Origin: Branchiostoma floridae | Lineage: Eukaryota > Chordata > Leptocardii > Amphioxiformes > Branchiostomatidae | Assembly (NCBI RefSeq): GCF_000003815.2 | Contig: NC_049995.1 | Span: forward strand, 7,672,395-7,736,394 | Length of the DNA stretch: 64,000 nt | Reading direction: 5' to 3' | Part shown: positions 1 through 64,000 of the stretch, in pieces | Layout of the letters: each line of letters opens with the position of its first letter | Position numbering within the stretch: the first letter of the stretch is position 1 | Made by a program: the position numbers and the translations under genes | Notes under the pieces: generated by a model | Databases searched by the model: none | What the model was told of the DNA's origin: nothing | Seen by the model: the letters and a program-made list of their open reading frames with translations, nothing else

Positions 1-5
1 ATTTA

Positions 6-1196
6 CGTCAATTTTTACATTAATCCGCCCAATATGACCCTGTAGACACGTTTGAACTTCGCGCTCTCCTCCCCTCTCCCGCCGCGCTGGCCGATGACGT
101 AATGGCCTCGTTCTGATTGCCTGCGCGCTGACGTCACAAATCAGAATTGAAACTTCTGGCCATGCCAGCCATTTTGCTCGGTGAACCTCGGTCCCTTCGG
201 CGGGAAATCACACCGCCATTCTGGAAGCCAGTCCGTTGTTGTTGACAATTAACTTCGTGGACCTGTAAGTCGCGTTGTGAGCTGTCTACGAAGCCATAGT
301 CCCCGGGAGACTGAACATGAATTAGCTTGTCTGCAGCGGGTGAACCGCGCGGCGACGGGACGAAATCAAAACAATGGTTTTTGGGGAGGTTCACGCACCG
401 TGCCATTCTGGACTATTACAAGAGCGAGTTCGGGTCAGTTCTTACCTTCTCCTTTCCGAACAGCACAGTGATAATTACACGTAANNNNNNNNNNNNNNNN
501 NNNNNNNNNNNNNNNNNNNNNNNNNNNNNNNNNNNNNNNNNNNNNNNNNNNNNNNNNNNNNNNNNNNNNNNNNNNNNNNNNNNNAATGCTGTATGTATGT
601 TTCGGCGCGGAAGGGGGATCGTTCGATATGTAGCGATCAAGGGTATGTTGTCAGAGAATGATTTTTTTTAATGTCCCTGCCAGTTGGACAATTGTGAATT
701 CAACCAAAATTCGTGGAAGCTTACGTGTAATTATCGCTGTGCTGTCCGGAAAGGAGAAGGTAAGAACTGACCCGAACTCGCTCTTGTAATAGTCCAGAAT
801 GGCACGGTGCGTGAACCTCCCCCACCACCATTGTTTTGATTTCGTTCCGTCGCCGCGCGGTTCACACGCAGGCAAGCTTATTCATGTTCAGTCTCCCGGG
901 GACTATGGCTTCGTAGACAGCTCACAATGCGACTTACAGGTCCACGAAAGTAATTTTCAATGACAACAAACTGAACTCCAGAATGGCGGGGTGGTTATTT
1001 ACCGCTGAGAGGACAGGACCGAGGTTCACCGAGCAAAATGGCTGGCTAGAAGTTTCGGATCCGTGACGTCATACAATCTCAGACGATCAGAACGAGGCCA
1101 TTACGTCATCGGCCAGCGCGGCGGGGAGAGGAGGAGAGCGCGAAGTTCAAACGTGTCTACAGGGTCATATTAGGCGGATCAATGTAAAAATTGACG
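6..1196. mobile_element. 1.2 kb foldback element with TA flanks
   Basis: The two halves are inverted copies of each other. Position 6 onward (cgtcaatttttacattaatc) mirrors the sequence ending at 1196, and the homology continues inward to about 480 and 620. TA at 4-5 and 1197-1198 fits a Tc1/mariner-type target site. No transposase is visible. A 100-base gap sits at the centre, where a palindrome is hard to assemble. Confidence 0.85.
485..584. other. Assembly gap (100 N)
   Basis: Exactly 100 N, the usual placeholder for unknown size, at the turn of the foldback element. Confidence 1.
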
Positions 1197-1742
1197 TACA
1201 TCAACTTTTTAATGAGTAAACTACTGGAAAATAAAGAATTGAAAATTTTCTGATGCTGTCCTTTAAGCCTGGAGTATGTCTCATGGTGTTCAGTAGGGAC
1301 AAACGGTTTATGCACCAGGCAGCACACAACGGTAAATTTGAAGGCTGGCAAGTCAAATCAACGTCTATTGGTAAATTTAGAAAGGCCAGCAATGGTGACT
1401 GGTAAATTGAAAAGGCTCTGTGCTTTGTGAATCTCAATTGATATATATAACAGGTATAACCAAAATCTGTCTTGACTGTTTGGCAATCTGGTATTTGACT
1501 ACATGCGCTACGAAGAATTATAGCGACCAATTACATTTTGCAAGCAACGCTGGCCGTTTTATCATTATTGAAGAACAGGCTGGCTATAGTATAGGTAATA
1601 CTTAAAATAGCCAACGACGGCTCATGTAAAAAGGCATGTAGACTGCCCTCTTAAGTTTGAAAGTTCATCTGTATTTGTAAGAGTCTTCTCTTTTGCATTA
1701 TATTGTGACTTGCCTTTTGAAGTCTAGTCCCTTTTAATGCTA

Positions 1743-1896
1743 GTTAACCTTTATCCATGGGGTGACCTATATTCATTGTTTTGAGAAAAATTAGTCTTAT
1801 TTTGAAATATTGCAGCTTGAAACCAAGATCTGTGTACTACATATCCCTAAAAATACCGATTTTTAAAAACAGTTACCCCCCAAATAAAGGTGAACT
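1743..1896. mobile_element. Degenerate palindromic MITE, family A
   Basis: Ends gttaacctttatcc... and ...aaataaaggtgaac are inverted repeats, with an internal ttgcagcttgaaacca. Same family as 7691-9117, 20132-20335, 23268-23474, 39388-39592, 54541-54705 and 63680-63890. Confidence 0.6.
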
Positions 1897-3384
1897 CTTT
1901 CAGTTTTTTTTCACTCACAACTAATATCACACTCATCCAACCATCACATATCGTTATTAAGATTACTCACTTGACAGCTTTAACAACGCCATAATTAAAT
2001 CCCTAACCACAAGATATATATTGTGTTAAATGCTCACAATGTGTAAATGGCTTGCTGTTAACCTACCGTGTTGCCTTTTCGTGTGGAAGAGCTATTGTTC
2101 CAGAATATTGGAAACGCATTACAGTGTAACATAGATGTTGTAGCGTGGTGCATTGGGGCAACATGATCGATACAGCCCCTTTACTTTGTTGCATAGAGAA
2201 CGTTATGTCGCCCTATCACATTATATATCAATATCAAATTATAGATTGGAAGGAAAATGAAAAATGAAACATAAGATAAAGTAAGCTTTGCATTAGGTAC
2301 ATGTTATGAAGGCAAGGGGAAGAAGAAAGGTTATTGTAATTAATTTGGTTTATGTGTTCTATGATTTATACCTGTTTAACTTTGTATATTCTTACTAGAC
2401 ATAATTGAATATACAGATCTGAATATTTACAGACAATCGTAAACAATAATCATACTTTTAGAGACACACAGACATATTAAGACACAGAGAAACAAACACA
2501 CATTCAGACAAAAATATTCATTTACCTGTTGCAACTTGTAACACAGACATAACAGAAATACACATACACACTGTCACAGACACACACACACACAAAGATA
2601 CACAGAAAGACACACATTTGTACCAGGTATGAAGAGTACAAACTTTTATCTCATTGCTTTAACTACAGGACCAGAGTTGTACATCTTCCTCTTTGATGGT
2701 AATGCCAACTGCTAGAAAATTTCTGTTACATGTTGACTTCTGTTCATTCCAATTTCTGGCTTGGGCCAGTGGACCGCTAATTTCCCTTCGATTTCTGGGA
2801 CCCAATTTCCCCAGGCATGTCACGAACTGCGCGCCACTCAGGCCCAGATTAAGAGCCTAAGACTGTAAGAGTCTGGCTGCCCAGTACACTGTTGGGAACT
2901 GTGCCACATTGCCATGTAAACGGTCAGATTAATTCTAGCCGCCATTATAAAACCATCCCATTGCTATTACTTACCCTTTACTCAAGGACTATATATCGCT
3001 CTCTTACAGCAAAGCCATTGAGAAAGGAGCAATAGAATTGGCCATTTTTCAATGTAAGATATTTAAGGATCTATAGAAAAATACTAGAACCTTAAAAAAA
3101 GCAAAGACTTACAAGATAACAAGTGTTCATTTTCATTGGCACCGAGAAATTATTAGCAGAATTAACAGACAGTTTTTGATCAATGTTTTTTTTAGTTCAG
3201 CCAACTTTTAGTTGCATGGCCCGGCTTGTAGACGCTTGGTACACATGTAGTTTCAGTTTTCTCATTTGATCAGATTATCAATCTCATATCCGCTCTATCT
3301 ACTCTTACAGTAGCATGACTTCAAATTAACCTTGAATTTCAGACTCATTGCCCTCAGTGAGAGCATGCAGCGATTGGTCTGTTG
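1897..3384. other. AT-rich non-coding stretch
   Basis: No exon-like ORF. It contains an ACACA/CAGACA-rich simple-sequence tract at about 2460-2615 and nothing else recognised. Confidence 0.5.
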
Positions 3385-3487
3385 CCTTTGCCAAGGAGGT
3401 TATGTTTTCGAGTACATTTAACCTGCCTGTGTGTATGTGTTTGTTTGTGGACAGTATAACTCGAGAAAGTTTGGATGGATCTTTATA
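3385..3487 (+). repeat. Family B repeat fragment
   Basis: tttgccaaggaggttatgtt, then tgtgtgtatgtg and ataactcgagaa...ggatgga: the 5' part of the dispersed family seen in full at 4754-6093 and 7741-8803. Confidence 0.65.
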
Positions 3488-4128
3488 TCATGTCTAGCAT
3501 TTTGGTAGGTGTTTACAAAATTAAGACCATTATATTATGGGATTGATAGAGCAAGGTGGTGCTACACAGCTCTGGGAAGGATGCAAAATTATACAAATTG
3601 TTTTCATCATACAGTACAGCATTTCTTCCATTCTGAGGAACATTCATAACTTGCATTAGGTGATTTACAAGTTTATAGTGACATTTGTAGTAGGGATTTA
3701 CGCAAAAGTACCTGGGGAAAGGACAAGAAAATGTCATAAATTTGAATTTGTCCATTTCAAGATGTGTTCAAGATTGGTGGAGAAGGGATGCAATACTTTA
3801 TTTGAGTTTTTTTTTTCCTTTTCATCACTATATCTTTCAGTGAAACAGACTTGTCTGCAACTTGTCCCAAATCAGGGGCATGTATTTTAATGGGGAGAAT
3901 CAAGAAAATAAATTATATGTTTTACTAATGGTAGCATGTGCTTGTGACTCCTAAAAAATACTACTATTATTCTATAACTCACACTATTGACGGTCCTGCG
4001 TGTATTTTACCCAGTGAGTTACAGCTCAGTGTTTGCCTGCTAAATTCCTACCATGTTACTGCTGAACCCCAGGATCCCTCTGTCAACAGACGGGAATGGC
4101 TGTCATTCTCACTATGGCCTTGTACATC

Positions 4129-4470
4129 AGGGCTCGAAATACTTGTTTCTGCATGCCTGCACTGGTGCAGGTAACATAGAAAATTACCTGCACCAGACAA
4201 ATTTTTCCTGCACCACTCTGAATTTAGGAAGCATGGATCATACTAAAACTGTTCAGGAACCATTGCTATTTTTTCTTTTTTTATACTTTATAGGTGGTAA
4301 CTTTCAATGCAGCTAATAACAATCCATACACATCTACATCATAGGACGTTTATGTATAAAACTCAGTTACATGAACCAGTGCAGGTTAGGTGCAGGTAGA
4401 CACCAGAAATACCTGCATAGCTGTAATTTTACCTGCACTAACCTGCATATGCAGGTTGTATTTCGAGCCC
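4129..4470. mobile_element. hAT-like non-autonomous element with 8-bp target duplication
   Basis: Inverted ends agggctcgaaatac / gtatttcgagccc, flanked by the perfect 8-bp direct repeat tgtacatc (4121-4128 and 4471-4478). The interior has many acctgca/tgcaggt motifs in both orientations. No ORF. Confidence 0.85.
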
Positions 4471-4753
4471 TGTACATCCATCCATGTTCATCACCCACTC
4501 CCTGTGTAATCACCTAAAGTCAGCAGATGTATTTTTGTCTCTGCTGAAGCACTTTCAATTTCGCAGGCTCTTAAACAGTCCAAGGCCTCGGGGGGAATTG
4601 AACACGCTCAATGTGGAATAAGATAGATAAATAAGTCTTAGTTATGCAAGTAATATAGGGGGTATGTCATGCCTTGAGGCAAGTGTTCAATATTGGAAGC
4701 TCTGTAGTGATAGACGTCTTGAAGAGTTGACAGCTTCTTCTGTGTACTGTCAT

Positions 4754-6093
4754 TACCTTTGCCAGAATGGCTAAGGTTATGTTTTGGGCTTGTGAGTCTG
4801 TGTGTGTGTCTGTGTGTGTGTCTGTGTGTTAACAGCATAACTCGAGAAGCCTTGGATGGATCCCGATGATATTTGGTAGGTGGGTAGGGGTCGGGAAAAC
4901 GAAGGTCAAGTTCGATAATGGGCCCCCTAGCGGCTTGCTAAGGTACTGCAGTAGAACCTCAATTTTTGATATCTCGTGTTCTGGACGTGCTGTGGTTGTG
5001 ATTTTTGAGTGGTAGATAGCCCTTGTGGTAGAGACTAAGTGCTGTAAGTTTGGGCCCCCTAGCGGCTTGTTTGGAACTGCAGTCGCCGGTTTCCTTTCAA
5101 ACTTTGGACGAGAATTACTCGAGAACGTGTTGATGGATCGTCATGATTTTTGATATGTACCGGTAGATAGAATGAGTGATGACTTACATAATGGTATACT
5201 AATTATGCAAATCAACAGCTAATTTGCATAATTAATGAGGAAAATTCATAAATCCACTGCATTCCATGATAGGACTTTCAAACTTGTCACATATATAGCT
5301 GGGAAGGAGAGAAATGTCGATAGATATCAATTATGCAAATGATGACCTCATTTGCATAATTAATGAGAAAATATGAACATGTTGACGGATCATCATGTTT
5401 TTTGGTATGTAGGTAGCGTAAGTGAAGACCTACATAATGAGATACCAATTATGCAAATCAACAGCTAATTTGCATAATTAATGAGGATATTTTATAAATT
5501 CACTACATTCCATGATAGGACTTTAAAACTTGTCACATATGTAGCTGAGAAAGAGAGAAATGTCAATACATATTTATCATCAAATGATGATCTCATTTGC
5601 ATAATTAATGAGAAAATATGAACGTGTTGACGGATCGTCATGATTTTTGGCATGTAGATAGCCCAAGTGAAGACTTAATATATAATGTGATACTTATTCT
5701 GCAAAAAAACAGGTAATTTGCATAATTGATTAGGAAAAGTTAATAAATCCACTGCATTCCATTATTATAATAGTACTTTCATCAAAGTTGTCACATATGT
5801 AACTGAGAAAGAGGGAAGAGAGTAAGGTGTATTTAAAGACTTTGAAAGAGAATGGATCAAAGGATCATCATGATTTTTGGTATGCTGATAGCTTAAGTAA
5901 TGCTTGATACAATTTGATATCAATTAATTGTAACTTGGGATCTAATTTGCATAATGAATGCCAAAATTTTATAAACCAACTCCAAGCATATTATAAAGAA
6001 AATGAAATGAGCGATAACGCATTTGTCTGCAGACATCATTCTACATAACAAACCTGGTTTATTTGGCAAAGGTATGTGTTCGTGGAACTCTAG
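4754..6093 (+). repeat. Family B dispersed repeat, long copy
   Basis: Begins cctttgcca...ggttatgtt with a TGTG tract, then ataactcgagaa, gggccccctagcggc (twice) and actgcag blocks. Four diverged ~190-base units follow, each with attatgcaaat...atttgcataattaatgag, ending ggaactctag. No ORF. The 3' end CTAG followed by T is compatible with a Helitron-like end, which is only inference. Confidence 0.75.
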
Positions 6094-7690
6094 TTATATA
6101 TAAGAAACTTTATAAGAAATATATAAATATAATTTTTCTTTGTGCCCCCCCCCCACTATGTTTTTGTTTGTTTTGTGACCTGATATCCTGTAAGATTTTT
6201 GATTTTATGGGAACCAAATGTTAAACTAAGTTCATGTTCTATATTTTCCAACTCCATTACGATATTTGGAAGAAATGGGGAGAAAAATATCATGCTTTTT
6301 CTCCCAATCTCACATTTCTATTTAGGCTGTAAGGATAGCCTTTTTATATTACTAGCTCCTATCAAAAGTATTCAGTTTCTTTTCATTTTCATTTCATTTT
6401 TCATTCAGTAATATCCCGGTACAAATCATTAAAACAAAAGGACGTCAATGATAAAACATTGTCACATTGCTCAACGATGACAAAAGCACTCCAAAATGAC
6501 ACAAATGAAATATAACAAATTTCCAATATTTTTATTCTGTTGTGTGACTCTCTCTCCCCCCATAACATAGATGTATGATATGTCATTTTCTCTCCTTATT
6601 AAATCATATGTTTAAAAGGTAACTAGGGATAACTGCACATTATCAACAGACAGCAGGTTCATTATAGTTCACCCCTGGGGCTGGAGGGAACCCAAGGGGT
6701 CTTCATGGGGTATTGGAAATCAATGAAAGTCGCAATTTCGAGACAATATATTGGGTCATGATATTAAGCCACATTTATCAAAATGGCACCCTGATAGGGA
6801 GTACTGTCAATGTTGTACATGGAGGAATTCTGTAAGTCCTTGAGTGTTTCTTCCTGCTTTGGGCTTGCACTACATACTAACTTAAAGGTTGTACCCCAAA
6901 TCTAATTGCTGCAGGCCTGCATATAGGGGTGGGTGGGGGTGGGGGTGGGGGGTACTGTCAACGTTTAATGCTAAACTCAAAAAGGCAGCAGCTACAAATG
7001 AAGTTCATTTTGGCATGCTGGATTCACTTTGATATGAATTCGGGTTCATATTATGCAATACATAAAGTTTTAGCAGTCTGGCTATGACTCATCTGGAATT
7101 GCAAGGCTGATCGATGCTCCATGTGAATTTAAGTCTTATTGTGTTGTCAATGCATGCACTGTTAGATGATTTAAACTTATGACACTGTCAGAATTTGCAA
7201 TGTGATGCACACTCAGGTACCTTAATTTTCTTTGAGAGCCTCAAATCATATACTTAATACAATTAAACATCCAGGAAGAACATGTATCTAAAGTGTATGT
7301 ATATATAGGCTTGGACCTTTGTTACCTTTCAATAAATACGGAACTGTATCTGAAGTGCAACCCTCACTGTTTCTCAGTGTGTATGCAGAGAGGGTTTTCA
7401 ATATTCCAGGTACCAGTCAACGACCCATTACCAGGATATTTTTAGCCAATAGGATCATTTGCGGATGGAACTTATTTCCGCCGAAGCACCCTGAAAGACG
7501 TTTGGCGCAAACACCTGACTTACGAAGAAGTGAGGTGAATACTGATGCAGGATTTGGAGTAATCCGCACCGCGTATCCTGTCATAAGAGAAAGGTTCAAA
7601 ATGTAATTACAATCTGATTGGGTAGGCTTCAATACAGGGATTACTAAGTTTCACAAAAAATGCAGCCCAATATACCAGGGTGGTTGTAAT
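6094..7690. other. Non-coding stretch
   Basis: AT-rich, with a C run near 6147 and a GGTGGG-rich run near 6927. No gene or clear repeat recognised. Confidence 0.45.
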
Positions 7691-7740
7691 GTTAGTTCGT
7701 CACCATTATCTGTGGGGTAACCTTTATCTGTTGTTTTATT

Positions 7741-8803
7741 ACCTCCATGAAATTTCATGGAGGTTATATTTTACCCCGCGTTTGTCTGTGTGTCTGTCTG
7801 TGTGTAAACAAGATAACTCAAGAACGGCTGGGTGGATTGGTTTGATACTTGGTGTGTTGGTAGGGTGTGGTGAAAGCTGGAAATGATTAGATTTTGGGCC
7901 CCCTAGCGGCTCCCCTTGGTACTGCAGCGCAACTTCCGGTTTTGCTATCTTGGTGTTCTGAACATGCTATGGTCACGATTTTTGAGTATTAGATAGCTCT
8001 TGTGCTCAGGAAGAAGTGACATAAGTTTGGGCCCCCTAGCGTCTAGTTTTGGGATAGCAGGGGCATTTTTGTCAAAAACTTCTGACGAGGATAACTCAAG
8101 AAGGGAACAACGGATTTTCATGATTTTTGGTATGTAGGTACCTTGGACAATGTTGTACAAGATGAAATACTAATTATGCAAAATAGGAGCAAATTTGCAT
8201 AATTAATGACAACATTCAACCATAGCAGTTTTTTCTATGTATCTCTTGTCTTGGACGTGATATGGTCTTGAAATTTGGGTGGTAGATAGCTTTCAGTGTC
8301 ATGACAAAGTGGAGCAAGTTTCAGCCCCCTCACATTTAATTTAGGAACTGCAGGGGCATTTTTGTCAAGACATTCCAAAGAGGATAACTGCAGAAAGGAT
8401 TGACGGATTGTCATCATATTAGGCATGCGGGTACCTTAGGCAAAGATGTTCATAATGATATACATGTTATGCAAATGAGGACTTAATTTGCATAATTAAT
8501 GAGGAAATTGTATAATTCCATTGTTTTCAATAACTGGACTTCAATAAATGTAACACATGTTAATTATGATAGGTGGAATATAAGCAGATACCAAATATGG
8601 TAATGATGAGCTTATTTGCATAATTTATGTAAAAATTGCAAAACCGCTTTATGATTAATGATGGGAATTTTATAATTGTGACATGTGTACGATTGTCAAT
8701 GATGAACAGCACCATGCATAAATTATGTTAATGTCTAAGTCATTTGCATGAAATTTACAAAAGCTCTAAATTTTCATGGAGGTATGAGGTCGCCGAACTC
8801 TAG
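7741..8803 (+). repeat. Family B repeat nested in family A MITE
   Basis: Starts with a perfect 24-bp palindrome (7741-7764, acctccatgaaa and its complement), followed by a TGTCTG tract, gataactcaagaa, gggccccctagcggc and several atttgcataatt units. It ends ttttcatggaggt...gaactctag. Confidence 0.78.
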
Positions 8804-8938
8804 TTCTAAATATTCATAATCTGCATATGTAGAATGTTTGATACTTGTTTTAGTAATTAGGATGATAAGTTTGTTTCTTCTTTTTTTTGCCATACATTGT
8901 ACCGTGTGCGATCGTTGCACAATAAAGTTCTTCTTCTA
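8804..8938 (-). mobile_element. Retroelement tail fragment
   Basis: Read on the minus strand it starts agaagaagaactttattgtg; a related start (gaagaagaactttattgcac) occurs on the plus strand at 33298. Shared termini of this kind suggest a LINE or SINE end; no coding part remains. Confidence 0.45.
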
Positions 8939-9117
8939 GTTTTTAAAAACAGGGTATTTATGGATATCAAGTCAATGGAAAGTGGTTACAAATTACAATT
9001 TTTGTAATAAAATATTTTCAAAACATTGCAGTTATTTTCAAAACAAATTACGCTGCCGTCGACCTGATATTCTAAAAAAACATTGGATATAGATTACCTC
9101 ACGGATAAAGGTTCAAG

Positions 9118-10849
9118 TTTTCTAAGCATCCTACTGATATTGTTTTCCCATATAAAAAATGTATTTTTGATCACTTAAAACAAAGCTTGGGCTTAAGTGT
9201 GATATTGAGTCATTCCATGCATATATTACTACATCATGTATAACCTAAGCTTATGCTGTCTGCGTGCAAAGTTGGTATGTTACACCAAAGGGATGATACT
9301 TAAATGTACATAATACATAGCTTCACTTTGCTTTTGCTAGGAAAGGTTAAGAGGGCAAGCTTGGGGTAGACAGATACCGCAATGCATGCACTGCTTTCAA
9401 ATGTCAGTTTTCCAACATCAGTCCCCAAGACTACCGGTACTGTAGGTTTTAGATATTCCAAAATGTAATCCGATGAAAATTGGTATGGAACCACAGCTGC
9501 AGCTTCCTGAGGTTTTAGTAATAATCTATCACAATCAAGAAGTTTTATATTGTTGTGAAATTACTCTAATGGTAAACACGTAACTATCTTAGGCAAAATG
9601 TAATTGTATTTTCATATAAGCTCTGCAGCTGAGATGCTTGTAAATGAAAAGCTCTTGTTATGACAATATTATTTTCCATCATTTCTAAAATATGCTACCA
9701 GCAAAAGGATTAGGGTTGATAATGCACTATGCTATGATATGAAAGCAATTATGCACTAACGTCTATAAATTATATAGGTATGAAAGCACTTAAAAGTCCT
9801 GAAAAATATAGACATGACGTCTATAATCAGCATCTTCAGGTACATTTTGTGTTAGGGGAAGATAAATTAAGGAACATCTTCAAACGTTGTTCTTTGGCAC
9901 TACATGTACACGTTGGTTGCATTAAATTTACTGGTTGACACTGAATAGACAGGTTGTTTTTCCCAATAAATTGAGCGGACTGTGAGTCATAGAACATGTA
10001 CCGAATTACGTGTTGTACGTGATGCGTCGTTACGAAATCCTGGCCGCGTATGGTGAGGTGTCATTGTGAAGATATAAACTGAACGATGTATTCAGATCCA
10101 TAGATAGCATACCACCATGGGTCATTTGAAGTTAAAGGTATGTAGTATGGAGCAAGAGGGGATCATAGGTTACGAAATTGAAAAGAGAACAGCAAATTTG
10201 GACAAGGAAATTTACCAAATTTAAAATTCATGACTATTATCAATACACACACGCATACAAGACGAAAATTGCTTCGCTGATAAAAACGTACCCCCTTGGT
10301 GTCTAATGGTATCTTCCCCATAGCAACCAAAATCAAATATCAAATCCTGCAGTCATTACAGAACCACATGAGAGGCTTTTCAGCAAATAATCCAAAGATG
10401 CTTCAAACTCAGCCAATTACATACAACAGACAACCATGCCGCATGTATTTTTAATGGATCTGTAATAACGTCTTAGTATGGGGGTCGTTTAATGCATAAA
10501 ACTCGCAACAGATTAATGAAGCGTCATGCCTTTATGTGCCAAACCTTTGCGACGATGAATCGCAGATTTGCGCTTACTGTGATCTAACACCTCTGTAATG
10601 TGTGGTACAATATTAATGAGATTTGCCCAGCTTGTTGGCTTCTTCAACGTATATTTCCAGTACACATATTGACAGTTTGACAATGATGCCGCAGCATGCA
10701 AATGGTGTAATATTACATATCTGGGCTTTATATTGTTTTTCCTAATACCATCAGGTTGCCAAAAATTACACCGTTATTAACATTTTGCTGTCTATGCATA
10801 CATTTGTAGCTTGGTAATTATAGCTTAGATACCTGCATTCTATAAGTCA
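9118..10849. other. Non-coding stretch
   Basis: No exon-like ORF and no clear repeat. Around 10010-10090 there is a short less AT-rich block (tggccgcgtatggtgaggtg). Confidence 0.4.
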
Positions 10850-10975
10850 TGACGATCCGTCAACCTCTTCTTGAACTTCCCTCTCAAAAATTTTAACAAA
10901 AATACCCCTGCAGGGGGCTGCTAGGGGACCCAATATCTGACCATTTTAAGGTTTCATCAAGAACTGCAAATTTTA
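10850..10975 (-). repeat. Family B repeat fragment
   Basis: Minus-strand copy: gacgatccgtcaacctcttc, aaaatacccctgcag and gctaggggacccaat are complements of the family B core. Confidence 0.65.
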
Positions 10976-11559
10976 GATGTATCCATTTACCAATTATCAA
11001 CTTGACAATCCATGTCAGGACTTCTCAAAGACCTTGTTCACAGACACACATACACACAATATGAAACATATCAAAATTACATGTTATTTACATTTTTTTC
11101 ATACAATTGGAAAGTTTTGGGTTCCAGGTTGCAGAAGAATATTTCTAGCCCTGTACATGTGTATGTAGTGTAAAGACCTTATAGCTTGTGAACCATTATT
11201 ATACCCAACAGACTGTGTACTATTGTGAGTCATGTCCTTTGAGGCCTACCATGATTAAGTTGGCATTTTGATCTGTCACATTATATCACAACTTACATGT
11301 CACAGTACATGTACATGTACAAATGTACATTTGTAGATGATCTACTACAAATCCAACCTGTATACAATGTAGTTTTGCATGGTTTTTCTCACAACTTACA
11401 TTTTTAAAGTATTAATTCCAGTTGCAAATTGAAAATTCACTTTTCGCATTCATACATTTTTTTCATTAAATGAAATTTAGGACTCATCATTTTCTTAAGA
11501 TTTTACTGTAAATTTAATACCTATACATGAACACTTTATAAGGACACAGCATCAAGTCA

Positions 11560-11625
11560 GGAATCAAACTTGTGACCTCTCTATCTCTGGTCTGCTAGCC
11601 TAGCTACAGTTGATGCCACATAAAA
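11560..11625 (-). mobile_element. Possible tRNA-derived SINE remnant
   Basis: gaatcaaacttgtgacctct...ctgctagcctagctac resembles the complement of a tRNA B box and A box at normal spacing. It is short and degenerate. Confidence 0.35.
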
Positions 11626-12574
11626 AGAGACCAGACCCTAAATCTATCACCCACTCATAAGGAATAATACATTATTACTGTATCATTTTCCTCCATAAAT
11701 GATTAATATAGATCTCAGGTGAGTTAAGAGTTGTGAACATGATCCCCCATCACGGCTGTGGTTTCTGATTTATCTTGTCATGACGGATCAACAGCAGGCT
11801 TTACGTAGTTAATTATTCATTTTCACATTCAGGTGATCTTTGGTCAGCAAACATGTTATTGCTGTGCAGGTGCTCGCATAGGTATTTATCGATTGATGCA
11901 ACCGATATGGATTGAAGGAAAAAAGATAAGATTTAATGATACATTTGCAAGAAAATACACAATATCTACCTTCACATAGTCTAGCCTAATAAACTACGTA
12001 TACTGCTCTGTTTATTCTTGTCCAAACACATTCATATATATATGCTGACCAGCCCCTCGGCCTCTGTCCTACCACTTACTACTTGATGTAATCCAACACC
12101 ACAGGGTGTCTACCACTTAAACTGTAGCCATGGTGAAAGCGTTAAGCCATTTGACTTACTTGTTTGGAAAAGAAAAAAAAATGAATTAAATCTATCTTTG
12201 TCTATTTGATAATACAAACGTTTAATTTACAAACTGTATTAATTTTCAAAAACGTTTCATTGATTAACTCCCTATTTCCAAAGGGCCATTATCCTTGCTC
12301 ATGAACCTCTGATATTTCACAGACGGACGGTTTGGAGATTGAAATTACCGGTATCAAAGATTCCTGCCGAGATGATATGACGGGAAATGAGCTATAGGAA
12401 ATTGAGTTGGTGTGCTCCACTAAGGATGGCTAATGATAGACTAGTAGTGGGACATCCTGTGATTTTTATAGTCACATTCGTGAGTCGAGTGTTCATACAT
12501 TCCAAGCAATGGAGAACTGTAAAACTACAGTACTAGAAGAGGAAATCTTTGCGAGGATTTGAATTTTGCACTCA

Positions 12575-12690
12575 TCTGCTCAGGACATAAGTTTGTGCCC
12601 TCTTGTATCTTTCTTTAGAACTGCAGGGGGTGTTTTTGTTGCAGACTTTAAAATAGGATATGTCAGGAATTAAGAGATGAATGAGTGTAG
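12575..12690 (+). repeat. Family B repeat fragment
   Basis: ggacataagtttgtgccctc...gaactgcagggggtgttttt matches the mid part of family B. Confidence 0.55.
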
Positions 12691-13189
12691 GTACCCTTGA
12701 TGAGGACCATGCAAAGAAGACCATGGTAAAGTTAATTGAAGCAGATTTGGACTTGTTTTTGGAGTTGTAAAAATTGTACATCACCAGTGTAACCGGATGT
12801 ACTATTTTGATATAATGATTGCTTGTATTAGGTCAAAATCACCCTTTCCAGAGTTTCAACACAAATAGTGCACCCACCTTGCTCTAAATTTCTAATAAAA
12901 GCCCCATGGACTGCCAGACAGTATATAATTGATGACTCCCCTTGCACCACTGTTGCTATGCAGAATTCGGAGTTGTTTTGCCGTAATCAGAGACTGTTTT
13001 ATGGTCCCCCGGATGTCCAATATAATTGCAATGACCCATTTACTGACTGCATGGCTCTGTGAGAGGAAAATTTGTTTTCAATACCAGGTCGCCGCCCGCA
13101 TGGCTGTTCTATGGACAATATGATAACTAATCTATATCTTTGTTCCATATATCAGATCATGATATATATGATCACACATACAATACATA

Positions 13190-13290
13190 CTCAAAATCAT
13201 AACCTTCTTGGCGAAGGTGATTAAATGAAAGTAGCCAAGCAAAAAAAGTGCCAGACTGCATGAAACATAACCTTCTTGGCCAAGGGCAAA
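13190..13290 (-). repeat. Two family B end fragments
   Basis: cataaccttcttggcgaagg and cataaccttcttggccaagg are minus-strand copies of the family B start (ccttggccaagaaggttatg). Confidence 0.5.
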
Positions 13291-14980
13291 ATCTGGATTG
13301 CATATAAACCATAATTTAGCAACATATGATACTAGCTATATAATATACATATGACACCCAACCAAGGACATTTAGAATGTTTTTCCTAGAAAAGGCATAT
13401 CAGTCTAACTTGCGCTACTTTCATACAATCTACCTACAATTTACTGTGTATATTTTCAGATTAATGGTATTAGTTATGTGTTGTCATATGCTGTATAAAG
13501 TTGAAGTGTTATTAAGGTTACTTTTGATATATATGCGTTATGAAGGTTGGACTAGGTTTGATGTATATGCTGTTAGTATTGTAATTAAATCACACAAATT
13601 TGCTACAAAATGATTTAGCTTCAAAGTCTGTTTCAGGAAATTAAAATCCAAGAATTGATTAGGCTTGCTAAAGATTACCTGACTTGGAAGGAAAAACCAA
13701 AGTGTCAATGTTGCTTATACATTGAAAAGGTACCACTTTGACTATCACTGTTTTTAATTCTTTAATATTCCAATACAATTTATTAAGATTTTTATCACCA
13801 AGAACCTTATTTGGGCTTCTGAGGCAATTTGTTTGTCATAATGAGGCTGTTTGAAACATAAAAAATTGTAAAGAATTAATTCAGAGAAGCTGTTATATTT
13901 ATAATTAAATTCACAGATTCTTATTTGATCTATACATTGTGCAAAGGATATGTATATAAATAAAGAATAGAAAAAATGATATCTAAACCCCTAAGCATTT
14001 TTTCTTCAACCTTTGGCAAAATGATGTCACCTGATATTTTAAGCCAAATTGTGCTACTTTAGGACCACGACATTTGATAACAGCAAGTCTTTTGGCAGAA
14101 TGAGTTTTCTCATATTTATGATGATGACCTGTGCCTTAAAGGCATAACCAATCTCGAAAGTGCAGCTTGTCTACCCTAGCAACAGAGTCGATCAGTGAGC
14201 CACCACGATTAATCTGAGTTGTAATTTTCATGATCTACTGTGATCATACATCGTTAGGTGGAATCAGCTTTAATGTGTGATTGCATGTGATTTGTTTGAA
14301 TGGTTGCTTCTTCATTTTGCCCACTGTGCTAGATGATGTGTTATTCCTCAGCAAAATGCATTCAGTTTAAATGAAATTAGGGCTTTAAATTCAAGATTCA
14401 CTCTTAACCCTTGTTCTGCTGAGCCCTATATATACAGGAATGGGCATACATGTATATAATGACTGTATGTGTGTCCAGTATCTATACGGGTTTACCGTTT
14501 GGTGCATTCCTCACAAATATGCAGCATACCGCAGCAAACTGCATCGATTGGGGAAGTAAATCTGCAGCAGTAGCACAGAATAGGTCAAGTTTTACAGATC
14601 AGATTAATTAACCAGCTTAGGGTGGGTAAATTGGCAACAAAACCCTCAGCATTACAAGGGTTAAGATACTAGCTTTGTTGCATTCATGACTTGTTATATG
14701 GCTACTTATACATGTTAACCAGTTTACAAGTCATGCTTACCAGTGAATCTGTCATGCAAAACAAACAGTGTGCTATGATCGGTCATATCTTCCAGCTTCT
14801 GTATGGCTTTGTGTATTCTGGTTGGATACAAAGGTGGTCGGGAAAGTGGGACAAAGTTGAGGGCACTTCTGGAATTCCTAATTTGGTGATAAAAAATGGG
14901 CTGCTATTTTCACACATGTGACTTTGCAAGCAAATGTGCTGTAATGATACATGTATGGCTGAGACGACATTCAACTTCAA
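13291..14980. other. AT-rich non-coding stretch
   Basis: No convincing exon. Small ORFs here are unsupported by splice sites or composition. Confidence 0.4.
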
Positions 14981-14981
14981 A

Positions 14982-15335
14982 TGAATGTTGGTATTCAAAA
15001 TTTCTGTAGAGTGCATTCAGTCATTTGCAATACTGGAAACGTCTTCAATGTTTGGCTTTCAAAATGTAGGGTTTCAAAATTTTAGCAATTTCAGTTATCC
15101 CTTACATAAAGCAGATTGCATGTAAGTATTGATACTCTTAGCTTCCTTCATGAATGAATGAATGTTGGTATTCAAAATTTATTCAGTCCATTCAGTCATT
15201 TGCAATATTGGAGAGGTCTTCAGTGTTTGGCTTACAAAATGTAGGGTTTTGAAATTACCTTTCTAGCAATTTCAGTTATCCCCTACATATACAGATTGTA
15301 GATTGCATGTATTAAGCATTTGATACTCTCTCTTC
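14982..15335 (+). repeat. Tandem duplication, ~178-bp unit
   Basis: gaatgttggtattcaaaatt ... tttggcttwcaaaatgtagg ... caatttcagttatcc occurs twice, with units starting near 14982 and 15160. Confidence 0.85.
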
Positions 15336-15359
15336 CCTACGTACGCTTTAGTCTCCTTC

Positions 15360-15835
15360 ATGGTAAACAGAAGAGGTGCGGAGGTTAATGCTGGTGCCAC
15401 AAGGTCGCGCACGCGGTCACATTAGAAGGTCAACGAATGTTCACCGTAATTTCAACACCCTCGCGGCAAGCTTGGCTCGGAAATCAGACATAGATCTCCG
15501 CTTGCCCGCAATGCAGATAGATCCGGGCAAACCCCATCATAGCGGGCTTAAACAACCAAGCTCACTGATTTATGCACGAGTGGTGTTCAGCCTAACTAAA
15601 TTCGAAGTTGAGGCCTACGCGGCGTTATAAGTCGGGTATAGATTGAACCCGAGTCAATCTGTACCCTTGTCCGTGTCTATACCTTTCACATTTATCAAGT
15701 CGGCATCAGCGGCTGTAATTCTTGTTGAAAGGAATCAAGTGGTGTCCTGCAATCACGGCTACGGGTTAGTCCATTCAGTCGGTCTTTGGAGGGGTGTGTT
15801 TGAAATGGTTAGGCTTCCTTTATAAAGTACAAGGG
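15360..15835. other. GC-richer block of unknown nature
   Basis: A ~470-base block with CpGs (cgcgcacgcggtcac, cctacgcggcg) in AT-rich surroundings. Two ORFs of 84 and 60 codons (15376-15630, 15643-15825) are not recognised. It could be a non-coding first exon, a regulatory element or a TE piece. Confidence 0.3.
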
Positions 15836-16221
15836 TTGTAATAAATTATAATTGTTGACTTCATTTTGAATGCTGATTATGAATTTAAACAAATTTGACA
15901 TAATGTTGTAACAAATTTGACGATTGAACGTTTTCTTCTTCAGTTGCTATTTCTTATCATCCAAGCAGCCTAAGTAGCTCACAGTCTTGAAATACAGTAA
16001 GGCTAATTTAGATAGGAGAAATGGGGAGGATTTCCTTCTGGGGGTAATTGCAAGAAAGAGCCCAAGGCGATCGGGGCTGTCTAATTTAGTGTTTGCCCAC
16101 AGAAAACCATGATAAGGAGTTGTTTAACATTCAGTAGGAGTCGGTGGGTCGGGGCCTTCACTGATGAAGTGAAGTGAGGGCTCATTTCCTGTAGAATCCC
16201 CCAAACACACACCTGCTCTGA

Positions 16222-16815
16222 TTAACCTTCAGGAAATGCATGGTCTTCTTAACCTTCTTCGTGCCGAGGAAGCCCTTTTGGCACAGAATTTTATTGTTTA
16301 TGGGGTAAGGTACTAGTAAGAAGACGGTTAAATTCTTCCAAGATTTCAAAGTTGTGATTAAAAAAGCCAATTTTAACGTTTAGGCAATACAGGGTCTACT
16401 TAACCTTCTTGTGCCGAGGTAGCCCTGTTGCCACAGAATTGTACTGCTTATGGGTTAGGTAATAAGAAAGTTAAATTCTACCGTCCAAGATTTCAGAGTT
16501 GTGTTAAGAAAAGCCAATTTTATTGACCTTCAGGCAATACAGGGTTTTCTTAACCTTCTTCGTGCCAAGGTAGCCCTTTTGGCACAGAACTGTACTGTTT
16601 ATGGGGTTAGGTAGTGTAAAGATGGTTAAATTCTACTTAGATTTCAAAGTTGTGTGAAGAGAAACCAATTTTGTTAACCTTCAGGCAATACAGGGTTGTC
16701 ATAACCTTCTTCTTGCCGAGGTAGCCCTTTTGGCACAGAATTGTACTTCTTTATGGGATTCTGTAGTAAGAAGATGGTTAAATTCTACCTAGATTTCAAA
16801 GTTTGATAAGAAAAG
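16222..16815 (+). repeat. Four-copy ~150-bp tandem repeat
   Basis: Unit: accttcaggcaatacagggt, cttaaccttcttcgtgccga, ggtagcccttttggcacaga, then ggttaaattctac and agatttcaaagttgtg. Starts near 16222, 16377, 16524 and 16676; a decayed fifth follows. Confidence 0.9.
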
Positions 16816-17364
16816 CCATTTTGTGTTGTGTCTGCTTTTTAGATAAAGTGCTGGGCGATTTGCGTAGTCTTTACCTTTTTGGCACTGAATTTGTATCATT
16901 TAGATTTATTGGGAAGAAATGGGGAAATTTGGTTTTGCATTGCCAAATGGCTGCTTTGTACACAAGTGCAGATTTCTGATGTAGATAACTTAGGGCAATT
17001 TCTGCACTTTTCGTAATAAGTCTCATTCAATTAGCTCTAAACTAGATTCAAGGCTTGTTTCATATGGACTGTTATTGTTTTAGAAAAGAACTATCATGAT
17101 AATATCTTTAAAATGAACTTAGGATCATTAATAAATTAGCACTTAAGACAAATGATAAAGCAGAAAATATAGACTCAGCACAATTGGGGGACTTATTTTT
17201 ATTTGCCAAAAGATATAGAAATAAATAAATAAAACTGCTGCAGCGTCAAAGTCTATCTTGGACTACTGACAGCATTTGTGTTGCAATTTATTGAGCATCA
17301 GGGATATCGATGTTTAGCACAAAGGACAGCAGTATAGATTAAAGCTTGAAGGTCATCCACAGTA

Positions 17365-18290
17365 ATTTTGAAGGTTATTCAGCACCAAGGACAGCATGTT
17401 TACAACAGTAGTGTTGAAGCTTGTTTAGCACATAGGACAGCACTGTTCTATATGACAGAAATGTTGAAGGTCATTCAGCACCAAGGACAGCAGTATTATA
17501 TGACAGTAGTGTTGAAGGTCCATCAGCACCAAGGACAGCATGTTTACAACAGTAGTGTTGAAACTTGTTTAGCACCAAAGACAGCACTGTTCTACTAGTA
17601 TATGACAGAAATGTTGAAGGTTATTCAGCACCAAGGACAGCAGTGTTATATGACAGTAGTGTTGAAGGTCAATCAGCACCAAGGACAGCATGTTTACAAC
17701 GGTAGTGTTGAAACTTGTTTAGCACATAGGATAGCACTGTTCTATATGACAGAAATGTTGAAGGTTATTCAGCACCAAGGACAGCAGTATCAATCAGCAC
17801 CAAGGACAGCATGTTTACAACAGTAGTGTTGAAGCTCGTTTAGCGCATAGGATGGCACTGTTCTATATGACAGTTATGTTGAAAGTTATTCAGCACCAAG
17901 GACAGCAGTGTTTTCTAGAATAGTAATTTTACAGGTCAATTAGCACCAAGGACAGCACTATTCTGTATGACAGTAACAGTTAATGCTTAAGCTTATTCAG
18001 CACCATGGATAACACTGTTCTATATGACAGTAGTGTTGAATGTCATTCAGCACCAAGGACAGCAATGTTTTCTAAAACAATAATCTTAAAAGTCAATTAG
18101 CACCAAGGACAGCACTATTTTGTATGACAGTAATGTTGAAGGTCATTTAGCACCAAGGACAGCAGTGTTTTTTAAAATAGTAATTTTACAGGTAATTTAG
18201 CACCAAGGACAGCAGTGTTTTTCTAAGATAGTAATTTTACAGGTCAGTTAACACCAAGGACATCACTGTCCTATTAAAACATTTGTCCAG
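17365..18290 (+). repeat. ~47-bp minisatellite, about 20 copies
   Basis: The core cagcaccaaggacagca recurs every ~45-50 bases with tgttctatatgacagtagtg and ttgaaggtcatt between. Higher-order alternation of three variants is visible at 17380-17880. Open frames through it are a by-product of the repeat. Confidence 0.93.
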
Positions 18291-18654
18291 GGTTGTTGTG
18301 GCCAGAAGAAAGTTCAATTTGAAAAGTTGTTTTAGGTCATTCAGCACCATGGATAGCAATGTTATGACAACTGACATGTGAAGGCCACTTTTCACATTAG
18401 ATAAGATTGATATGCACGATTGAAAGCCCTTCTCTGATATTCAAGGTAATCTCTATGGAAACACCACAAACATTGCTAGCAGCATCAATAACAAGTGCTT
18501 CCTTCTATACTTTGATAGAGTTATTCAATTCAGTTCTATTCATTTTTCAATCAACTTGCACGAGCAATAGAGTATATATGTATACACCACTGAATTGGGT
18601 TGATTTTTGAAGAAAAAAAAATGTTTTACACATAACAACAAGCCAATCAAAACG

Positions 18655-19085
18655 TATGTGCAGAAATACATGAAAAGAAGATATACAAAATACCAAACAC
18701 TAAGTCACAAGGATGTCATATTATGTATTACCATGGGCCAAACTTATGGACCAAAAATATAAGATGATTAATGTAAAGTAAGTCACATCCAGTCACTGAA
18801 GGACTAGAATCAAAAAGTATACAATCATATGAAAATAAGATACATGTAATACCAAGTCACAAGAACGTCATATCATGTATTACCATGGGCCAAAAATACG
18901 AGATGATTGATGTACAGAGTGTCATATACAGTCACTGAAGGGCTAAAATCAAAAAGTATACAATCATATGAAAATAAGATACATGTAATACCAAGTCACA
19001 AGAACGTCATATCATGTATTACCATGGGCCAAAAATACGAGATGATTGATGTACAGTGAGTCATATAGAGTCACTGAAGGACACA
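18655..19085 (+). repeat. Three-copy ~150-bp tandem repeat
   Basis: Unit contains tatacaatcatatgaaaata, agatacatgtaataccaagt, cacaagaacgtcatatcatg, ttaccatgggccaaaaatac and gatgattgatgtacag. The last two copies are nearly identical; the first is diverged. Confidence 0.9.
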
Positions 19086-19307
19086 GGAAGCATGTCGAGA
19101 CTATCTTGGCTGGCCTAAGTGCAGTTTAATGGAGCGACTAATGATGGTGAGAGGCAGGGCTGAGGAGTGTGTGCATCACTCACTAACCACTTTCCTGCCA
19201 AGGTACATGTGCTGATGTGGGGAAGGCTATTCCCTGTAGACTTCAATCAAACAATGGGGGGATGTTTCCTCGCAAACGTTTCACACTAGGGGAAGTCCAG
19301 CAGTAAT

Positions 19308-20070
19308 GCAAAACTACCGAGGTCACGGGTAAAGTTCTCATCACTCGGTATCTAGTGATGAAGTCGCGTCGTCACTGGCTTACCAGTGGGTAATATTTAT
19401 CGTCACTAGTTTTCCAGTGATGAGGAAACTTCAGCTGGTAAACCAGTGACGACAAATATTCAGTTTACTGAAGAAAAAGGAATCATCGTTTCAGTTGAGG
19501 GGATTTCAAAGTTAGCACTTAAAGTTATACTAACGTCGCCTCTGCAAGTCCTCACACTCCCGGACCAAATCTAACAGTTAAACACGGCTATGGCGACATG
19601 TGAATAAGGGTGTTTTTGTTGCACATCGAACTCAGCACTGTAACGTTCTAGTGCTATTAGAACGTGGTCACTGGAAGCCCAGTGCCGAAATAATTTCATC
19701 ACTTGGTGTCCAGTGCCGAAGAGTCACCGATCACTGGAAAACCCAGTGAGGAACCGGTGACCTCGATGGTTCCGCACTCGGTGTCCAGTGACGAATGACG
19801 TTCATCACTGGGGCCCCGAGTGACGAGCGGAGTTCATCACTGGGTCCCGAGTGACGAGCAGAGTTCATCACTGGAAACCGAGTGACGAGTCAAGGTTCAT
19901 CACTGGAATTCCAGTGCCGAGAGAGCTTCATCACTGGAACAAAGCAATTCATCACTGGGAAACCAGTGACGAACTTTCTTCGGCACTGGGCGTCCAGTGA
20001 TGACGCCATTTTGAATATAGTTTCGTCACTGGAAGCCCAGTGAGGAACCCGTGACCCGCGTAGCCTTGCA
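19308..20070. mobile_element. TIR element filled with CACTGG..CCAGTG hairpins
   Basis: Ends tgcaaaactaccgaggtcac and (complement of right end) tgcaaggctacgcgggtcac are inverted repeats. Both flanks carry gcagtaat (19300-19307 and 20071-20078), a 7-8 bp target duplication that fits hAT-like elements. The inside has many short palindromes of the form cactgg-n-ccagtg or cactgg-n-gagtgacgag, in two subterminal clusters (19340-19470 and 19655-20045). No ORF. Confidence 0.82.
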
Positions 20071-20131
20071 GCAGTAATCCAAATACAAAATTTTTATGTA
20101 TTTGTTTTGTAAACTGTCTTTGGGTAATGCT

Positions 20132-20335
20132 AGTTCACCTTTATCCGCAGGTGACCTTTATCCGTTGTTTGTTTTTTAACATCATATTTTAGGGATGTCA
20201 TGTTGCCAGACTGTGATTTCAAATTGTAATATTTTCAAATTATGCTGTTGGAAACTGTCGTCCGTCGACTTGATCCCTAAATACCCTGTCATTAAAACCA
20301 ACGGATATAGGTAACCCTGCGGATAAAGGTGAACT
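20132..20335. mobile_element. Family A palindromic MITE
   Basis: agttcacctttatccgcagg ... cggataaaggtgaact inverted ends, with internal arms ttgatccctaaataccctgt. Confidence 0.85.
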
Positions 20336-23267
20336 ATCGTTGTATAGTAAATGCAAGTTGTAGACTGTAAGATTTCATTCACTCACACTGGGATGGACCC
20401 CGACTCTTTTTCATGAATGTGGTGGGATCCGTAGAATTCTCTTTACTGTATACAAACTCACTACCAGGAAAAACATATAGACTCTGTTTGGAAGAAGTAA
20501 TTATGACATCTTTATATTGGTATATATTATGTATCTTGTAGTATTGGCTTGAGAGTTCCTGTTAGTTAGACATATACAGGCAGTCAGAAGTCAACTGTTA
20601 ACAGTTGTTAGCTTATTAGGAAAAAATTGTCTCAGAAATCAACTTAAGAAACAAAGCTAAGTAAAAGTCACTTTCATTTTACTGCAAGAACCTTCATTCT
20701 CAGTCCCAGATCATGCCACAGTAGATCGATAGTGCCAGGTTTGCTAAATTTGTTAGCAGTATTTGAACTCTTTGCTTGGATGCTTGATATGTATTCCGAG
20801 CATTTTCACCATACATGACTTGCATATGGCTCGCATTGCAAAATCAGGCTACACCTATTCTATTTGTCAGTTCTTAATTCAAGAAAAAAAATCATGCTGA
20901 CCATGAAAACAGAATCTGAGAGGAAGTTGGTACCCTCAAGTTGATGTACACAGTTTCATATGTGTCATATGTAACTAAGGACTACTAATTTTCTAGCCTT
21001 TTATTCAAAGTGCCAAGAAAATGAATTCCAAACAGTTTGAAATATCTTGCTGCAGCCTGCAATCTGCAAGTGACTGCCAAAATTGCAGGCCAGGCATAAA
21101 ATTTCCAATCCATCAATTCTCCAGCTCAAAAGAAAAAGCGGCTGCGATATTCTATGTGATCGTCCAACGCCGCAACAAATTGTCAGCATACTTTGACTTT
21201 GATTTGGCATATATTCAGATGCTGGTGTTGCATTCTAATGTAGTGATAGGGCACTGGCATCTGCTGATGCATATACTATAACTATCGAATAAAACTGCTG
21301 AGTGAGTGAAGTGAATTCAAACAAGGTGACAGTGTAATATATACTTCTCTGACAGTGATATTTTCCTATTTGGAAGTTGATGATTTTGCTCTGAGGACCC
21401 CACTTTCATGTTATTATTATTAATAACCAAGCACAATGCATGCCGTTGTTATTTGCACAGATGGTACAGATATTTTGCTTAATCATGAGAATATACATTG
21501 ATGTGCTGTCAAATGATGTCCATGGGGAACCTATGTTTTTAATGAGGTTGCTTGGTAACTGAACAAGCGATGGGAAGCATGTGTACTGTCAATCTGTCAT
21601 GTTATTATCACACTTCCTACAGATGTGTTTCACCATGGTACATAAGTGGCAACATCCCCTACTTATATAATGTGCTGTAATGGTTTGTTGTGTTAAGTGG
21701 TAGCAAAGGAGACTGCAAGTGTTTATTGTACAAAATGTATTTAGACAGGATGTCTCGATCTTAAACTTTAAAGCAAATGTGTTAATAACCAAGGAATATA
21801 TTCAAATGAAAGTTCATCTGTACATGTGTTGGTAGCCTCCGTAGTTGTAAAGTTAAAACTTTGTTCCAACACAAAAGAAGAAAAACTCACCATAAATTTT
21901 TGGTAAAACACACAAACACTTATATTAGTTTGTGTAATTGTACTGGCTAAGGTACGCAGGTGTAGTTTTATGTTTACATGTGCAAAGATTGAAATCAATG
22001 ATACGTAAGTTAAAACGTTACATGAAAAACGTTACATAGAAAACTTGTCCAAATAAAGTTGACAGCAAAATCATCAGAGGAACATTGGCAAGAAAAACTG
22101 CATCCAGCAAGTGCTTCTTTGTCCTACATTTTACTATTTATTTGCCGGCAGTAAATTCTCTTTTCTTCCTGACTTACAATTCATTCCAATCCTCTTTAGA
22201 GTTTCACAGCAGTTTTTTTTTTGGTTCCTAGGAAGGACATGGCCCTTGTTGCAAAGTAAAATACTAGTAGATCGTTTGATCATTTATGGCTGTTTTGTAG
22301 CTTTTCTTACAGTGTTGTATTTTGCAGTAACTAAGGAAGGCACTCATCTGTTCCTAAGAATGTTAGATATTGTGATGGTTTTATGGTTATTGTACTGTGT
22401 GACCAAGTTTTTATTACAGTTTATTTTCCAGTTACCATAGAAACTTTTATTTGTTGATTCTTACTCACAAATCGTATAACTATAAGGGTGAAGGTTACAA
22501 ACAAAGTGTTTTGTGACCTATTTTTCTAGTGATTGACTTATTTTTGCTACCCTCTACAATTCTCAGTTCTGCCACAAAAAGTGACAAACATAGATATTAT
22601 GGATATGACATATGCTACAGACTCCAAATATAATGCAAGCTTGGTGTGATAAAAAGACAAGATGGATACAAAATAGGATGCCTAATCTTTCAAAACATTG
22701 TAACAAGAACTGAAGCGACAAAACATGGTATCACAGCCAACAACTCTTGTATTCCATAAGCGCACACAGTGACACTTAGTGTGGCAGTCTAGTATCACTT
22801 TACCATCATGATAAAAAACCCTTGCTGTGGCCTAAATGCTATGTGGGTTAATGGGTGTACAGTATTCCATATGGACGGAATCAGGGACTGTGATATATGG
22901 ATGGATGTGTTGGCGATATCAATATAACTCTAGTCTCACTCAGTAAAAAAAATGCAGACCAGTGGAAAAAATTAGCAGTAAGTGACTCAAAGAAATGGCA
23001 ATGTACTGAAAGAAGTCACTCTGCGATTGTCATTTTCTCGCCAATAATTACTTGTAGTAAGTTGTACTGGGAAAGAATTTGAGCGAGGAAAATAGGGAAA
23101 AAAGAGTTTCTTGAAACAGGTTTAAAGACAAGACAGGAAAGAAAATTTCCGAAAAATAACCAAAAAGATGATTTTTTTCCACCAGGTATTAGCAATGAAA
23201 GAATCTATAATTTGTTTGGTAGACACACTAAAAATTTTTTTTTTTTAATTTAACATCATATTACGCA
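20336..23267. other. AT-rich non-coding stretch
   Basis: No supported exon. A 109-codon hydrophobic ORF (22111-22440) is present but AT-rich, without recognised motifs or splice context, and may be chance. Confidence 0.4.
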
Positions 23268-23474
23268 AGTTCTCCTTTATCCGGGGTAACCTACATGTAT
23301 GTCCGTTGTTTTACAAACCGTGGTTTCAAATTGCGATATTTTCACAATATTTCAGTGAACCCGACATTTTCAAAATTTTGCAGATTGAAACCACTGGCCG
23401 TCAAATTGACATCCCTAAATACCCTGTTTTTAAACACAACGGATATAGGATACCCCTCGAATTAAGGGGAACTA
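23268..23474. mobile_element. Family A palindromic MITE
   Basis: agttctcctttatccggggt ... gaattaaggggaact ends, with internal catccctaaataccctgttt. Confidence 0.78.
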
Positions 23475-23759
23475 ACAATAGTTTCTCTCCTTACCATGTT
23501 GAAATATTTATCTCTCTGTGGAGGTAAGTGGGTCAGCCCCGCTGTGATGATAAGCAGAGATAATCCAGTATTGAGCCCACAGGAAACTGATGAAAGACTT
23601 TGTAATACACGTCATTACAAAGGATCAACCTGCCAGGGTTTTAAATACATCAATCAGCGTAGGCGTCTACGTCTGAATATTTAAACTTCTTCCTACAGAT
23701 TTTATTAGTTATGAGGCTAGGCAAAATGAAGTAGGTTAATCATTGCATTGCAGAAATCA

Positions 23760-24285
23760 AAGTCTGAAACAAAAGCAGCCCCTGCAGTTCCAAGAAAAAT
23801 AGCCAGGGGGCCCAAACCCAATCTCTGTCCAATGAGCTATTTACTGTAAATGCATGTAAATTTGTGGGGATTTGCTTTTGTGGTAGCGGGAAAATGGAGT
23901 GAATGCGGTGGTTTTAAGTTTGCGGTAACACCATAGACTGCAGTCTCATACTATAATGGAAAAATGTTTGTGGTGGTTTTAAGTTCGCGGTGAAGTGGTC
24001 ACCGCAAAAACCGTGAACATAAAACCACCGTGAACATTTCTACATTTACAGTACTGCTTATAAATCATGATCCTAGCATGCCAATAGAACTAGAAAGCTA
24101 CCAGGAGTCCCATTATCAAACTTGACCTTCCCAACACCTTATCATACAGTGTATAACCCACCTATTAATGATATATCTGATCATTAACATCCATCCACAG
24201 ATTCCCGACTTATGCTGTCCACACACACACAGACACCAATGGCACCTAATAAAACATAACTTTCTTGGGGAAGATAATTACAATA
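23760..24285 (-). repeat. Family B repeat split by family C MITE
   Basis: Minus-strand family B: cagcccctgcagttcc...gccagggggcccaaac up to 23841, then continuing at 24054 (taccaggagtcccattatc...catccatccacag...aaaacataactttcttgggg). The interruption is the TA-flanked element 23844-24051. Confidence 0.72.
23844..24051. mobile_element. Family C MITE (TA target site)
   Basis: ctgtaaatgca ... tgtagaaatg and catttacag inverted ends, TA at 23842-23843 and 24052-24053. Interior tgcggtggttttaag and ttcgcggtgaagtggtcacc repeats. Related copies at 27813-28039 and 60932-61139. Confidence 0.83.
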
Positions 24286-24581
24286 CACATGACTGTAGCA
24301 TCGATTTCCTTTTTACCTGAGGGTGATATTTGAAGGCCATAATCAGCTTGCTACACTGGGTTATGGTGTGGTCTCATTTGTCATATGTCAATGTTATAGA
24401 ATTTACAAGTAGGTTGTTAGAGATCCAACTGCCAACAAAGATCTACCATAGCCATTTCTGTTGGACAGCTGAGTTTTGCTGGACACATGAATGACTATGC
24501 TCTCAATTTGTGATCACAAGACAGTTGTATAACATTATGACTTGAGGCTCTTAGTGAGACAAGATGTAACACATGTAACGA

Positions 24582-24660
24582 GGGGTGGGTACCAGTACAG
24601 AAAATTCAGGTACAGGTACGGGTCGGACATGAACCTGGACCCGATTTTCTGTAAAAACTT
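24582..24660. repeat. Fragment of the ggtaccggtacagaaaattcagg repeat
   Basis: ggtaccagtacagaaaattc and aggtacaggtacgggtcgga match the end of the element at 31289-31709 on the other strand. Confidence 0.55.
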
Positions 24661-24722
24661 TAGAATGCGCGATTTTTCCTACAAAGGACTCTACTTAATG
24701 GAGTGTCTGACTTCCACTGGCA

Positions 24723-24822
24723 NNNNNNNNNNNNNNNNNNNNNNNNNNNNNNNNNNNNNNNNNNNNNNNNNNNNNNNNNNNNNNNNNNNNNNNNNNNNNN
24801 NNNNNNNNNNNNNNNNNNNNNN
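24723..24822. other. Assembly gap (100 N)
   Basis: Exactly 100 N, so the true distance is unknown; SLCO exons could be missing here. Confidence 1.
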
Positions 24823-24955
24823 AGTGGGGCAAGCATATTTGCAAGTTGATTGGTTAAGAGCGGTAATTTGTTGCAAAATTTAGAATGGAGTCTATTGAGA
24901 CAATGGCTCAGACATACATGAAACAGTACTGTTGATTAAAAATTTGCATGTAATG

Positions 24956-25340
24956 TATTGTTCAGGGGGGCAGGTTTCCTCCTATGTGCCTTGGTCCTTG
25001 GCTCGCATGGTCTGCCTCAACATGTGCCCTGCCTAACATGTGCCCTGTACTAACATGTATGTAATGTATTGTACAGGTGGGCAGGTTTCCCCCTATGTGC
25101 CTTGGTCCTGGGCTCGGGTGCCCTGCCCCAACATGTGCCCTGCCCAACATGTGCCCTGTACTAACTTGTATGTAATGTATTGGACAGGTGGGCAGGTTTC
25201 CTCCTATGTGCCTTGTTCCTGGAACTATGTGCCCTGCCCCAACATGTGCCCTGTACTAACTTGTACATAATGGATTGTACAGGTGGGCAGGTTTCCTCCC
25301 ATGTGCCCTGTACTAACTTGGACATAATGTATTTTACAGG
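24956..25340 (+). repeat. Tandem decoy 3' splice sites before the damaged SLCO exon
   Basis: Four degenerate copies, followed by the exon as fifth. Each unit (about 55-110 bases) has TGTAATGTATTGTACAG, an acceptor, then the exon start (gtgggcaggtttcctcctatgtgcc). Most copies also carry TGTACTAACxTG, a perfect TACTAAC-type branch point about 25 bases before the AG. Copies start near 24956, 25065, 25175, 25268 and 25326. They shorten toward the true exon, and the earlier ones keep TGTGCC where the exon has TGAGCC. Confidence 0.85.
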
Positions 25341-25529
25341 TGGGCAGGGTTCCTCCTATGAGCCTTGTTCCTGGTACTATGTGCCCTGCCCATCCTGGCC
25401 TTCCCGGGCACGCTGCCCAAGGTGCTGCGGATGGAGAAGACGTACCACCTGACGGCCGAGGGCACGTAGGAGGAAGGGGACGGCCGCACGCTCCAGAACG
25501 AGGGCATCACGCACATGAGCTTTGGCAAG
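25341..25529 (+). pseudogene. SLCO: SLCO exon (TM6 region) with two in-frame stops
   Basis: Frame starting TGG at 25341 reads WAGFLL, a stop, [20 protein letters not shown], then [11 protein letters not shown], a second stop (TAG, 25467-25469), and GITHMSFGK. This matches the OATP segment after the WVGAWW signature (a short TM, then a P-x-x-LP motif). The first stop (TGA, 25359-25361) is a one-base change from TGT, which three of the four upstream decoy copies keep. The exon seems to end at GGCAA before GTA (25530), but that phase does not fit the next exon (27575 needs phase 1), so an exon may be hidden in the adjacent 468-base gap. Either this copy is a broken relic and the working exon lies in the gap, or the stops are assembly errors at the gap edge. 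Confidence 0.6.
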
Positions 25530-28500
25530 TANNNNNNNNNNNNNNNNNNNNNNNNNNNNNNNNNNNNNNNNNNNNNNNNNNNNNNNNNNNNNNNNNNNNN
25601 NNNNNNNNNNNNNNNNNNNNNNNNNNNNNNNNNNNNNNNNNNNNNNNNNNNNNNNNNNNNNNNNNNNNNNNNNNNNNNNNNNNNNNNNNNNNNNNNNNNN
25701 NNNNNNNNNNNNNNNNNNNNNNNNNNNNNNNNNNNNNNNNNNNNNNNNNNNNNNNNNNNNNNNNNNNNNNNNNNNNNNNNNNNNNNNNNNNNNNNNNNNN
25801 NNNNNNNNNNNNNNNNNNNNNNNNNNNNNNNNNNNNNNNNNNNNNNNNNNNNNNNNNNNNNNNNNNNNNNNNNNNNNNNNNNNNNNNNNNNNNNNNNNNN
25901 NNNNNNNNNNNNNNNNNNNNNNNNNNNNNNNNNNNNNNNNNNNNNNNNNNNNNNNNNNNNNNNNNNNNNNNNNNNNNNNNNNNNNNNNNNNNNNNNNNNG
26001 ATTGTTTGTTTGTTTGTTTGTTTGTCCCACAGACATCCCCCATGCTGTGATGAGCCTGTGCACCAACGTGCCTTACCTGTGTACCATATTGATTGTTTGT
26101 TTGTTTGTTTGTTTGTCTCACAGACATCCCCCATGCTGTGATGAGCCTGTGCACCAACGTGCCTTACCTGTGTACCATATTGATTGTTTGTTTGTTTGTT
26201 TGTTTGTTTGTCTCACAGACATCCCCCATGCTGTGATGAGCCTGTGCACCAACGTGCCTTACCTGTGTACCATATTGATTGTTTGTTTGTTTGTTTGTTT
26301 GTTTGTCTCACAGACATCCCCCATGCTGTGATGAGCCTGTGCACCAACGTGCCTTACCTGTGTATCATATTGATTGATTGTTTGTTTGTTTGTTTGTTTG
26401 TTTGTCTCACAGACATCCCCCATGCTGTGATGAGCCTGTGCACCAACGTGCCTTACCTGTGTACCATATTGATTGTTTGTTTGTTTGTTTGTTTGTTTGT
26501 CTCACAGACATCCCCCATGCTGTGATGAGCCTGTGCACCAACTTGCCTTACCTGTGTATCATATTGATTGATTGTTTGTTTGTTTGTTTGTTTGTTTGTC
26601 CCACAGACATCCCCCACGCAGTGGAGCCTGTGCACCAACTTGCCTTACCTGTGTATCATATTGATTGATTGTTTGTTTGTTTGTTTGTTTGTTTGTCCCA
26701 CAGACATCCCCCACGCAGTGATGAGCCTGTGCACCAACGTGCCTTACCTGTGTATCATATTGATTGATTGTTTGTTTGTTTGTTTGTTTGTCCCACAGAC
26801 ATCCCCCACGCTGTGATGAGCCTGTGCACCAACGTGCCTTACCTGTGTATCATATTGACTGATTGATTGATTGTTTGTTTGTTTGTTTGTTTGTTTGTCC
26901 CCCAGACATCCCCCATGCAGTGATGAGCCTGTGCACCAACGTGCCTTACCTGTGTATCATATTGATTGATTGTTTGTTTGTTTGTTTGTCCCACAGACAT
27001 CCCCCATGCTGTGATGAGCCTGTGCACCAACGTGCCTTACCTGTGTATCATATTGATTGATTGTTTGTTTGTTTGTTTGTTTGTTTGTCCCCCAGACATC
27101 CCCCATGCAGTGATGAGCCTGTGCACCAACGTGCCTTACCTGTGTATCATATTGATTGATTGTTTGTTTGTTTGTTTGTTTGTTTGTCCCCCAGACATCC
27201 CCCATGCAGTGATGAGCCTGTGCACCAACGTGCCTTACCTGTGTATCATATTGATTGATTGTTTGTTTGTTTGTTTGTTCCACAGACATCCCCCATGCTG
27301 TGATGAGCCTGTGCACCAACGTGCCTTACCTGTGTATCATATTGATTGATTGTTTGTTTGTTTGTTTGTTTGTTTGTCCCACAGACATCCCCCATGCTGT
27401 GATGAGCCTGTGCACCAACGTGCCTTACCTGTGTATCATATTGATTGATTGTTTGTTTGTTTGTTTGTTCCACAGACATCCCCCATGCTGTGATGAGCCT
27501 GTGCACCAACGTGCCTTACCTGTGTATCATATTGATTGATTGTTTGTTTGTTTGTTTGTTTGTTTGTCCCACAGACATCCCCCATGCAGTGATGAGCCTG
27601 TGCACCAACGTGCCTTACCTGTGTATCAGCCTGTGTGCCACCATGGAGCTGTCTGTCGTCACCGGCTTCATCACCTTTGTACCCAAGTTCCTGGAGTCCC
27701 AGTTTGGAGTCTCTGCTTCGGAGGCTAACCTCCTCACAGGTACTGTAAATGTCCTTAACTTGGTGATTTGATTCCACTGTAAGGAGACAATGAAGTGTTT
27801 GCTATGGTATTACTGTAAATGCAGAAATGTTCGCGGTGGATTAATGTTCGCGGTTTTGTGGTGACCACTTAACCGTGAACTTAAAACCGCCGCGAACATT
27901 TTTCTATTATGGTATTATACTGCAGTCTACCGTGTTACGATCTTCTATGACAAGAGTCGAAGAAGATCGTGTTTATACCGCGAAATTCAAACCACCGCAA
28001 AAAGTCCTTTGTCCTTCTACAGTGAAATTAATAATACAGTAACTTAAAGTTTGTATTAGTGCTATAGTCACTTGTTGTAAAGTAAATTATGGAAACACTA
28101 ATGGTGGTTTAAGTTCATGGTTCATAGAACCACAGCAAAAAATTTAAGGGATTACAGTCAACACTCAAGCTATCATACTTAATAGTATTACCATTTTCTA
28201 GGCAAAAAGGGAAATACTTTCAAACCTATACCACCACTACATAAGGACCACCAGGACAATATGACCGCTTTTTGATGGTTCTGTAGATAATTTTCTTTTG
28301 ACACAAGCAATAAGAATCCTGCAACCACATAAACCAGACTTAATTGTGTGCCAAGAATCGAGCCAGAGACCTCTTGATCTTGTGTCCTATAGCTAAGCCA
28401 CCTAATGATAAGTTCAGTTTAGTTCAGTCATCATCATCATCTTCATCAGTTGCTGCGTTCTGCATCTATAGTCTTTTGAAAGTCCTATAGCTGCATTCAG

Positions 28501-31500
28501 TCTTTCTTCATCCTTTTCCAGTGTGCTTTGCATCCTGCAAGCTTCCTTAGCTCCTCAGCTGTTTCTTTGCTGTTGTAGGAAAAGCTCGACCTCTGTGCTT
28601 TAGGTCTGCTTTCAGCAGGCTGAGCAGGTTGACACAATGTCTTCCCTTGCATGTCTTGAATCTGTTAGAACCTAGAATGGCGAAATCAAGAGCTTTTTGT
28701 GCAGGTGTGTCTTGTTGCATCCTGAGGATGTGTCCAAGCATAGACCACATTGATTGCTCGGCTTTTTCTAAGGTATGGTGTTACAGATACAGTTAGATAG
28801 TTCAGTCATCCTGATGATAAACAGCATCTTTTATTTCCCCTCCCCAGGAGTGGTGATCATCCCCAGTGCAGGCGGTGGCATCCTGCTGGGCGGTTACATC
28901 ATGAACCGGCTCAAGCTGGATCTGAAGGGCGCGGCGCAGTGGTCGCTGGTCAGCGCCGTCGTGTCGCTCATCTGCCTCGCCACGCTGTTCACCGTGGGCT
29001 GCCACACTATCAACATAGGGGGGCTCACCATTCCCTATAGTGACAGGTCAGTGAAAATGATTGTAGATATATGTGTTAGAATGTCATGTTTGATTGGTCA
29101 GGATAAGAAGTACAAGAGTGTTGATTGGTTGGAACATGTACTGTAATGGGCTGTCACACTATCAACATGAGGGGTTCACCAATCTCTATAGTGACAGGTG
29201 ATCTCTATGAATATTACAATGCCATGTCTGATTGGTCAGGATAAGAAGTACAAGAGTTTTGATTGGTTGGAACATGTACTGTAATGGGCTGTCACACTAT
29301 CAACATGAGGGGTTCACCAATCTCTATAGTGACAGGTGATCTCTATGAATATTACAATGTCATGTCTGATTGGTCAGGATAAGAAGTACAAGAGTTTTGA
29401 TTGGTTGGAAGTTGGAACATATAGTGAGCTGTCACACTATCAACATGAGTTGTTCACCAATATCTATAGTGACAGGTGACTTTCTTTATGAATATTATAT
29501 AATGTCATGTCTGATTGGTCAGGATAAGAAGTACAAGAGTGTTGATTGGTTGAAATATAGGATGGGCTGTCAAACTATCGACGTGAGGGGGGCTCACCAT
29601 TCCCTATGGTGACAGGTCAGTGTCTTGATATAGTAGTTCAAGCGGAGTTAAAATTCAGATCATGAAAAGCTATGCATGTGATATACTTTGATATTTCCCT
29701 TGGAACTCTGATGAAATTCACCATTTAATCTTTAACTAAAGTATCACCTAGTGATGTTGAAAATTGGAAGTGAGCAGAATTGAATGGAATTCAAATGAAA
29801 GTGAGTGCTGCAACGTAGAAATTACTGACAAGTGACAACCACTTTTACTGTTAACATTCTACGAGGGGCATTCAATAAGTTATGCCCCTGACTCACTTCC
29901 AGTTGTTTGATCTTAATGAAATTTTGCATTTGTAATGATTTATATCTCTATGAATTATGTTGCAAAAAACAGCTCTGAACTAATTGTGGTTTCTGATGTA
30001 CTGGTGTTTGAACAGAGTCAGGTGTGAAATGGAACAGGTGTGAAATGGAGCCAGTTGAGTGTCGCGCAGTGATACGGTTTTTGTATTTGAAAGGACGCAA
30101 ACCAAAGAAGACTTTTGATGAAATGAAAGAAACTTATGGTGATGATGCCCCATCATATGACCTTGTAAAACGCTCGCATCGTGAATTTAAACATGGCCGT
30201 AAGTCTGTGGAAACAGCTCCCAAACCTGGTCGTCCCTCTTCTGCCATTGATGAGGCATCTGTTGGAGGACCAACCTGGGGTCTTCTATAAAAACGGTGTC
30301 CAGAGCTGCATCAAACGATGGAAGAAATGCATAACTCTGGGTGGTTTCTATATAGAGAACGACTAATAACTGTGCCAAGTTTCATTAATCTCCTGCTATG
30401 GGAAGTGGGTCAGGGGCATTACTCATTGAACGCCCCTCGTACAACCTTTACAATAAGTGATGCAAAATGAAAAGCTTTTAAATAACTCTTATCAACCGAA
30501 ACTCATAAGAGCGTTCCACACACGACATGTCAGTTCCTGTCATCGTGTGAATCAGTCCAAATTCTGAGGAAAATGCCAAATAATCTGCCAGGATGTTGCT
30601 CCATGCAACACTAGTACTGTAATTCACGAAACTTTTGTGGTGGTTTTATTTTTGTGGTGACCTCTCTACCACCATTTCATGACATTGTGAATGAAGCATT
30701 TCCACTGTACATGTATTATTACTGTAGTATAAATTGTTGTAAAATGCTGCTCAAATTACTAGAATGTTGCTCCATGCAACACTACATGTAGTACACTAGT
30801 ACAGTAACTGTAATTCACAAAACATTTGTGATTGTGTTATTTTTGGGTGATCTCTGTACCGTAATTTCATGACAGTGTAAATATGCTTTTCCATTGTGTC
30901 AATACTGTAATATAATTGTTTCAAACACAATTTGATATACCCTACAAAAACCACTTCTCACTCCCACTGTATAATTGTAAGACCATTGCAAAAGAAAATA
31001 GATTTACGGTATGCCCTTCAAAACAACCTGTCAATTCAGTTCACAGACAAGAATAATGTAGATAACAACTTATTGATCTTTTACTGCGCATAGCTGCCAT
31101 AACCTCCCCCATCAAATACAGGGAATAGAATAATGGACCTGTGTGGTTAGGGATTAAAAAAGGCCTTGAAAATGCTGACGTTTTACTTTTGGGACTTATT
31201 ATCTATGAGCAGGGACATCCAGCTATACTGTAGCTGCAGTGCAGTGTGAACCAGCCAGAATTACCCTGAGGAAATACTTTTTTGTGTGTAGGGCACCGGT
31301 ACAAAACCGGTTTTTCATATTGGACCGGTCCGGAAAAAACGGACATGAAAAAAATAGGTGGACCGGATGTTGGACCTATTAGAAAATTAACAGATTATTT
31401 CATCAGGCATTTACACGTTTTGGCGCTTGCTGGTGGAAGAAAATAACAAGAGTGAAGTAGAGTAGAGTTTATAGTCATTTCTACCAAGTTTTACAGTCAA

Positions 31501-34500
31501 TCGTACAGGTGCAGCTAGCTTTGTACGATTTTAAAACGCTGGTGTAAGCCTAATACTCCACCAAACGGATTTCTTTGTAGTGAAATGGACCATTGCTATG
31601 AGTCATACTGAATCAGGTCCAGGTTCAGGTCCGAACCTGAACCTGATCCTCTGGACCTGAACCGGACCTGGACCTGAATTTTCTGTACCGGTACTCACGC
31701 CTAGTTGTGTGCAAAGAGACTTGTTACGATTCCGTAAAACCATCTAAATTTGAACTTAGATTTAAAGATGTCTAGTACCATGATCTAGCCTGGGTACCAT
31801 CCAGAAAGTAGTTCGCTCTGGCATTTATTATATACTATATACATTCACTTCTCTGCTGTTCCGTCTAGGAACCTTGACCATTTCAATGTCTGGAATCGTC
31901 CAAAGAGAATGCTTTGGCGAGATAAAGTCAGTCAGTCAGTCGAGGACATCAGATGTCAACATTGGGGCTAAAATATCCACCATTCCAGTTAAAATGACCC
32001 CAACTTTTCTTTGACAAAATCAGTACAATTATTGAATTAAGATGCTTAGATGGGCACATTGGTGCCACATTAATTTTTATTTGGGTCTAATTCAATTAAC
32101 CCACTTCCTCTAAGTCCTGTCGTCTGCTGTTTGCTGTTTTATCAATATTTCCATAAGATAATGGTTACCCCATCTCCTTCCCGGAGTCCTCAGGGACACA
32201 GCAAACCAAGTTGTCTTCTTGTTCCCGGGAAGGTCATCTACTGGGATAAAGGAGAACTAGATACTAAATGTAGATAGCTGTAAAGTGCAGACAGACATAG
32301 GTTTGGACTTTTCCCTTGCTGTAGATTTGTTAACATTTGCAGCAGTTTTATTTTGCAATAGTCGGAAAAAAGGTTTTCACACTATTGTAAATTTGCTTTG
32401 AAAACAGTTGTTTCATGTAGTACTGTAGTCATAAAAAGAGACATATTCGTGGTGTCATGGAAATGTGCTAGAGAGGTCACCACAAAAATAAATTCATTGT
32501 GAAAGTTTGTAGATTTACAGTATTATAAACATCCTTCTCTAACGATCAGACTTGGCGTGAAGTTTTTTTTGTCTAATTCTGGTACACATATTAAGTGGTG
32601 CCAGCTGGTTTTAGCTTTGAGTGTTACACTTGAAAGATATTTAATGAAGCAAAGGATTGGATTATATCTACTGGTATATACATGTACATTTGTATGGACA
32701 GAGCCGCACGGAAGCGAAGTGTGAAGACTGGGCGACTTCTGCCTACCCATGTCAGGGACCCCAGCAGCAGTATAATCAAATAATGTATACTACTATTATA
32801 TATCATTCCCAGCTTCGAGCTTTGTGTGCCCTTAGGTGATACAATTACATATTTGTAGTCTTCACTCTTTTTATTTATTGTGGTTTCTGATTTCATTTTC
32901 TATTATGGTGCCAAGGGTCTTGAGATGTGATAACTGAATGTTGTAAGATGAGTCATTCTGTTACTGGTGATACAATTGACATATTTGTAGTCTTCACTCT
33001 CCATATTTATTGTGGTTGGTAATTTCATTTTCTATTATGGTTCCAAGGGTCTTGATATGTGATAACTGAATGTTGTAGGATGATTCATTCTGTTAGTATC
33101 CTGGGTAATATCATTTAGTTTCTTGAGCTAGGTAACTGTAGGTCAAACATGACTCGTAGCGAGCAGTCTTCTTGATCTTAATGTTGTTGCAGATCTGTAG
33201 TGTGTCTTAACTAAGTTGGTACTGTAAATTGTGAAATTTTTGCAGAAGTTTTGTATTTGTGGTAACAGTCTACAGCAAATTTATGACATCGTGAATATGA
33301 AGAAGAACTTTATTGCACGTCAATTGTACATGGTACAAAGTATGGCAACAGCTATTACATAAAGTACAAAAAAAAAGAGGTAAAGGATAAAGCTTAACAT
33401 CCTAGTTAACATAACAATAAGGGCTAACATAATTCATTTATATAGTATCATAATGAAGTAGGTTAATCATTTAGCTTCAGTATTCTTTCTAATAACAAAG
33501 CAGTCCTTGATATATTTGCGTGTGTTTAATGTATTACTACTGAACTACAGCATTGTTTCAACTGTTAACTTAGAATACTGCAAAAACCTCTTACTAAAAA
33601 TGAAGCCCCTTTGAAAAAAAGCAAACTTACAGTACTTTGTATTAAACTTGTCTGTACTGAACTTACTAACATTTCATTACCTTTTTATATGTCATCATAC
33701 AGGTGTTTCTGTGCTTTCTTGCAATTAATTAGCTTCAGTGGTACGTTCCAAGTAAAGGTTGTTTTTTATGTGTTTTCTGGTTTGTACCGTTTGCTTCTTG
33801 CCACTGGTGGTAAATGGTACAAAGTAGAAAGCCAGACAAAAATACCTAAAAACAGCTGGAGAAAAACCTCTTCCTTGAGAATGCCTTTGGCCATGAGATT
33901 GCAATGGAATAAAGATTTATGATTTTTAAGAGTTTTTAATGGTATTCTTTTTTTGGGTGCGTTTCCAGTCCCAACTTTGACCACCAGGCACCCAGTGAGT
34001 TCACAGCCAACTGTAACTTGGACTGTGACTGTCAAAAATAGCCGAAGCCAAACCTCTGCTTGAAGAATACCCTTTTCATGAGATTTGATTAAGATTCACC
34101 AAGAGTTTTTAATGGTATTCTTTTTTTGGGTGCGTTTCCAGTCCCAACTTTGACCACCAGGCACCCAGTGAGTTCACAGCCAACTGTAACCTGCACTGTG
34201 ACTGTGCCATCCACTCGTACTCCCCCGTCTGTGGCTCAGATGGTATCACCTACTTCAGCCCCTGCCATGCAGGCTGTCATAAAGTCACCAACTTTCTATG
34301 GGACGGACAGACCACCAAATATGTGAGTTAACAATCTCATTAAAAACAACAACTTTGTTGTCATAAAAAAGTTGATCTTAGTTTAGCACACCATACAGCT
34401 AATCTTCCATTGGTTGTGACAGAGAAGTCAAATGCTTTTTAGCAGAATTTACAGGTTCAAATTTGTTTTATCATGGAAATTTCACTCGTTTTGAAAAGTA

Positions 34501-36885
34501 CAATGATCAGTTGACTGTGCGTGCATGATGGGTGAGCGACATGTGGCCACGGGTGCGCCCTTGGGCAGGCTTCAGAATATTGCTGGCGTCTATGTTAATA
34601 TTATTGTTGACTACTTTGTAGAAAAAGGTGAGGCGGTACTTAAATCATTTTCTTCAAATCCTTTGAGTGGTCACTAAAGTCAAGACAAGCATTCTTGCCA
34701 TTCTTTTTCCATCTCTCTTTGCTTAAGAATTTTGAATACATGTAGGTGAGGTTCTTGCATTTCCTTTGTGAATCACTAGGAGGTGCTGCTGATCAGTAAC
34801 ATGCCTGTATTATCCCCCTTACAGAACTACACTGACTGCAGCTGTGTAGCAGTTGTCTCTGTGGAAACCATCAACACCAAGAAGTACCGCATCGAGGAGC
34901 AGAAACTGAGATATGGAGGCCATGTCATCACAGGTAGGGCTATACCATTGGAGTCAAAATTATTTAAGTGAAAGTTTATAGCAAGTTCATGCCCGGGGGC
35001 TAATTGCAAGTACATGGTGGAAACATAGGAGATGTACAAGTGACAATGAATGGTGATAAACATTATTGTAAAAATAGGCTACTCGAATCCTATTGTTGAC
35101 TATTTCTAAACAGGTTGGGTTTGACTTCTTTTTTGGAAGCAGAGGAAGATGAAGTTCCTCACTTTTTCTACAATTTTTGGGTTCTGCGATTTTTAAAAAA
35201 TTTCAAAATAGCCTTAAGTTAGTATCTACAAGTCATTAGATCTCTCTTTATATCAGAAACGTTGTCTCTGTATCTGCACAATATTTGGTTTTTGAGAAAA
35301 TATAATTTACTGACAATGTGATTCATGATCTCAGTCAAACAAAGAATGTCTCTCCATCATATACATGTAAGTTATAGCCCCATGGCTTTATTGCTTGACT
35401 CAGACTAAGTTGTCTTCTCCTAGTTGTTTGTGGCTGATGTGATGATTTTTGTTCTGTGACAGGAAAATGTCACCGTGACTGCGGCACGCTGGCGCCGTTT
35501 CTGGTGTTCCTGTTCATCGTAACCTTCATCACCTGCTGCGCACAAGTGCCTGCCATGATGGTCACCCTCAGGTAAGGGCGCCGCTTTGTTTACTGGTTTG
35601 TATGTTTATTGTCATTGTCTAAGTCGAGATGTGGAGACAGGAACATGTGGAGACGCTGGTGTTACCTCTCTAAGGATGAACTGAACTGAACTGAAGTCGA
35701 GAAGGTTGTTTTTGTCTGATCTCATGGAGGTCAGCAATCAGACCCGAACGGCATCCTGCAATGCCCAACCATCGTAAGACGGGAACAACGGACACTTAAC
35801 TGATTTAAACATGTCTCTAGTCTTGGATCAAGCAAGTTTAACAATCTAGCCACAGCGAATTTGCAGATTTTGCTAAGACAAATGTGGTAATGAATATGTT
35901 TTTTTTCTCTGCCCTCCCCATATATACAGGTCAGTGAAGAAGGAGGAGCGACCCTTTGCCCTTGGCATCCAGTTTGTCCTCTTCCGAACACTTGGTGAGT
36001 ATTGCCTTTGATACACATACATGTAGAAGTATGCACTTTTTCTTCACACAGAAGTGGCAATATTGGCCAAGATTCTATATTTATACATCTTGGATACATC
36101 CATGCCTTATGTACGACATTTACACAGTAAATTAGAACTTATCAGCTAGGCTCAGCAAGGATACTTGGTTAATAGCATACTTTGATCCTAGTAAGAGAAT
36201 TCTGTGCCATTTTCATATCAGCCAGTGGTTGAAGTAGTTAGTAGTTGCAATGTAGTTACAATGTAAAAAAAAATGCATTTTCACAAGTCACTGGTGATCC
36301 AATTTATTACATGTATTCCCATGTTTGCCCTTCACCCCTATATGTAAGGAGAATAAACAAACAAACAAACAAACAAACAAACGTTTATATGTAACTGACA
36401 TACAGTATGAAACATCAGAAAATTACAAATGTCTAATTCTGCACCTGTTCCACCCAGCCTACATTCCCGCCCCAATCTACTACGGTGCCACCATCGACAC
36501 GGCCTGCATTCTGTGGCAGCCGCTGTGCAACGGCGACAAAGGTGCATGCTGGGAATACGACGCCACCCGCTTCCGATTCCTCTACTTCGGCCTGTCCGCC
36601 GGGCTCAAGGCCATGTCCGTACTCTTCGTGTTCATGACGTGGATATCCCTGCGAAGAGCGGCCACAGAATACGTCGAGGACGCAGAAAACAGGAACACTG
36701 ATCCGAGCAACGGCTCGACGTTTAGCGAGGAGGGAGCGGTGGGGTACGACGTATCATACGACGTGTCATTGGACGAAACGAGAACCACAATCCTCAGTGA
36801 GGACGGTAACATTAGTTTCCAATCACCGAGATCACTATGTCCGCCTCTACAAGACGGAATCTTAGCGTACGAGAGTCATGTCTGA
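25341..36885 (+). CDS. SLCO: Organic anion transporter polypeptide (SLCO/OATP, SLCO3A1-like), 3' part of gene
   Basis: Multi-exon gene for a 12-TM plasma-membrane exchanger of amphipathic organic anions. Clean exons are 27575-27739, 28848-29046, 34142-34322, 34825-34933, 35463-35571, 35930-35994 and 36458-36885. All junctions are GT-AG and the phases join without a break into 417 residues plus stop. A damaged exon lies at 25341-25529. Family marks, in order: [19 protein letters not shown] (TM7-TM8 region), a glycine-rich TM8 segment, the Cys-rich Kazal-type loop with [13 protein letters not shown], then [21 protein letters not shown] split over two exons, and CILWQ before the last TM. OATPs are usually about 650-720 aa, so roughly 300 N-terminal residues lie upstream of the window, in gaps, or unseen. 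The C-terminal half resembles SLCO3A1 most, from memory; the subfamily is not proven. Four exons carry tandem decoy copies of their splice junctions. Confidence 0.9.
25532..25999. other. Assembly gap (468 N)
   Basis: Lies between the damaged SLCO exon and the decoy acceptor array; it probably holds more array units and possibly an exon. Confidence 1.
26000..27574 (+). repeat. Array of 16 decoy 3' splice sites plus truncated SLCO exon
   Basis: Seventeen near-identical units, of which the last runs into the real exon at 27575. Each has a branch-point-like attgattgatt, a (GTTT)n tract, an acceptor (CCCACAG, CTCACAG, CCCCCAG or TCCACAG) and the first ~58 exon bases up to CTGTGTAxC, then returns to intron. 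Decoy exon starts: 26033, 26124, 26219, 26314, 26413, 26508, 26607, 26704, 26799, 26906, 26997, 27096, 27195, 27286, 27385, 27476. Most spacings are 91, 95, 99 or 107, that is, they differ by GTTT tetramers. The unit at 26607 has a 4-base exon deletion. The array begins inside the preceding gap, so copy number is a minimum. Confidence 0.95.
27575..27739 (+). CDS. SLCO: SLCO exon, TM7 region
   Basis: Acceptor CCCACAG, donor ACAG/GTACTG. It begins in mid-codon (two bases) and ends phase 1. It encodes [20 protein letters not shown], then a hydrophobic helix and [21 protein letters not shown], the conserved OATP TM7-TM8 link. The first ~58 bases are the part duplicated 16 times upstream. Confidence 0.92.
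27813..28039. mobile_element. Family C MITE
   Basis: ctgtaaatgcagaaatgttc gcggtgg at the left, ...ataatacag at the right, TA on both sides (27811-27812, 28040-28041). Lies in the SLCO intron after exon 27739. Confidence 0.8.
28325..28405 (-). mobile_element. tRNA-derived SINE remnant
   Basis: On the minus strand: ggtggcttagctataggaca (A-box-like), then aagaggtctctggctcgatt (B-box-like), at tRNA spacing. No cloverleaf is conserved, so it is not a tRNA gene. Confidence 0.5.
28430..28770 (-). pseudogene. Degenerate non-LTR retrotransposon ORF2 tail
   Basis: Minus-strand peptide (28547-28750) reads [25 protein letters not shown]..., then [14 protein letters not shown]. This is the GHxLRMxxDTPAxKAL ... 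LLxLLxxDL pattern at the C-terminal end of LINE reverse-transcriptase ORFs. The frame is broken after 28547, where the homologous reading continues in another frame ([17 protein letters not shown]). It sits inside an SLCO intron. Confidence 0.7.
28848..29046 (+). CDS. SLCO: SLCO exon, TM8-TM9 region
   Basis: Acceptor TCCCCAG, donor GACAG/GTCAGTG. It encodes [20 protein letters not shown] followed by a helix with [15 protein letters not shown] and [16 protein letters not shown]. The Gly-rich stretch is the OATP TM8 motif. GC content is much higher than in flanking introns. Its last ~50 bases plus the donor are repeated four times downstream. Confidence 0.93.
29144..29634 (+). repeat. Four decoy 5' splice sites after SLCO exon 28848-29046
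   Basis: About 140-base units in tandem. Each copies the last ~50 bases of the exon (gggctgtcacactatcaaca...), the GTGACAG/GT donor and ~90 bases of intron (atgtctgattggtcaggataagaag). Copies start near 29144, 29285, 29421 and 29562. The true exon end and its donor (29046) form the first member. All four decoy donors keep GT; the last is identical to the true donor (GTCAGTG). Confidence 0.92.
29862..30439. mobile_element. Internally deleted mariner element
   Basis: Terminal inverted repeats cgaggggcattcaataagtt / ...cattgaacgcccctcg, with TA at 29860-29861 and 30440-30441 as in all Tc1/mariner insertions. About 578 bases against ~1.3 kb for full elements. Carries both ends of a transposase with the catalytic middle missing. 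Confidence 0.9.
30045..30366 (+). pseudogene. Mariner transposase, internal deletion
   Basis: [20 protein letters not shown] and the following [20 protein letters not shown], then [15 protein letters not shown], are the N-terminal helix-turn-helix (HTH_48 type) and linker of mariner transposases. The frame then jumps: [27 protein letters not shown], in another frame up to 30366, is the usual C-terminus (RWxKCIxLxGxYxE). The DDD catalytic domain between is deleted, so it cannot be active. Confidence 0.85.
30615..30920. repeat. Family C-like fragments, duplicated
   Basis: Two related ~120-base pieces (ctgtaattcacgaaac...gtggtggttttatttttgtg; ctgtaattcacaaaac) with ttgctccatgcaacacta between. 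Further pieces at 32412-32520 and 33219-33295. Confidence 0.55.
31289..31709. mobile_element. Non-autonomous inverted-repeat element
   Basis: Left gggcaccggtacaaaaccgg, right ttttctgtaccggtactcac gcctag; the interior has repeated ggtccaggttcagg/cctgaacc motifs. A partner fragment is at 24582-24660. Confidence 0.6.
32830..33097 (+). repeat. Tandem duplication, ~132-bp unit
   Basis: ggtgatacaatt...acatatttgtagtcttcactc...ccaagggtcttga...gtgataactgaatgttgta, twice (starts near 32835 and 32965). Confidence 0.88.
33298..33420 (+). mobile_element. Retroelement tail fragment
   Basis: gaagaagaactttattgcac, gtcaattgtacatggtacaa, agtatggcaacagc: a relative of 8804-8938 in the opposite orientation. 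Confidence 0.45.
33848..34141 (+). repeat. Duplicated 3' splice site of the SLCO Kazal exon
   Basis: A unit of about 185-190 bases (intron end, acceptor gcgtttccag and 65 exon bases) occurs twice. The upstream decoy acceptor ends at 33968 and its truncated exon spans 33969-34033 before it runs into a copy of the intron. Decoy and real exon starts are almost identical. Confidence 0.93.
34142..34322 (+). CDS. SLCO: SLCO exon, Kazal-type extracellular loop
   Basis: Acceptor TTTCCAG, donor TAT/GTGAGT, ends phase 0. It encodes [39 protein letters not shown] and [17 protein letters not shown]. The spaced cysteines with [10 protein letters not shown] are the Kazal-like fold in the large loop between TM9 and TM10 of all OATPs. 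The first 65 bases and the acceptor also occur as a decoy copy at 33969-34033. Confidence 0.95.
34825..34933 (+). CDS. SLCO: SLCO exon, end of Kazal loop
   Basis: Acceptor CTTACAG, donor ACAG/GTAGGG, phase 0 in and 1 out. It encodes [20 protein letters not shown] and [16 protein letters not shown]. The NYT sequon and DCSC motif are typical of the end of the OATP TM9-TM10 loop. Confidence 0.94.
35463..35571 (+). CDS. SLCO: SLCO exon, TM10
   Basis: Acceptor GTGACAG, donor CAG/GTAAGG, phase 1 in and 2 out. It encodes [20 protein letters not shown], then [16 protein letters not shown]: the last loop cysteines (KCxxxC) followed by TM10. This segment is strongly SLCO3A1-like from memory. Confidence 0.94.
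35930..35994 (+). CDS. SLCO: SLCO exon, TM10-TM11 link
   Basis: Acceptor TATACAG, donor TTG/GTGAGT, phase 2 in and 1 out. It encodes [22 protein letters not shown]. The [10 protein letters not shown] motif is one of the best conserved OATP stretches. Confidence 0.93.
36357..36381 (+). repeat. (AAAC)n microsatellite
   Basis: Six aaac tetramers just upstream of the SLCO terminal exon. Confidence 0.9.
36458..36885 (+). CDS. SLCO: SLCO terminal exon, TM11-TM12 and cytosolic tail
   Basis: Acceptor CCACCCAG; stop TGA at 36883-36885. It begins [20 protein letters not shown], continues with [20 protein letters not shown] and a final helix [11 protein letters not shown], then an acidic, Ser/Thr-rich cytosolic tail of about 75 residues ending [18 protein letters not shown] and CWEYD are family hallmarks. 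No close AATAAA follows the stop; a possible signal (ttcaataaagg) lies near 39763, so the 3' UTR may be long. Confidence 0.95.
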
Positions 36886-37721
36886 TGACAGAGTACTTAA
36901 AATAGAAATGGTTGTAAAAAAAATGTGTGTAAATGTTGGCTGTTTCTTTTCTCTGTGATGTCCAAAAGCGGCCAGATATTATGTAACAAGGACAAAATTA
37001 CATGAAGACAATCTATAAATGAAAAATGTGAATTGCTTGCTGCGCATCTTCTATAGTCTAATCACAGAAATGGAAAGAGCCAACATTTCTTACAAAGCCC
37101 ATGTACAAAATGTACTTAATGCCACCTGTACTCTTCACATGCTTTCCTGACCTGACCACCCCTTTACTGAGATGGATTGTTCCTATAGATACTGGTATCT
37201 ACATGTACATGGACTGGCCCATCTCAGAACTGGGGGTGGCATTGAAAGCACTCTGTACAGGAAGTTGCCATGACCAAAGAGAGCACATATGGATGATAAT
37301 ATATTTTAAAACTTTGATGATAAAGGGTGTATAAATCAGAGGTAACGATAATGTACATGTAGACAATGTCGGCAGGGTAGTTACCGATATCTACGTCTGC
37401 GCATCGGACTTAACAAAATCTCTTCAGGAATGCTGAATTACTGCTCCAAATATCACAGGCTTTCTATCAAAGGAGGCCAAAATAACTCAACAAGAAGATG
37501 GTGTCAAAATAAAGAACTTATATATAATAGAGCTTACGTCTTGAACGACACTGCTTTGTCTTGAGAGGTTTTCGCATTGTTCCGTTGTCTTGTGGCTTGC
37601 CGTTTTAGAATGCCTTGTCAGTGTTGTTAAGTCAGTGCCTCGGGTGCAGGTTTTAACCAACAGCAAAATTAGAAGATGGTCAGGAATATTCTCTCTGCCG
37701 TAGTGTCGCGATAGTCTGTAC

Positions 37722-38078
37722 CAGGGTTGTAGCCAGCCTGAAATCATTTTCAGTCCCCTTGATTTTGAATGGGAATCCTATCGAGCACCGAAGGCATGGC
37801 GTGACGTTGCGCGTCATTTCTAGGGGGTCTGGGTCCCAGAAAATTTTTATATCAAGACCCTCCGAAACACTATTTCCTGCATTTTGAGGTGCAAATTTTC
37901 CTTGTAGACTACGCTGTTCAATGGCATCTGTTTTGGTGAAGAAGAACACATGAGTTTCAGTTTTTTAAATCTTTACATTTTTGTCTGTCCCAGGGGACGG
38001 AATGGGGAAAACTTTTTTCAGTCCCCAGCTGCAAAATTCGTTCAAAGGACTGAAGGACAGGTGCTGGCTACAACCCTG
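37722..38078. mobile_element. hAT-like non-autonomous element, 8-bp target duplication
   Basis: Ends cagggttgtagccagc / gctggctacaaccctg, with a perfect 8-bp duplication gtctgtac at 37714-37721 and 38079-38086. 357 bases. CAGGG...CCCTG termini and an 8-bp TSD are the hAT pattern. No transposase. Confidence 0.93.
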
Positions 38079-38086
38079 GTCTGTAC

Positions 38087-39387
38087 AATTACGTCTGTGT
38101 CGAACATGTTGGCAGCGTGTATAGAGTGTGCTTTAGCTTCGTTCACGTACATGTACATGTAAATCTTTATGTGGACATTAATTTTCTTTGAAGTAATGTC
38201 AGATGAAAACTTTGTCATTGAAATCAGATATTATCTTTCAAACTTGCCATGATCATTGTGTGTTGCTAGTTATTGGGTCAACTTTGTGTTAGATATATTT
38301 AGGGTTAGTGTTGTGTAAGTTCTTCATTTGAGAACAATTAATCCACGTTTTATGAATGCGTTTTGTACTTTTTAATGTTCTTGTATTGATGTCTGTTACA
38401 GCGTCAGTTATATTTGCCTATATTTTTAAAAAGTTGAATAGACTGCCAGTTATTCTACTTAAAGTTTAGGCAATAGTTAACTGCTTGATCAATGGTTTAA
38501 GGAAGTCAAAGTTATTGAAATTGTGATAGCTAGTGTTCAAATGTATTGTTGACCAATCTTTGCACATTAGCAAGTATAACATCAGTATTAAATGTACCTC
38601 AAAATCACCCCCATAGCAGGTAGCAATGCAAATTTTAAACAACAAAGAAACGAAAACTGTCAAAGTTTTATATTGTACATTGTGGTGTGTTAGATAATAA
38701 GCATGACTGTGTAGATAATATTTTTACAGAGAATAGATTACATTATGATTGAAGTGTGTGTCAGAAAAAAAGCTGTAGTAGTTTGTAGTGTACATGAAGT
38801 ACTATTATTAGCAATTTTATCAAAAAGGGTCCACAGCCTAGAGGGACTTAAGTGCCAGTTAAGTTGTACTTAAAGTGGATATCTCACTGAGCTGTGACTC
38901 TTTGTCATCCCAACTGCATCCTAAATTAGATTTTTGTTACCCTTGACTTTGTGACGGGAATATCATACGTAACACATAACTTATGTGTTACGTATCACTT
39001 ATGTCATAAGTATGACGTACACAGAAAGCGTAGAAAGATAAGTTTTTGTCAATCAAATCCGCTGAGTGGTTGGCTGCATTTTACGGTGTGGAGGTAAAAA
39101 TGCCAAGTTACAGCGTCAGTGAGATACATGCTTAACTCTGAGCCAAATTTATGATATTGATATAATTTTGCCTCGTTTCCAAAGGTGATAGTAATTATCT
39201 TACGGATTTTGTGATCAATACAGAATATATTTCTGTAGCTGTAAAGTTTATCACTGAGAGAATCTTTAATTAGCTTCAATGTGTTCCATTTTGCATGGAC
39301 AGGATTTGGACTGGCAGGACCATTTCATTGGACCATATGTGTCGGTTTGACACTGACGACAGCATTCATTGTGTGTTGTATAACTTT
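38087..39387. other. AT-rich non-coding stretch with one perfect palindrome
   Basis: No exon seen. 38965-38995 is a perfect 31-bp palindrome (atacgtaacacataa, C, complement), followed by a smaller one (acttatgtcataagt). Confidence 0.5.
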
Positions 39388-39592
39388 AGTTCACCTTTAT
39401 CCGCAGGGTAACCTTTATCCGTTGTGTTGCTAAACAGGGTATCCAGGGATATCAAGTCAATGGACGGTAGTTTCAAATTGTACTATTTTCAAAATATTGC
39501 AGTTTGAAACCATCATCTGTCGACTTGATTTCCCTAAATACATTGTTCTTGAAAAGAACGAATAAGGGTTACCCTACGGATAAAGGTGAACT
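39388..39592. mobile_element. Family A palindromic MITE, best copy
   Basis: agttcacctttatccgcagg, cagggtatccagggatatca ... tttccctaaatacattgttc, cggataaaggtgaact: near-complete palindrome of ~205 bases. Confidence 0.88.
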
Positions 39593-40679
39593 TGTATATC
39601 ATATTTCTTTTGTCTCCATATTGTGAGAACTACAAGTATTATCATATGATTGTGTTAGATTATTACTATATTGTTGGGTGATTATATAGTGGTGTTTGTA
39701 TCATTTTCAATGAGATGTTATCTTGATAGTACTGTAGATTCTGTGAAGGATCTTGATTGAGTTTCAATAAAGGAAGATATTATGAGAGACGTGTTCTGGT
39801 CATAGTTTATTGAATCGCTCCTTTTTTTTGGAGGGCTACACTGAGTTAATTTTGTGGATGACATCCTTTGGACGCCAAATGATGTGAACGCGCGTGTACA
39901 CTCCAAGAAATTTTGGAGGCGTTTGAGAGTGGCACTACAAATTGGGCTCTATTAGGGACTATATCGTGAGAACAATGAATTGTCAAACTACTAAAGAGGA
40001 AATCCACTGCATGTCTTCATATGACATATTTAACTGATACAGAGAGGAATATCAATAGATATTATCTATTAGATCAGAAATAACTAGAATTCTGTAGTGG
40101 TAAATTGTGGCAATATCATATGATATTTGAAAGTTATAAGTTAAGTCAAATATTATGTAAATCAGGGCCTCATTTATGAGAAAATGCTACAATATTCGTC
40201 TTTGCTAAGATGAGTCTTTCATACTTATTTCTAACTAGGTTTGAGTCATCTGAAAATCAATATCTTTTAATGGATTAGTCTGACATTTGACAAACACCTT
40301 AGCCACACTGTAACGTATGCTATAATCACTTCACGAAGGATTGTGTCCTATGGGATTGTGTTTACTGTTAATTTTATGCAGGTATTCAGGGCGATTGTAA
40401 AAGTTAAATACCTCTTTCCATCAAAGATACCTTAAATGCAGTATTCCCACCCTTTCTGTTCCACGAAAACAACTCATTGGTAACAATCGACAGCTTTATT
40501 CTCTCTGCGTGTCAAGGGCGCTCCTAAGCGAATTAAAAACGAACGGCAGAAAAGTAATATTGCTAATACGATTTTACATTGATAATTCAAGAGCGACCCC
40601 TAGCAGTCAATGAAATAAATGCTTCAGATTGACGAGCATGTAATGTATTAGCTACACGCTGATTGGTTGATTAATTCCA

Positions 40680-41085
40680 GTTTACCAATCAGCATATAAC
40701 ACTGTTTGATGTGCAATGAAATAATACAATTATCTGAATGTACATTCTTACGACCAATCAGCATCCAAATCATCTTCAGACCGCACAACACAGTTTTTAT
40801 CCGCTGTGTAATTAATAACATTTGCATATCATTTGTCGATAAGCCACCGAGGCCTAAACTTCACTTTCTGGTGGTAAAAAAAGTCGGCTTTAAAATAGTA
40901 TTTAGAGTGTCATAGTAGCTGCACATTGATTGGCCAATCACTTTTTGTTGACCAATCAGCATATAACATTGTTTGATCTGAAGTAGTATTACAATACAAT
41001 TATCTGAATGTACATTCACACGACCAATCAGCATCAAAATCATCTTCAGACCGCACAACACAGTTTTTATCCGCGGTACAAAGTA
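40680..41085 (+). repeat. Direct duplication, ~267-bp period
   Basis: accaatcagcatataacay tgtttga..., acaattatctgaatgtacat and atcttcagaccgcacaacac agtttttatccgc occur at 40684-40802 and 40951-41073. A third piece (tttttatccgcggtacaaa) is at about 41217. Confidence 0.82.
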
Positions 41086-41774
41086 GTACGGCCGAAATCT
41101 TGATTAATTCACATTGTTGCCGCGTTATTACCGTCATTTGTATATCATTTGTCAATACTTTCACGTGAAAGCTATCGAAGCTTGAACTCTAGTGTGGTGG
41201 TGTTATAATAAATCGATTTTTATCCGCGGTACAAATTAATGCGGCCGATTCTTGAAACTACTAGTATGCTACACTTGCTGCAATGATATTTTTGGTCACT
41301 AGTCGGCGCTTTAGTTAGATCCATTTAATTCATCAGATGCAATCTCTACGGAACCGTCATACATAGATGATAGTAACTACGTGAATTCATGTGAGCTCCT
41401 AGCATACCAGAAAATTACGGACAAAGCCAGTAAGAACAGGATATAACTTGATACTCTTGAAGATGTGCAGTTGTATTAAAGTTCTCCAACTCCTCACAAT
41501 CAATGAATCACATTTCTGGATATAATAATTATACCTAAAAGTTTTTCAAACGAGTGTGAAACTTTGAAACGGACTTAAGGGGGTGTCAGAGTGTCACAAA
41601 ACAATGTTTACATTAGTAAGTAAAAGGCCAAAGTTGTGATAGCAAATCGCATAAGGTCTCGAAGCAGAAGTTGGTGTTAAAGATCGTAATGTTTTCTGAG
41701 TGACGAGTGGTCTTCTCTGACAGACTCCTACCACATATAAGTAGATGAGCAGTTGAGTGAAAGGTGATATGGGA

Positions 41775-44700
41775 TAGCGGGTGATATCCACATATATCCA
41801 TAACCTGCTCATAACGTACACGATATAATGTATACATGAATGTAGGTGGCGCTTCGAAGGGCGGGCATGGTGTTACAGGGGCTCCTCGCACGGCGCCTAA
41901 AAACTATCCTCTACATGTCAATTAGTGTCTTGAATGTCATTCTAGATATGTGATAAGATGTCTGGACCTGTTTTTGAAGGTCTCAGCAGGCGAGATATTG
42001 CGCGACAAAAATGTGACGAAAGGGTCTCGAGGGTCCGTGTTTGAGTTCAAATTTCTCATAATCTGCTGCGAAGTGGTATTTGATACTGGCATGGCTAAAA
42101 AGCGTAAGAAGTGATGTGTTTTTGGTGCAAATTGGTTTTGGGTCCGAGTGTCACTTCCTTGTATTCTACGCCTTGGAAGTGATTCGCCCGTTGACCCAGA
42201 TTCCCCGTCCATATGCGGTCTGTGAGCCGTGTTGCTATGCCTCGCGCGTCGGGTTATTGTAAAAATCTCAGTGTTACGATTTTCTTTATCTTTTGCTTGA
42301 TTAATCTTCGGTGTAGTCTCTTTCCGACAATATCAGTAATTTTCATGACTAAAATATAGGTAGTGGGTTTATTTCCACATCAAAATTCCCCTTTTTTTGC
42401 ATACTTTTTTACGTGAAAAAAATTTTCTCCCCCAAACATTATGAAAAGTAGATAGAGTGAAGAAACTGAAACCCGGCTGTTCTTAAAGCTGGAGCGATAC
42501 CCTTCATTCCCATATACGGCTTTTCTGCTTTAGATTTATTTTCTTGAAGAGACGGCCTCTCGACTTTTTTAAGGTTCCGGTTCGGAATTTCAAGTGTCCA
42601 TATATATATGTTTATTGATATAATTCTTTTGGTTACATTATTGTCTAATGTATAATTTTTACACGTCTATTCAATCTTGTTACTTTGGAGGAAGACTTTG
42701 TACAAGCCACGAGGCTTTTTTTCTTCCCCCTGCATGTACTTTCATCCTTTAATTTGTTTTATGTTAACTTTTTTAAAGATTGTGCAAAATAAATAAAATT
42801 AAATCAAAAATCAGATATCTAAATAGTCCCTAAGAATAAGACGCAAATCAGAGGTTGTTTCCATAGTTCTGGCTCTAGATTTTTTGGCTATCGCTTTAGA
42901 AGTCTATAATCTTTTATACTTCTCTAAATGCTTGTTATTCGTAGCGTTTTATGGTGTCGGAGATTTGATCGTGCGGCGAACACTTCCTGGTATTAGTGCG
43001 CGCGATAGCGGTAAAGCGTTTCGTCGCCTGATTACCCAGATCGTACGTTCTATGTGCGTTTTGGGTGTTTTAGTGCCATCGGAGCTCGCGGAAAACGCAT
43101 TGGATAACTTTTTTTCCTTTTTACTCAGTATGCAGAAGAAGTCGTGACCTTTATTGCCACATCAGTCATTATCCCAGGAAAATTCATTTTTTTCCGTGTA
43201 GCGGCCTGTAAAAAATGGCCCCAAATTAGCAATTTTTGGATGAAAAGCTTATATTTTTGATGGTTTTTACCAAAAATAACATTTCTACAGAAAATGTCAA
43301 ATGAGTCTGTTGGTCAGCGATAACACAACCTTTTCTATCGGAAACATTGAATTATCCGAAAACCGATGTTTTGAGAAGCGCTAGTGCTTTTCTCAGAGAC
43401 AGTCAAATCGGCTCCAAATTATAAAAAAAACTCCGAACCGGAACCTTGAGGTTCTTTTAAGAGCCCTTAAGAGCGGCGACGCGATGAGCGACTGCCATGT
43501 GTCCCCAGCCATGCCCCTGGCCAAGGCGCTCGTGATAGGCACCCTAGTTTGGGGGATAGATGTCTCTTTCTAGCCATATGTTGCGATTATACATGCCCGT
43601 GGTTCCCAGGCCACGATGACGTCATAGGCCTGGACAGGTGAACACCCGGTGTCACCGCCTCAGGCGCCCAGGCGGCTGCAGAGGCCGGGTCTTTCGCGCC
43701 AGGTCGACGCGGACGGCCGACGGGCATGTCTTGGTGCTAAAATTCGGCGGCACTTTCTTGGCATATAAAAAATAGGAGTAAAAGAACCCCGCTCAATGCA
43801 TTGCAATGGGGAGAGGTTCTTTTAAGAGCCCTTAAGAGCGACGACGCGATGAGCGACTGCCATGTGTCCCCAGCCATGCTCCTGGCCAAGGCGCTCCTGA
43901 TAGGCACCCTAGTTTGGGGGATAGATGTCTCTTTCTAGCCATATGTTGCGATTATACATGCCCGTGGTTCCCAGGCCACGATGACGTCATAGGCCTGGAC
44001 AGGTGAACACCCGGTATCGCCGCCTCAGGCGCCCAGGCGGCTGCAGAGGCCGGGTCTTTCGCGTCCTGAAAAATGGCTAAAACGACTGTCAAATTGCTAG
44101 ATTTTCCTCTTTTCGGGAATGGGGAGATGGTGAAAGGCTCGCAAAGGGGTTTGGATTTTTAAAACTTTGTTATCAAAAATATGACCATTTGAGATTAAGA
44201 ATGACAACATTGAGACAGTTCACACACGGATATTGGATTAGTTTGTTACACCTTCTTCTAAAGCAATAGAAACTACCCCCTGATGAAGGAACAACGATAA
44301 CTGATTTAATATTTGTTATGCCATGGAATCGGTATCTTTCTAAATATTTTCTATAACTTTTATGATCTTTTTTGAGATCGTACATATCAGTTTGGGGGTA
44401 TGATTCATTAGATTAAGCAAAAGTGGCCTTTCATGCTGCTGAATTTGTAATGATAAATGCGGTATGATTTTGATGTGATTTTAAAATACAAATGCGAAGG
44501 TTTTGCCAGAACAGGAGCACAGATTGAAGGGAGAGCAAAAAGTTGACATCATAGGAGAGTATCTGTATTTCTTTCACAAATATAAATGTTGACTTTATGT
44601 AGATAATAATTGCAGTAGAATTTTTTGAAGAATGACGAAAAGTTATGAGACGGAAACATAACTCGGTATGATGACTCAGTTACAACTTGTTATCATTATC

Positions 44701-45310
44701 ATATGCATAATTTATCTATTTGATCTTGTGGTTATGCGCATAGATGCCATTTGTTATCAAATAACGATAGATGTATTTCATATTTGTTTGCTATGATGTA
44801 TTTCTGACCTAATAGCCAGTCGTTTTGTTTGTGAACTGCCTTAGATGTTGCCATCTTTGATTTAAAGTGGTCAAATTTGGGACGAAAAAGGCAAGTAAGA
44901 CACAAAAAATTTCAACCCCTTTGCGAGCCTTTCATTATTTCCCCATTCCTAAAAAGAGGGAAAGTTGGCAATTTAACAGTCGTTTTAACAGCTTTTTCTG
45001 GACGCGACCGGGAGCGGTACTGCAGCTTGGGCTCTCATAGGGTATTTGGTCCCGACTTTTAAAATATGAAAATGAACAAGGTTTTACGCTTAAAGCATGT
45101 TATAACTTTCTCAAATAGGTCCAGACATCTTATCACACATCTACAATGACGTTTAAGACACTAGTTGACATGTTAAGGGTAGTTTTTAGGCGCCGTGCGA
45201 GGAGCCCCTGTAACACCATGTCCGCCCGTCGAAGCGCCGCCTACATTTATGTCTACATCATATTCTGTACGTATTGAATTAAGGTCAAGAATAGGTGGAC
45301 ATCATCAGTT
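41775..45310. mobile_element. ~3.5 kb element with long imperfect inverted ends
   Basis: The left arm (41775-41990: ...gaatgtaggtggcgcttcga, ggggctcctcgcacggcgcc, agatgtctggacctg) mirrors the right arm (45100-45310). Inside are an ~87-codon ORF of unknown nature (42884-43147), a ~255-bp direct duplication (43450-43700, 43812-44066) and a second inverted pair (44066-44150 with 44915-45010). No transposase recognised. Confidence 0.75.
43450..44066 (+). repeat. Direct duplication, ~255-bp unit, 362-bp period
   Basis: aggttcttttaagagccctt ... gcgatgagcgactgccatgt ... ggcggctgcagaggccgggt ctttcgcg occurs twice with few differences (for example gcccctgg/gctcctgg), separated by ~112 unrelated bases. 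GC is much higher than in the neighbourhood. Confidence 0.92.
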
Positions 45311-46165
45311 TTCCTTTAACAATTTTATTCCTTTATTTATTTATGTTTATTTGGGGGAAGGGGACTGTTTGGTTGTCACGATCTTTAGTTAATTTCAAAT
45401 AAATTAAGTAATCTTTGCAATTTCTGAGGCGACAAGAAAACTCACCCTGTTGGTGAGTTCTTTGATACCTTGGTTGTGAACAATTGTCCTTCTTGGTTTG
45501 CTAATCGTCCTTCATTCATCCCGAAAGTATTTATGGTGAAAGAAGTGTCTATACGTATAGGAAATACATGGGTAGGGTCTGGATGGGTTTAAAGAGTGTC
45601 ATATCCTTTTACAACTCAGATTACGTAATTCACAACAAGTGGAATTCTACAAAAGAAATCGGCCGATTATGTACCGATTGACACTTAATCTATTGGGAAA
45701 TAAAACTCTTTGTCACCCTTTTATTAAGGTTATTCATTTTCCACGATGCCCTATATCTGTCTCTTGCCCTACGTATCAAAGATATTGGCAGGCAGACGTA
45801 GGCAAGAATGGCCACTACTAGCCGTCAACCGAAACCTTTTCTTAGAGCAAGGAGGTTGAAAAAGGGAAGAATACATGTACATCAAAAACGAATGAGAGCT
45901 AACCTATACAATAATGCGAGAAATCTAGCTTTACAACTACCCCCAGTCCTGGAGTTTTAATACAACGACTCTTCCCATATTTTCATTTTAGCCTCAACCA
46001 GGTCATCCTGCATGTAGCCTTTAGTACGGGACATGGATCGAAGAATTCGGCAAAAGGTGGAATAATTGGTGATGATAACTTGGTGGCCTACATTCCCTCT
46101 CACATATAACGAAATAAGCCTTTTCAATTCTATACAAAGGGTTAATTACTGGGTCACTCTGATTT
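45311..46165. other. Non-coding stretch
   Basis: No exon or clear repeat recognised. Confidence 0.4.
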
Positions 46166-47033
46166 AGGCTGACATCGTATTTCCAAACCGGGGCCTGGCC
46201 GGGCTTTTTATGAAACGAAAATAGAAATGTATACGTAAAATTTCCTCGAAATCGTCTTCCGGGAGGGACGTAAAACGGGGGTCCCGTGCTCGAGGAGGTG
46301 CCTCGACCACGTTAAACAGCCTCATTACTCATACTTGGGGTACCTACTGGCTGGCAAAATACACCAGATTATTATTATTATTATCATTATTATTAAAACC
46401 ATCATCATCGGTCGACGTGATCAAATGTAGACATGTTCGCACATGTCTACACACGACGGGGTTATACCGCCCCTTACGGGGTGACATACCCTTTCGTAGG
46501 CTAATTACAAGACGGGGATGCGCCAGGTCTCCCGTCCGGGTGAATGATGTAATTCACCATGTGGCTGATACGAGACAGAGGTTCGCCAGGCCTCCATCCG
46601 GGTGATTTGAAGTGAATCACCAACTCCCGACAGAAGGATTTGCACCAACGCACACCGCACCATCGCACGTGTGGGGGTTCTTTAACGTGCATGGGGTATG
46701 GCTCTCCCCATACACGGGACCTCCATTTAACGTCCTATCCGAGGGACGACTCATTTTTCACTTGAGTAAAGTGAGGAAAGTCGTGTAAAGTGCCTTTCCC
46801 AAGGGCACAAGACCGGCAACACGGTAGGCGGATTCGAACCGGCGACCTCTCGATCACGGGCCGAATACAATACCACTGTGCTACGCGGCCCCACCGTATT
46901 AAAACCATACACCAATAATGCCCACGACTATTCTCGTTACGTCTTGTGTAGTTTGTCTTTTATATCATACTTTTCCTCTCCGAAAGCTGCCCGGCCGGAA
47001 CCCGGTTTGGAAATGTGACGTAGGCCTAAGAGT
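46166..47033. mobile_element. Family D inverted-repeat element carrying a SINE
   Basis: gtatttccaaaccggggcct ggccgggc at the left and gcccggccggaacccggttt ggaaatgtgac at the right are inverted. Without the SINE (46403-46896) it is about 370 bases. Related copies at 47045-47222 and 54038-54218. Confidence 0.78.
46403..46896 (-). mobile_element. tRNA-derived SINE with 12-bp target duplication
   Basis: On the minus strand from 46896 it begins gtggggccgcgtagcacagt ggt (A-box-like tagcacagtggt), then ggtcgccggttcgaatccgc (B box), i.e. a tRNA-like head, followed by a long tRNA-unrelated body. It is flanked by the perfect direct repeat tattaaaaccat at 46391-46402 and 46897-46908, the mark of target-primed insertion. 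Relatives: 53226-53375 and pieces near 51570 and 58290. Confidence 0.9.
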
Positions 47034-47044
47034 AGAGCCGGTAA

Positions 47045-47222
47045 TGTTAGGGTTATAGTTCCAAACCGGGCCCGACCAAGCTGTTTTTAAAAACGAAAAA
47101 TAAATGTATACACAAACAGAAATAAATACAAACCACGACTCCCCCTATTACGTTTTGTGCATATTTCGACTTTTCGTTCCCGAAAGCTGCCCGGTCGGGC
47201 CCCGGTTTAGAAATGTTACCTA
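47045..47222. mobile_element. Family D inverted-repeat element
   Basis: ttccaaaccgggcccgacca agctg ... agctgcccggtcgggccccg gtttagaaatg; 178 bases, next to the interrupted copy. Confidence 0.75.
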
Positions 47223-47263
47223 AGCATAATCAATGCATTTTACGTAAAGCGTACGTGACCACT

Positions 47264-48066
47264 NNNNNNNNNNNNNNNNNNNNNNNNNNNNNNNNNNNNN
47301 NNNNNNNNNNNNNNNNNNNNNNNNNNNNNNNNNNNNNNNNNNNNNNNNNNNNNNNNNNNNNNNNNNNNNNNNNNNNNNNNNNNNNNNNNNNNNNNNNNNN
47401 NNNNNNNNNNNNNNNNNNNNNNNNNNNNNNNNNNNNNNNNNNNNNNNNNNNNNNNNNNNNNNNNNNNNNNNNNNNNNNNNNNNNNNNNNNNNNNNNNNNN
47501 NNNNNNNNNNNNNNNNNNNNNNNNNNNNNNNNNNNNNNNNNNNNNNNNNNNNNNNNNNNNNNNNNNNNNNNNNNNNNNNNNNNNNNNNNNNNNNNNNNNN
47601 NNNNNNNNNNNNNNNNNNNNNNNNNNNNNNNNNNNNNNNNNNNNNNNNNNNNNNNNNNNNNNNNNNNNNNNNNNNNNNNNNNNNNNNNNNNNNNNNNNNN
47701 NNNNNNNNNNNNNNNNNNNNNNNNNNNNNNNNNNNNNNNNNNNNNNNNNNNNNNNNNNNNNNNNNNNNNNNNNNNNNNNNNNNNNNNNNNNNNNNNNNNN
47801 NNNNNNNNNNNNNNNNNNNNNNNNNNNNNNNNNNNNNNNNNNNNNNNNNNNNNNNNNNNNNNNNNNNNNNNNNNNNNNNNNNNNNNNNNNNNNNNNNNNN
47901 NNNNNNNNNNNNNNNNNNNNNNNNNNNNNNNNNNNNNNNNNNNNNNNNNNNNNNNNNNNNNNNNNNNNNNNNNNNNNNNNNNNNNNNNNNNNNNNNNNNN
48001 NNNNNNNNNNNNNNNNNNNNNNNNNNNNNNNNNNNNNNNNNNNNNNNNNNNNNNNNNNNNNNNNNN
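47264..48066. other. Assembly gap (803 N)
   Basis: Unresolved intergenic sequence. Confidence 1.
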
Positions 48067-48216
48067 GTGGGGATGATTTGCTATCTCTCTACCTTCATGC
48101 CAGATTCTGGCTCATTTGGCCCCCCAAATAAATAAAAAGTTAACTCCATCTGAAGATTTAACAGGAGGAGAAGAAGAAATATGACAAAAGACAACATATT
48201 TCAATCCATGGGTTGA

Positions 48217-48483
48217 AACATAAATAGCTTACGAAACACATTAATTCCTAAGTGTTCATATAACCATGCTTATTGGTACATCGTGTCTACAATCGATTAA
48301 ATCCCAATTAGTCAGTCAGTCAGCGTGGCGCTTTTGGGTTACAAAACTCAGAGGAATCCAGGTTAGGTGAAGTGACAGTGGAGTGACAACTGACCAACAA
48401 CGTTAGAAGGTGATCTCGACGTCGGCGTAACCAAAGTCAGGTCTGTCGCTGTACATCTGAGAACTCATCATCACCAACGCAAG
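48217..48483 (+). promoter_or_regulatory. Copy 1 of triplicated segment; candidate non-coding first exon
   Basis: Contains catgcttattggtacatcg, atcgattaaatcccaattag, tcagtcagcgtggcgcttttgg, then aaccaaagtcaggtctgtcg and atcaccaacgcaag followed at 48484 by a consensus donor GTAAGT. The first coding exon of the SLC5A8-like gene needs an upstream non-coding exon (3' splice site at 53524), so this is a candidate. No transcript evidence. Confidence 0.4.
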
Positions 48484-48618
48484 GTAAGTTTATAACATTA
48501 TACTGGGTTATACAATAATACAGCCCTCTGGCTGGCAAAGCCAAGACGCATCATACTCAAACAGAGCTGTTCACATTGCTTTCTATAACGAATTTGCTGC
48601 TGGCAAATATATATCTAT

Positions 48619-48778
48619 ACCGTAGAACCAATAGTGTAAATGACATGCTAGACCCTATTTGTTGATGTATTCGTACCTATAGATATCCATATATGTGTGT
48701 TTAGTTGTACTGTAAGTAGTTTTTTTTAAATACATGTAGAACTTACGAAAGTCACTGTACTTTTGTCGTGTCAAAAAA
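48619..48778. repeat. One arm of a dispersed inverted pair
   Basis: taccgtagaaccaatagtgt aaatgacatgctagaccct ... cttacgaaagtcactgtact tttgtcgtgtc matches the complement of 58346-58502 closely. Confidence 0.88.
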
Positions 48779-49179
48779 GATTTATCTACTTTGTTAAAAA
48801 ATGTAATGTGGTAGTATATGAAGACTATGAGCGCGCCACTCCAATAAATAAACATCACCACTTCGAAAGTCTTCGAAGGAGGCTAGTGATGCATCAATTA
48901 GACGGTTATGTTACAAAATTGTGTTAGATAGATCTATACAGGGGCGGGGGTACAACCATCAATGCCCTTGGTTTGTTGTTTAGGTTTTTGGGTGACAGAG
49001 TTAATTTCAAGATTACCACACATTTAAAAGTGTGTTAATAAACCAAGGGGGTGAAAAAGGAAGGCTTCCATTTTTAACCTCTTTGCAAACAAACAAAAAA
49101 CTTATTTTTTGGGGAGAGAGTGAGATTGCTCAAGGATATCATAACCTCATGGAATTTGTAAATACTGTTCATCAAAACA

Positions 49180-49390
49180 GCGGAAGGCGAATGAAACTTT
49201 ATTAATTTAACCATGCCTAAGTACATCGTTTCTCCAATCGATCAAACTTCAATTAGCTAGTCAGTTGTGGGCCCAATTTCTTAACAAAACTCAAGGAGTA
49301 GCCAGTCTTATAATTATGTCTTCCGACAGAGGAGGGACAGTTGGAGTTGACCAGGAGCAGTGTACCTGACACAATTCATGCACAGTTTAT
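49180..49390 (+). repeat. Copy 2 of triplicated segment (truncated)
   Basis: catgcctaagtacatcgttt, ccaatcgatcaaacttcaat, tagctagtcag, aacaaaactcaagga. Lacks the GTAAGT end seen in copies 1 and 3. Confidence 0.65.
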
Positions 49391-49435
49391 GGATGTTTTG
49401 ATTTCTCTACCCCCCATATATCGAAATTACTCGTA

Positions 49436-49520
49436 TTTAGATTGTTTCCTTCCCAAAAGCAGGTGTATGTGGCGAGTAAAATACAAATGATTTTTGGCCG
49501 TTATGCAAGCAAAGAAAGCG
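49436..49520 (+). repeat. Direct repeat with 50730-50807
   Basis: aaatgatttttggccgttat gcaagcaaag plus flanks (ttagattgtttccttccc / ttagattatttccttcgc) occur in both places, showing a wider segmental duplication in this interval. Confidence 0.75.
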
Positions 49521-49609
49521 GCCGTAAGAAAAAGAAAAGGGCTATATAAAAGATAACCAGTATGCGAAGGAATGTGTAAATACTGTGCATCTAATATATA
49601 TATATATAT

Positions 49610-49870
49610 AAAGCAGCGGAAGACGAATCAAATCTAATTTTCAGGTGTTCATTTAATCATGCATAAGTGCATCGATCCTTTTTTCCAATCGATGAAACTT
49701 CAATCAGTCAGTCAGCGTGGTGATATTTTGTTACAAAACTTAAGAACGAGTCCGGCGTAAGTCCATAGGCAGCGAAGAGACTGCTGGAGTTCACCAAGAA
49801 CATTGTAACCAAAGTCAGGTCCGTCGCTGTTGCTGTACATCGGAGGAGAACTAATCATCACTAGCGTAAG
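49610..49870 (+). promoter_or_regulatory. Copy 3 of triplicated segment; candidate non-coding first exon
   Basis: agcggaagacgaatc, catgcataagtgcatcgatc, tcaatcagtcagtcagcgtg, then aaccaaagtcaggtccgtcg and atcactagcgtaag followed at 49871 by GTAAGT. The end of the segment and the donor are conserved with copy 1, which suggests function for that part or recent copying. Confidence 0.4.
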
Positions 49871-50211
49871 GTAAGTTTATAGCTTTCTACAAGTATCTCT
49901 GCGTAAGACTCTGGTAAAGCCCTTTGACAAGGCAATGCGCATCCAGGTTTTCGTATTGCCTTTAGTCTAGAAAAAAAACTCCTTGATTTCATGGTGTTTG
50001 TTGTTTTGTGTAGCAAGAAATGGATAACAGTAGAAAATAGCAACCTACCTACGGCACTTTCATTCGTGATCGAGCACAAAAAGTACAATGTACATGAAAA
50101 CATGCTACGGACTAGGGCCTACATGGCCTCTTGGGGTGGCGCAATCTACTAGCTGATTAGCTGATGTTGGGAAGGTTAAAATTACATTTTTCCCGTGTTT
50201 TTCTTCTCCCT

Positions 50212-50467
50212 CTTTCGTGTCAAATCCATCCTCGTTTCACACAGGAAATGACACTTAGAAAAACGCAACGATTTAGCTTTGGTTGAAAGTACCGATCTTG
50301 GGTGTGGTTGGCGGCGGTGAAGCATTAAAATAAACAATTCTTTCGTGTCAAATCCATCCTCGTTTCACACAGGAAATGACACTTAGAAAAACGCAACGAT
50401 TTAGCTTTGGTTGAAAGTACCGATCTTGGGTGTGGTTGGCGGCGGTGAAGCATTAAAATAAACAATT
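50212..50467 (+). repeat. Perfect tandem duplication, 128-bp unit
   Basis: ctttcgtgtcaaatccatcc ... ggcggcggtgaagcattaaa ataaacaatt twice with no difference seen; it is recent or an assembly artefact. Confidence 0.93.
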
Positions 50468-51463
50468 ATTTCGCAAAAATGTGGTAGATATACAAGGAAA
50501 TAGAAATTTATCCAGAATATAATAAACATCAATGGCATTCAGGTAAGGTCTTCAAAACGCACAGTGTTCTATCCGAACCCAAGTTCATTCATTAGCTTCG
50601 AATTCGTTTGTCCACAAAGAAAGAAAAAGAATTTTCAGAGGCGGTTATAGCCTTCTTGGTCTGTATGACATTATTCACGCACTCTTTACAGCTCTTTGAA
50701 TTTCTACTCAATATATATTTCTCTTATTTAGATTATTTCCTTCGCACAAACAGATAAAATGAGGCGAGTGAAATTCAAATGATTTTTGGCCGTTATGCAA
50801 GCAAAGTAGTGTGGTTACGAAATGTGCTTTCCAAGCAGATGTTAGGCTCCGTTTGGTTTTGTAACAGGTGTCAATGTATCAATGTATGTAACGTCGGACG
50901 GTCAGGGGTCACGTGATGAAAGCGCGTGACACATTTTTCTATTTTGTCTCGGTTTCCGCCTGATTTTAGGCTTTTTTTTAAATTTATTTTTATTTTGTCA
51001 GGTTTTCATTTTATCCGCTTAAGGACATAGATGCCATTGAGACAGTTTGGCTGGCGGACAAATCGAAAACCTGACTTAAAAAAAAAACAGCAGAAGCGTA
51101 ACCTCTGCTTAGAGAAATACCAATTGCAAGGCCGTTTTATTACCCTTCCTTCGACACAGGACATCCTTAATAGCAGAAAGCCTCTCATCATTGAGTATTC
51201 GACATCTTTCGCAGGAAAAGGGGCGCATTTTCTCGCTGACTGTACCGACCTTTGTGAGGAGTTTCTTGCTCGGTATACTAGCTGTTTTCATAACGTGGAG
51301 TAGCATTTAACTGTTACTAATTGTGCGATGATCTGACGAAAACAGTCTTTGACATTTTCCATTATCTTTTCCTTTGTCTCTGCCTCTTTTTTTAAAACCC
51401 TGGACGGGTCCTTGCGCAATAGCCGTAGCCTGGTACTCAGTCGTGTTAACGTTATAACCCCCA

Positions 51464-51512
51464 AGTCTCTTCTGTCCTCTCCGCAAATACGTAGAGGACA
51501 GAAGAGACTCGG
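51464..51512. repeat. Hairpin
   Basis: agtctcttctgtcctct and agaggacagaagagact are perfect inverted arms with a 12-base loop. Confidence 0.8.
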
Positions 51513-51733
51513 GAGCTATTATACAAATTGATACCAAGCCAGTACAATAGCCCTGGCTAGAATTCAACGTGGTTGGAGTGAGGAAAGTCGTGTTGAGTAC
51601 CCCAGTACATACAATTATCTATTCTGCAACCTTTAAAAATCTGGGTGATCCCACCAACTTCTAGCTAGGAATACCAAAAATCGAACCAACAAACCTCTAA
51701 TAATCGCTATCAGATCTGTTGTTCGATGCCTAA

Positions 51734-51922
51734 TGCCCCCCTCACATTAGGCGCGATTTGATTGGACGACGAGTCTGCGAGCTCTAAATTACGAGGAGGC
51801 ATGACCCTGGCGGGAAGGGGAAACTCTGTCATTTCTTCGTCGGCAGCAGGGTCATGCCTCCTCGTAAATTAGAGCTCGCAGACTCGTCGTCCGATCGAAT
51901 CGCACCTAATGTGAGGGGGGCA
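51734..51922. mobile_element. Palindromic MITE, ~190 bp
   Basis: Left tgcccccctcacattaggcg ... gagctctaaattacgaggag gcatgaccctg; right arm is its complement (cagggtcatgcctcctcgta ... cctaatgtgaggggggca). Arms of about 75 bases, few mismatches. Confidence 0.88.
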
Positions 51923-52314
51923 TGAGTCACCCGGCAATTCGATCGACGCCATGAGTCTAAAATGAATGTAAATAGGTCATGTTTTAGATTTGATTTGGTA
52001 CAAGCGGTAGGACTCGGTTTTAATTTGTTCGGTTTCTTGTCTAGGCTACAGCAAGTAAATCTTATGGATGACATCATCCCCATACTCCAAATTTGATGAG
52101 AAAAAAACAAGATGAGTAGAAAACAAGTTATCTAGATTTTCAAAATAGACGCAATAAACGTTGTAACAAAAATTGAAACGTTAATATGTAACGGGGTACC
52201 CTTAATCTAACTGTTAGTACTACGATGTAATTTCTTCATTGTACACTCTGCACGTAGTCTTGTAATTTGTATAATGTAATTTGTTCCTTGTATATTCTGC
52301 ACACTGTCTGTTTG

Positions 52315-52645
52315 TCTGTTTGTGTTTGTAGTCATTATAACTCAAGAACCTATGGATGATATTTGGTAAGTTGATAGGGACTGGAAAGACGAAGGTCAAG
52401 ATCGATTTTGGACCCCTTGTACGTTTCCTTGGTACTGCAACGGAATTTCCGTTTTCATGTATCAATTGACCTGCATGTGCTATGGTATTAATATTTTGAT
52501 GGCAGATAGCTTGTGATGTAAGGAAGAAATGGTGTATGCTTGGGCCCTCTGACAGCTTGCTCTGGAACTGCATGGAAATTTTGTCCAAATCTTATGGAAC
52601 GTAGGAACGATGGATTTCTATGATATTTTTCTTCCTTGTACATGT
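52315..52645 (+). repeat. Family B repeat, degenerate
   Basis: tctgtttgtctgtttgtgtt, ataactcaagaacctatgga tgatatttggtaag, actgcaacggaatttccg, gggccctctgacagc, gaactgca: the 5' half of family B. Confidence 0.65.
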
Positions 52646-53225
52646 ACTTTCCAAGATATTGAGGTGTGGATCGCTCTTTACTAGGAAGTGGGTCAGAAGG
52701 CGTTTAAGTAATGACCTGAGGACAGCTATATGATCACATCCATGTCAGGGGGTCTGGCCGGGTCGTAGGTCACTACAACCATATTTGTCACCATGGAAAT
52801 TTGAGATATTGTTGACTGTTGAGCGATATCCAATTGGCACGCGACATTTAGTACATGTATAAGCAATGACCTGATTGGTCAACTTGGGTACAGCTAAAGA
52901 GGAAGCGCCTTTCAAATTGACAAGGCAGACGTAGTTTTGCGGGACCTGCTAATGATGATCAAATAATCATCGGAAGAAAAGTAACTTCGTAAGCTTAATC
53001 TTTGTAGGCCGGTATTCAATCATTAAAAGGATTCAACATCTAGCCAAGTGGTAAGTCAGTTCGCGTTACAACGGCATCCACAGCAAAAGATTCAGTCTTT
53101 TTTTCTATTCACTTTTGGACTAGACGAGGACAATGTGGCACTACTGCACTCCAGCTATGGTAACTTATATCAACAGTGCCACAGTCACAGTACAGACAGA
53201 AGGCAAAGGTAGGTCTTTTCTTAAC

Positions 53226-53375
53226 CTCCCGACCGAAGTCAGGTACCCATCTTTTACACCTGGGTGTAGTGAGGAAGGTCGTGTAAAATGTCTTCTCCAA
53301 GGGCATAACGTCGGGGGCACGGCGGGTATCGAACTAGGGACACCTAGATTCCAAGCCCAACACTCCGCCCCTTTT
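53226..53375 (-). mobile_element. SINE fragment
   Basis: Complement carries ggtgtccctagttcgatacc (B-box-like) followed by the shared tRNA-unrelated part (cctcactacacccagg). Same family as 46403-46896, partly degraded. Confidence 0.65.
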
Positions 53376-53534
53376 TTTATTTAATATTTTACATTTTTTT
53401 TATATTAAAAACAACAACAACAGTACATTTGTCAACCACTAAGACTATAGAGTTTGTACAGTCGAGTACTATTGCACATGGGGGGATAAAACGTTACGCC
53501 ATGACGTCTTTGTTTCTATTACAGCTGAGTCACC

Positions 53535-53678
53535 ATGGCAGCCGAGCCGCTGTATTTCGGCGTGTGGGACTACGTGGTGTTCTCCGCCATGCTGTGTGTG
53601 TCGGCAGGCATCGGGGTGTACTACGCCTGCACGGGAGGCAAGCAGAGCACGCAGAGGGAGTTCCTCGTGGCTGACCAG
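53535..53678 (+). CDS. SLC5A8-like: SLC5A8-like coding exon 1 (start codon, TM1)
   Basis: The start ATG sits in a strong context (caccATGg). A 3' splice site (tctattacag, ending 53524) lies 10 bases before it, so at least one non-coding exon exists upstream. Encodes residues 1-48: [20 protein letters not shown] and [20 protein letters not shown]. Donor CAG/GTCAGT, phase 0. Confidence 0.93.
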
Positions 53679-56600
53679 GTCAGTCACTTCAAAAGTAGTT
53701 CACGCGCATTGAACATACTCTGTACACTTTGTAACTCCAAAATATTGAAAATGAATTACATTTTGTATCGGAGTGTTAGTTGTACACTGATGTAAGCAAT
53801 TCTTTTATCAATGCCATAGATTTATAATTAGATACACGAGCTAAGCAGTTAGTAAAAGACGAAATATTTGTATATATAAACATAATCTGACAATATTGCA
53901 CCGCAAAAACTCTGTAGTTATACACTTGTTTCAAGAAGAGCAAAGAGACATATATTTGACCATTTTGTGAACGATAGAAGTGTGTTTTGTGAGTGTGTGT
54001 GTGTGTGTGTGGGGGGGGGGGGGGGTTAGTCGTATCATGGCCTATGTCACATTTCAACCGGGTATATTTCGGGAACAAAAAGGATGAGACAGAAGACACC
54101 AAACTATACAAGACGTAAAGAGAATAGTCGTGGGAATTATTTGTACGTATACATTTTTATCTTTTGCTTCCACAATCAGCCCAACCGGGCCCTGATTTGG
54201 AAATGCGACATTAGCCTTGACGTTTATTTTGTCTGTTTGTTTATTTCGCACATAAAAGCAAAAACAACAACACTAACTTTTACTTTCTACCCCACAGTCC
54301 ATGCCAACGTTACCGGTGATGATGTCCCTGCTAGCCTCGTTCATCTCCGCCATCACGGTGCTGGCGGCCCCGGCAGAGGTGTACAGTAACGGCACCATGT
54401 TCTGGTTCTTCGCGGTGTCGGGGTCCTTCAGCATGGTGCTGGTAGCGAGGCTATTTGTGCCGACCTTCTACAACCTGGGGCTGACAAGCACCTACGAGGT
54501 TAGTGCATCTAAAGATTGAAACAAAATAGATCTAACCCAGTAGGTCACGTTTATGCAGGGGTAACCTATATCCGTTGTTTTTGAGAAAACAGGGATTAAG
54601 GAATATCAAGTCGATGCATATATGGATGGTGGTTTCAACTTGCAATATCGATGGATGGTGGTTTCAACTTGCAATATATTCAAAATATGTTGCAAGGATT
54701 GGGAAAACCGTTGTTCGATAGCTGTCGCTTCAATAGGAAGAGGAATTATGACGAAGATTGATTTTCACTTTCACATGAAAATAACGGTTATTCTAATATT
54801 ATTTTTTCCTTCATGTACAGTACCTGGAAATCCGGTTCTCCAAGACAGTTCGTTTAATCTGCACCGTCCTCTTTGTGGTCAACATGGTTAGTACAACACA
54901 TTTGATACAAACCGTCAACAAAAATCTAGACTACAGAATACTGTTTGTACTTTTACTGTACGAATACTGTTTGTACATTTACATGTAATGTGCAAATACT
55001 GTTGGTGCATTTTCAAAACGTGACCTTTTGAACACTGTTGAAGTACAAATGAAAATCAGCAATGCACTAGATTACTACAAATACACAGCCTGTTATTGAT
55101 ACTAAGTAAATCATGTTGTCCCGCTGTAGCTGGTGTATATGGGACTTGTTCTCTACACACCATCCTTGGCTCTGAATGCAGGTGAGTGGAAACCTACAAA
55201 CGTACGAACAAAAGTTCACCGGTGCACCGTTCATTCTAAGCCCTAATGCAATGTAATGTTCAGCCCCTAGTTGCGAACAGAGTCTGGTTGCCATCTGCCC
55301 AAATAAAAACAATAGACTATACTGGTAGAAGACGGAAACACAATATGATCGCGCGCCTTTAAGCGAGCACTATTGATGACTAGAAAATCCGAGATTTGCT
55401 CGCGAGCAAATGCAGCATATTTCATGTTGGCCCGCTCCACCCTTGTAACAAATTTAAGGTCGACAAGAAGAAGGAGGAGAAGAAACGACATAAAAACAAT
55501 AAACATCAACCAGTATATATAGTAGATATATATAATGGAATCAATTATCTGAGATACGGCCACTTTTAAAGTAGGATTATTCAAGATTGCCTTTGTAAAG
55601 CTGGTTTAATCATGAAGTCACCATGTACCAGTATTGTGTTGGAGAAACTTCCCTGTATAGTTTATGTGTTGTCTTGTTGTATACTTGCAGTGACTGGCCT
55701 GACGCTTTGGGGAGCAGTCCTGGGAATGGGATTGGTCTGTACATTCTATACTGCCTTGGTGAGTGACGTGTATACAGAAGCTTTAGTTATGGCTATCATT
55801 TCACTGGACTGTTCAAAAGTGGCACAACACGCCGAAGGGGCACAACGCACCACTAGGCGTAATTTGTCGCGTGAAACTGCGATTTTTTGAAAGTGGCACA
55901 AATGGGTGCCATGTATCGTAAGTGAAAATCATTTTATCTCTGTAAATCTCTTTCTAATGTATCTTTCCCGTAGAGGCTTTACCCCCGGCCGGACCCCGAA
56001 GCTACAAATTTGTCCCGGTGGACTGCCGGCTACCACTGGGGGAATCTTTCGGTCTCTTCCCGATTAGCGCACGGCGTCTATTTGTTACCCTGCCCCGGGT
56101 TGATTTTAAATCCGAGACAAAATCATCATGATATTGGACATGATACCCGGCCGTGCCCCAAAATAGCCCGCTAGCGCAGGGTGCCAGACAGGATCAGGTC
56201 GGGGTCACGCAAGACAGTGAAAAAAGTCCGTAAACTATCCGGCGGCGCCCCTTTCTCTAAGTAAGACTAAGAGTGTCCGAAGCTTTAAGCAAGCTATACG
56301 CAACGGGCTAGTTCTCAGTTAAGTCTTATCTTTCGTTGTGTTTCACAAAGTGGGGTGTCCTTTTCTTCCAGGGCGGTATGAAGGCTGTGATGTGGACGGA
56401 CACGTTCCAGGTGGTAGTGATGGTGGCGGGGTTTCTCGCCGTCATTATCCAGGGGACCATAGAGGCAGGGGGCCCGGCTAGAGTCTGGGAACTCAACCGA
56501 CAGGGACAGAGGCTGGAGTTCTTCAAGTAAGAAGTGATGTTGTTGATGAAGGATTGTTGTTAGCCTAAATCTACTAATCGAATGTTTAACCGAATTTCCT

Positions 56601-59600
56601 AGTCTTCGTCGGGACTTTCACAAGCTTACTTTTGATGAGTAACTTTACAGAGAAGTGCTGTCATTTATGTTCTAAGATCCCCCTAAGCCTGTATCATCCC
56701 CCGTCTCGGTTAACCTAAGAGTCAGTCATACATCGATTTTCCGCCACGGATTTATCTTGGACCATTGGATTGGTTACACAACGTACCGCCTTGAGGTGCC
56801 CGGAATAACATGGTCTTCAAAAGAGAAGAAAGTCAAAACCAAGAATATTACTCAGGTGACCAATTAAAGTCTAGTCTATGCAGACAGGTGGTCACTATAG
56901 ACATCATTCTTAATGCTTGTTTTTGTTAATTTGAAAAAATGGTAAAAGCAAAAAAGAGGCACATTAGCCATGTACTTCGTATTTTAGAGGTGGTGACTTG
57001 TAGAGTCTTGACTTTATATTGAACGATTACGCCTGCTGGAAAGCTTGTTAGTGTTACGTCGATGTAGGTTAGACATCCAGGTAATAAGATACACCAAAAA
57101 GTAGTTACTCAAGCAACTGGATATGGTTTTGAAACGTGTCAGTGTCACTGACGAAGGATAGTGGATTCTATCCGAAACGTCTGACCGTTTCAAAACCATA
57201 TCCAGTTGCTTGAGTAAATACTTTTTGGTGTATCTTGTTAGTGTTGTTTTCCTCCCTTCTTCTGCTACTTCTGTCCGACTGAAGTTTTGACCCCGACCCA
57301 CGAGTCCGGCACACGACCTGGAACATCCTAGTGGGAGGAACGTTCTTCCGCTGCTCCATGTACGCAGTGAACCAGGCACAGGTGCAGCGGTACCTAAGTT
57401 GTCCCTCCATCAAAAAGGCACAACAGTAAGTTTAGGTCATTCCTTTTTTTTATTGTGTTTATCAATAATGCCCTTGTTCTTTTTTAAATGCTAGTATGAT
57501 GCTATCTCAATGGAAACATCTACTTTTAACTTCTATTCTCTACATGATATTTATTTAGCAACTGTAAAAGAAAACAGCCCAATAGTGTAAATAATATGTA
57601 CCTAATAGTATGTATAATCGAAATGTTACTTAAGATTCTGGTTCCGGTTCGATACGAGATTGGCCAAACGCTCAGCAGTGAAAACGGATTGATCTGAAAC
57701 ATAGGATAGATAAATGGATTGACCTGAGATATAGGATTTATAAGTGGTAGAACACCCTAAAACATCCTTAGCATACTGATCAGAGTCTCTGTGGAAAGAT
57801 GGAAAGAGACATCTTACCGTAAGAACAGGCCATTTTGCCATATCGCAACCTCTTCATGTGTGCGTGTGTGTGTATGTACGTGTGTGTGTGTATGTGTGCG
57901 TGCGTGCGTGCGTGCATGTGTGTGTGTGTGTGAGGGGGGTAGCACATTAAGTACAACTATTACATATACACAACATGTATTACAGTCTCACTGGACCTCA
58001 TACGTATGTAACGGTTGTGTCTTAGCGGTCATCCTTCTGACGTCTTATCGACCATGGAGCTCATACGTATGTTAGCTCCCAATAGATGAGCCCTAGACAA
58101 ATGACATCAGAGAATTTGTCTGTCGTTGATAAGCAAACAGCATTGTCTTAATATTAGAGATTAACCAGGAATAAGTAATGATTAGTGGCGTCAAATGACC
58201 GACTTTCTTGGCTGGCTCCGATCCGTGGCCGGCATTCTCGGCTAGATATTGTGCCCTTGAAAATGGTAGTACCCATAGTATGATTTTCCTCACTCCACCC
58301 AGGTTTAAAATCGGGTGCATGAATTCGGTTGGGGAGGTATAACAATCTTTATTGACACGACAAAAGTACAGCGACTTTCGTAAGGTCTACATGTATAACA
58401 ACTACTTACAATACAACTAAACACATATATATGGATATCTATAGGTATGGATACATCAAAATAAAGGGTCTAGCATGTCATTTACACTATTGGTTCTACG
58501 GTATAAACAAACGTGGAAATATTTGCCTACTTGTACACAGTGAGGATTATCGCCTCCCAGGATGTAGTTAAGTTTATCTATCGAACAGAGATATACTTCA
58601 CGTAGTAAAGAATCTTCGGGTAAGTTTGCTAGACGGTGCCAGTATTTGATTAATTGTATCCAGAAGAATGATGGGCTCTACCTTCCAATACCGTACCCTA
58701 GAAACAGCGTTTAACAAAAAACTGTCCCCACGTGCTCCAAAGGCAATGTGACTACATTTACCTACAAATACCTTTTGCAGTATGTCAACATGTATGCTTC
58801 TGTGTTGCAGCGCCCTCTACTGGAACATCCCGGGACTGGTTTTCTTCATTCTCTTCGCAGTCCTGAGTGGAATGGTGATGTACGCGCGTTACTGCGACTG
58901 CGATCCGAAGACTATGGGGTACATCAGCAGCCCTGACCAGGTACCTGGGTGGTCTACTATCTTTGTTAAAAGCTTCATCAGATTGATTCAATGGTTAAAA
59001 TATTAACGTTCTTCATACTCAGTCATGAGTAATGCAGTTGCATCATCCGGAGTGATAGAGAACAAAGTATGTCGTAGACAGTGCCACTTTCGTTCGTATG
59101 GAACCTTGTTGTGTGCCCTGGAAAGCCAGACTTTTAGCCAGGACCGGTAGAGAATTTGTTCGGCAGTCAAGGTAGGTCTTTCCAGACATCTTAGATAATC
59201 ACACAGGGAATTTGTCATGAAGATCCTCGGGAAATTCTGCCTTGGCTGCCGAATGAATTCTCTGCCGGCCTTGGCTAAAATTCGTGTTTTCCAGGGTACT
59301 TGTGAAGAGTGGCGCAGACACTAGAAACAGCAAGTTTCCTTGCAGTTTCAGTATATGTTGCAGGATATATCTTCAAAAGAGACAGCTTTAACAATGAGAT
59401 TAACGTTGTTTTATCTACAGATGATGCCGTACTTCGTGATGGACATCCTGGGTAAGTTTCCCGGGATGCCTGGCCTCTTCACGGCCTGTGTGTTCAGCGG
59501 AGCGCTCAGCACCATGTCCTCGGGGCTGAACGCACTGGCCGCCGTGGCACTGGACGACTTCGCCAAGCCCTGCTTCCCCAACCTCAGCGACGAGATGTAC

Positions 59601-62600
59601 ACCTGGATATCTAAGGGCTTAGGTACGTGTAAATAGCGCTAGCCTACTTTGATACATACACTCAGTGAAGAGATGTACACGTGGATATCGATAAGGGTCT
59701 AGGTACGTCCAAACAGCCTACTTTGATGACCACGCTCAGTGAAAAATACCCTGAGAGACAGCTGGGATGGGGCAGCTAGGACAGTTTATTCGGTGGCCCA
59801 AGACAGTCAGGCCCGCCCAATCTTCTATTAGTGCCCGGGGAGTTTAAGCCCGATTAGGTCTACCAGCCCTTTCCCCGATAGCGATAACTCCTTCAGGCTT
59901 AAACTCCCAGAGTGCTTATGTGAGATCGGAGGACTGACTGCCTTGGCTCCCCGAACAAAACTCGCTAGCTATCCGGTCCTGTCTGGCTCCCAGGGTAAGT
60001 GAAAAAATGTATATCTGGATATATCTAAGGGTCTAGATATCAGCAAACAGTCTACTTTCATACATACACTCAGTGAAGAGATGTGTACCTGAATATCTAA
60101 GGTATAAACGTACTAAAACGCAGTAGAGAATCGTTGCATCCTTGATTTAAAATTTATCTTGGACAGCAGATTTTTGATCTGGATTATTTCCATCACCAGA
60201 CGCATACGGCGTAAGAATAATTCTAAAGCTACACATTTCTTGTTTTCCCCCGCAGCCATCCTGTTCGGCCTGTTGACGATCCTGATGGCGTTCATCGCCT
60301 CGAACCTGGGCCCGGTGTTCTCCGCTGTCATCAGCCTGTTCGGCATGATCGGCGGCCCGATCCTCGGCATCTTCGTGCTCGGCATGATGTTCCCCTGCGC
60401 AAACAGATGGGTGGGTAATTTCCAACTTGTTATAATTATTTGAATTTGTATAGTCAAGTGGTTATAAGAACCTTCCGAAAATAATTTTATTAGGTTGGTA
60501 GAATATATGATATAGGAAAATTCTTTTACACAACCAAGGAGGAGGTCGTGGATAACAAAGTTAACCCCAGTGATGAACCGGGACGAGGGGGGATACACAC
60601 TCAGCCACGTGCACGTTTGGGATAGTGTTCTCGCCGCAAAAGCGCCACGTACATCGGCTACATATAGCGGACGTGGGGGCAGTGGCCAGAAGGTTCTTAT
60701 GTAGAAGTGGTAATTTCTAGGTTTGACTGCATAAATTTTTTTCGGTCAGTTGAAAAGCTCCTATTACACTCAGTATCAACTGAGAAACAACTTGTCTACT
60801 TTGAGGCAGTAAAAATATTCAACAAATGTTGATAATCATACTTCGATTAAGTCTCGATCATTGTGATATGTGTATAGACTTATCAGGACTTTAAATGATA
60901 TAAATGATGTAAACTATACTTCTGTTGTATACTGTAAATTCAGAAATGTTCGCGGTGGATTAATGTTCGCGGTTTTCGCGGCGGCCGCTTCACCGCGAAT
61001 TTTAAACCACCGCGAATATTTTTCCATAACAGTAAGAGACTACAGTGCATGGTGCTACCGCGAAATTAAAACCACCGTGAAAAGTCCATTTTCCCGCTAC
61101 CGCGAAATTAAATCCCTGCGAACTTAAATGCATTTACAGTACTTTGTCTGGCCCTTACCTCTTCATGACCTCAATAAAAAGCGGCCATTGGGCCAATCAT
61201 GCAAATTGAGCCTTTATGAATAAACACAGTTCAGACAAAAAAAGCAAAAACAAAACAACTGTTGTAACTGGTTAACGCTCCGCCCAACAGGGAGGTCTTT
61301 TCGGGCTTTTGTTCAGCCTTTTCATCAGCCTGTGGATCGGGATGGGGAAGGTCGTGTGGCCGATGTCTGGATGGAAACCGCCGATCTCGGTCGACGGATG
61401 CTCCGCGGAGCTTCCAGTCAACGTCACGGCAAACTTCACCACGAGCCCCGCCATGCCCACGAGCACCGCACGGTACATCACCACCACCACTCCGACTGGA
61501 CCTACAGTGGACCAGTATTAGTAAGTAACGATTAGAGCGTAAGGTCTTCAATGCAACTACATGTTTCCCAATTATGACAATGATCGCAACTAGTTACGTC
61601 CATGAAAAATTGGAGGTATTGCGTGGGCAATTGGGACTTAAGTCTAAATGCAGGCAAATCATTTCTAGAATTCTATGGCACTGTTTACCTCTGATGGCCA
61701 ACTTTGAATTACAAAATAAGCTAGTTTCATAATTGCAAATTGCCATTGGAGCGAAAGAATGGAAATTGTACATTATTGTTCGAAAAACCCTATAATACAT
61801 GAAAACTGAAATAATTTGCCTATAGCAAACACCCGCAAGGCTGACGATGAAGATATGTAGGAATGTGCATAGGAAGGTTCTGCTGTTTCTACCGATGTCT
61901 GTGTCTGTGTGTCGTTGTTTCAGGTGCTATTGTTTTGAATAAAGACCAACAGAATACGATTTTTCCAGCCCCCCTGAATCTGCACTGTATGAACTGTCTT
62001 ACGTGTACCTCGGAGCGGTGGCCACGGTCAGCTGTGTTATCATGGGACTTCTGGTGAGCTTCCTAACCGGTATGTTCGTTTGTTTCATCTTCAGAAGATG
62101 TTAGCGATATATCCATATAATGTTCTTTGTTGTGAAAAACCATCCTAAAACATAGTCTATGGATTTGTATCATAGTTGAGATCGTAAATAGAAATTCACT
62201 TTCTTTATTTCTTTTTTTTTGGTTTTTCACATAGTGAAAGGGAGGACAAAACAGGTGCAAAAATGCACCGTTGAAGGCTGCCCTCCCGTACATAACATAC
62301 ATTAATAGCGCAACACAATATACAATACAATAATACATACAACATTAACAATATGCATTATTAAAATATACACAACCATTAGGCAAAAATCGTGGCACTA
62401 GCGTGGTCTTAATGCCAGGCAAGAGCTGCAACCGCAGCAAGTGGTCCAGGTGCAGGTACGGTCAATACAGAAGCTGTTACTAAACTATGAACTTTGTTCC
62501 TAGGCTCACAGGATCCTAAAGAAGTGGACCCCAGACTGATCGTGCCGTTCTACGACAGTGTGTTCTGCTGCCTGCCCGAGAGCTGGCTGCGGTGGCTGCG

Positions 62601-63607
62601 CTGTGGGGTCAGGCACGGGGAGGGGGTAAGTAGCGAGGCTTCCGTAGATACTAGTAGCTTCATCAGGTTGGTATGTCACTAAATTCCAAACCATTCCCGC
62701 CAAAATGGGGTAGGGAATTTCCCGAGCAGCCTCGTAACCCCTGCCTTGCCTATTGAGTCAGTGAAGTCAAGCTTGCCTAAGCTTGATGTTTCTGTCTATG
62801 GGAGAAGAGATGCTGCTACAGTTATCGCTATGGGCCGCTCTTCATCTTCATGATGGTAACATCAGGCCCTACGAATCTGATTAAAAAAAGAAACTCTTTT
62901 TACACAAACACAGCTTGTCATGAGGAAGGTAACAGACGGTTACAGAAAGGTCGATGGAATAAAGATGCAGTTGTGTAAAATGGGTCTCTTTAGTAAGTAA
63001 CGAGGCCTCCGTGGATAGTTGCATCAGGTTGGGGCGTCACCGAATAAAGAAACTCTTCGTACGCAACCTCAACTTTATTCCACCGAGGCATCTGTAAACA
63101 GTGACACATATTGCTGCGGTACACTATGAACCAGTCAGAATTGCCCTAAGAGTCTGTTTACTAAGTAGTGAGGCTTCTGCCATTGAATCTAGGTGTTCTC
63201 TTAGAAATGAAAACAACCTAATATATATAGTATGATCACTGCCAATCCCCAAAAGTGTAAGAACACAGAAAGCCTTCTTCCACATATCACGATGGAATTT
63301 CCGCTTCCGCCTGGTAACGTATAGCTTGGCGTAGTGTTTGCACTGCTGAATCTCTCCTCTCTAACCTGACTATTTTCTCCCTCTCCAGGAGAAGGCAGCT
63401 GTGGATATCGAGATGGCTGCTACAGGTGGCGAGCCTTCGCCGAATGCTGAGGGGACCAAGACACAGAACGGTTGCGATGGTCACAGTCCAGCTGAATGCG
63501 AAAATGGCACCTCTAGCGAGCCGTTGCCGAACGACAAGGAGACCAAGCTACAGAACGGCTGTGACAGTCACAGTCCAACTACATGCGAGAATGGCCTAAA
63601 AATATGA
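53535..63607 (+). CDS. SLC5A8-like: Sodium-coupled monocarboxylate transporter-like (SLC5A8/SLC5A12 type)
   Basis: Complete 661-aa sodium:solute symporter. Coding exons: 53535-53678, 54298-54498, 54821-54886, 55130-55181, 55691-55758, 56372-56526, 57285-57425, 58811-58940, 59421-59622, 60256-60410, 61291-61520, 61969-62069, 62504-62625, 63389-63607. All junctions are GT-AG and phases join throughout. Family marks: N-terminal WDYVVF helix, [69 protein letters not shown] and the SSS signature around [17 protein letters not shown], whose Ser352-Ser353 match TM8 serines of the Na2 site. These agree with vertebrate SMCT1/2 (about 610 aa), which move lactate, butyrate and similar monocarboxylates with sodium at the plasma membrane; the related SLC5A6 (multivitamin carrier) is the main alternative. 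Substrate is inferred. The extra length is a repeated C-terminal tail. Confidence 0.93.
53994..54024 (+). repeat. (GT)n(G)n microsatellite
   Basis: gtgtgtgtgtgtgtgtgt followed by a run of G, in intron 1 of the SLC5A8-like gene. Confidence 0.9.
54038..54218. mobile_element. Family D element, decayed
   Basis: tcacatttcaaccgggtata ... cccaaccgggccctgatttg gaaatgcgaca inverted ends, in intron 1. Confidence 0.6.
54298..54498 (+). CDS. SLC5A8-like: SLC5A8-like coding exon 2 (TM2-TM3)
   Basis: Residues 49-115. Acceptor CCCCACAG, donor GAG/GTTAGT, both phase 0. Contains [20 protein letters not shown], the SSS TM2 with the S-F-x-S-A pattern, and ends [10 protein letters not shown]. Confidence 0.93.
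54541..54705. mobile_element. Family A MITE fragment with internal duplication
   Basis: ggggtaacctatatccgttg ttttt...caagtcgatgc, then atggatggtggtttcaactt gcaatat twice in tandem. The right arm is lost. In intron 2. Confidence 0.7.
54821..54886 (+). CDS. SLC5A8-like: SLC5A8-like coding exon 3
   Basis: Residues 116-137, [22 protein letters not shown]. Acceptor ATGTACAG, donor ATG/GTTAGT, phase 0. TYEYLExRF across exons 2-3 is conserved in SLC5A5/A6/A8/A12. Confidence 0.92.
55130..55181 (+). CDS. SLC5A8-like: SLC5A8-like coding exon 4
   Basis: Residues 138-154 plus one base: [17 protein letters not shown]. Acceptor GCTGTAG, donor GCAG/GTGAGT, ends phase 1. The YxPSLALN motif is an SMCT/NIS-type family mark. 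Confidence 0.92.
55691..55758 (+). CDS. SLC5A8-like: SLC5A8-like coding exon 5
   Basis: Residues 155-177: [23 protein letters not shown]. Acceptor CTTGCAG, donor TTG/GTGAGT, phase 1 in and 0 out. Confidence 0.92.
56372..56526 (+). CDS. SLC5A8-like: SLC5A8-like coding exon 6
   Basis: Residues 178-228 plus two bases: [20 protein letters not shown], then [14 protein letters not shown] and an extracellular stretch. GGxKAVxWTDxFQ is diagnostic of this SLC5 clade. Acceptor TCTTCCAG, donor CAA/GTAAGA. Confidence 0.94.
57087..57237. mobile_element. Palindrome from a Penelope-like/hammerhead element
   Basis: aagatacaccaaaaagta...actcaagcaactggatatgg ttttgaaacg at the left; exact complement at the right (cgtttcaaaaccatatccag ttgcttgagtaaatac...). 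The loop region is the ribozyme core. In intron 6, ending 48 bases before exon 7. Confidence 0.8.
57120..57202 (+). ncRNA. Type I hammerhead ribozyme motif
   Basis: Core CTGACGA (57148-57154), stem II ggatag/ctatcc (57156-57161, 57168-57173) with loop tggatt, GAAA (57174-57177), minimal two-pair stem III AC/GT, and GTC as the cleavage triplet (57179-57181). Stem I is formed by gtca before the core with tgac after the site, then ggttttgaaacg with cgtttcaaaacc around an internal loop. One extra A (57155) lies at the base of stem II. Minimal stem III and long stem I match the hammerheads known from Penelope-like retroelements. Confidence 0.78.
57285..57425 (+). CDS. SLC5A8-like: SLC5A8-like coding exon 7
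   Basis: Residues 229-275 plus two bases: [20 protein letters not shown], then [20 protein letters not shown]. The NQxQVQRY motif is strongly conserved in SMCT/SMVT. Acceptor CTGAAG, donor ACA/GTAAGT, phase 2 on both sides. The upstream intron holds the hammerhead-ribozyme palindrome, less than 50 bases before this exon. Confidence 0.93.
57855..57932 (+). repeat. (GT)n/(GC)n microsatellite
   Basis: tgtgcgtgtgtgtgtatgta ... gtgcgtgcgtgcgtgcatgt gtgtg, in intron 7. Confidence 0.92.
58346..58502. repeat. Second arm of dispersed inverted pair
   Basis: atctttattgacacgacaaa agtacagcgactttcg ... taaagggtctagcatgtcat ttacactattggttctacgg; complement of 48619-48778. gcaat/ctttattgacacg is a retroelement-tail-like start. 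Confidence 0.88.
58811..58940 (+). CDS. SLC5A8-like: SLC5A8-like coding exon 8
   Basis: Residues 276-319: a helix [20 protein letters not shown], then [23 protein letters not shown]. CDPxT and the terminal PDQ are family marks. Acceptor GTTGCAG, donor CAG/GTACCT, phase 2 in and 0 out. Confidence 0.93.
59110..59302. mobile_element. Family E palindromic element
   Basis: gtgccctggaaagccagact tttagccagg ... cctt ggctaaaattcgtgttttcc agggtac inverted ends. In intron 8. Confidence 0.72.
59421..59622 (+). CDS. SLC5A8-like: SLC5A8-like coding exon 9 (SSS signature, TM8)
   Basis: Residues 320-386 plus one base. [20 protein letters not shown] is followed by the sodium:solute symporter signature [20 protein letters not shown] (residues 344-363). 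Acceptor ATCTACAG, donor TTAG/GTACGT. The last ~45 bases with the donor are copied in decayed form downstream (59661-60105). Confidence 0.95.
59640..60110 (+). repeat. Decayed copies of the SLC5A8-like exon 9 donor region
   Basis: The exon end (gagatgtacacctggatatctaagggc with GTACGT) recurs at 59661-59717 (ending ctag/gtacgtcc), at 59997-60040 and at 60070-60105, each linked to a cactttgatacatacactcagtg-like spacer. The second copy is split by an inverted-repeat element (59745-59996). Confidence 0.82.
59745..59996. mobile_element. Family E-like element inside the exon 9 decoy array
   Basis: accctgagagacagctggga ... ctgtctggctcccagggta ends, with inner arms ggggagtttaagcccg / ggcttaaactcccaga. 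Near-identical flanks agtgaaaaat and agtgaaaaaa suggest a target duplication of 9-10 bp. Confidence 0.68.
60256..60410 (+). CDS. SLC5A8-like: SLC5A8-like coding exon 10
   Basis: Residues 387-438: [20 protein letters not shown], then a second helix with [20 protein letters not shown]. FGMxGGPxLGxFxLG is conserved in the SMCT group. Acceptor CCCGCAG, donor TGG/GTGGGT. Confidence 0.93.
60932..61139. mobile_element. Family C MITE
   Basis: ctgtaaattcagaaatgttc gcggtggattaatgttcgcg ... gaacttaaatgcatttacag, with TA on both sides (60930-60931, 61140-61141). In intron 10. Confidence 0.87.
61291..61520 (+). CDS. SLC5A8-like: SLC5A8-like coding exon 11
   Basis: Residues 439-514 plus two bases: [20 protein letters not shown], then a Cys- and Thr-rich extracellular loop with NVT and NFT N-glycosylation sequons and a run of TTTTPTGP. 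Acceptor CCCAACAG, donor TTA/GTAAGT. Confidence 0.9.
61969..62069 (+). CDS. SLC5A8-like: SLC5A8-like coding exon 12 (last TM)
   Basis: Joined codon TAC, then [20 protein letters not shown] and [13 protein letters not shown], matching the final SMCT helix (YxLSYxYxxxxG). Acceptor TTTTCCAG, donor ACCG/GTATGT. This exon is set by phase continuity: an earlier AG at 61921-61923 would break the frame. Confidence 0.9.
62504..62625 (+). CDS. SLC5A8-like: SLC5A8-like coding exon 13
   Basis: Residues 549-589: [20 protein letters not shown] and [15 protein letters not shown]. The KxxDPRLI motif just after the last TM is typical of SMCT/SMVT tails. Acceptor TTCCTAG, donor GGG/GTAAGT. Confidence 0.91.
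62996..63190 (+). repeat. Copies of the SLC5A8-like exon 13 donor-side intron
   Basis: The intron start (gtaagtagcgaggcttccgt, from 62626) is repeated at 62993 (agtaagtaacgaggcctcc, then gcatcaggttggggcgtcac), with shorter echoes at 63078 (caccgaggcatctgtaaaca) and 63161 (actaagtagtgaggcttctg). Confidence 0.7.
63389..63607 (+). CDS. SLC5A8-like: SLC5A8-like terminal exon with repeated tail
   Basis: Residues 590-661 and stop TGA. The hydrophilic cytosolic tail contains a 26-residue direct repeat: [20 protein letters not shown]... at 604-629 and [20 protein letters not shown]... at 633-658, separated by TSS. Each ends TxxCENG- or AECENG-like. The protein ends GLKI. No AATAAA is seen before the inverted-repeat element at 63680. 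Confidence 0.88.
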   Translation, partial: EKAAVDIEMAATGGEPSPNAEGTKTQNGCDGHSPAECENGTSSEPLPNDKETKLQNGCDSHSPTTCENGLKI

Positions 63608-63679
63608 GTCCCAATTTAGAATGATTACAACATGTCTGGTTCTCGGTTATCTTGCTTATCTTTGAGAAGTGGTAACGAT

Positions 63680-63890
63680 AGTTAACCTTTATCCGTGGGG
63701 CAACCTATATCCGTTGTATCTTACAGCAGGGTACTAGTATGTAGGGCTGTCAAGTCAATGGCTGGAAGTTTCCATGCACTATTTTGAAAATGTCTCAATT
63801 TCAAACCAGTGACCATCGACTCCATAGCTCTAACAACCCAGTTTTCTTAATACAACGGATTTAGGTTACCCCGCAAATAAAGGTGAACTA
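63680..63890. mobile_element. Family A palindromic MITE
   Basis: agttaacctttatccgtggg gcaacctatatccgttg ... caacggatttaggttacccc gcaaataaaggtgaacta. Lies ~75 bases after the SLC5A8-like stop codon, so it may be part of the 3' UTR. Confidence 0.83.
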
Positions 63891-64000
63891 GCGTCAATGC
63901 CACTGCCACACTGGCTACAACCTCCAGTCGTACACTGTGGTTGCCCAGAGCCAAGCGTATTCTTCCCTATGGCAGTGAATGTGGCTCATATTGACAAGCA

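Follow-up and report, generated by a model that had tools for sequence, protein, structure and literature searches.

Tandem decoy splice sites at four borders of an OATP transporter gene of amphioxus, one of them a probable large acceptor mirage

The window analysed here is a stretch of 64,000 nucleotides of Branchiostoma floridae DNA, and the gene that hosts the repeat arrays described below is an OATP (SLCO) transporter, with OATP and Kazal domains in one gene. The eight exons in the window, when joined with the last exon partial and with X placed at stops and over the gap, match the Pfam entry OATP (PF03137) with 307.6 bits (cut-off 25.8; E=1.8e-91) and Kazal_2 (PF07648) with 37.2 bits (cut-off 22.8; E=3.2e-09); this agrees with an earlier model-made reading of the sequence alone, which had named the repeat-flanked exon as one of an OATP. 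That exon, E_b (27575-27739), matches the solved OATPs 1C1, 2A1, 1B1 and 1B3 (best E=0.00032). A motif scan of the window recovered no upstream exons. The second OATP exon should sit in a 100-N gap, judging from the position of its counterpart on C6, a contig of the same genome (513,431,437 bases) that carries a second copy of the locus. The parts of the gene are as follows, with the borders of E_e, E_f, E_g and E_h placed by eye:

C17:7671359-7671871, first (N-terminal) OATP exon, just left of the window
24723..24822, unstranded, 100-N gap expected to contain the exon corresponding to OATP profile 172-216, located by the position of the C6 counterpart
C6:17215082-17215234, C6 counterpart of the gap-hidden exon (OATP profile 172-216)
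25340..25531, plus strand, OATP exon E_a (WAGFLL...), with two in-frame stops, running into a 468-N gap
25532..25999, unstranded, assembly gap of 468 N by which the E_b array is truncated on its left, spanned on the C6 contig
27575..27739, plus strand, true OATP exon E_b, 165 bases, at the 17th acceptor, with donor CAG/GTACTG at 27740
28848..29046, plus strand, OATP exon E_c, with donor ACAG/GTCAGTG at 29047
34142..34322, plus strand, Kazal-domain exon E_d of the same OATP gene
34825..36885, plus strand, exons E_e (34825-34933), E_f (35463-35571), E_g (35930-35994) and E_h (from 36458 to the stop)

Over the last of these regions (34825..36885) TRF detected no array with a unit of more than 4 bases. 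An intron of the gene holds a Mariner/Mos1-type HTH_48 fragment (window 30012-30287; Pfam E=6.2e-08). Elsewhere in the window there is a cluster of other minisatellites at 16221-19939, with TRF periods from 31 to 157, where the motif scan likewise recovered no exons, and a tandem repeat at 63429-63595 of period 87 and 1.9 copies, which is possibly coding, its period being a multiple of three.

The main array lies directly before E_b. An exact-motif search of the whole window found 17 CAG/ACATCCCCCA acceptors from 26033 to 27575, spaced 91-107 bases apart, the last of which opens 27575-27739; the array is therefore as the sequence-only reading had described it, namely sixteen tandem decoy acceptors with the true exon as the last copy. 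ACATCCCCCA searched for without the AG again occurs 17 times in the whole window, so that the AG/ACATCCCCCA pattern did not overlook any copy whose AG is broken, and the intact AG claimed for every unit is kept by all 16 window decoys. TRF reports the region 26002-27628 with a period of 99, 16.9 copies, 92% matches and a score of 2627, which is far beyond chance. As the array starts at the edge of the 468-N gap, 16 decoys is a minimum.

26000..27574, plus strand, decoy 3' splice-site array of at least 16 copies, defined by motif search, TRF and unit alignment
26033, 26124, 26219, 26314, 26413, 26508, 26607, 26704, 26799, plus strand, acceptor positions, first part
26906, 26997, 27096, 27195, 27286, 27385, 27476, 27575, plus strand, remaining acceptor positions, the last being the true one
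27476..27574, plus strand, nearest (16th) decoy, the sole decoy of this array that keeps the frame open (+99 bases, 33 aa)

A unit of the array consists of 54 exon bases (ACATC...TGTATCA), then TATTGATTG(ATTG), a (TTTG)n tract and an acceptor of the CCCACAG type, which appears among the units as CTCACAG, CCCACAG, CCCCCAG or TTCCACAG. Each unit thus does carry the first exon bases, their length being 54 instead of the approximately 58 initially proposed. These exon parts are nearly identical, with 9 distinct sequences in the 17 window and 6 C6 copies, one of them bearing a 2-base deletion. This deletion gives unit 7 a length of 97 bases and makes it the exception to the proposed lengths of 91, 95, 99 and 107, in steps of four, which hold for 15 of the 16 units. 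The branch-point-like stretch proposed for each unit was recovered as a loose TTGAY or CTGAT match, about 30-50 bases upstream of the AG, at the 16 acceptors examined (26124-27575), and as nothing stricter.

Tandem copies of exon borders recur at three further borders of the same gene, a feature absent from the earlier reading, which brings the number to four in all. The copies are of the acceptor type at E_a, E_b and E_d, and of the donor type at E_c:

24948..25339, plus strand, second acceptor array, with decoys at 24966, 25077, 25188 and 25283 before E_a (25340), found by TRF and scoring
29076..29617, plus strand, four decoy donors consisting of the E_c 3' end and intron, at 29198, 29336, 29476 and 29616, TRF period 138
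33910..34035, plus strand, single decoy acceptor at 33969, a copy of the start of the Kazal exon E_d

The four E_a decoys score 1.0-3.9 and the true E_a acceptor 3.1; TACTAAC precedes the true site and every decoy but the first. The decoy donors of E_c score 6.9-8.6 in the window, as against 8.6 for the true donor, whereas the E_d decoy and its true acceptor score equally (8.1) and share 109 of 126 surrounding bases. If used, all four E_a decoys, the E_d decoy and all four E_c decoy donors of the window would bring in a stop, the window E_a having stops of its own in this test.

The phenomenon has already been named: tandem duplications of intron-exon borders are known in amphioxus as "mirages" (PMC3087553, PMC3902484), and the E_b array is a large example of them. 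According to the passages available from these papers, mirages occur in Adh3 and the globins BflGb6 and BflGb9 (PMC3087553), with PGBD5 and troponin C added by PMC3902484. They are of 3' and 5' types, have splice signals in many units and differ in length between alleles, and RT-PCR or earlier data are said to suggest regular splicing at them (PMC3087553, PMC3902484). Somatic instability is reported at the Adh3 mirage (PMC3087553). Like these, the E_b units span the border, comprising the intron end, the acceptor and 54 exon bases, the splice signals are kept (12.2-12.8 in 16 of 16 window decoys), and both types of border are duplicated in the gene. Local homogenisation from which outer copies are left out is a further trait of mirages; here the signs are mixed, neighbouring units being alike and a degenerate left copy being present on C6, while the outer copies stand apart in the E_c array of the window and not in that of C6. 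The differences from the published cases, as far as those passages describe them, are the size of the array, at least 16 decoys as against globin mirages of 6 and 3 units (PMC3087553), the involvement of four borders of one gene, and the presence of (TTTG)n within the unit. The passages of PMC3087553 and PMC3902484 contain no array of such length and no gene with four of them.

The acceptors of the main array are not distinguishable by score: the true site, at 12.2, falls at the lower end of the 12.2-12.8 range of the 16 decoys, which upholds their description as near-perfect sites, and only 27 of the 3601 AGs scored in the window reach 12.15, including all 17 of this array. The donors present a different picture. 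The true E_b donor, with a score of 4.3, is the best in 26000-27760, the best GT inside a unit reaching 0.8, and it lies 165 bases from the last acceptor and 264-1707 bases from the decoys. Donor strength separates the sites where acceptor strength does not, leaving the last acceptor as the only one that marks out a short exon (165 bases). The same donor is weak when set against the window as a whole, 393 of 4157 GTs scoring at least as high, and donor proximity may therefore be a poor guide. Use of 15 of the 16 decoys would lead to a stop, while the 16th (27476) would add 99 bases, or 33 residues, with the frame open.

As the best explanation, the array is very probably an amphioxus mirage with decoys that are by-products, and its last acceptor would most likely be selected by exon definition. 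The minisatellite would have been born by tandem duplication of an intron-exon border, its units being kept alike by unequal exchange and/or slippage. The decoys would remain outside the message, since exon definition would pick the last acceptor as the sole one at a normal exon length (165 bases) from the best donor, and the units, none of which has a well-scoring donor, would define no short exon. The direct basis of this explanation is the anatomy of the array, the acceptor scores, the want of good donors in the units, the stops behind 15 of 16 decoys and the second copy with five decoys; from these we infer that the second copy may be the other allele, that splicing would take place at the last site and that exchange may have shaped the units. 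It is unlikely that some decoys are instead used, either with the 16th acceptor giving a real 33-residue isoform or with unproductive transcripts tuning expression. This acceptor does score slightly above the true one (12.8 vs 12.2), and its 99 additional bases remain open where the other 15 decoys bring stops. However, the 33 residues, with their CLFV run, would probably precede the exon's own hydrophobic stretch, and the published mirages are reported, in the passages of PMC3087553 and PMC3902484, to splice regularly. Moreover, the nearest E_b decoy on C6 is 103 bases from the true site, a distance that breaks the frame, and this makes a conserved 33-residue isoform less likely.

The copy on the C6 contig follows window 22835-36385 collinearly through exons and introns alike, in pieces of 84 to 99.9% identity with unmatched stretches between them. 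It spans the 468-N gap of the window, and at E_b it has 5 decoys before the true acceptor and, to the left of these, an older copy that is degraded; four of the five decoys score 12.0-12.2 and the first 5.4. The other borders are affected here as well, with four E_a decoys, three E_c decoy donors (exact motif) and the E_d duplicate. One of the E_c decoy donors scores 12.5 as against 8.6 for the true donor, which means that the true site is not in every case the one favoured by strength and position. Among the E_a decoys of this copy there is apparently an insert (reverse-complement positions 17418-17812 of the 40 kb fetched), part of which is 85% identical to window 31786-31904. A comparison of codons between the two copies, covering E_a to E_g and leaving E_h aside, found only synonymous changes in E_b (5 of 5) and E_c (2 of 2), no changed codon in E_d, E_e and E_f, and no changed base in E_g. 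The seven changed codons of E_a comprise three synonymous changes, two replacements and two stops present in the window only. These data led us to reject a plain pseudogene: the E_a stops are absent on C6, the changes in E_b and E_c are synonymous only, and E_d, E_e, E_f and E_g are the same in both copies. Since a contig end is no more than 200 bases away from the stops, both a poor read and a null allele are possible.

Scaffolding on another chromosome-size contig, and an E_a without the stops of the window copy, could also point to a true paralogue, in which case a length polymorphism would not be shown. We regard this as improbable, because the homology extends from 100-N gap to 100-N gap (within a base or two), no match of at least 100 bases was found beyond the bounding gaps in the 40 kb fetched, and identity at one end is 99.6-99.9% across 3.5 kb that include introns. 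The gap-to-gap collinearity indicates that the C6 contig is probably the other haplotype, misplaced. The segment C6:17204286-17217961, bounded by 100-N gaps, looks like a misplaced haplotig and is likely to be an assembly fault.

If the C6 copy is the other allele, the array differs in length between alleles, with at least 16 decoys in the window and 5 on C6, which fits the earlier suggestion of a likely unstable minisatellite. Within the window array, neighbouring units are alike, the mean difference being 2.6 over 8 features, a value as low as which was obtained in 100 of 10000 shuffles. The last four units alternate between 91 and 99 bases, which suggests a recent two-unit duplication; together with the likeness of neighbours this fits unequal exchange or slippage. 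In the window E_c array GTCAGTG is present in the outer copies and lost in the three inner ones, a pattern that the C6 copy does not have. The difference in length between the copies also makes a pure assembly artefact, in which assembly lengthened a single or short repeat where a contig ends, unlikely, and on all the evidence we consider such an origin very improbable. It is true that the array adjoins the 468-N gap, that E_a just left of this gap has two stops absent on C6, so that contig ends may be poor, and that, in the passage available, one globin mirage was apparently aberrantly assembled in the draft (PMC3087553). Nevertheless, an array of this kind, with 5 decoys and variants of its own, is present on a separate contig, neighbouring units are more alike than shuffled ones, and three other borders show the same kind of structure. 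Finally, recursive splicing, with the decoys as ratchet sites that remove the intron stepwise, is extremely improbable, for although three of four window E_a decoys and the true E_a site have the juxtaposed form AG/GT, the main array reads AG/ACATCC at 17 of 17 sites, with no regenerated donor.

To see whether repeats are associated with exon borders in general, OATP exons were surveyed across the genome, yielding at least 113 exon hits, of which the 57 with 700-base flanks were testable. Border-crossing tandem copies were present at 5 of these 57, where random intervals gave 3.1 of 57 on average, and 5 or more were reached in 20.5% of 1000 random draws. The present gene and its C6 copy account for 4 of 7, two exons being counted in both copies, and their excess is a biased test as the gene was chosen for its array. 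Outside them the count is 1 of 50 with 2.0 expected, no commoner than chance, and about 8% of the sampled sequence (window and C6 included) is in such tandem copies. A special link between repeats and exon borders is thus unsupported, and the border repeats surveyed can be accounted for without a mechanism directed at splice sites. What is needed for those in the sample is a repeat-rich genome, frequent tandem duplication and tolerant splicing. The same detector found three border-crossing copies, 150-158 bases apart, at one of nine globin exon loci. These copies resemble the published BflGb6 haplotype 2, which makes it very likely that the published globin mirages come from the same animal; the BflGb9 mirage was not recovered among the nine globin exon loci of this genome.

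C17:3639958-3640182, OATP exon of another gene whose start and acceptor are copied once as a decoy, with 87.5% identity over 112 bases
C18:7180855-7181067, globin exon with three border-crossing copies

Outside amphioxus, Turri and colleagues reportedly described in 1995, to go by the title, an IFI6 (6-16) minisatellite with multiple splice donor sites. By that title it is a minisatellite multiplying a splice site and comparable to the E_c donor array; it multiplies donors, whereas the main array here multiplies acceptors, and use of these decoys is not expected. This title aside, nothing closer was found among the matches listed for minisatellites that carry splice sites in other organisms. 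A tandem genomic duplication can also lead to intron gain, when a duplicated exonic AGGT segment yields a new intron (review PMC3443670, in the passage available). That case is similar in that tandem duplication multiplies splice signals, but in the present gene it is an existing border that has been copied, with no sign of a new intron.

A closer experimental parallel in layout is provided by the duplicated beta-globin 3' sites (Reed and Maniatis 1986, used in PMC5389562), with an upstream 3' splice site and exon bases followed by a further site. As described in the available passage of PMC5389562, splicing in vitro was exclusively to the distal site; constructs in which the upstream site was followed by 14, 55 or 205 exon bases spliced very inefficiently, and splicing was inhibited when two 3' sites were occupied at once. 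Those constructs are man-made and have two sites, whereas the present array is natural, with at least 17 sites and 54 exon bases per decoy. By analogy, the in vitro result would be in line with splicing at the last site, and it hints that 17 equal sites might be costly if concurrent occupancy inhibits splicing. That passage mentions no donor further downstream, so something other than exon definition may be the reason for a preference for the last site. The array might even act as a length-variable brake, with at least 16 equal acceptors each taking up U2AF/U2, an idea that we hold to be improbable. If it were true, more copies would mean less splicing, with lower transporter output or non-productive forms, and alleles would differ in expression.

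With the mirage explanation, the locus is nature's counterpart of the classical experiment with duplicated 3' splice sites, having 17 sites of near-equal computed strength that differ mainly in their distance to the donor. There are apparently two alleles, one with 5 decoys and the other with at least 16, and the locus would reveal to what extent exon definition can prevail over many equal acceptors. Moreover, one gene of this amphioxus can carry four such borders at once.
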